Origin: Nitrososphaerota archaeon
GTDB taxonomy: Archaea; Thermoproteota; Nitrososphaeria; Nitrososphaerales; Nitrosopumilaceae
Assembly: GCA_028820595.1 (NCBI GenBank)
Contig: JAPPIP010000018.1
Coordinates: forward strand, 1 to 38,593
Length of the DNA stretch: 38,593 bases
Direction of reading: 5' to 3'
A program made the position numbers and the translations under genes. Below, one piece after another: positions 1-38,593 of this stretch. Under the pieces are notes generated by a model. The model was not told the DNA's origin. It searched no databases and was given only the letters and a program-made list of their open reading frames with translations. The stretch's first letter is position 1. Each line of letters begins with the position of its first letter.

Positions 1-2
1 CG

Positions 3-98
3 TCTAGGGCGCCTCGTGCGGGTGAAATTCTAGGCAGGGTTATGACACTAACTAGCTCCGGCAAAAAGTACAAAAAGTGCTGCATGCCCAAGGCGTGA
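3..98 (+). CDS. C-terminal end of a gene entering from the left edge, with degenerate SEC-C-like tail (partial)
   Basis: Open frame from base 3 to TGA 96-98 ending ...SSGKKYKKCCMPKA; resembles the GSGKKYKKCC part of SEC-C motifs, but the expected upstream CPC is not present. Confidence 0.35.
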   Translation, partial: SRAPRAGEILGRVMTLTSSGKKYKKCCMPKA

Positions 99-395
99 CG
101 CGGCGGTTCTGGCCCGGGGCCGCGCCCGCAGCGGCAGCAGGCGGGCCGCTACGGACGGCCGCTGCGTGCGGTCACGATGTGTTCGTAGCCGTAGTTGACG
201 GGCAGTGCTATGACACCATGGACTCGAAATCCGGCATGACCAAGCGGGGGCTAAATTAGTACAGAGATCTAACAAGAGCAACGTTTTTGTCAGATCGATA
301 GATCAGCTTGAGGCGTTCTTATACGAATTATGATTGTTAAAATATCAAATATCGTTCTGGACTTGAATTAAATTGACACCACACGTGCTTGGATC

Positions 396-2084
396 GTGGC
401 CGATACGAAGGAACCAAGCCGGGACCTCATACCGGTGAGGATGCTCGCCCAGTACGCGTACTGCAGGCGCCTCGCGTACATGGAGTGGGTCCAGGGCGAG
501 TTTGCCTACAATGCGGAGGTAGTTGACGGCGCGCACAAGCACAGGAACGTCGACAAGCCCTCCAAGAGGACAAGGCCCCCCAAGGGCGGCGATGCCGAGG
601 GCCCCGGGGACGTCATACACGCGCGGTCCGTCATGCTTTCCGATGCCAAGCTGGGACTGGTTGCAAGGATGGACCTCTTGGAGGTTGACGGCGGCGTTGC
701 CACGCCGATAGAGTACAAGCGCGGGACGACTCCGCAGACTCCCACCGGCACGTACCCGGATCACGTGGTCCAGGTCTGCGCCCAGGGGCTGATCCTGAGG
801 GCCAACGGATACGCGTGCACGGGCGGGATCATATACTACGTGGGCTCCAAGCAGCGCGTGCGCGTGGACTTTGACGAGCAGACGGTATCGATGACCATGC
901 AGATGATCGGCGAGATGCGGGAGATGGCATCAAGGGACGCGATGCCGCCCCCGCTAGTCGACAGCCCAAAGTGCCCCAGGTGCTCGCTGGTGGGGATCTG
1001 CATGCCGGATGAGACAAACCTTCTCGGCGGCGCCAGCACGCAGCGCGGCATTACAAAGGACCAGGTCAGGCGCATGTATCCGATCCGCGACGATGCCGTC
1101 CCCGTGTACGTGCAGGACCAGGGCGCGCGCGTATCAAAGTCGGGCGACTGCATACACGTAAAGACCGCAGACGAGACCAGAAAGATCCGGCTCATCGACG
1201 TCTCCGAGCTCACCGTCTTTGGCAACGTGCAGATCACCACCCAGACGATAAGGGAGCTCTGCGGGAGGGACATACCGATCTGCTACATGACGTACGGCGG
1301 GTGGTTTGTCGGCATGACGCGCGGCCTTGCAAGCAAGAACATCGGACTGAGGATAGGCCAGCATCTGGCATACTCCAAGACCAGTTCGCGCATGGCCATC
1401 GCGCGCGAGATCGTGTCCGGCAAGATAAAAAACAGCATAACCATGCTCAGGCGGAACCACGGCTCGCCCCCCGCCGGAAAGATTGCGGAGATGGAGGGGT
1501 TCGCACAGAGGGCGCTCGCCGCAAGGCAGTACGACGCGCTGCTCGGGATAGAGGGGATGGCGGCGCGCCTTTACTTTTCCGAGTTTTCCGGCATGCTAAA
1601 GTCCGACTCCGCCGCCTTTGACTTTGAGGGCCGGAACCGGAGGCCGCCCAAGGACCCGGTCAACGCCATGCTGTCGTTCCTGTACGCGATGCTGACCCGG
1701 CAGGCGACCGTCACCGCGTCAAAGGTCGGACTGGACCCGTACCTGGGGTACCTCCACATGCCAAAGCACGGCAAGCCCGCGCTGGCCCTCGACCTGATAG
1801 AGGAGTTCCGACCACTCGTGGCCGACTCCACGTGCCTGACGCTCGTGAACACCGGCGAGATCTCAGAGTCAGACGTGGTACGGTCGGACTTCGGCGTGGC
1901 GCTCACTGCAGAGGGGAGGAGGACTGTCATAAGGGCGTACGAGCGCAGGATGGACGCGTCGGTCATGCACCCGCTGCTCGGGTACGGCGCAAGCTACAGG
2001 AGGATACTGGAGACCCAGGCAAGGCTGCTTTCCAGGCACATTCTAGGCGAGATTGCGGCGTATCCGGCGTTCCGCACGAGGTGA
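396..2084 (+). CDS. cas4-cas1: Cas4-Cas1 fusion protein (type I-G adaptation)
   Basis: GTG start. N-terminal Cas4-like exonuclease with Cys cluster (AYCRR ... CPRCSLVGIC); C-terminal Cas1 with GIEGMAARLYF and YLHMPKHGKPALALDLIEEFRP motifs. Confidence 0.95.
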   Translation: MADTKEPSRDLIPVRMLAQYAYCRRLAYMEWVQGEFAYNAEVVDGAHKHRNVDKPSKRTRPPKGGDAEGPGDVIHARSVMLSDAKLGLVARMDLLEVDGGVATPIEYKRGTTPQTPTGTYPDHVVQVCAQGLILRANGYACTGGIIYYVGSKQRVRVDFDEQTVSMTMQMIGEMREMASRDAMPPPLVDSPKCPRCSLVGICMPDETNLLGGASTQRGITKDQVRRMYPIRDDAVPVYVQDQGARVSKSGDCIHVKTADETRKIRLIDVSELTVFGNVQITTQTIRELCGRDIPICYMTYGGWFVGMTRGLASKNIGLRIGQHLAYSKTSSRMAIAREIVSGKIKNSITMLRRNHGSPPAGKIAEMEGFAQRALAARQYDALLGIEGMAARLYFSEFSGMLKSDSAAFDFEGRNRRPPKDPVNAMLSFLYAMLTRQATVTASKVGLDPYLGYLHMPKHGKPALALDLIEEFRPLVADSTCLTLVNTGEISESDVVRSDFGVALTAEGRRTVIRAYERRMDASVMHPLLGYGASYRRILETQARLLSRHILGEIAAYPAFRTR

Positions 2085-2087
2085 GGT

Positions 2088-2384
2088 ATGGTGGCGCGGA
2101 ACAGGTACTTTGTCTGCTATGACGTGCGGGACCCGCAGCGCCTTACGCAGACGTACAAGACGATGTGCGGATACGGGGACCGCGTCCAGTATTCGGTGTT
2201 TCTGTGCGACTTGAGCGACGTCGAGCTTGTAATGATGAGGGGTGACCTGGAGAATGTCATGAACACCAAGGAGGACAGCCTCGTCATCGTCAACGTCGGC
2301 TCTGTCGAAAAGAGCGGGGCGCGGATAACCACTGTCGGCACGTCCCTTGGAACCCAGAGGAGGGATGCGTCAATCGTGGTGTGA
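2088..2384 (+). CDS. cas2: CRISPR-associated endoribonuclease Cas2
   Basis: 98 aa, RYFVCYDVRDPQRLTQTYKTMCGYGDRVQYSVFLCDLS is a Cas2 signature; directly after cas4-cas1. Confidence 0.95.
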   Translation: MVARNRYFVCYDVRDPQRLTQTYKTMCGYGDRVQYSVFLCDLSDVELVMMRGDLENVMNTKEDSLVIVNVGSVEKSGARITTVGTSLGTQRRDASIVV

Positions 2385-2557
2385 TGTGCTGCGAGAGGCC
2401 GGGAGCAGAGGCGCGCATGGGAAGGCCCTCGCACACGCTATATATGCCCGGCGTGGCACTGGTACGGTGTAGCAGGACATGAGCCGCATATCGGACACAA
2501 CTGGAGACAGAGTGACGCAACCTGCCTGCCGGCGCCGAATCTAGGCGTGTGTGCGGG
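2385..2557 (+). promoter_or_regulatory. Putative CRISPR leader with TATA-like box
   Basis: Non-coding stretch between cas2 and first repeat; TATA-like CTATATATG around 2439-2447. Confidence 0.6.
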
Positions 2558-5500
2558 CTTTCCGCAACGAGTATGTTGCGGCCCCATTGAAGCATGCGAA
2601 AGACATGTCTAAGTTTCTTGGACTTTTCGTGCTTTCCGCAACGAGTATGTTGCGGCCCCATTGAAGCGGCGGTCTTTTCACCGGATACGAGCAGGGAGGC
2701 CCACCTTTCCGCAACGAGTATGTTGCGGCCCCATTGAAGCCACGAGGTTCGGCATGGAATAGCAGATTGTGCCCACCTTTCCGCAACGAGTATGTTGCGG
2801 CCCCATTGAAGCCTTGCCGCCGCCCTCGGAGCCGTTTCGGCGTGCGCCTTTCCGCAACGAGTATGTTGCGGCCCCATTGAAGCGATATGTGGAAACAAAG
2901 TAGTGGGGACAGACACCAAACTTTCCGCAACGAGTATGTTGCGGCCCCATTGAAGCTGGCAAAGCGGCTTCAAAACCATCGGCGGCATCATCCTTTCCGC
3001 AACGAGTATGTTGCGGCCCCATTGAAGCCTGGCCGACATATACGCTCACGTCGCCGGGGGCCGCGAGCTTTCCGCAACGAGTATGTTGCGGCCCCATTGA
3101 AGCGTGCCGTCTACTTCGCACGCCCTGATGACCGCCCCGCTGCTTTCCGCAACGAGTATGTTGCGGCCCCATTGAAGCACAGTTACCATGCCTGTATGAA
3201 AAAAAATGAATATACTTTCCGCAACGAGTATGTTGCGGCCCCATTGAAGCCGCTCCCTGACGTCCGCTACGAGCACGCCGATGTCCGCTTTCCGCAACGA
3301 GTATGTTGCGGCCCCATTGAAGCCTGAAGTCGGTATTTGATCTCAACGCGCTGGTTGACCTTTCCGCAACGAGTATGTTGCGGCCCCATTGAAGCGCGTA
3401 CGACGACTCGACCCTCGGCATATGCTACGGGCTTTCCGCAACGAGTATGTTGCGGCCCCATTGAAGCGGTATAATCCGAATAGTTGTTGGACCAGTGGTA
3501 TTCCACGCTTTCCGCAACGAGTATGTTGCGGCCCCATTGAAGCCGTTAGCGGTTTGGAGTTGAGACTTGCAGGCATTGAGCTTTCCGCAACGAGTATGTT
3601 GCGGCCCCATTGAAGCATGAACGTATTTTCCGATGATCAGATGAAGTCCCATGACTTTCCGCAACGAGTATGTTGCGGCCCCATTGAAGCCGCCCCAAGG
3701 AAAGGCGTCGGCCAATCCGCCCATTCGGCTTTCCGCAACGAGTATGTTGCGGCCCCATTGAAGCATTGCCTCGCAAACAGAATCCCAAATTTTGGGATAA
3801 TCTTTCCGCAACGAGTATGTTGCGGCCCCATTGAAGCAAACTTCAGTATGAGATTCAGTATGATGAGTACTGCTTTCCGCAACGAGTATGTTGCGGCCCC
3901 ATTGAAGCACCGCCTGGCTCTTCCGCCGCCTGCAGCGCGTGGAGGCTTTCCGCAACGAGTATGTTGCGGCCCCATTGAAGCGTACCAGTCCCGCGGCGAC
4001 ATGGCTTCCGGCCCCGGACTTTCCGCAACGAGTATGTTGCGGCCCCATTGAAGCTCAATTCAACGGTGTGAATTCCGACTCCGAAGCCGCCAACTTTCCG
4101 CAACGAGTATGTTGCGGCCCCATTGAAGCGCAAAAACCGCATTGAAAGTCTAAGAAACTTAGACATTCTTTCCGCAACGAGTATGTTGCGGCCCCATTGA
4201 AGCGGCAATGCAGAGAAGGAAGAGGAAGAAGCAGTGATCCTTTCCGCAACGAGTATGTTGCGGCCCCATTGAAGCTCCAATTCCTTCCTGTCCCTGCCCA
4301 GTCCCTCGAGCTTTCCGCAACGAGTATGTTGCGGCCCCATTGAAGCAATTCGTATAATTGTAGGGAAGCGGCATGACTGAAGCTTTCCGCAACGAGTATG
4401 TTGCGGCCCCATTGAAGCTTCTCCCCGCCCCACACGATGTTGATCTTCACGTCGTCTTTCCGCAACGAGTATGTTGCGGCCCCATTGAAGCCCGCAGGGG
4501 CCGCAGAACCTCCTCGTCTCGGTGCGGCTTTCCGCAACGAGTATGTTGCGGCCCCATTGAAGCCCGGCGCGTCCGCGGAGGTCGAACGCTATGCAGCAGT
4601 CTTTCCGCAACGAGTATGTTGCGGCCCCATTGAAGCGGTCTATGTCATGTCCGAATTATACTCGGCGGAGATGCTTTCCGCAACGAGTATGTTGCGGCCC
4701 CATTGAAGCGTGCAATCCCATCCAGGTGCGCACGGCGCAGACTTCTTTCCGCAACGAGTATGTTGCGGCCCCATTGAAGCAGGCCGATAGGGGATTTCAT
4801 AGCCCTGATGCTGAAGCTTTCCGCAACGAGTATGTTGCGGCCCCATTGAAGCGAAGGGGGGGTTCAAGAAAAAGGCCCCCAATGAAGACTTTCCGCAACG
4901 AGTATGTTGCGGCCCCATTGAAGCCGGCGCTACAACGGTGACGTGATACCGCAATCCGCCCTGCTTTCCGCAACGAGTATGTTGCGGCCCCATTGAAGCA
5001 TTGAATTTCCGAGGTCGCGCCCCTCTGAGACGGCGCTTTCCGCAACGAGTATGTTGCGGCCCCATTGAAGCTTGTTCCGTATTGCCACACTTGCTGTAAT
5101 GTGGAAAATCTTTCCGCAACGAGTATGTTGCGGCCCCATTGAAGCCACCGCAAGTGTCACAAACAAGGAAAGTTCCCTCCTCTTTCCGCAACGAGTATGT
5201 TGCGGCCCCATTGAAGCGGACGTTGACGTGATCAGGTCGAGCTTTGCCCACGCGCTTTCCGCAACGAGTATGTTGCGGCCCCATTGAAGCGTAGGCTCAA
5301 CATCGCTGACTCTGAATCCATCGCTACTTTCCGCAACGAGTATGTTGCGGCCCCATTGAAGCATTGAAGCCGCCGGCAGTCCAAGGGAAGCCATCCGAAC
5401 TTTCCGCAACGAGTATGTTGCGGCCCCATTGAAGCTCGTCCAAGGCGTATGTGGTGAACTGCGCCTCCCCGCTTTCCGCAACGAGTATGTTGCGGCCCCA

Positions 5501-7371
5501 TTGAAGCTCCCCCCGGCTGGACGTCGCCGCCTCACACCAGATGCTTTCCGCAACGAGTATGTTGCGGCCCCATTGAAGCCTCGACCATGCGTCCGTCGAC
5601 GGCCGCCGCGCTGGCTTTCCGCAACGAGTATGTTGCGGCCCCATTGAAGCTGCCTGCGCTCCTCGAGGGTCAGGGCGGCGCGGCGGCGCTTTCCGCAACG
5701 AGTATGTTGCGGCCCCATTGAAGCAGGTCCGACGTCCTCTACTATGAGACGGATTCCGACTTTCCGCAACGAGTATGTTGCGGCCCCATTGAAGCATGTG
5801 GTCGACCGCGGACCTTATCAGCGCGATTGCGCTTTCCGCAACGAGTATGTTGCGGCCCCATTGAAGCTGCGGCTGGTTCATTTATTTACACCTCCGCTGC
5901 CGCCTTTCCGCAACGAGTATGTTGCGGCCCCATTGAAGCAGCGCCCGCGGGTTTGTCAGCCGCGATACCATCAGGGCTTTCCGCAACGAGTATGTTGCGG
6001 CCCCATTGAAGCTGACATGCTGTGCATTTTGCCATACTTCAGGGTATTTCTTTCCGCAACGAGTATGTTGCGGCCCCATTGAAGCGTGTGGGCAGCCCTC
6101 ATGCGGCGCCACCAGCACCAGCTTTCCGCAACGAGTATGTTGCGGCCCCATTGAAGCGAAAACGCGTCGTTCAGTTCGTCGACCGCGTCAAGCTTTCCGC
6201 AACGAGTATGTTGCGGCCCCATTGAAGCTACAGCATGAACCAGAGCAAGGGCGTGGACCACGTCAACTTTCCGCAACGAGTATGTTGCGGCCCCATTGAA
6301 GCAGAAAAAGAGAAAAAGGAAATTCTCAATTTTGAGAACTTTCCGCAACGAGTATGTTGCGGCCCCATTGAAGCGATTCGGGCGACGTGATGACGCACAA
6401 GATGATCGAGCTTTCCGCAACGAGTATGTTGCGGCCCCATTGAAGCGTGCCTTTCGACTGGGTTCTCCGGCTTCGGGGGCTGCTTTCCGCAACGAGTATG
6501 TTGCGGCCCCATTGAAGCGGCCGCTTCTTTCGAGAGGGGGTGCCTGGCGAGATCGTCTTTCCGCAACGAGTATGTTGCGGCCCCATTGAAGCTACGGCAT
6601 GGACAAGGCCCCCAAGGCGCCCCGCGTCAACTTTCCGCAACGAGTATGTTGCGGCCCCATTGAAGCTGGCGGGTGGCCGTATGCCTTCCCAAGAGGGCCA
6701 TTGCTTTCCGCAACGAGTATGTTGCGGCCCCATTGAAGCAGCTTTAGCCCGGTGGAGAACTCGCCGAGCGCCGCGTCTTTCCGCAACGAGTATGTTGCGG
6801 CCCCATTGAAGCGAGCGCCACGCGTACGGCCATCGGTCGGAGCCGACGCTTTCCGCAACGAGTATGTTGCGGCCCCATTGAAGCTACTCCATGAACCAGA
6901 GCAAGGGCGTGGACCACGTCCTTTCCGCAACGAGTATGTTGCGGCCCCATTGAAGCTGCGGCATATGCAGTTTTCATGTCGCCCTTTTTGGCTTTCCGCA
7001 ACGAGTATGTTGCGGCCCCATTGAAGCCCATACTTATCGACCACCACCGCGACCAGACCGCACTTTCCGCAACGAGTATGTTGCGGCCCCATTGAAGCAC
7101 GGATTCGCAAAAGCAAAAGATGATCGACGAGACCGCTTTCCGCAACGAGTATGTTGCGGCCCCATTGAAGCAGGAAGCGGATCAGTGTGTCAATGCTTGG
7201 CACGCGGCTTTCCGCAACGAGTATGTTGCGGCCCCATTGAAGCGACAACCCATGATTTAGTAATTACCGCAACAGCCGATCTTTCCGCAACGAGTATGTT
7301 GCGGCCCCATTGAAGCTCTTGTATGACGATCATGCCGTTGACGATCCGCGCCCTTTCCGCAACGAGTATGT
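2558..7371 (+). CRISPR. CRISPR array: 66 full repeats, 66 spacers, 1 truncated terminal repeat
   Basis: Repeat CTTTCCGCAACGAGTATGTTGCGGCCCCATTGAAGC (36 nt), counted by eye; first repeat 2558-2593, last full repeat 7281-7316, truncated repeat 7353-7371. Internal stem CCGCAAC-GAGTAT-GTTGCGG and an ATTGAAGC 3' end typical of a Cas6 8-nt handle, giving + strand orientation. Spacers about 35-40 nt. Confidence 0.98.
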
Positions 7372-8690
7372 CAGGAGTTAGGATTTAAGGTATTTGCCAT
7401 TTGAAATTCCCGTGATGCTTTTCCCATTTTATCAATTGCTCGGCTGCGGTGGCCATGCATTTGACAAACGATACGATTGCAAAGCTCTTGCCTCCTGCCA
7501 AATTGCCGTGACGGAGATCATAATATTGCCCCGGGCGCCACAGGCCGTACGACAGCAGTGCAAAATAAAACAAAATCCGCCTCACGTGCAGCCGCCTGCT
7601 GCACGTTTTGGCAAGTGCGTCCTTTATGGTCCTAAAGCCGGTCTCCACAATCCGGCGCCTTCTGTATTCTTCCGGCAGGACATCCGCCAATTCCTTCCGG
7701 GTGCAGACGGGCAGGTTTGTGGCAAACGCAGCGCATTGGTCCGTGATCGGGGCGTCCTTGTCGCATCCGTCCCTTCTGACGACGAGCAGGTTGAACGGCG
7801 CCTTTTCCTTGGTCCTGGTGCCTGTGATGTGAAACCGCGATGCCGCGCCCCTCGTCCCCGCATCAACCTCCGTTATGGCCTTTTTTACGCGCGCGTTTTT
7901 TGCAGCGGGCATCAGAAACTTTCTGCCGCCGTCTTGCAGCCCGTTTATGGCCGCCGCGGATAAAAATTCGCGGTCCGCGAGGACCACGCCGACGGCAGGC
8001 CCCCGCCGGCCCGGCTTCTTCGGCATTTGAAGCAGGGATGTGACCGCCCTGTCCCCGTTTAGCACCGTCTTGGTGTCCAGTGGGATGTTGCAGTCCCTGC
8101 GTACCGTATGCAGCGTCAGGTGTGAGGGGAACTTTGAGGTGCCGTTCCTGGGCTTTGATGTCCTCATCCGCCCACTGAGGCTGTCCCCGTAATGCCCCGG
8201 GCCGCTGACGTCGGCCGCAACAGTGCAGCCGGATCGCACCAGGCCTTCCCTGCGCGCACGCCTCGGGATGCAGTTGACGCTGCCGCCGCACCACCGGTCC
8301 GCCCCGGCCGGATCCAGTTTCCTTGGCTTTTTCATCATCCAGCTTCCCGAAGGGATCCTCGGAACAGATTCCCCGTTCTTCTGTTTTTCAAACCTGTCTT
8401 TTTTGAGATCGCGCGACACCGATTCTGCAAACCTTTTACTGTGTGACATTGTCTGGAGCACCATTGGCATGTCGTGCCGGTTGAAACCCTTTCGCTGCTT
8501 TGAAAACTCTATGCCGGGCTTTTCAAACCTTGAAAATAAAACTCGATATTCCTTGCTGCTCAGTGTGTTTTGATGTGCGTAATTGTCTTCTCGCTTGCTC
8601 ACGCCATGATGCTAATATCTATAGGCGCATATAAATTATTCTACCGCGTAATTAAAAATTCAGATAAAAAACACTAAATCCGAACTACTG
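7372..8690 (-). mobile_element. 1319-bp IS element (IS4-like DDE) with imperfect 19-bp terminal inverted repeats
   Basis: Left end CAGGAGTTAGGATTTAAGG (7372-7390); right end CACTAAATCCGAACTACTG (8672-8690), whose reverse complement matches at 15/19 positions; encloses one transposase ORF. Confidence 0.85.
7385..8602 (-). CDS. DDE transposase (IS4-like)
   Basis: 405 aa, GTG start; VVLADREFLSAAAINGL (second D motif) and YRRRRIVETGFRTIKDALA (E motif); flanked by inverted repeats. Confidence 0.85.
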   Translation of the reverse strand: MSKREDNYAHQNTLSSKEYRVLFSRFEKPGIEFSKQRKGFNRHDMPMVLQTMSHSKRFAESVSRDLKKDRFEKQKNGESVPRIPSGSWMMKKPRKLDPAGADRWCGGSVNCIPRRARREGLVRSGCTVAADVSGPGHYGDSLSGRMRTSKPRNGTSKFPSHLTLHTVRRDCNIPLDTKTVLNGDRAVTSLLQMPKKPGRRGPAVGVVLADREFLSAAAINGLQDGGRKFLMPAAKNARVKKAITEVDAGTRGAASRFHITGTRTKEKAPFNLLVVRRDGCDKDAPITDQCAAFATNLPVCTRKELADVLPEEYRRRRIVETGFRTIKDALAKTCSRRLHVRRILFYFALLSYGLWRPGQYYDLRHGNLAGGKSFAIVSFVKCMATAAEQLIKWEKHHGNFKWQIP

Positions 8691-9480
8691 GCATGTCCGA
8701 CACGGCGCCGCGCTCTCCCCGTGCAAACTCCCCGACGGCCTCGGTCACCGCCGGCGTGTTCCTGCACGGAACCAGGTACTTTATGTTCATGTCCACGAGC
8801 GTCTGCAGCACCGCCGTCGAAAAGAACTCCCTGTCGGCCATGACCGTCCCGACGCCTGCTCCCGTATCCCTGCACGCGGCAGGCAGCGTGCGCACGCAGT
8901 CCGCCACCTGCTCCGGCGCGGGCATCGGAAGGACCGCCACTACGAGTCGGGCCCCCGGGGTTACGGACTGGACCGTGATGTGCCGCTCGAACCTGTCGGT
9001 GCCTTTCTTGGACCTCGACCTCACGAGCTCGGCGCCGTGCCCCTTGTCGTACCGGGGGATCAGGTGCATGTCGATTGCCAGGTCCCACCCGACCGGGTCC
9101 TGCCCGCGCCCGCGCAGGTGCGCGAGCGTCCTCTGCACCCCGTCCCTGAACGCGTCGGCGCCAAATCCCTCCGGAATCTTTGCAAGCGCGAGGCGCTCCC
9201 ACTCGCCGGACGGCATCTCCGGGCTGCCGGCCTCCTCCCGGAACCTGCCCGCCTCCCTGCGCGCCAGCCGCGCGGAGTCGATGCAGCCGGCCGTGTTTGC
9301 GTTGAATATGCCGCCAAGAAGCAGGCAGTTGTTCAGGTGCTCCTCCGCGTACTGGGCGTTGTCGGCACGCGACACCGCGGGGACGCGCCGCACAAAATCC
9401 CGCATCGACAGCCCGACAGACTCATAAGTGCGCCCGGCGAGCATCATGTCACGTCTCAATGGGTTGTCCTGGTGGGACAT
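8691..9480 (-). pseudogene. Truncated related DDE transposase lacking its C-terminal third
   Basis: ORF 8674-9480 has AIDMHLIPRYDKGHG and VMADREFFSTAVLQ motifs but ends in the right terminal repeat of the neighbouring IS, before the catalytic E motif. Confidence 0.8.
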
Positions 9481-9636
9481 GATCCCATTGGGACTCTTCC
9501 CTCATTTAGGCGTGACGAAAGCGCGCAGATAACTTTAAAGATCATGAGCGTCGCCGACCCGCCGTTAGGCGGGCCTAACATTTGGGTTAACTGCGATCAC
9601 CATTATGTTAATAAACTTGGCTAAAAATTACAATGT

Positions 9637-10614
9637 ATGAAGTTACCTAATGAAGACAGGTTACTGGCAGAAGTTCAACTTGAACCAGTCCAAGGCTCGC
9701 GTTTCCAGCCTACAGGATTTCCATCACTTGGTGCAGCTGAATTCACGTCAATATCGAATGATACTAACACTGACTGCGTTCTAGTAGAATCCGTGCAGTC
9801 CATGGCCAACAGGCTTGAAGATGTCTGCTGGGACAAAGAGAAACTGCGTTTGGCAGATGCTCTTTCTGGCATGCCCGTTATAACGGTAAACGACAAAAAT
9901 TCCAAGTTCTTGACCAACTCGCTGCTTGAGGCGCATCGTATGAATTCATCATACATGCTTGAGGGCAGTGACAAGACCCTGAACGAAACTATCAAGCGCG
10001 AACTGCAAATAAAAGACGACGGCATCGTGGCTCGAATACCAGATTTTGCACGTTTTGTGCTTAGATACGATCCAAATTCATTGCTGCATGGACTGTTTCT
10101 GAGCCGTAAAGAATTGGCAGGTGGAAGATACAAGATGACGCGCATACTTTCTTCGTTCATTGAGGCGACAAATGTCAAGCCTGTTGTAAGTGGAGGCGTA
10201 AAATTTGACTTTGTCGATCCCAGCGGCGGCGAGGCTGGCGCTGAATCCGGGTTCGGACACATTCCGTACCCTAGAACAGAATACTCTGCAGAGTCTATCG
10301 TTGCATACTTTAACGTGGACATATCCTTGCTCAGATCATACGGGCTTAGCGACGTTGCAAATAATTTCCTATTCACGCTGGCACTCTGGAAGATACGATT
10401 CTTCTTGAAGCACGGACTCCGACTGAGAACCGCCTGTGACTTGAAAATTAAAAAAGAGATCCGAGTCTCTCAGCCCAGATCGATGAAAATCCCCGATCTT
10501 GATGTCCTAAGCAAGGATGTCACGTTGCTGATTAAAAAATGCAAGTCTGAGGGTCTGTTTACGGAAAAACCTCTGACCGTGACGTACTCTGCCAAAAAAG
10601 CGGATAAAAAATAG
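9637..10614 (+). CDS. csb1: Csb1 / Cas7 (GSU0053 family), type I-G Cascade subunit
   Basis: RLLAEVQLEPVQGSRFQPTGFPSLGAAEF and VESVQSMANRLEDVCWD are characteristic of Csb1. Confidence 0.92.
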   Translation: MKLPNEDRLLAEVQLEPVQGSRFQPTGFPSLGAAEFTSISNDTNTDCVLVESVQSMANRLEDVCWDKEKLRLADALSGMPVITVNDKNSKFLTNSLLEAHRMNSSYMLEGSDKTLNETIKRELQIKDDGIVARIPDFARFVLRYDPNSLLHGLFLSRKELAGGRYKMTRILSSFIEATNVKPVVSGGVKFDFVDPSGGEAGAESGFGHIPYPRTEYSAESIVAYFNVDISLLRSYGLSDVANNFLFTLALWKIRFFLKHGLRLRTACDLKIKKEIRVSQPRSMKIPDLDVLSKDVTLLIKKCKSEGLFTEKPLTVTYSAKKADKK

Positions 10615-10623
10615 GCATGTGCA

Positions 10624-12096
10624 TTGTTCGCCATCGCCATACGTTTTATCCACGGCAGGTATCATGCTACCCCTTGGGGCAAACATGTTAACGAAGGCGT
10701 GCCAGAATGGCCGCCAACCCCGTGGAGGGTTTTACGAGCCATCATTGCAGCATGGAAACGCGTTAGGCCAGACCTTGCCGACGAGGTTGTGTGGCCCATA
10801 CTGCAAAAGCTGGCCTTTGAACCTCCGGCCTATGGCCTCCCAGACGCCAGCGTATCGCATACGCGACATTACATGCCTGCAAACCAAAAAAAGGTTTTTC
10901 TGATCATGGATACGTTCGTTGTAATGGGGCAAAGACCTGTCTACATGGTATGGAATAACGTGACATTAAACCCGGACGAATCATCCCTGTTGGAGATGAT
11001 GTTGTCAAACATTCACTACCTTGGGCGGGCCGAATCTTGGTGCGACATATCGATTGCACCTTCCACTCCTTCATGCAACTGTCTGATATTGTCTGAGGGC
11101 CAAAGCATGAACCCTTCCCAAGAAATTGTGCGGGTGCTTGCCCCAAACCGACATGCGTGCTTTGAGGATCTTGACGCCACTGCGGCCGGATCGGAGAATC
11201 TAAAGTCCATAACAGTAACAACCAAGACTCTTCAGGACAATAAGTATGCAGATCCGCCCGGTAGCAGGTGGTTGCTGTATGCCAGGCCGCAAAACTGTTT
11301 TGAGCCCCGAAATGACACGCAAGCCAAAACCTCATCAAACCGCGTAACGTTGGTGCGGTATGCTGTGACTGGAGCCACGAGACCTGACGTTAGAGACACG
11401 TTGCGCATAGGAGACATGACTCGTACCGCGTGTATGTCTAGGTACGGAAAAGCAAAAAATGGTGAAAGCTCTGCAACATTCACTGGCAAGGACGCCGACG
11501 GACATCCGCTTACCGATCATATGCACGCCTTCTTCCTTCCCACGTATGAGAAACAAAATCAAGAGATTGACCACGTCACGATTCTTGCAAAAAATGGCTT
11601 TGACAGTGACGAACTTTACTTGCTGTCCGGATTAAAGCGCCTCTACAGATACGATACTGACCCCGTAAATCTCCTGTTCCAAGGATGCGGCACGCTGCAG
11701 GACTTCTCAACCGTTCCAATATTTGGCACTGGTAGGAAGTGGGTGTCAACAACCCCCTTCGTGTTAACCCGGCACACAAAGTACCGAGGAAAGGGAAGCA
11801 AGAAACGTATGGTTGATGGCCTTGGGGATCAGATCCGATCCGAGATGGGAAAAAGATATGGTCAAACACATAATCTGGAGAGAGTTACTGTAATCGACGC
11901 TCAGGAGAACGTCGGCAACACACTCTTCAAGCCACACGAATTTTTCAGGTGGCGCCGTCATGGCAGCAAGGGAAGCGATCAGGCATACAACCTGCGTCTC
12001 GAATTCAAAGAAGCGATCAGCGGTCCATTGACGCTAGGCTATGCGTCCCATTTCGGCTTGGGAATGTTTGCTCCGACAGGAGATACAGCCTCATGA
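10624..12096 (+). CDS. csb2: Csb2 / Cas5-Cas6 fusion (GSU0054 family), type I-G
   Basis: TTG start; FAIAIRFIHGRYHATPWGKHVNEGVPEWPPTPWRVLRAIIAAWKR is a diagnostic Csb2 N-terminus; overlaps cas3 by ATGA. Confidence 0.92.
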   Translation: MFAIAIRFIHGRYHATPWGKHVNEGVPEWPPTPWRVLRAIIAAWKRVRPDLADEVVWPILQKLAFEPPAYGLPDASVSHTRHYMPANQKKVFLIMDTFVVMGQRPVYMVWNNVTLNPDESSLLEMMLSNIHYLGRAESWCDISIAPSTPSCNCLILSEGQSMNPSQEIVRVLAPNRHACFEDLDATAAGSENLKSITVTTKTLQDNKYADPPGSRWLLYARPQNCFEPRNDTQAKTSSNRVTLVRYAVTGATRPDVRDTLRIGDMTRTACMSRYGKAKNGESSATFTGKDADGHPLTDHMHAFFLPTYEKQNQEIDHVTILAKNGFDSDELYLLSGLKRLYRYDTDPVNLLFQGCGTLQDFSTVPIFGTGRKWVSTTPFVLTRHTKYRGKGSKKRMVDGLGDQIRSEMGKRYGQTHNLERVTVIDAQENVGNTLFKPHEFFRWRRHGSKGSDQAYNLRLEFKEAISGPLTLGYASHFGLGMFAPTGDTAS

Positions 12097-14441
12097 AATA
12101 CGCTCGATTTGAAGATTTCTTTCGCAAGGCGACGGAACACACGCCGTATTCATACCAAAAAGAATTGGCCAAGCCGGGAACTCACCATAGCATCGTAAGC
12201 GTCCCGACGGGTGCCGGAAAGACAGAGTCCGCCGTACTCTGCATGTGGCTGTGGAAGAGACTAAACGGCAAGAACGTTCCAAAAAGACTCGTGTACTGCC
12301 TTCCGATGAGGGTTCTTGCGGAGCAGACGCATGCCAAGGTGACCAGATGGATAAAGAATCTCGCCCTTGAAGAGCGCATATCAGTCGAATTGCTTATGGG
12401 GGGCAGCGATACGAGAATCGAGAGGATACTTCCACACAAGGAATGCGTAATAATCGGAACCCAGGACATGCTTGTTTCTGGCGCTCTCAACCGGGCATAT
12501 GGCAGTAGCCCGGCCGTCTGGCCAATCGTATTTGGACTGCTTAACAACGACTGCATGTGGATCATGGACGAGATTCAAATTATGGAAAATGCGCTGCCCA
12601 CATCCATACAGCTTGACAGCTTTCGACGTTCTATGGGCGCATTTGGCCCCCACAGCACGGTATGGATGTCGGCCACGGTAAACCCCGACTGGATCAAGAC
12701 TGTGGACTTTAACGAAGGCGCGAGTACGTACAGGCTCAATCCTTCAAAGGTGGAAAAAGCCCTCAAGAAAAGGCATCATGCCCCAAAGACACTGCACGAG
12801 GCGCCGTTCAAACTTAACAAAGAATACAGCAAGGAGGATGTGAAAAAAATAATGCGCCTCCACGTACAAGAAACCACTACTGCAATTATTGTCAACACGG
12901 TAAAGAGGGCGCAATCAATTTTTAAGATCCTGTCGCAAGATTATGACTGCACGCTGATTCACTCCAGATTTCGCGGGTTCGAGAGGCACTCCCTTAATGA
13001 GTGGCTCTCAAAATTTAAGGATCAACAGGATGATGGACGGGACCAAGTCATTATCTCGACACAGGTGATCGAGGCAGGAGTGGACATATCGGTCAGGACC
13101 ATGATTACGGAGCTTGCGCCGTGGGCCAACATGATCCAGAGATTCGGGAGGTGCAACAGGTATGGCAGCCTCCACGATGCGAACGTTTTTTGGATAGACA
13201 TGGATGATACGTCATTTCCACCGTACGAAAAAACTGATATGGACAAGGCAAGGCGCGAACTAAATAAGCTCTCGGGCAGATCTGTGTCTCCCGGGGATCT
13301 TCCAGAATTCAAGGATCAAAAAACGTTTGATGCCGTTTTGCGCCGGCGCGACATCATGGGGCTGTTTGACACAACACCAAACCTGTCCGGCGGTTATACT
13401 GACGTTTCCCAATTTGTGCGCAGTCTGGAGCAGCGGCTTGACGTTGGTGTGTTCTGGCGCAACCTTGGCGGAAGCACGTCGGGGCAGCCCCGACCCGAGC
13501 CAGAAGAGATATGCGACGTCCCAATACACGAGATGCACAGCTTTCTCAAGGGCAGAAAGGGGTGGGTCTGGAGCTATGCAAACGAGTCTTGGGAGCGGGC
13601 CTATTCCGGTGACATACTCCCGGGCCAAACGGTCATGCTGGACAGCACAGACTCGGGATACTCTAGTGTAACGGGCTGGGATCCATCACACACGGATCCG
13701 GTCGAGCCTGTGTTGGAGCCTGTCTCCATGCCAGAGTCACACTACAGCGACATGCGCTCTAAACTGGGTGCGTTCGTAACGCTTGAGGATCATACGCTGC
13801 ACGTGCACGACGAGGCGCGCTCCATGCTCAAAAAAGAAACACACATGGAACGCAGCCTCAAGGAAGCCATCCTGATTGCCGCGAAATACCACGATGTCGG
13901 CAAGGCTCACCACGTTTTTCAGAATGCCGTACGGGGTAATGGTAACGGCAGTGACCCCCAAACCAAGCAGGTGTGGGCAAAAGGGCCGTCCCTGTCACGC
14001 TATGAGCGAACAGGATTTAGGCACGAAGTCGTAAGCATGCTGGCGTATCTTGGGCAACGCGACAGGCCCAAAAAAGAGCTCCGGAATCTAGCTGCATATC
14101 TGATACTCTCTCATCATGGCAAGGTCCGCCTCTCTCTTGGCATCCCCCGGTCCCGCTCTGACAGTAGCATGCGCAATGGCCACATGCTGGGTGTCTCACT
14201 TGGGGGCGAGACATTTCCAGAATTTGTCAGCAAGGAGGTATCTGTCGCCGAGACCGACATTGACATGTCCCTTGCAAGCATGGGCCGAGACCCTTCCGGA
14301 AGGCCGTCGTGGTCTGAGAGGACAATAAGGCTGCGAGACGAGCATGGCCCGTTTAGGCTTGGGTATATGGAGACGTTGCTCAGAAGGGCTGACTGGCTTG
14401 CAAGCGAAAAGGAAGGCAGGGGTGAATACAGGCGTGAATGA
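12093..14441 (+). CDS. cas3: Cas3 helicase with C-terminal HD nuclease domain
   Basis: ATG at 12093 overlaps the csb2 stop. Motif I SVPTGAGKTESA, DEIQ box, QRFGRCNRYG; C-terminal HD motifs YHDVGKAHHVFQ, FRHEVVSML, LSHHGKVR. Confidence 0.94.
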   Translation: MKYARFEDFFRKATEHTPYSYQKELAKPGTHHSIVSVPTGAGKTESAVLCMWLWKRLNGKNVPKRLVYCLPMRVLAEQTHAKVTRWIKNLALEERISVELLMGGSDTRIERILPHKECVIIGTQDMLVSGALNRAYGSSPAVWPIVFGLLNNDCMWIMDEIQIMENALPTSIQLDSFRRSMGAFGPHSTVWMSATVNPDWIKTVDFNEGASTYRLNPSKVEKALKKRHHAPKTLHEAPFKLNKEYSKEDVKKIMRLHVQETTTAIIVNTVKRAQSIFKILSQDYDCTLIHSRFRGFERHSLNEWLSKFKDQQDDGRDQVIISTQVIEAGVDISVRTMITELAPWANMIQRFGRCNRYGSLHDANVFWIDMDDTSFPPYEKTDMDKARRELNKLSGRSVSPGDLPEFKDQKTFDAVLRRRDIMGLFDTTPNLSGGYTDVSQFVRSLEQRLDVGVFWRNLGGSTSGQPRPEPEEICDVPIHEMHSFLKGRKGWVWSYANESWERAYSGDILPGQTVMLDSTDSGYSSVTGWDPSHTDPVEPVLEPVSMPESHYSDMRSKLGAFVTLEDHTLHVHDEARSMLKKETHMERSLKEAILIAAKYHDVGKAHHVFQNAVRGNGNGSDPQTKQVWAKGPSLSRYERTGFRHEVVSMLAYLGQRDRPKKELRNLAAYLILSHHGKVRLSLGIPRSRSDSSMRNGHMLGVSLGGETFPEFVSKEVSVAETDIDMSLASMGRDPSGRPSWSERTIRLRDEHGPFRLGYMETLLRRADWLASEKEGRGEYRRE

Positions 14442-16560
14442 GCACGAGCTAAGCGGGTGCACAACGACTCCGATGTCAAACTATCTAAAGTCGCTGGGAC
14501 TGGCCAGGATACTCTCAAGAAACGATCCCACACTTATGGCGTTCTGGAGAAATGACCGTCTTGTCATACAGTCGTCCATGACAAAGAATGAGATCTGTCA
14601 ATACGTCCTGCGCGACTATGCCCCATCCCCGATAATAAGCCCGTGGAGCTACAACAAGTACCAAAAGACCCGGGATGCATTAAAGCCCAGATTGGACTCT
14701 GACGATGACCGGTACCGAATGTACAGGGACACGATATCTCGCCTGAAGCACACAGTGTTTGAAGATCTTAAGAGAAATACCGGCCTGAAAAAAATTGACA
14801 AGGCCTCAATAGACAAACACAAACTGCTCTTGCTCAAACTGTGCCGCAACATGCTGCCTGACGAGTACGTCTCGTGGCTAGACGTGGTATCGGTACTTGA
14901 TAATACTGAAAAACCACGATTTGCACCCCTGCTTGGCTCTGGTGCAAACGATGGCAACTTTGACATGGCAGAGAATTTCGTAAAATGCCTGCTGCTTGTG
15001 CTGCAACCTGAAGCGCACCAGGAAAGATCTGAGAAGTGGCTGAAGGCTTCATTGTTTGGGGGAGTAGTTGGTTTGGAACGCATAAACACAGTGGGGCACA
15101 ATCCGGACGGTAGCGGTGGTCCGAACTCTGGTGCGGGGTTTGAGGGCGAGTCAATGTCAAACCCGTGGGACTATGTGCTGTTAATGGAGGGCACTCTGCT
15201 GTTTGCAGGGGGCGTTTCAAAGCGCCTGTCAAACACAAGCGGCAAGGCAATGTTCCCATTTGCGGTAGGCGCATCCAATGTCGGGTATGCTACTGCCTCC
15301 ATTGACGATACGGACGGAGGGCAGGAGCCCGCCTCCAAGGGGGAGCTGTGGCTGCCCGTGTGGGGCAGGCCTTCCACGTGCGCGGAGATCGAACAGGTGT
15401 TCCAAGAGGGCCGGATGCAGGTCGGCGGCCGTCCTGCCGCTACGGGTACCGAGGCCGCAAGATCCGTGATTACCATGGGCACAGAACGGGGCATGGACAA
15501 GTTTGAAAGGTTCGGTATACTGAAGAGAAAAGGAAAACAGTACCTCTTTGTCCATTCCGGTGCACTGCGTGTTGCAGACGAGCCTGCGGCGAGCCTGCTC
15601 GATGATCTGGACGACTGGTACGACTCTGCCGTCAAAAGCAAGAGCAAGAGCAAGTCACTTGAACAGATGATAAGGAGTTATGACGGAGCCGTCATGCGGT
15701 TCTGCACGACCCGCAAGCAGCGCGACATGCTCGAAATATTGGCATCCGTCGGCAAAATCGAGGCGCACCTAGCCATGATTTCCCCTGATTCCGTGCTGCT
15801 GCAACAGCTGTCTGATGAGTGGTTGCACGAATGTTATGATGGCTCTGCAGAGTTCAGACTGGCTGCATCAATTGCATCAATCCAGCCCTCACACAAAGTT
15901 GGAAGCGTAAGGACAAATCTTGAAAAGTCCGAGAGAAGCAACATCGGTGTATGGAAGCCCTCTAAGAATACAGTCTCTTGCGTCTGGAAGAACAACGACG
16001 ACCTCATTAGAAACATGTCGCGTGTTCTGCAAAGACGCGGCGTTGAAGGACAAATCCAATCACTAAAAACAATACCAATTGAGGGGGCCATACCCACCCA
16101 GATCTCGGACATTGCACAATTTCTCGATGGAAACCTAAATTTCAAAAAAATTGGCAGTCTTGTGCTAGCACTTTCCTGCATAAAGATACGTCGTGGCATG
16201 GACTATCCATGGAAGCATGTCAGATTATCCAGAAACAACGATACTGCAATACCAGAGGCGTACGCGGTCATGAAGTTGGTCTGTCCCCCGCTGGAAAAAG
16301 ACAGTGTCAGGTATGACCTGGCCATGCTCCAGCTGCTGTCGTCAGGGCGCGTGAGTGACGCATACGCAAAAGCTGCATACATGCTGCACTCGCACGGTTT
16401 TGCGCCTCACAGCTATGACGGAAGAACCAAACGCTCGCACGGTACTACCGTGTCGAACACCGTCAAAAATCACATACTGGCCTCGCTCCTCTTTCCGATA
16501 TCAAACCAGACCAGAAACCTGCTGCTAAGGACCGTTACTAGCTATGAGCATGCAACCTGA
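14434..16560 (+). CDS. csx17: Csx17 / Cas8u2 large subunit, type I-G
   Basis: GTG start overlapping the cas3 end; N-terminus HELSGCTTTPMSNYLKSLGLARILSRNDPTLMAFWRNDRLVIQS matches the Csx17 pattern; about 708 aa. Confidence 0.88.
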   Translation: MNEHELSGCTTTPMSNYLKSLGLARILSRNDPTLMAFWRNDRLVIQSSMTKNEICQYVLRDYAPSPIISPWSYNKYQKTRDALKPRLDSDDDRYRMYRDTISRLKHTVFEDLKRNTGLKKIDKASIDKHKLLLLKLCRNMLPDEYVSWLDVVSVLDNTEKPRFAPLLGSGANDGNFDMAENFVKCLLLVLQPEAHQERSEKWLKASLFGGVVGLERINTVGHNPDGSGGPNSGAGFEGESMSNPWDYVLLMEGTLLFAGGVSKRLSNTSGKAMFPFAVGASNVGYATASIDDTDGGQEPASKGELWLPVWGRPSTCAEIEQVFQEGRMQVGGRPAATGTEAARSVITMGTERGMDKFERFGILKRKGKQYLFVHSGALRVADEPAASLLDDLDDWYDSAVKSKSKSKSLEQMIRSYDGAVMRFCTTRKQRDMLEILASVGKIEAHLAMISPDSVLLQQLSDEWLHECYDGSAEFRLAASIASIQPSHKVGSVRTNLEKSERSNIGVWKPSKNTVSCVWKNNDDLIRNMSRVLQRRGVEGQIQSLKTIPIEGAIPTQISDIAQFLDGNLNFKKIGSLVLALSCIKIRRGMDYPWKHVRLSRNNDTAIPEAYAVMKLVCPPLEKDSVRYDLAMLQLLSSGRVSDAYAKAAYMLHSHGFAPHSYDGRTKRSHGTTVSNTVKNHILASLLFPISNQTRNLLLRTVTSYEHAT

Positions 16561-16875
16561 CAATCTCTGTATTGGTATCTGTATGGAGACATAAAACGTA
16601 GCGCGGTTGAGCTTGAAGGGATTATTGGACATAGTCCGTTATTTGAACAGCGTCGCATTCTCAATGATAAAAGGGTGGACAGCGCCTGTCCGGACATACG
16701 GAATAAAGTCTTGGGGACATGCAGTGGCAGCTGTCAAACACATGTTGTAGGAACGGCTAGGACCACTGATACGCCTGGCGGATGGCCATCTCCTTGGTAT
16801 AGCGCTTTAGGTGTGTTTTTTCAATCAAAACACTGATCAGATAGATTTATAGATCAGATAAAAAAATAGAAACTC

Positions 16876-17404
16876 ATGAAGAGAGCGAAACGCACGACGA
16901 GGGACCTCCAGCTCCGACAAAAACACTACGAAGCAGACGTAAAGTTCAGGATACTGCACCTGTTCGAGCGCGGGGACATGCCACCCGAAGGGGCGTGGCA
17001 TATTCCGCACGCAGCGGGGGCGGTCAAACTCCCCGGCGTTCATCAGGTTCCCAGAGGCCCTGCGCAAAAAGTCCCCTAGGGCCGTCGTCCTGACGGGCGG
17101 GGCCACATGCCACGCCTCCAAGGCGGTCGGGAGGTGGCTGCAGAAGCATCCGGGAATAGTCCCAATCTGCCTTCCGGTGGGATCCCCGCACATGAGCTCG
17201 ATTGAAAACCTGTGGGGGATGATGCACTCGTACCTGGCCCGCGTCGGATACGACACGTTTGAAAGGTTCATGCACCTCGCGCTCTATTTTTTGCGCCGTT
17301 GCGCGTCCGATCTCGACGTCCGGGGCAGGTTGGACTCGCGCCCGGATCCGGCCGCCGAGGCTCGAATCATGCGGACCAGAAAGCTGCTCGAATCATTTCA
17401 GTAA
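16876..17404 (+). pseudogene. Degenerate IS630-family transposase
   Basis: HTH-like N-terminus (MKRAKRTTRDLQLRQKHYEADVKFRILHLFERGD), then a frame change and the C-terminal part VVLTGGATCHASKAVGRWLQKHPGIVPICLPVGSPHMSSIENLWGMMHSYL; middle section missing. Confidence 0.75.
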
Positions 17405-17692
17405 AAACAACTCATGCGCCGCAGACCTGTTCATCAGATGCAACAAAATACAATATTTTGGGGCATCCATGCCATTATTTTTTTGGCAAATAATAAAAAT
17501 GACAAGTCAAGCAAGTTTACGTGACCCAAAATACGATATTTCGAGTTCGATGGGTAAAATAATTATTCATATTTGTATTCATATTAATTGAAAAACATAT
17601 CTTAAATGCTATATATCAAAACAATGATCTTATAGTAAACTTACATATTAAATCACAAATCTTAACTCAATTTACTATAGCATGCAAGCCTT

Positions 17693-17950
17693 TCAACCGT
17701 AAACGCGCCGCCTGTGGCCAGCCTCGATGACAAAAATTATTATCGAGCCCTGTTGCAGGCCCATTATAATCCGGTAACTTCCAACGCGCATCCTGAAAAA
17801 CGCAGAGTCTGACAGTCTACTGACCGCGGCATACGGGTTGCCCCTCGCCCCGACGACCGCATCCCTTATCATCCTGGCGTGTCTCTTGTCCAATTTTTTT
17901 AACTGCCTGACCGATCTTGACGACCACAGGACGTTCCAGGCCATCCTCAC
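17693..17950 (-). CDS. RelE/ParE-family toxin
   Basis: 85 aa: WNVLWSSRSVRQLKKLDKRHARMIRDAV...FFRMRVGSYRIIM...IEAGHRRRVYG; overlaps upstream antitoxin gene. Confidence 0.88.
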   Translation of the reverse strand: MRMAWNVLWSSRSVRQLKKLDKRHARMIRDAVVGARGNPYAAVSRLSDSAFFRMRVGSYRIIMGLQQGSIIIFVIEAGHRRRVYG

Positions 17951-18177
17951 AGCCCTAGTTCGCTGTCCAGCTGCTCGGTGGTATACACGCGCCCCGCCTT
18001 GATGTCCCTTACGCCCTCCTCGATGCTCTTTATCGTCCGGGCGGAGAGCTCGTCGTCACGGTCACTTTTTTGCGCCAGTCTCCGGATCAGCTGATCAAAC
18101 GTCTCGCCCGGATGCAGCTTCTGCCCCTCCAGGATCTCCTTGGTCTCCTTGCTCAGCTGAATGGTAGTCCTTGCCAT
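17947..18177 (-). CDS. Antitoxin of the RelE-type module
   Basis: Start ATG at 18177: MARTTIQLSKETKEILEGQKLHPGETFDQLIRRL (ribbon-helix-helix-like N-terminus). Confidence 0.8.
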   Translation of the reverse strand: MARTTIQLSKETKEILEGQKLHPGETFDQLIRRLAQKSDRDDELSARTIKSIEEGVRDIKAGRVYTTEQLDSELGL

Positions 18178-18208
18178 GGCATGCCATGGCATGCCATGGT
18201 ATAAAAGC
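18174..18208 (-). promoter_or_regulatory. TA promoter/operator: TATA box plus perfect 26-bp palindrome with three CCATGG units at 10-bp spacing
   Basis: CCATGGCATGCCATGGCATGCCATGG (18174-18199); on the minus strand CTTTTATACC lies just upstream; the last CCATGG contains the antitoxin ATG. Confidence 0.75.
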
Positions 18209-18817
18209 CATGCACCCGGTTCTCTCCCAACCTCGGTGGATGGGCGCATGCGTGGACACGTCGAGGAAATCTGTGCAAAAAAGCCAAGCCGGCATCAAAG
18301 GCTACGTACCTTGACAAGGTGTCACGTCAGCAGGTATTGCGGGGACGGGACAAGGACGGCAGGGGGCGGGGACGGAGCTTTGGACACGTGTGCGACGGCT
18401 CGTATGTGGTGGCGCGTGTGCGCGTACGAGTCATCCGTCCGCCGCATCGCGCATTGCCGCATTCTGTATGGACGTGATCCGCCCGCCGCACTCTGAATGC
18501 CTGCCGGATCATAATTGGAACCTGTTTGAGAGGGCCGGGGACACCCCGTACTCGCTTGTAAACCCCGGCGGCGCCAGGTACCCCGTCTTTGGCGGGCCCT
18601 GCCCGCCGCAAGGCCCGGGGCCGCTGCCATGTAGGCCGCATGTACGGCGCGCGTCAGAATCAGGCGGCATGGCGTGTACCCCGCCCCCCCGGTTACGGTT
18701 CCGCCTGACGCAAACGGGGCGGCGTCGGTCCGTGGCTCCGTGTCGGACGACCCGGGGGGTACGCCTTCCTGGCGCTTGGGTTATATGGCTTGCCTGCATG
18801 TGATCATTGATAATACA

Positions 18818-19345
18818 ATGAGACGGAGGCGACAGACGCCGGTACGGCCGACGGACGCCGGTACGGCCGGCGCGTACTACGGGATCGACCTGCTGATTCG
18901 CAGCGGCCGGTACGAGGAGGCGACACGGCGCTGCGACAAGATGCTAAGGGACAATCCCAACGACACCGTGGCGCGGGATTACAAGGACAGGGCACTGCGT
19001 GACGTTGCGCAGGCCACTGAAAAGCTAAGGCGGAGCGAGGAGGCCCTGAGGGACGACCCGGAGGATTTCAGCTGCATGGTGAACAAGGGGATGGCCCTGA
19101 TGCAGCTCGGGCGCGTGGAGGAAGCGCTGGACCACATGGATGCCGTGCTGAGGGACGACCCGGATGACTGCGACGTGATGTACGCCAAGGCTGTCGGGCT
19201 TGCGCTGAACGGCAGGCTTGGCGAGGCGCGCGAGTGCCGCAAACTGCTGGACAGGACGTGCCCGGAGCACCTCTGCCCCGTGCCGCTCGACAATTTTTTG
19301 CGGCTTGGCGAGATGGCGAACATGGTAGAGCTCGCCGGGACGTGA
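18818..19345 (+). CDS. TPR-repeat protein
   Basis: Repeats such as EEALRDDPEDFSCMVNKGMALMQLGRVEEALDHMDAVLRDDPDD. Confidence 0.8.
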   Translation: MRRRRQTPVRPTDAGTAGAYYGIDLLIRSGRYEEATRRCDKMLRDNPNDTVARDYKDRALRDVAQATEKLRRSEEALRDDPEDFSCMVNKGMALMQLGRVEEALDHMDAVLRDDPDDCDVMYAKAVGLALNGRLGEARECRKLLDRTCPEHLCPVPLDNFLRLGEMANMVELAGT

Positions 19346-19360
19346 CCGCACGTAACGGCG

Positions 19361-19416
19361 GCCCCCCGCGGCCCCCCGCGGCCCCCCGCGGCCCCCCGCG
19401 GCCCCCCGCGGCCCCC
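19361..19416. repeat. 10-bp GC-only tandem repeat (gccccccgcg x5 plus partial)
   Basis: Five perfect units 19361-19410 plus gccccc. Confidence 0.95.
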
Positions 19417-19660
19417 GAGTCCCTGCAGGCTCTTGGCAGCTCGGTCGTGGAATCTGTCCGCGCCCCCGCGTTCCCGGTGCCGGCATCGTCTCCCCGCCCG
19501 TGACTGCCTTTTGTGTGAAAACTTCCGTCCGTCTGGTCCGGGCGCCCCGTGCCGGCATCGGTACCGGACGGGCCGCCAAAGCCCCGCAGGGATCTCCGGC
19601 CCCGCTGTCTCCTCCCCCCTCCTGCCAGTGCGGTCGCGCCGGCATCTGCACAGGCATCTG

Positions 19661-20323
19661 TCACGCGCGCTGTCCTGCCGCGCGGGGGCCGGCCCTGAGC
19701 AGCTTGTACAGCGCGTTGACAATGGCCGACGCGGCGGGGCTGCCGCCCTTCCTGCCTACATTGGTGATGTACGGTATGCCGTCTTGCTGGGCCAGCTCCG
19801 CCTTTGACTCTGCGGCGTCCACGAACCCGACCGGCACCCCCACTATGAGGGCGGGTTTTGCAGCGCCCTCCCTTGCCATCCTCAGCACCTCGCGCAGGGC
19901 AGTCGGCGCGTTGCCGATTGCCACTATGCCGCCGCTCATCTCGGGTGACACCGAGCGCATCGCCGCCTGCGACCTGGTAAGCGACTTTTCCTTTGCGGCC
20001 GCGGCCACGCCGGGATCGGATATCCTGCATATGATCTCGTTTCCAAAGTCCCTCGGGTTCTGCTTGTTGAGGCCCCCGATCACGCCGTTGACGTCCGTTA
20101 TGATCGCGCGCCCGCCTCTGAGCGCGCCCATCCCGCCTTCGATGGCATCCTCGTGAAACAGCATGCGGTTTGCCCCCGCAAAGTCAAAGTCCGCCGTGGC
20201 GTGTATGACCCGCCTCACGACGGGCCACTCCGCGTCGTTGTACGCATGTCTGCCGCCGATCTCCTCGTCGATGATGCGCATGCTGGCATCCTCTATCGAC
20301 TGGCCCGCCCTAACCTGCGACAT
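19661..20323 (-). CDS. cbiC: Precorrin-8X / cobalt-precorrin-8 methylmutase
   Basis: MSQVRAGQSIEDASMRIIDEEIG...RVIHATADFDFA...ITDVNGVIGGLNK...IGNAPTALREVL...VGVPVGFVDAAESK. Confidence 0.92.
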   Translation of the reverse strand: MSQVRAGQSIEDASMRIIDEEIGGRHAYNDAEWPVVRRVIHATADFDFAGANRMLFHEDAIEGGMGALRGGRAIITDVNGVIGGLNKQNPRDFGNEIICRISDPGVAAAAKEKSLTRSQAAMRSVSPEMSGGIVAIGNAPTALREVLRMAREGAAKPALIVGVPVGFVDAAESKAELAQQDGIPYITNVGRKGGSPAASAIVNALYKLLRAGPRAAGQRA

Positions 20324-21104
20324 GGTCCGCCGCCTCCACCTCTGCCGCCCTCTGCAGTATCAAGTCTATCATCCTCTCGTCGGCCCCGATGTGTCTGGTG
20401 ATGTACGCGTTTCTTATCGACGACGACTCCAGGGCGGGCATCAGGTCGTTGTTGATGTCCGTCTTTACGTGCGCGCCCTCGTGCAGGAAGTAGTATACGA
20501 TGACCAGCGCCTCCGGGCTGTCCGCCTCGCACCTTCTGATTCCCGCGGCTATGTCCGGCTGCTCTATCTCAAGCCAGCACCTGCTCACGTTGCGGTACCT
20601 CCCCCTGAGGCCGTTAACGATGTAGTCCATGGAGCGCCGCGCGTTGGGATCCACGCTGCCGTGCCCGATTATCATCACGTCCACCCTGTCGTCCGGCATG
20701 GCGGCGTTGTTCTCTTTCAGCGCGGCGGCCACCCTGCTCTGAACGATGTCGACCAGCGTGCCGTGCATGCTCATGGCCCTCGTTACGAGCAGCTTTATCC
20801 GCGTCTTGGACTGGTATGTCATGGCGTCCGCTACGGCGTTCTTGACCTTTTTCCCCGGGTACAGGAAGTACGGCACTATCGTAAGCGCGTCTATTGCGCC
20901 GGGCTTGAGGCACCTTGCCATGCCGTCCTCGATGTACGGCGGCTCCACCTCCAGAAAGCAGTATTCGGCAAACGCATAGTCCCCCTTTTTCATGACGCCC
21001 GTACATATGCTGTCAAGCTCCTCTGACGCCTCGCGCTCGCGGCTCCCCCTGTCGATCAGGAGCAGCCCGCGCCTCCTCCTGCCCTCCTCTTGTCCTGCAG
21101 TCAT
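20310..21104 (-). CDS. cbiX: Sirohydrochlorin cobaltochelatase CbiX, two-domain form
   Basis: Two CbiX-like halves: LLLIDRGSREREASEEL...VPYFLYPGKKV and IIGHGSVDPNARRSMDYIV...VYYFLHEGAHV. Confidence 0.85.
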   Translation of the reverse strand: MTAGQEEGRRRRGLLLIDRGSREREASEELDSICTGVMKKGDYAFAEYCFLEVEPPYIEDGMARCLKPGAIDALTIVPYFLYPGKKVKNAVADAMTYQSKTRIKLLVTRAMSMHGTLVDIVQSRVAAALKENNAAMPDDRVDVMIIGHGSVDPNARRSMDYIVNGLRGRYRNVSRCWLEIEQPDIAAGIRRCEADSPEALVIVYYFLHEGAHVKTDINNDLMPALESSSIRNAYITRHIGADERMIDLILQRAAEVEAADHVAG

Positions 21105-22213
21105 GTCTCCGACACCCTCCTCGATACGGCCACCGTCAAATCCGGCGGGAATTTCTGCTTTTGCACTACGAGCCTGCAGGAACCCGGGCCTCCGCCCGCC
21201 TTGATGCAGGCGGCCTCGGACACGCTCGGCGTGCCCTCGTACGCCCTTACCGTATCGGAGGGGTTCGGCACCGCGACCCCCGCCAGATCGTCCCGGCCGT
21301 ACAGGTCAAGCGGCACCTGCAGTATGTCTGCGGCCTCCGCCAGCCCCGGCACGTCGGCCGGCTTTTTTATCGACGCCAGCCTGGCAACGCATTTTGCAGA
21401 CAGGCCGTGCGCCTTGAGGGCCTCTGCAATGCCGCCGATGATGGTGTCCGGGGCGGTGTCGCGGTGCACCCCGACCCCGACTACCAGGGTGGGGGGCCTG
21501 TATATGACGCGGCTTGCAGTGGCGCCCGGTATGTCAGTCCTGTCCGATATTACGAGGTGCGCCCTCGCGTCTGACTTGTGCAGGGCGCCAAGCGTGTCGT
21601 ATGTGGCGACGTTTGCAGGCAGTCTGCCGCCGCTGCCGCCGCTGCCGCCGCTGCCGCCGCGCCACCAGTCCGTCCTGCCCGCGTCCTGGTATACGCCTAC
21701 CTTTTCCTCGTTTACCATGTGGGCGCTCACCGCCGTAACGTCCGAGTCGTCCTCTATCACCCAGTTGTAGTCGCGGCCTATCATGTCGACTGATATGGTG
21801 CCCTTTACGTCCGCCGCGGTGGTGATTACCGGCCGCGCGCCCAGCCTCCCTGCAATGTCGCGGGTCAGCTCGTTTGCGCCGCCGATGTGCCCCGACAGCA
21901 CGCTTATGACAAAGTTTCTCATCTCGTCAATCACGATTACGGCCGGATCCGTCTTTTTGTCCTTGAGGTGGGGCGCAATCAGCCTGATCGTGGCGCCAAG
22001 CGAGAACAGGCACACCAGCCCGTCGCTTTGCGCAAACAGCCTGGATGCCACGGCGGACGTCTGCTCCGCATACCAGGTTATTCGCGCGCTGTTGCCATAC
22101 GTGTCGGCAAACTTGCCGGGGGCGTACACCTCCCATCCGGGGAACGCGTCCAGTATGTCCAGCCCGGTCCTGATGCCGTCCTTGGTTATCGCCAGTACGG
22201 CCACCTTCTCCAT
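21101..22213 (-). CDS. cbiG: Cobalt-precorrin 5A hydrolase
   Basis: LVCLFSLGATIRLIAPHLKDKKTDPAVIVIDEMRNFVISVLSGHIGGANELTRDIA; C-terminal VVGVGVHRDTAPDTI. Confidence 0.92.
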   Translation of the reverse strand: MEKVAVLAITKDGIRTGLDILDAFPGWEVYAPGKFADTYGNSARITWYAEQTSAVASRLFAQSDGLVCLFSLGATIRLIAPHLKDKKTDPAVIVIDEMRNFVISVLSGHIGGANELTRDIAGRLGARPVITTAADVKGTISVDMIGRDYNWVIEDDSDVTAVSAHMVNEEKVGVYQDAGRTDWWRGGSGGSGGSGGRLPANVATYDTLGALHKSDARAHLVISDRTDIPGATASRVIYRPPTLVVGVGVHRDTAPDTIIGGIAEALKAHGLSAKCVARLASIKKPADVPGLAEAADILQVPLDLYGRDDLAGVAVPNPSDTVRAYEGTPSVSEAACIKAGGGPGSCRLVVQKQKFPPDLTVAVSRRVSET

Positions 22214-22288
22214 GCGCAGCCTTTGGCCTGTTTTGTAAAATACCTTGCCATCGTGCAGGCGCGACGGGCGCGCAGAGCTGCCACGCAG

Positions 22289-23677
22289 TCAGTCGTATCC
22301 GCCCGGGCGCTCCACCTTGTGAAATATCGAATACGACGTGATTGGGACCTCTCCCTGGCCGTCCTTCTTGTACAGCGTGACGGTATACACGCCGGGCAGA
22401 TCCGCCAGATCCCCCACGTCCGCCCTTAGGTCAAACCTCCCGTTCTCAAAGCCCCCCCATTCTTCTGCGACTATGATGGGCACCTTGAGCTCGGCCGTGC
22501 CTTCCAGCGAGGCATCCCTGGCGGACTCTTGCAGGCGCAGGGCCTCTTGGGGGGACTCCGGGGCCGGGACGTCGCGCGGTATCTCGTACGGGTCCGGGCA
22601 CGTGCCGCTGCCATGCGTGGTGCCAAACCCGTCGTACCTCCAGCCGGGCTCGGGAGGCGCGACGATCAGGGACACCGCCGCGCCGTAGGTGTAACAGTAG
22701 GTTCGCGCGACCTGGCCCTGCGTAAGGCTGTGCGGGGCAGGATCATACGTAAGCGACATGCTGTCGCCGAACTGGATCTGGGCCGTCACTGCGGCTGCAA
22801 ACGACAGCACGCCGTTTTCGTCAATTGCCGGTTCTGCCTCAAACGACAGCGCGTCCTCGTACTCAAAGTGCTGCACTACGATGTCGTTGCGCCAGTCGCT
22901 TGCGATGCCTATGTTTACGGTTGCGTGGTGCGGATCAAGGATGTTGCTCCGATGGCCCGGACTCTGCATTAGCCCGTTCATGGCATCCGGTACCGTAGCG
23001 GCGGGCGACTCGAGCATGTAGGACTCGCCCACGCAATAGTTCAGGCCGAATATGTTCTCCGCGTTGTACTGGTCCCCTCCTGCCAGCGTATGGCGCATGT
23101 ACGGCTTGAGGCCGTCAAGCCCCCAGTGTGAGGAGCTGCAGCCGGCAAGCATGTTCTCCGCATGAGCCTGGGCCGCGCCGTTGCTTCCCGGCGCAACGGG
23201 CTCCAGCCCCGCCCTGTCGCGTTCGGCGTTTATCATGTCGAGCATGGACGCCCTTGCCCCTGCGAGCTCCTCCTCGGAGGGCGGTTCCTGGTATTTTGAT
23301 CCTGCCTCATGCGTGCCGGAGCCTGTGGATTTCCTCAGGTCCGCGCCTGCCTGCCCTGGCTTTGCGCCTGCCTGTTCCGCCGCCTCCTCTGCAGCGGTGA
23401 TGGCAGGTTCTGGGAACGGCGGCGGCCCGGGCGCCTGCACCGGCGTCTTCGCGGCGTCCCCCGCGCCCGCATTCGGCCAGGCGCCTCCGTCGTATGAAGC
23501 CGGTCCCGCGAGCAGCAGGAACGCGGCAGCGGCGGCGGCGGCAGCAGCGATCCCGAGCGTGACGATTGCAGCCCTCCTGCCGCCGGCCCCGCCCCTTCTG
23601 CCGCGCGACTTCCAACGGCGGCCGCCGTTTCGGCCGTAATTCGAACGGTTCCCGCCGCCGTGCCGCCTGTATCCCAC
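22289..23677 (-). CDS. CAP/SCP-domain secreted or membrane-anchored protein
   Basis: Ala-rich hydrophobic N-terminal segment, then MLDMINAERDRAGLEPV...AQAHAENML...YNAENIFG...MNGLMQSPGHRSNILDPHHATVNIG. Confidence 0.85.
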   Translation of the reverse strand: MGYRRHGGGNRSNYGRNGGRRWKSRGRRGGAGGRRAAIVTLGIAAAAAAAAAFLLLAGPASYDGGAWPNAGAGDAAKTPVQAPGPPPFPEPAITAAEEAAEQAGAKPGQAGADLRKSTGSGTHEAGSKYQEPPSEEELAGARASMLDMINAERDRAGLEPVAPGSNGAAQAHAENMLAGCSSSHWGLDGLKPYMRHTLAGGDQYNAENIFGLNYCVGESYMLESPAATVPDAMNGLMQSPGHRSNILDPHHATVNIGIASDWRNDIVVQHFEYEDALSFEAEPAIDENGVLSFAAAVTAQIQFGDSMSLTYDPAPHSLTQGQVARTYCYTYGAAVSLIVAPPEPGWRYDGFGTTHGSGTCPDPYEIPRDVPAPESPQEALRLQESARDASLEGTAELKVPIIVAEEWGGFENGRFDLRADVGDLADLPGVYTVTLYKKDGQGEVPITSYSIFHKVERPGGYD

Positions 23678-23840
23678 GCACTGGAATCGCGTCTCAAAAA
23701 TTAATAATTTGCGAACAGGCAGGATGCGTCTTGCGCTTCGGCTGGCGTGCCCGTCTGGGCGCGCGCTTGCAAACCAACCGGCGGCCGGCGTCGTGGTCTG
23801 AATCCGGATGCGGCCGGCCGCGGATTCAAAAACCAGTCAC

Positions 23841-25004
23841 TTACGCCCCGGCCCTTGCAAGCACACTGCCGTCGAACCCAAACAGTACGACCTCGATTGC
23901 GACGTCGTCATTTTTCGCGTGGTTCTTCATGTGCCTGTGTACCTCGGCGCACAGCGTCTCAAAGAACCTGGGCGCGCACTCCGCACCCGATATGATTTCA
24001 GAGACGTGCCTTGCGGTGTTCGCCTTGGTGACGGCGCGCACGACGTCGTCGGGCGCGCCCGCGCCCGCCGCCAGGCCCGCGAGGAACTTCATGTCCACCT
24101 TGGAGCCCTTTACGTGGGTCTGTTTTACGCCGGCTGCCATCTTTGCAAGCTTGCCTACGAACCCCACCACGTACACCTTTTGAAAGTGCGCAGAGCGCTT
24201 TGCGGACTCGCGGACGGAATACCCCGCAAAGTCCCCCATCTGCACAAAGCAGTGGTCGGGCAGGGCAGGCGCTTCTTCTTCTTCTTCTTGTTTGGCGCCA
24301 CCGCCGCCTCCGCGCGCAATCGCGTTCCTTGCAAACTCCTCGCTCCTGCCGCCGGTCGTCAGCACGATGACGTTTTCGCCCATGGCGGCCGCCACGTCCA
24401 AGTTCTGCCTGATGGCGGCCGCGTACGACGCCGTCGAGAACGGTATTACGATCCCGCTCGTGCCCAGTATGGATATGCCGCCTATTATGCCCAGCCTGGG
24501 GTTGTCGGTCCTTGGTGCGAGTTCCCTCCCCCTGGGGACCGATATGACCGCCCTGATGCCGCGGCTCTCCCAGAACGGGGATGCGGCCTCCTCCCGGAGG
24601 TTCTGGACTATCATCCTCTTTGGCACGGGGTTTATCGCCGGCTTGCCTATCTCCAGCCCCAGCCCGGGCTTTGTCACCACACCGACGCCCTCGCCGCCGC
24701 CGATCTCTATCTCGCCCGGCCTGCCGGTCACGTGCAGGTCCACCACGATGTCCGCGCCGTGCGTCACGTCGGGGTCGTCCCCGCCGTCCTTCGTTATCAC
24801 GCATCTGGCGCGGTCGTCCCCGGTCCTCGTGCACTCCTTGATCGGGATGATTATCGTGTCGCCCCTGGGTATGGTGATCTCCATGCTGCCTGCCGCGCAG
24901 TCCCCCGTGACTACCGCCCTCAGGGCGGCCCTCGCACCTGCCGCGGCGCAGCTTCCTGTGGTGTATCCGGTCCTCTGCTTTTGGGCGTCCCCCCCCTGGC
25001 TCAT
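23841..25004 (-). CDS. cbiD: Cobalt-precorrin-5B (C1)-methyltransferase
   Basis: RTGYTTGSCAAAGARAAL...GEGVGVVTKPGLGLEIGKPAINPVP...ISILGTSGIVIPFS. Confidence 0.92.
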   Translation of the reverse strand: MSQGGDAQKQRTGYTTGSCAAAGARAALRAVVTGDCAAGSMEITIPRGDTIIIPIKECTRTGDDRARCVITKDGGDDPDVTHGADIVVDLHVTGRPGEIEIGGGEGVGVVTKPGLGLEIGKPAINPVPKRMIVQNLREEAASPFWESRGIRAVISVPRGRELAPRTDNPRLGIIGGISILGTSGIVIPFSTASYAAAIRQNLDVAAAMGENVIVLTTGGRSEEFARNAIARGGGGGAKQEEEEEAPALPDHCFVQMGDFAGYSVRESAKRSAHFQKVYVVGFVGKLAKMAAGVKQTHVKGSKVDMKFLAGLAAGAGAPDDVVRAVTKANTARHVSEIISGAECAPRFFETLCAEVHRHMKNHAKNDDVAIEVVLFGFDGSVLARAGA

Positions 25005-25133
25005 ACGTGGACAGCACGTGAACGTATTATTTTCTGTTTACCGTGTGTGCGTGGGGCGGCCGTTGGCGGCACGCCACACGCCGCACGCCACACGCCGCAC
25101 GCTTAAAATTTGCACGCGCGCCACGCGCGCCAC

Positions 25134-26039
25134 ATGGCGGCAAGGAAGATCGCGATCATGGGCGCCGGCGGCTACATCGGGCGCAACCTGCGGCGCGTCG
25201 CGTCGGAGCTGTACGGCGAGGTGGAGGTGGCCGTACTGTCCCGGGACGACATCATCCCGTTTTACTTCGGCGACGCCGCGGCCGACCGCGGCCCGCGCCG
25301 GGACGACAACGAGGACCTGTGGGCCGCAGTAGATATCATACGGGGCTCCGACGCGCTGGTAAACCTGGCGGGGTCGGGCCGCCAGTCGGCCATGTCGCAG
25401 TTTTCAGACTCCATAGAGACCCCCGCGTCCATCGCCGCGTTCCTGTGCAGGCACGCCGGCATACCCCGCATCGTATACCTGAGCGGTCTGGGGGCCTCCG
25501 CGCGCTCGCCGGTCGCGTACCTGGCGTCAAAGTACAGGGCGGAGATTTCGGTGGGCAGGTCCGGTCTGGACTATGTGATATTCCGCCCCTCCTACGTGGT
25601 GGGGCGCGGGGACCACCTTGTGTCGTACGTGCTGTCCTGCGCCGGGGGGACCGGCGTCCGGCCCGGGTCCGCCGACGTCTACGAGTGCTATGCAAAAATG
25701 CAGCCCGTACACGTCGACGACGCCGCGGCCGCAATCCTGTGGGGCGCCCTCGAGGCGCCGCCCGCCCGCATGACCCTTGACCTGGTGGGCCCCGACCGCG
25801 TCCCGTTCTACGACTACATGTCCATGGTGTCGCGCATATGCCGCGTCCCGCTGAACCCGATCACGATGGAGCAGGCTTATGCGCAGGCCCTCGGGGATCC
25901 GGAGCACGCAGCGTTCGGGGTGGACGACCTTGGGATCATAACCGGCGGGTACACGGCAAACCCCCGGAGGCTTGTGCGCGCAACCGGGATCTCGCCGCGT
26001 TCGGTGGTGTCGATACTAGAGGCCGGCCGCCTTCCTTAG
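25134..26039 (+). CDS. NAD-dependent epimerase / SDR-family protein
   Basis: [21 protein letters not shown] (Rossmann), [26 protein letters not shown]. Confidence 0.85.
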
Positions 26040-27194
26040 CGCCCCTGCCCTGTCCGTCCTCTCCCACGTGAACTCGGGCTCGTCCCCCCTGCCGAAGTGG
26101 CCGTACGCGGCCGTCCTCCTGTATATGGGCCTCTTCAGGTTCAGCTGCGATATTATGGCGGCCGGGCGCATCTCAAAGTTCTCCCTTATTATGCCGGTTA
26201 TGCGCTCGTCGGACACCTTTCCTGTCCCGAACGTGTTGACGTAGAGCGACACGGGCTCGGCCACGCCTATCGCGTACGCCAGCTGCACCTCGCACCTGTC
26301 CGCGATGCCGGCGGCCACGACGTTCTTTGCGATGTACCTGCACATGTAGCAGGCCGACCTGTCGACCTTTGAGGGGTCCTTGCCGGAGAACGCGCCGCCG
26401 CCGTGCCTCCCGAATCCGCCGTACGTGTCCACTATAATCTTGCGCCCGGTCAGGCCCGTGTCGCCGTGCGGCCCTCCGATCTCAAACCTGCCGGTCGGGT
26501 TGACGTGCACCCTGATGCCGTCGTCCCACATGTCCCCCAGGACGGGCCTGATGACGCGGGATATGATCCCCTCCCTGATGTCCTGCTGGCTCACGTCGGG
26601 CGCATGCTGCGTTGATATGACCACCGCCGTTATCCCCGCGGGACTGCCGCCCTCGTACCTCACGGACACCTGGGACTTGCCGTCGGGCCTGACCCACGGC
26701 AGCGTGCCGTCCCTCCTGACCTGGGAGAGCATCCTGGTCAGCTTGTGAGAGAGCAGGATGGGCATGGGCATCATCTCGGGCGTCTCGTTTGTGGCGTACC
26801 CGAACATTATTCCCTGGTCGCCTGCGCCCTGCTCCCCTCCCTCCTTTTCGTCCACGCCGCGGCTGATGTCGGGGCTCTGGGAGTGGAGCATCAGCCTCAC
26901 CTCGCACGTGTCGGCGTCGAACTTTAGGTCCGCGTCGTCGTATCCTATCTCCCTGATTACAGTCCTTGCCAGCCTCTCCTGCGCGGGCTTGTCGAGTGCC
27001 GCCTTTGACGTGACCTCCCCGGATACCATGACAAAGTCCGTGGTTACGAGAGCCTCTATCGCGACCCGGGAGTCTGGGTCCTGCCTCAGGTACTCGTCCA
27101 GAAACGCGTCGGAGACGTTGTCGCATATCTTGTCCGGATGCCCCTCGGTTACCGACTCGGACGTAAACAGAAAGTTCTCGCTGTCGGACATCAT
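26016..27194 (-). CDS. metK: S-adenosylmethionine synthetase, bacterial type
   Basis: [87 protein letters not shown]. Confidence 0.96.
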
Positions 27195-27264
27195 GCCGCG
27201 CCCCGTCTTGCCGCCGTTGTTGCTATTATTATTATAATCATCATCATCGTCATCATCATGACAA

Positions 27265-27510
27265 TCAGAGTTCGTTTTCCATCTTTATGAACAGGACGTT
27301 GTTTCCCCTCACGATGACCCTGCCGTAGTTTGCTATCGTCTTGCCGCCGTGGCGCTCTTCTGCGTCGGTCATTATGAGGTTCATGTACGCGTCGATGTTG
27401 CTCATCTTTCCCTTGTATTCGACCTCGTTCTTGAGCCGGACCGTAACCAGCCTCCTCGTGCTCTTCTGCAGGGCCGTAAGGGGGCGTTTTGCCGCGCTTG
27501 CTTGGGACAA
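27265..27510 (-). CDS. Archaeal Sm-like (LSm/SmAP) RNA-binding protein
   Basis: [31 protein letters not shown] (Sm1) and [13 protein letters not shown] (Sm2). Confidence 0.93.
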
Positions 27511-27577
27511 TGTATATCGATCTGGGCACCGGCGTCTTGAATAAAAGCCTTATGTGCTGCGCCGCGCCTGTCTGCGC

Positions 27578-28552
27578 ATGGAGCGCCGGCCCGACTCGCC
27601 TGCCGGCCCCGGTTCCGGCGCCTCGGCCGCTGCCGCCCCGGGCAATGCTCGGCGCGTCCCGGTCGGCATCGATGCAGTCGACGGCATGCTGGGCGGCGGC
27701 ATCCCGCCGGGCATCATAGTGGACGTGTTTGGCGGCCACGGCACGGGCAAGACCCAGATTATGATGCAGGCGGCGGCCAGGTTTGCCGCGCGCGGCAAGA
27801 GAGTCCTGTTCGTGGACACGGCAGGCACGTTCCGGCCCGAGCGCGTGCTCCAGATGGCGGGCGCCCCGGCGAGTCGCGAGGCCGTATTCGGCATGATATC
27901 TGTCGCCAGGGTCCAGAGCGTGGCCGAGCAGGAGGGCGTGGCTGCAAGGCTGCTGCAGCAGCCGCAGCACGGGCCCGCCGCGGGGTTTGACCTCGTTGTA
28001 GTTGACAGCCTGACTGACCTGTTCTCCTACGAGTACAGCAGGTACGGGAGCCTGCGCGAGCGCAACAGGCTGTTCTTCGGGTACATGCGGAGCCTCGCCC
28101 GCCTCGCCGTGCACCGCGGCGTGACCATAATGACGTCAAACGTCGTGAGGGCGTCGGGCGACGCCGAGGTGGAGAACATGGCCGCCGAGGTCGACATGTT
28201 TGCGCACGTCCGGATACGCCTGGCCCGGGGGGAGTCGGGTTCTGCTGCTGCCGCCGCCACGGGCGCGGCCGGCAAGGTACTCTACGGGCACGCGTCGTGC
28301 GTCATGCTGGACTCCCCGCGCCGTAACGGAGACGGTGGCCGCGACGGCCGCCGCAACAATCGTGACGATAATTACAACGGCAGCAACGACGGCGGCGCCC
28401 GCGCCGACAATTGTGGGCCGGCGCACTATCATAAAGGAAGCGGCGGCGGCGAAGACTACGGCGTAACATTCTCATACAGGATCGAATCCGGCGGCATCGC
28501 GACGTTCAATTGTGATTCTGATCCAAGCCGCAGCGGCATCAACCTGCCATGA
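27578..28552 (+). CDS. RecA-superfamily ATPase, RadA/RadB-like paralogue
   Basis: IDAVDGMLGGGIPPGIIVDVFGGHGTGKTQIMMQAAA (Walker A), LVVVDSLTDLFSYEYS (Walker B). Start chosen at ATG MERRPDSPAG. Confidence 0.85.
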   Translation: MERRPDSPAGPGSGASAAAAPGNARRVPVGIDAVDGMLGGGIPPGIIVDVFGGHGTGKTQIMMQAAARFAARGKRVLFVDTAGTFRPERVLQMAGAPASREAVFGMISVARVQSVAEQEGVAARLLQQPQHGPAAGFDLVVVDSLTDLFSYEYSRYGSLRERNRLFFGYMRSLARLAVHRGVTIMTSNVVRASGDAEVENMAAEVDMFAHVRIRLARGESGSAAAAATGAAGKVLYGHASCVMLDSPRRNGDGGRDGRRNNRDDNYNGSNDGGARADNCGPAHYHKGSGGGEDYGVTFSYRIESGGIATFNCDSDPSRSGINLP

Positions 28553-28665
28553 TTACGCGACAGTGGCAGTAGCAGCGGCAAGAGGAAACGGCAGCTTGAC
28601 TACGCAGTGGTTCCCGCCATCGCCACCTGCCGCACCGTTACCCTGCCGATCACCATATGTAGCAG

Positions 28666-31600
28666 TCATTTCGCCGCAGGGCATATCTTGTTGTACGGGC
28701 ACCACTTGCAGTGGAAGCCGGGAGCGGGATCAAACTGCTCGTCGATTATGCGACTGCCGCAGTCCTTCACGATGTCGAGTCCCTCCTCTAGCGACTCCTC
28801 CGTCACCGCGTACTCCCTTGTCTTGTTGTCCTTTGCCGGATACACCATCGAGACTTTGGCAGGCAGCGAGCCGTACTTCTCCCTCACTGCGTGCGCGTAG
28901 ATGTTGGCTTGGGGCGACACCCTGAGCTTGTCATGGGTGATTATGGTGCGTCCCGTCTTAAAGTCCACCACCTCGTACTCGCCGTCCGGGTTCCTGTCCA
29001 ATCTGTCGATCTTTCCCTTGTATCTTATGTCATCTATGGCCAGTCTGAACTCCACTTCCACATCGACGGGCGTGTTGGGTGATGCCTCGTCCCACGTGGC
29101 GTAATTGCTTATGATATCCTCAAGGGAGGACGAGGCCTCTGCATACTCCGCCGCGTCATATTCGCTCCTGCTTAGGCTCAGCTCCTCGGCCGCCAACCTT
29201 GTGGCTTCTGCGACGTCTTGGTCGCGCCCTGACGCTCTCTCGCCTCCCAGCCGCTCCATCGCTGCGTGGATCACGGTGCCCTTTCTCATGGCCATGGACA
29301 ATCTGCTGGGTATGCGCAGTATGCGGTTGTACTTGAACTTCAGCGGGCACACTTGGTACTCTTCGATGCCGGAGGCCGACAGAGTTAGTGTCTCCTTGCG
29401 CACGAGCCGGCCCTCTGGCTTGCCGGCCACGGGCGGATCGCCGTCCATTGCGGCAGCGATGGCCGCGGCGGCCTCGTCCATGCCATCCTTCAGGGTGGAC
29501 ATGGCTCCGGAATCCCCTCTGCCGCCAGACTCTTGGTGCTCATGCGTGATCTTGGCCAAGTTTACCGTGCCGAGAACGGCCGCGACGGGGCGCGACTCGC
29601 GGACTGCCTTGCACACATCCTCCTGTATTCGTGACTTTTCCGCGTCAAGTGCGCTCTGGACGGCCGACACACTCGCCTTAGCCTTCTCGTACTCCACAGT
29701 CAACACGCTCGGGTTTGACTCATACTTCGTGTCCTTCAGGAACCTTGATGGCTCTCTCTCCTTACGGCTGTCCCCGGCTAGCTTAGGATACGACAGGTAC
29801 AGCCTGTCCTTGGCCCTGGTCATCGCCACGTACAGCAAGTTCCGCTGCTCCCAGAAGTGCAAATCGGAATCATCTGAGCGGCCACTGCCCTTGAGCAGCG
29901 CCTTTGGGATCTCAAAGTCGTCCGTCCTCGGCTTGCCGGGCATGCTGTCGTCGCGCAGTCCGGTCACAAACACCGTGTCAAATTCCTTTCCTTTGCTCTT
30001 GTGGATGGTCAGCACGCTGACCGCGCCGGCCGCGGGCTCGTCGTACTCCGCCCCGGTATCGATCGCGTCGGGGTTCTCGGCCAGCTCCACATACTCCACA
30101 AAGTCCGAGAGCCGCCTGCCGTAGTAGTGGCGCTCGTATTCCTCTGCCACGTCGTACAGCTTGTTGAGGACTGCCAAGTTCCAGGCCGCGTCTTCGTCAC
30201 CGTCCGGCGCGTTGGCGTTCTTCTTGTAGGCATCCGTGTACTCCATCATTATGCGGTACAGCGTGCCGAGCAGGCCAATCTTCCTAGACTCGTCGCACAT
30301 GCTCTTCAACTGGCGCGCAATCTCGCCTGCCTCCGCCTCTTGATCCAAGCCCGGATATCCCATCAGTGTCGCGTATACGCCGTCGTCAGGCGTGCCGTTG
30401 TCAGACGCGAGCCTCGCGGCCTTCCTGTTTATGGCCTGTATGTTGTACTCCCGTATGCCGCGCCTGCTGAGCACCAGCGATATAGAGTCGCCGGCCGTCT
30501 CAGGCGAGGCGGCTATCCGGAGCAGGGCCATTATCTCGGCCACCAGTGGGTTGCGCATGAGATTGCCCGTGCCCACCAGTGCCGCCGGAATGCCGCTTGC
30601 CCTAAGGGCGCGGGCAAACGCCTGGCAGGAGCGGTTGGTCCTGCACAGCACGGCGACCTTCCCGTGGGGAACGCCGAGGTCCGGTATGGTCTTGGCCACA
30701 AACTCGTACTCTGACTCTTCGTCGGTTGTAGCCGCCACCACCACCCGCTCGCCGGCCGGCCGCTTGGAGACCAGCGGTTTAGTGTCTCGTCCACTCTCCG
30801 CGCTCAGGAGGCCTACGGACAGCTTGGATATGTTTCCCGAGCACCTGTAGTTTTGGCCCAGCGTGACGCTTTTGTGGCCGGGATACGCATCGCGGAACTC
30901 GTCGAATATCCCGCCAAAGGCACCCTGAAAGCCCATTATGGACTGGTCGTCGTCCCCGACCGCGGTGATGTTTCCGTGGCCCGCCAGCAGCACGGCCAGC
31001 CTGAACTGCGCATAGTTGTTGTCCTGAAATTCGTCGACCAGAACATGCTGGTACTGCTTCCGGTACGTCTCAAGCACGCGCGCGTCGCGCTCAAACAGAT
31101 CCACCGTCATGGCCACCATGTCGTCGTAGTCGATCAGGTTGTGGCTGTTCTTGTACGAGTCGTACGCACGGTATACTTTTACAAGCTCTCCCAGTCTGGC
31201 GAGCGACTCGTCGTCGGGAGCCGCGGCAAGGCCGTTCCTTGCATGCCGTTCGAGGTCGTCGGCCGAAACCAGCTCCCTCTTTGCCAGCCTGACCGCTTTG
31301 AGCATCGAGGTGAGCTTGTCGATCGGGCTCTTCTCTAGATTGACTATGTTCGGGTCTATACCGAACGCGTTCATGTTCCTAAAGCACCACGCGAGCCTAG
31401 GCAGTCCGCCGAACACCACTGTACTCTCGCTCGTGCCGGTCTTGATCCGGTTGTCCTTTAGGATTTCAAGGCAGAGCGAGTGGATGGTGCCCACCCAGAC
31501 CTCCCCCGTGCCGGGCCCCAGCCTCCGGCGCATCTCGTCGGCGGCCCTCTCGGTAAAGGTCATGCACAGTATGGATTCGGGGGGTATGCCGTCGGCCACT

Positions 31601-31716
31601 AGCCGGTTGACCTTTTCTATGATGACGTGGGTCTTGCCGGATCCGGGGCCGGCCCTTATCAGAAGCTGGCCCTCGGAGTGCGACACGGCCGTCCGCTGCT
31701 CCTCATTGAGTCCCAT
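28666..31716 (-). CDS. UvrD/Rep-type helicase fused to RecB/AddB-like Fe-S PD-(D/E)XK nuclease
   Basis: LNEEQRTAVSHSEGQLLIRAGPGSGKTHVI, VDEFQDNNYAQ, TIHKSKGKEFDTVFVTGL, YVAMTRAKDRLYL; C-terminal GTVIHAAMERL, GKIDRLDRNPDGEYEVVDFKTGR, CKWCPYNKIC. Confidence 0.9.
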   Translation of the reverse strand: MGLNEEQRTAVSHSEGQLLIRAGPGSGKTHVIIEKVNRLVADGIPPESILCMTFTERAADEMRRRLGPGTGEVWVGTIHSLCLEILKDNRIKTGTSESTVVFGGLPRLAWCFRNMNAFGIDPNIVNLEKSPIDKLTSMLKAVRLAKRELVSADDLERHARNGLAAAPDDESLARLGELVKVYRAYDSYKNSHNLIDYDDMVAMTVDLFERDARVLETYRKQYQHVLVDEFQDNNYAQFRLAVLLAGHGNITAVGDDDQSIMGFQGAFGGIFDEFRDAYPGHKSVTLGQNYRCSGNISKLSVGLLSAESGRDTKPLVSKRPAGERVVVAATTDEESEYEFVAKTIPDLGVPHGKVAVLCRTNRSCQAFARALRASGIPAALVGTGNLMRNPLVAEIMALLRIAASPETAGDSISLVLSRRGIREYNIQAINRKAARLASDNGTPDDGVYATLMGYPGLDQEAEAGEIARQLKSMCDESRKIGLLGTLYRIMMEYTDAYKKNANAPDGDEDAAWNLAVLNKLYDVAEEYERHYYGRRLSDFVEYVELAENPDAIDTGAEYDEPAAGAVSVLTIHKSKGKEFDTVFVTGLRDDSMPGKPRTDDFEIPKALLKGSGRSDDSDLHFWEQRNLLYVAMTRAKDRLYLSYPKLAGDSRKEREPSRFLKDTKYESNPSVLTVEYEKAKASVSAVQSALDAEKSRIQEDVCKAVRESRPVAAVLGTVNLAKITHEHQESGGRGDSGAMSTLKDGMDEAAAAIAAAMDGDPPVAGKPEGRLVRKETLTLSASGIEEYQVCPLKFKYNRILRIPSRLSMAMRKGTVIHAAMERLGGERASGRDQDVAEATRLAAEELSLSRSEYDAAEYAEASSSLEDIISNYATWDEASPNTPVDVEVEFRLAIDDIRYKGKIDRLDRNPDGEYEVVDFKTGRTIITHDKLRVSPQANIYAHAVREKYGSLPAKVSMVYPAKDNKTREYAVTEESLEEGLDIVKDCGSRIIDEQFDPAPGFHCKWCPYNKICPAAK

Positions 31717-31844
31717 GAGGCCTGGGGAAACACGGAGGCTATTTAACAGTCATGACACCCAGCAGTCAATGCAAACGCGACTGGAACAAGTCCGCTACTA
31801 GGTTTGGCAACGGCCTCGGTTCGAGGGTGAGACTGGCAAGAAGA

Positions 31845-32078
31845 CTAAAGTGCCCCTGTAAACTCATCCTTTGAAATCTTTGCAAGCGCCAAAATTGAAG
31901 AAAGGGTTCCCGGTTTGACGTCCCTGTGCAATGGCACGACTGTAACAATCTTTTCATTATCATCTGCAAACTTGTGCAGGACCACATGGCTGCCGGTCTG
32001 CCGGGCAACTTGGAAGGAGAATTTTTTGACAAGGATTTTTACGAGTGTAATTCCGGACAGTCTAGGGAATTTCGACAT
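31845..32078 (-). CDS. hicA: HicA-family toxin
   Basis: ITLVKILVKKFSFQVARQTGSHVVLHK...VVPLHRDVKPGTLSSILALAKIS. Confidence 0.9.
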   Translation of the reverse strand: MSKFPRLSGITLVKILVKKFSFQVARQTGSHVVLHKFADDNEKIVTVVPLHRDVKPGTLSSILALAKISKDEFTGAL

Positions 32079-32280
32079 TTATGGCACCGTCTGGGTTCCC
32101 GTTGGCCAGAAATTCTCTTGCATCCGGTTTTTCCTCAAGATAGAGACTTACGGCCTCCTTGATGTTGGATACCGCTTCTTCCATTGTATCGCCCTGTGTG
32201 GTGACTCCTGTGGACACCTCCTTTATCACATACGTGTCCTCCTCTTTCCAAAACACAGTATGCATCTTCATCAAGATCAT
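32062..32280 (-). CDS. hicB: HicB-family antitoxin
   Basis: FWKEEDTYVIKEVSTGVTTQGDTMEEAVSNIKEAVSLYLEE; overlaps hicA. Confidence 0.88.
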   Translation of the reverse strand: MILMKMHTVFWKEEDTYVIKEVSTGVTTQGDTMEEAVSNIKEAVSLYLEEKPDAREFLANGNPDGAINVEIP

Positions 32281-32629
32281 GCGAGACTGTTCAAATTTTA
32301 ATCTTTATCTGACAACCGCGCACACCCTCGGGTCGATTCGAGATTCACGTCTGGATGCGCTCTGAGTTTTGAAATTCTAGGCACCATGCCCCAATCGACC
32401 TGAGGGTGTACACAGCCGCGACAGCAGCAGGTCGAGCGTGGGGTCTGCTTTTTTGATCGTCTGGGCGGGGCTGGTGCCGGATTGCGGTAATTCGCCCAAA
32501 AACAACGTCCGGACCCGGGCAGTTGTTTGCAGAGTGTGCCATTCGCACTTGTGTTTCATCGTAATCTTTGAATTTGGCGCCAACCTCCCCCGCGCGCGTG
32601 CAGGAAATTTATAGCCGCCGTCCGGCCCC

Positions 32630-32971
32630 ATGGCCATGAGACTGGAGGACAGGTTCAAGGGCAAGTGGGTCGTAAAGCCCGCCAAGTCCATGGTAGGGCA
32701 GTTGGGCAGGTACTACGGATACCGGACCGGGGACCACGACGGCGTGCTCGACGGCCGCGTAAAGGCGTACATATTCGGCACCGTCATGTATGCGCTCGTG
32801 AACGTGGACCACGCCGAGCGCCAGGTGCTGGTGCGGCAGACTGGCAGGCACCAGATAAAGACTGAGTGCGACTGCGAGATGCAGATGTACTCGTTTGGTG
32901 AAACACCATGCGTCCATGCGGCCGCGGCGCTGCAGTATTATGAGCGCGAACGTGACGTTGTGCCCCTTTGA
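32630..32971 (+). CDS. Small SWIM zinc-finger protein
   Basis: CDCEMQMYSFGETPCVHAAAALQYYERE fits CxC...CxH SWIM pattern. Confidence 0.75.
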   Translation: MAMRLEDRFKGKWVVKPAKSMVGQLGRYYGYRTGDHDGVLDGRVKAYIFGTVMYALVNVDHAERQVLVRQTGRHQIKTECDCEMQMYSFGETPCVHAAAALQYYERERDVVPL

Positions 32972-33949
32972 GGACTGGAGCGCCAGGTTGTACTGCTCCT
33001 TGACGTACTTTGACATGGCGTTGTACAGCGCCCTCTCCTTTGCGGAGAGCCGCACGTCGGGCGTCTCGACGCTCCTGGGCATGAACAGCGGCATGTTCTC
33101 AAAGTCCCGCATGTCCTCCTTTGCCCGCCTCAGGAACAGCGGGTTGTCCCCCCTCCTTATCGACGACTCTATCATGCCCTCGCCTGCAAGGTAGCCCGGC
33201 TCGAGCAGGTCCAGGAGCAGCTGGAAGTTCTTGGTGTCGCCCTTGTGGGGCGTGGCGGTCAGGAACAGCAGGTGCTCCGTGTTGGCCGAGAGCACCTCCC
33301 CGAGCCTGTAGCGGCGCGTCTTCGAGGTGGAGTTGCCCTGCGAGTAGGCGCTCATCTTGTGGGCCTCGTCGACTATGGCCATGTCAAAGCGCCCGGCCCT
33401 GCGGAGGGAGTCGGCTATGTCCTCGCGCTTTGCAAAGTCGATGGACGTGATCAGGTGGTCCCCCCTCCAGGCGTCCCCCCTCCCGTTGGCCTCAAAGTAC
33501 GCGCGGTCCACCACCTCGAAGCCGTCGTCGAACTTGTCCTGCATCTCCCACCTCCACTGCTCCCTGAGCTGGCCCGGGACCACTATGAGGACGCGCTTCC
33601 TCCCCTCCCTGAGCTCGAGCTCCTTTATTATCAGGCCCGCCATTATCGTCTTCCCGGCCCCCGGGTCGTGCGCCAGCATGAACCGGATCCTGGACTTTTT
33701 GAGGACGTGCCCGTACACGGCCTCTATCTGGTGGGGCAGGGGGTCCACCCTCGAGACGCTCATCCCCAGCACCGGGTCGTACTCGAACGCGTACCAGAAC
33801 CTCTTGGCCTCCAGCGCCAGAAAGGCCTGCTCCGTGTTCCTTAGCGTATGATCATACTTTGCAGAACGCACGATCTGTCTGGGCCCGCCTTGGGTAATAT
33901 ACCCTCTCGTTTGGTGGTCGGCAACCGCCCGACCCCCCTCTGGTTGCAA
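32930..33949 (-). pseudogene. SNF2-family helicase, N-terminal half only
   Basis: Has DPLPHQIEAVYGHVL, MLAHDPGAGKTIMAGLI, IVDEAHKMS, LFLTATPHKGD up to TFALIILQRR, then reads antisense through the SWIM gene; helicase C-terminal motifs absent. Confidence 0.75.
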
Positions 33950-33998
33950 TTACGCCGCCCGGCTTAAGATTTTTAACGGTAGGCACGGCCTGCACGGC

Positions 33999-34331
33999 AT
34001 GGCGGACATATTCGATTACATCCCGATCATCTGCACCATACTGTTTGCCGCCGGGATAGTGGGGGCAATCCTATATGAGCGGGCGCGCTCCAGTCCCGTT
34101 GATGACTCGGCGGGAAGGAGGGGCAGAAAAGCAGCACCGGCGGCGGCAGCAGCAGCCGACACCGCCGCCGCGCCCCCCGCGGGGACCGGGGCGGGGAAGG
34201 CGGCAGACGCCGGGGGCGCAGCAGAAACCACCACCACCACCACCACCACCACGACAGCAACCACCACCACCGGCAAGCAAAAAGCGCCAAGGACATCCAG
34301 GGCAAGAAGAAGATCGCGCCGCCATTCTTGA
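33999..34331 (+). CDS. Small single-TM protein with Thr-rich tail
   Basis: MADIFDYIPIICTILFAAGIVGAILYERA then low-complexity Ala/Thr tract. Confidence 0.6.
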   Translation: MADIFDYIPIICTILFAAGIVGAILYERARSSPVDDSAGRRGRKAAPAAAAAADTAAAPPAGTGAGKAADAGGAAETTTTTTTTTTATTTTGKQKAPRTSRARRRSRRHS

Positions 34332-37155
34332 AAGGACGTTTGCAGAGTTCGGGTTCGAGAGCCTGACTGAGATCCAGTCAAAGGCCTCGCCCGTAATACT
34401 GCAAAAGCGCGACTGCCTGGCAGTAGCGCCCACCGGCTCCGGCAAGACGGAGTGCTCGATAATACCGATATTCTCCATCCTCGGATCCGAGAATTCAGGC
34501 AGCGGCGGCCGCGGGGGCATCCGCGCCCTGTACATAACCCCGCTGCGGGCGCTCAACCGCGACGTGTTCCGGCGCATCTCGAGGTACGCGGAGCTCTGCG
34601 GGCTTGAGATCGGCGTCAGGCACGGGGACACCCCGCAGGGCCGCCGGAGAAAGATGGCCGAGAACCCCCCGGACGTCATGATCACCACGCCGGAGACGCT
34701 GGTCGTGCTGCTGAGCCAGGAGAAGATGCTCGCCGCCCTTGCCAGCCTGGAGTGGGTCGTGATAGACGAGGTGCACGAGCTGCTTGCAAGCGAGCGGGGC
34801 TCGCAGCTCTCGCTTAGCCTGGAGAGGCTCGAGCTCAACTCCAAGAGGCCCCTCACCCGCATCGGGCTCTCGGCCACGGTGGGAAACGTGTCGGACGCGG
34901 CAAAGTTCGTCTCCGGCGCGCGGCGGCGCTGCCGCATCGTACGGGACAGGTCGCTGAGAAAGTACGACGTTGACATCGAGTACGTGGAGGGCACCATATC
35001 GGACGCGGCCCGCGCCATACACGCGAAAATTGCGCAGTCCGGGCTGGACTCGCCCGTCCTGCTGTTTGCAAACACGCGCGGCGAGGCGGAGTTCCTGGCG
35101 TCCGTGCTAAAGGAGATCGGCAAGACGCCCGTCGAGCTGCACCACGGCTCCCTCTCCAAGTCAGCCAGGGAGGAGACCGAGCAGCTGCTCCGCGAGGGGG
35201 GCGGCCTCCGCATCATAGCGTGCACGTCGTCGCTTGAGCTGGGAATCGACGTCGGCTCAGTCGAGCTGGTGGTGCACTACGGCTCCCCCCGGCAGGTCTC
35301 AAAGTTCGTCCAGCGGATAGGCCGCAGCAGGCACGTGCGCGGCGCGTCGGCGCGGGGCCTGATAATCACGAACAGCGCGGACGACGAGCTGGAGGCGCGC
35401 GCCATAATGGAGCGCGTCGGCGCGGGGTCGATAGAGCAGCAGCGGATACACGCGGCCCCGCTCGACGTCCTGGCCCACCACATGGTGGGGCTCTCCATGC
35501 AGGCGGGCCCCCGCGGGATCAGGGTGGACGCCGCGCTCGACGTGGTAAGGCGGGCCTATCCGTACCGCGACATTACGATTGATGAGTTCTCGCAGGTCCT
35601 CGAGCAGCTGGACGCGAGCCGCCTGATCACATATGACCGGGACGGCATGACGTTTGAAAAGTCGGGCCGGTACATGCGCTACCACTACGAGAACCTGTCG
35701 ACCATCCCGGACATGCTGAGGTTCAAGGTGTTTGACAGCACGAACCGCCGCATAATAGGGACGCTCGACCAGAGGTTCGTGGGGGACCACGGCGAGCAGG
35801 GCAACATCTTCGTGCTCAGGGGCTCGCAGTGGCGCATCCTCAACGTGGATGAAAAGTCGTTTGCGGTGAACGTGGAGCCCCTGCGGTCAGGCGGCGGCGA
35901 CCCCGCCACAAGGACCGTCCCGTACTGGGAGGGCGAGAGCATCCCGGTGGACTACGAGACGGCCCGCAGGGTCGGCCTGCTCCGCGGCATGATCCGGAGT
36001 GGCAGGATGGAGGTCCAGAACAAGGTGATGGGGGGGCTGACCTTCGAGGTGGCCGCGTCAGGGGACGGTGGCGGTGATCGCGGCAGTAACGGTGATGGCG
36101 GTAAAAACGGAAGCAAAAACGGCAAAACCGCCGCCGCCCCTCCAGACATCATACCGGTCGAGTCGCAGCGCTCGCGCGGGGTAATAGTGCTGCACGGGTG
36201 CTTTGGCAGCAGTATAAACGCGACTCTCTCCACGCTGCTCTCCTCCATGCTCTCCGGCCTCACGGGCTCCAGAATAGACTCGCGCTCTGACGGGTACCGG
36301 ATAGTCCTGTCGTCCTCGTCGGCCCGCATATCCGAGCCGCTGCTCCTGCGGGTCCTCGGCGACAGGTACGACGATCTGGCCGGAATGGTCGGCTCCTCGC
36401 TTGCGGGCACGCACAACGTCAACTGGCGCGTCTGGTGCGTGGCAAAGAGGTTCGGCGTGCTGGGCCGCGACGCCGTCTACGAGTCAAGGTCGGCCCGCTT
36501 TCTGTACGAGCGCCACGCCGGCACGCCCGTCGTAAGGGAGGCGCTCAGGGAGCTGTTCCACGACAAGTACGACCTTGACGGGTGCCGGTCCGTCCTCGAG
36601 GGCGTGCGCAGCGGCCGCATACGGGTGTCGTGGACCGAGGTGGACGGGTTCTCGGGGCTGGCGGCGCCCATCCTGGACCACACCGCCAGGTACTACTCGT
36701 CTCCCGCCGCGCTCGACCGCGGCATAATCGAGCTGGTAAAGGCCAGGCTGGCAAAGACAAAGCACCGCATAGTCTGCGTCCGCTGCGGCAGGTGGGAGCG
36801 GCTGGTCGAGACGCGCGACGTGGTGGGGCCGCTCGCGTGCCCGCACTGCAGGGGCAGGCAGGTAGCGGTGACGTTCCATTCAGATACGGACCTGCCCGGC
36901 ATAGTGCGCAAGAGGGTCGCGGGCCAGAGGGTTACGGCCGAGGAGAAGCGAAAGTTTGAGCGCGCATGGAAGGTCGCGTCGCTGATAGAGTCGTTTGGGC
37001 CCACCGCCGTCACGGTGATGTCCGGGTACGGGGTGGGCGCCGACACGGCCGCGCGCATACTGCGCAACATGATAGGCGGCGACGAGGACAACCTCATAAA
37101 GCAGATCTACGAGGCCGAGAGGCAGTATGTCGTGACGCGCGGGTTCTGGGACTAG
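34075..37155 (+). CDS. lhr: Lhr-type large DEAD/H helicase with C-terminal Zn-ribbon-like segment
   Basis: AAILERTFAEFGFESLTEIQSKASPVILQKRDCLAVAPTGSGKTE, VIDEVHELL, LSATVGN, VQRIGRSRHVRG, CVRCGRW...CPHCRG. Exact start uncertain. Confidence 0.88.
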   Translation: MSGRAPVPLMTRREGGAEKQHRRRQQQPTPPPRPPRGPGRGRRQTPGAQQKPPPPPPPPRQQPPPPASKKRQGHPGQEEDRAAILERTFAEFGFESLTEIQSKASPVILQKRDCLAVAPTGSGKTECSIIPIFSILGSENSGSGGRGGIRALYITPLRALNRDVFRRISRYAELCGLEIGVRHGDTPQGRRRKMAENPPDVMITTPETLVVLLSQEKMLAALASLEWVVIDEVHELLASERGSQLSLSLERLELNSKRPLTRIGLSATVGNVSDAAKFVSGARRRCRIVRDRSLRKYDVDIEYVEGTISDAARAIHAKIAQSGLDSPVLLFANTRGEAEFLASVLKEIGKTPVELHHGSLSKSAREETEQLLREGGGLRIIACTSSLELGIDVGSVELVVHYGSPRQVSKFVQRIGRSRHVRGASARGLIITNSADDELEARAIMERVGAGSIEQQRIHAAPLDVLAHHMVGLSMQAGPRGIRVDAALDVVRRAYPYRDITIDEFSQVLEQLDASRLITYDRDGMTFEKSGRYMRYHYENLSTIPDMLRFKVFDSTNRRIIGTLDQRFVGDHGEQGNIFVLRGSQWRILNVDEKSFAVNVEPLRSGGGDPATRTVPYWEGESIPVDYETARRVGLLRGMIRSGRMEVQNKVMGGLTFEVAASGDGGGDRGSNGDGGKNGSKNGKTAAAPPDIIPVESQRSRGVIVLHGCFGSSINATLSTLLSSMLSGLTGSRIDSRSDGYRIVLSSSSARISEPLLLRVLGDRYDDLAGMVGSSLAGTHNVNWRVWCVAKRFGVLGRDAVYESRSARFLYERHAGTPVVREALRELFHDKYDLDGCRSVLEGVRSGRIRVSWTEVDGFSGLAAPILDHTARYYSSPAALDRGIIELVKARLAKTKHRIVCVRCGRWERLVETRDVVGPLACPHCRGRQVAVTFHSDTDLPGIVRKRVAGQRVTAEEKRKFERAWKVASLIESFGPTAVTVMSGYGVGADTAARILRNMIGGDEDNLIKQIYEAERQYVVTRGFWD
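34232..34271 (+). repeat. ACC trinucleotide-rich tract
   Basis: accaccaccaccaccaccaccaccacgacagcaaccaccaccacc; reads Thr in one frame and Pro in the overlapping frame. Confidence 0.85.
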
Positions 37156-37456
37156 AATGCGCGTGAGGCGGGGCCACCGAACCCGGGAATTACATACGTT
37201 AGTCCACTTTGGGCAGGTGTGGACAATCCCGCCGCGCCCCCGGTAGTTTGAAGTGTGGGTTTTTGACGAATTCGCGTCGATGATGTTACAATTCTGACCA
37301 AACTTCGTATCATGATCAGTATTTTGCATACTATGATCCCCGGCTGTGGAAAATCTCGATTTTGTGCGTTGTTGTCCGGGCGACGCCCCGCGCGTGCCGG
37401 CGCGCGGTACAGAATGAACAGATCTATGTTGCGGTGTCCGTACCCGCCCAGCGGTT

Positions 37457-38593
37457 ATGAGAAAAGGCGGGCAGGAATGCCGCAAAAAAGAGATCGGCGC
37501 AAGGGTGCTTAATACCTTGTCAAGGGTGCCGGACGGCAACGTGGAGTTCTCACGGGACCCGAGGGCGGCATACGGAAGGGACGAGTGGATGGCCATACTG
37601 GCCGAGACGGGCAGGTCCGGCGCGACCGCGGCCGACGCGACAGGGGCCCCGAGGGAGGAGGGCAGGGACGTGCCCGGCGAGAGGCGGTTTCTGGACGTCG
37701 TGCACCCGATCAGGCCCCGCGGCCTGCGGGACATCTGCGACGGCATGGTGTCGGAGACCGCGCGCCTCGCGACGAAGGAGGGCGTGTACGCGGGCGGGCG
37801 CGGCGCGACGGTCGGAATCGACAAGCGCCTGATAGGCCGGTACGACAGGAACAGCATGCGCCGCCCGGTGTACTCCGAGCCGAAAAACGGGGCGAAGCGG
37901 TTCGAGGCCTATGCGACGATGCAGATCGTGGGCGGGCCCATAAACGCGACGCTCCGGTCCGCCCGGGTCACGCGCGGCACGGACAGCGTGGATTTTGTGC
38001 GTGAATTCATGCACGCCCCTGACGGCTACGGCCTGCGCACGCGCCTCGTGCTGCCCGACAGGGAGTTTTACGCGGTGGACGTGACGCGCGCCATCGCGGA
38101 GTTCGGGCGGGACTTTCTGATGCCTGCGGTCAGGAGCGCGCGGGTAAGGAAGCTCACAGAGGATCGCGACAGCGGCACGGGCGGGGCCGTCGCGGAGCAC
38201 ACGATCAGGAACAGCAGGGGGGAGGAGTCCTCATTCGGGCCGGTGATCGTGAGGCGCGCCGCGGACCGGGGAAAAAAGGCGGGGGGCGAAAGGGGGATCG
38301 CCGACAGGTACGCGGTGTTTGCGACCAGCCTGCCTGCGCCGCGCGCGCTGTACGAGATCGGGAGCCTGCCCGAGGAGTACCGCGGGCGGCGGGGCATTGG
38401 GACCGGCTACAGGCAGATCGAGGGCGTGCGCCCGCGGACCGCGAGCCGCGACGACTCGTACAGGCGGTTTCTGTTCGCGTTCGCGCTGTTCCTCTACAAC
38501 ATGTGGGCCATAGAGCGCGCCCGGGCGGGCGCATGCCTTGCAAACATCACGCTAAAGACGCTTGCGCGCATGGCGCCGGCCGCGGCGCGCGAA
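37457..38593 (+). CDS. DDE transposase (same family as 7385-8602), partial, runs off the right edge
   Basis: Open frame from ATG 37457 to window end (379 codons): VGIDKRLIGRYDRN, LVLPDREFYAVDVTRAIAEFGRDFLMPAVRSARVRKL, YRGRRGIGTGYRQIEGVRPRTASRDDSYRRFLFAFALFLYNMW. Not in the supplied ORF track. Confidence 0.85.
   Translation, partial: MRKGGQECRKKEIGARVLNTLSRVPDGNVEFSRDPRAAYGRDEWMAILAETGRSGATAADATGAPREEGRDVPGERRFLDVVHPIRPRGLRDICDGMVSETARLATKEGVYAGGRGATVGIDKRLIGRYDRNSMRRPVYSEPKNGAKRFEAYATMQIVGGPINATLRSARVTRGTDSVDFVREFMHAPDGYGLRTRLVLPDREFYAVDVTRAIAEFGRDFLMPAVRSARVRKLTEDRDSGTGGAVAEHTIRNSRGEESSFGPVIVRRAADRGKKAGGERGIADRYAVFATSLPAPRALYEIGSLPEEYRGRRGIGTGYRQIEGVRPRTASRDDSYRRFLFAFALFLYNMWAIERARAGACLANITLKTLARMAPAAARE

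Follow-up and report, generated by a model that had tools for sequence, protein, structure and literature searches.

A complete type I-G CRISPR-Cas locus in an ammonia-oxidising archaeon, probably of an old archaeal branch related to systems of sponge bacteria

The locus described here is, in all likelihood, a complete and ordinary-looking type I-G CRISPR-Cas system in an ammonia-oxidising archaeon, and a member of an old archaeal branch, the nearest relatives of which are found in bacteria of the same marine sponges. The analysed window of 38,593 nt corresponds to one entire contig (G000:C28) in a 140-contig, 1.99 Mb draft genome. The subtype was assigned by NCBIfam, PADLOC and PDB matches, by which all six genes fall in type I-G (formerly I-U), as a preliminary description of this DNA had proposed. 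We find the full gene set it listed, namely a Cas4-Cas1 fusion with Cas2, Csb1 (Cas7g), Csb2, Csx17 (Cas8g) and Cas3g with a C-terminal HD domain, as well as its placement of the array between the adaptation and effector modules (Table 1); an archaeal host is also supported. All six genes are open and retain the residues conserved across the I-G families, including the conserved columns of cas4-cas1 and the Walker A and HD residues of cas3g. For csb2 no sequence match was found among PDB entries. The HD domain (PF18019) covers residues 621-821 of the 830 residues of Cas3, and this C-terminal position, already noticed before, is normal for I-G. The start and stop overlaps reported earlier are likewise present: cas3 shares ATGA with the csb2 stop, and a possible GTG start of csx17 overlaps the cas3 stop by 8 nt. 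The effector genes abut or overlap with nothing between them, and there is no separate cas11 or cas6 gene.

Table 1. Features of the type I-G locus, with positions in the window.
Feature	Position	Strand	Evidence and remarks
cas4-cas1 fusion (Cas4g/Cas1g), 562 aa	396..2084	+	NF049935 cas4g_cas1g 724 bits (cut-off 560); PADLOC Cas1g 583 bits; PDB 7mi4, 517 bits over 6-562
cas2	2088..2384	+	PF09827, TIGR01573; PADLOC best model Cas2g
Leader inverted repeat GCGAG-N32-CTCGC	2391..2432	.	about 123 nt upstream of first repeat
TATATA, proposed archaeal TATA box of array promoter	2439..2444	+	6 nt past inverted repeat; putative function
CRISPR array	2557..7371	+	66 intact 37-nt repeats (GCTTTCCGCAACGAGTATGTTGCGGCCCCATTGAAGC), 65 spacers; 67th repeat cut at 7371 by IS
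ISH3/IS4-like transposase element A, in last repeat	7372..8602 (ORF 7385-8602)	-	PF01609, NF033541; multi-copy in genome
ISH3-like transposase element B	8674..9594 (ORF 8674-9480)	-	NF033541; second copy on contig C58
csb1 (Cas7g), backbone subunit	9637..10614	+	PF09617, TIGR02570 (above cut-off); PADLOC Cas7g; PDB 8ane Cas7, E 8e-88
csb2 (Cas5-Cas6 fusion), crRNA processing	10624..12096	+	TIGR02165 168 bits full length (above cut-off); PADLOC Cas56g 444 bits
cas3g, helicase with C-terminal HD nuclease	12093..14441	+	TIGR02621 698 bits (cut-off 400), PF18019; PADLOC Cas3g
csx17 (Cas8g), large subunit	14434..16560	+	TIGR04113 504 bits (cut-off 150); PADLOC Cas8g; PDB 8b2x type I-G Cascade CSX17, E 1e-85

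The array has the features expected of this subtype. The intact repeats show zero mismatches in their 36-nt core and fold into a 7-bp hairpin (z -2.6) with an 8-nt ATTGAAGC-type 5' handle, and the repeats of Nitrosopumilaceae have in common the I-G hairpin and their ATTGAAGC end. The spacers are all unique and 35-40 nt long. The system should work as I-G does elsewhere, and its activity and PAM can be proposed by analogy. I-G systems have an AT-rich 5' PAM (TTN). Cas4-Cas1 and Cas2 would trim PAM-bearing prespacers and insert them next to the leader, and the array may be transcribed from a promoter in the leader. Csb2 would cut the pre-crRNA 4 nt past the 7-bp stem, the position of the I-G cut in PMC9638904, which at the archaeal repeat would leave the 8-nt handle AUUGAAGC. 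Csb1, Csb2 and Csx17 would then form Cascade, and Cas3 would degrade the DNA. A search for protospacers in 96 genomes from the genus (its own included), phage records and one degenerate scan of viral sequences gave no match beyond the array itself, so targeting is putative.

Two IS transposase genes, absent from the preliminary description, lie between the array and the effectors. An IS has broken the last repeat, at the distal end of the array, and together with the elements between array and effectors this might suggest a relic without activity. We consider this improbable, given the six open genes with their conserved residues, the 66 repeats with an unchanged core, the unique spacers and the intact leader. 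In the contig, the link between array and effectors passes through IS sequence that is multi-copy, and misassembly could have occurred here. Two further contigs stop 47 nt into element A, element B shares 597 identical bases with contig C58, a decayed second copy of cas4-cas1 is found on contig C5, and GC shifts across the junction. These observations would fit a chimeric contig, joined within the IS elements (7372-9594), in which the adaptation module and array are not adjacent to the effectors or the effectors derive from a different locus. It is nevertheless doubtful that the contig is chimeric: private variants that differ from the other IS copies occur on either side of the junction, the two halves each group with Nitrosopumilaceae, a host-like cobalamin gene cluster lies on the right flank, and the same adaptation-array-effector layout is found again on long contigs of two relatives (G658, 1.86 Mb; G134, 3.17 Mb).

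The phylogenetic trees place the locus among archaeal relatives. In the concatenated tree of the four effectors, the window forms one Nitrosopumilaceae clade (100/100) with G180, G357, G658 and the two loci of G134, and this clade is sister to Caldilineaceae (Chloroflexota) with 100/100. The Cas4-Cas1 tree recovers the same archaeal clade (100/100), sister to Caldilineaceae with 93/85. The trees are unrooted and built from sampled genomes, with Methanosarcina barkeri left out. Identity of the locus to its nearest kin is 46-65%, and the nearest archaeal Csx17 reaches 46%. Inter-domain transfer of I-G is likely, but it would be old, and a recent event is ruled out by the trees. The preliminary description had suggested horizontal acquisition and had named a deep archaeal I-G clade as evidence against a recent event. 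Such a clade is present in both trees. Bacterial ancestry of the archaeal clade is supported; recent uptake by this organism is not.

A comparison of GC content with the genome was also proposed earlier as a check. GC3 is 0.49-0.61 in the effectors vs 0.84 in cas4-cas1, the latter being host-like; relative to a host baseline of 84 long ORFs from 15 contigs the effectors fall in the 6th-12th percentile. The same kind of gap is found in G134 (0.92 vs 0.64-0.75), and in Caldilineaceae the effectors are also lower than cas4-cas1. Because it recurs in relatives, the low GC of the effectors proves nothing; the comparison fails as a sign of transfer, and we ruled it out as proof of a separate acquisition. 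That the archaeon took up the whole locus recently and directly from a bacterium is hardly conceivable. The rarity and patchiness of archaeal I-G, found in 5 of 401 genomes of the class Nitrososphaeria, and the low effector GC3 could be cited for it, but the nearest relatives in both trees are other, well-diverged Nitrosopumilaceae, cas4-cas1 resembles the host, and the GC3 gap is not particular to this genome.

The order csb1-csb2-cas3-csx17 is common to the window, G180, G357 and one locus of G134 (G134b), but not to G658 or the other locus of G134 (G134a). All of the complete bacterial Csx17-type loci (22/22) have the order cas3-csx17-csb1-csb2. The statement that the permuted order is archaeal only holds among Csx17-type loci; it fails generally, as Caldilineaceae I-G loci of the NF049934 type have csb1-csb2-cas3-large subunit. 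A single origin of the order among the archaeal loci is rejected by the AU test (p 0.0025), with the reservation that G134b has a long branch and that the group was picked after seeing the tree. This distribution, and the GC3 difference between effectors and cas4-cas1, could mean that a separate exchange brought in the effector cassette of a different Nitrosopumilaceae lineage with lower GC. We regard such a swap as unlikely, since grouping of the window with G180 is not rejected for Cas4-Cas1 (AU p 0.41) and the gap is repeated in G134 and Caldilineaceae.

The leader holds a conserved element. The inverted repeat GCGAG-N28-33-CTCGC is exact in 21 of the 31 leaders with a cas4-cas1g module, compared with a mean of 0.10 and a maximum of 2 in shuffles (n=1000). 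Its distance to the first repeat is 122-124 nt in the Nitrosopumilaceae clade, 125-126 nt in most Caldilineaceae and 143-148 nt in gammaproteobacteria and Desulfobacterota. The element travels with the adaptation module even when the effector subgroup differs, and its most probable role is to dock the integration complex. A TATA box directly downstream of the inverted repeat is found, among I-G leaders, only in Nitrosopumilaceae: it sits at the matching place in the G180, Cenarchaeum and G134 leaders and in zero bacterial leaders.

Archaeal I-G is already known. The earlier remark that most known I-G comes from bacteria is fair, but the system of M. barkeri, with an active Cas4-Cas1 fusion, has been characterised biochemically (PMC10504553); it is archaeal like the window locus, but belongs to a distant archaeal lineage. 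In the passages available from papers on sponge thaumarchaea, cas genes are reported and subtype I-G is not named. The I-G system of Thioalkalivibrio sulfidiphilus (PMC9638904; PDB 8ane, 8b2x) has the same set of effectors (csb1, csb2, csx17, cas3), homologous Cas7 and Csx17 and the same hairpin logic of the repeat. It differs in its bacterial host and in its effector order, cas3-cas8g-cas7-csb2 (accession order, either direction). The Geobacter sulfurreducens-type Cas4-Cas1 fusion (PDB 7mi4) is a full-length homologue that differs by sequence divergence only. The Caldilineaceae loci L011 and L013, sister in both trees, share the leader inverted repeat at a near-equal distance, and their repeats end CCATTGAAG[GC]; they differ in the order cas3-csx17-csb1-csb2-cas4/1-cas2-array and in a leader without the TATA box. 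The subgroup with a Cas3-extension large subunit (NF049934; L010, L019) has the effector order of the window, and its Caldilineaceae members share the adaptation module and the element in the leader, but its effectors are only distantly similar (cas3 22-25%). No Csx17 was found in the genomes of L010 and L019. The window does not belong to this subgroup, as its large subunit is matched by the Csx17/Cas8g models TIGR04113, PDLC01026 and PDLC01377 and not by NF049934 or PDLC01514.

Several of the sister Caldilineaceae come from sponges, and in the SB0662 sample series, going by MAG names, both Cenarchaeum and Caldilineaceae carry this module, which connects a bacterial immune system to archaea that live next to the closest bacterial carriers. 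No Csx17 match was found in plasmids. We give somewhat less than an even chance to a tentative scenario of one old jump from Caldilineaceae-like bacteria to Nitrosopumilaceae, which probably took place within sponges. The bacterial inverted repeat of the leader would have kept its spacing to the array, and an archaeal TATA box would have been placed next to it. The direction is suggested by the position of the archaeal clade among bacterial lineages in the unrooted trees. The reverse, an I-G clade of archaeal origin from which Caldilineaceae received the system, would agree with the unrooted sister relationship and with I-G in further archaea (G055, G549 and M. barkeri, PMC10504553). We give it a rather low probability: G055 and G549 stand apart from Nitrosopumilaceae in the effector tree, beside a Planctomycetota locus, and I-G occurs sporadically in Nitrososphaeria and widely across bacterial phyla. 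One archaeal I-G clade including G055 is not rejected for Cas4-Cas1 (AU p 0.21), but the effector tree separates G055.

The inverted repeat offers a concrete, mutable target for studying how Cas4-Cas1-Cas2 locates its array. IHF is not known from archaea, and the archaeal loci test the leader element without this bacterial protein. If the old jump from Caldilineaceae-like bacteria is true, these loci would show, as a natural experiment, which features a CRISPR leader must keep and which it must change when crossing domains.

The window, which is the whole of contig C28 of the draft genome G000 (1.99 Mb in 140 contigs, 91.65% complete), carries a full type I-G gene set, as the preliminary description had proposed. 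The profile searches against NCBIfam cut-offs, the PADLOC models, of which a 'g' type was the best for each cas gene, and the PDB matches all agree on this. In PDB sequence searches the Cas4-Cas1 fusion matched 7mi4 with 517 bits, Csb1 the solved I-G Cas7 8ane (E 8e-88) and Csx17 the solved I-G Csx17 8b2x (E 1e-85); no match was returned for Csb2. The window proteins retain almost every residue with a conservation of 90% or more in the I-G alignments, among them the GxGKT and HD residues of Cas3 and, in Cas4-Cas1, conserved cysteines, histidines and acidic residues. The start/stop overlaps described for the effector operon are also present, with an ATGA at the start of cas3 and a possible csx17 start 8 nt within cas3. 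A second, decayed copy of cas4-cas1 (92% identical, with internal TAG and TAA) is found truncated near a contig end of the same genome.

Features of the window, and of related loci where a contig is named
Feature	Position	Strand	Remark
cas4-cas1	396-2084		Pfam and NCBIfam, above I-G family cut-off
cas2	2088-2384		Pfam and NCBIfam, above general Cas2 cut-off (not I-G-specific)
TATATA in leader	2439-2444		
spacers 17, 22, 52	3765-3801, 4130-4167, 6303-6338		
spacers 51, 56, 60	6229-6266, 6593-6630, 6885-6920		
67th repeat, point of interruption	7371		
IS A	7372-8602	-	ISH3/IS4-like
IS B	8674-9594	-	ISH3-like
csb1, csb2, cas3, csx17	together 9637-16560		Pfam and NCBIfam, each above I-G family cut-off
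cas3 start	12093		
csx17 possible start	14434		GTG
putative transposase-like remnant	16877-17405		frameshift; just downstream of csx17
possible antitoxin gene	17947-18249		weak VAPB_antitox, DUF7557; near effectors
UvrD helicase fused with PD-(D/E)XK nuclease	28666-31716		GajB defence models match
second cas4-cas1 copy (L026, L145)	G000:C5:30-1208		
I-G array of G134 (L038, L111, L112, L134)	G134:C1:2939609-2981981		531 repeats, 42 kb, three gaps
second effector locus of G134 (L039)	G134:C1:1140000-1159000		csb1-csb2-cas3-csx17

The array consists of 66 intact 37-nt repeats and 65 spacers, each unique and 35-40 nt long. A transposase element interrupts one more repeat, the 67th, after 19 nt. 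Folding of the repeat (z -2.6) gives a hairpin with a stem of 7 bp, after which come CCCC and ATTGAAGC. Csb2 of the characterised I-G system cleaves 4 nt past the stem (PMC9638904), and the same cut in the window repeat would leave the handle AUUGAAGC. On account of the stem, cut site and handle we take the + strand as transcribed and the leader as the sequence between cas2 and 2557. Searched against 96 genomes of the genus, the host's own included, the spacers match nothing but the array itself; phage records gave no convincing match (one at E 0.4), and a single degenerate scan of viral contigs gave none. There is little difference between spacers 51 and 60, and spacer 56 resembles them; the in-frame reading of 51 and 60 is YSMNQSKGVDHV, as if they came from variants of one target gene. 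A near-perfect inverted repeat, for example ATCCCAAATTTTGGGAT, ends spacers 17, 22 and 52 at similar spacer positions.

The array had been placed between the adaptation and effector modules, and this layout is also found in the Nitrosopumilaceae genomes G658 (on a 1.86 Mb contig) and G134 (3.17 Mb). In the window itself the join passes through multi-copy sequence, since two other contigs terminate 47 nt into IS A and contig C58 has 597 identical bases in common with IS B. Given private variants at both ends and the same layout in relatives, we regard the join as likely but not proven. Because of the remnant downstream of csx17, IS sequence seems to flank both sides of the effector cassette. 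The UvrD fusion further along the contig may be a housekeeping repair enzyme rather than a defence gene.

The effector order csb1-csb2-cas3-csx17 is shared by the window, G180, G357 and the G134b locus; cas3-csx17-csb1-csb2 is the order in G658, G134a, two other Thermoproteota loci (G055 and G549) and all 22 of the 22 complete bacterial Csx17 loci. A single origin of the window's order among the archaeal loci was rejected (AU p 0.0025), although a long branch calls for caution here. Nor is this order confined to Csx17-type archaeal loci: it also occurs, with the large subunit last, in the Caldilineaceae I-G subgroup whose large subunit is of the Cas3-extension type. The Caldilineaceae loci L010, L012, L015 and L019 differ little from L011 and L013 in Cas4-Cas1, repeat and leader, and these near-identical adaptation modules pair with either Csx17 or NF049934 Cas3-extension effectors (as shown for L010 and L019), which suggests that effectors were exchanged next to a fixed adaptation module. 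The large array of G134 sits between cas3-csx17-csb1-csb2 and cas2/cas4-cas1. Neither an array nor cas4-cas1 is present in the stretches read at its second effector locus, whose effectors may use crRNAs of the large array in trans.

An inverted repeat (GCGAG-N-CTCGC, 38-43 bp) lies between cas2 and the first repeat. Of 31 leaders adjoining a cas4-cas1g module, 21 have an exact copy of the motif (mean 0.10 and maximum 2 in 1000 shuffles). The stretch from its end to the first repeat measures 122-124 nt in Nitrosopumilaceae and, in five of seven Caldilineaceae, 125-126 nt; for Planctomycetota and genome G800 the values are 129-136 nt, for gammaproteobacteria and Desulfobacterota 143-148 nt. TATATA follows 6-8 nt past it in four of five Nitrosopumilaceae leaders, the window's among them, and beside it in none of the bacterial leaders compared. 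Within Caldilineaceae, one Cas4-Cas1 clade with the same element is combined with either of two effector subgroups, which assigns the element to the adaptation module or array rather than to the effectors. By analogy with type I-F, in which Cas2 contacts leader inverted repeats (PMC12259127), it is a putative docking site for the integration complex.

Few of these archaea have type I-G. With weak matches and the query genomes included, Csx17 occurs in 5 of 401 genomes in the class and, besides the window's own, in 1 of 300 drawn from the phylum; the samples of Chloroflexota (4/301), gammaproteobacteria (12/274), Desulfobacterota (4/178) and Planctomycetota (11/181) were counted likewise. The Cas4-Cas1g fusion is above cut-off in 4 of 201 Nitrosopumilaceae genomes. 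Archaeal I-G was already known: there is in vitro work on the I-G Cas4-Cas1 of Methanosarcina barkeri (PMC10504553). The window is flanked by a CbiC/CbiX/CbiG/CbiD cobalamin cluster, SAM synthetase and Lhr, and a genome search places the host in one genus with G180, a Nitrosopumilus MAG. Sampled contigs have a GC of 0.56-0.64. This resembles sponge-associated thaumarchaea, for which PMC7848895 gives 47-67% in 7 of 11, against 32-34% in most free-living ones, and fits a sponge symbiont.

The horizontal acquisition suggested in the preliminary description is likely only in an old form. In the tree of the four concatenated effectors, the window, G180, G357, G134a, G134b and G658 form a single clade (100/100), sister to two Caldilineaceae of the Chloroflexota (100/100), with G055 and G549 outside it. 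The Cas4-Cas1 tree recovers the same Nitrosopumilaceae clade (100/100) as sister to seven Caldilineaceae (93/85). A deep archaeal I-G clade is thus what both trees contain. Compared with the nearest archaeal relative, the window's Csx17 is 46% identical, its Csb1 about 60% and its Cas4-Cas1 65%. Together with the clade support, these sequence comparisons exclude a recent bacterial donor. Base composition, proposed as a check for foreign origin, is not diagnostic: GC3 is 0.84 in cas4-cas1 and 0.49-0.61 in the effectors (host median 0.77), but the gap recurs in G134 (0.92 against 0.64-0.75) and, smaller and in the same direction, in Caldilineaceae. It is a habit of these I-G systems and does not speak for a separate acquisition. 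With the Caldilineaceae as sister group, the simplest reading is a single old transfer, presumably from bacteria to archaea. Sponges are its likely setting, since the SB0662 sample series yielded both a Cenarchaeum (L008) and a Caldilineaceae (L013) with an I-G module, and a paper on the sponge Aplysina aerophoba contains the terms Caldilineaceae and bin34 (PMC5649159).
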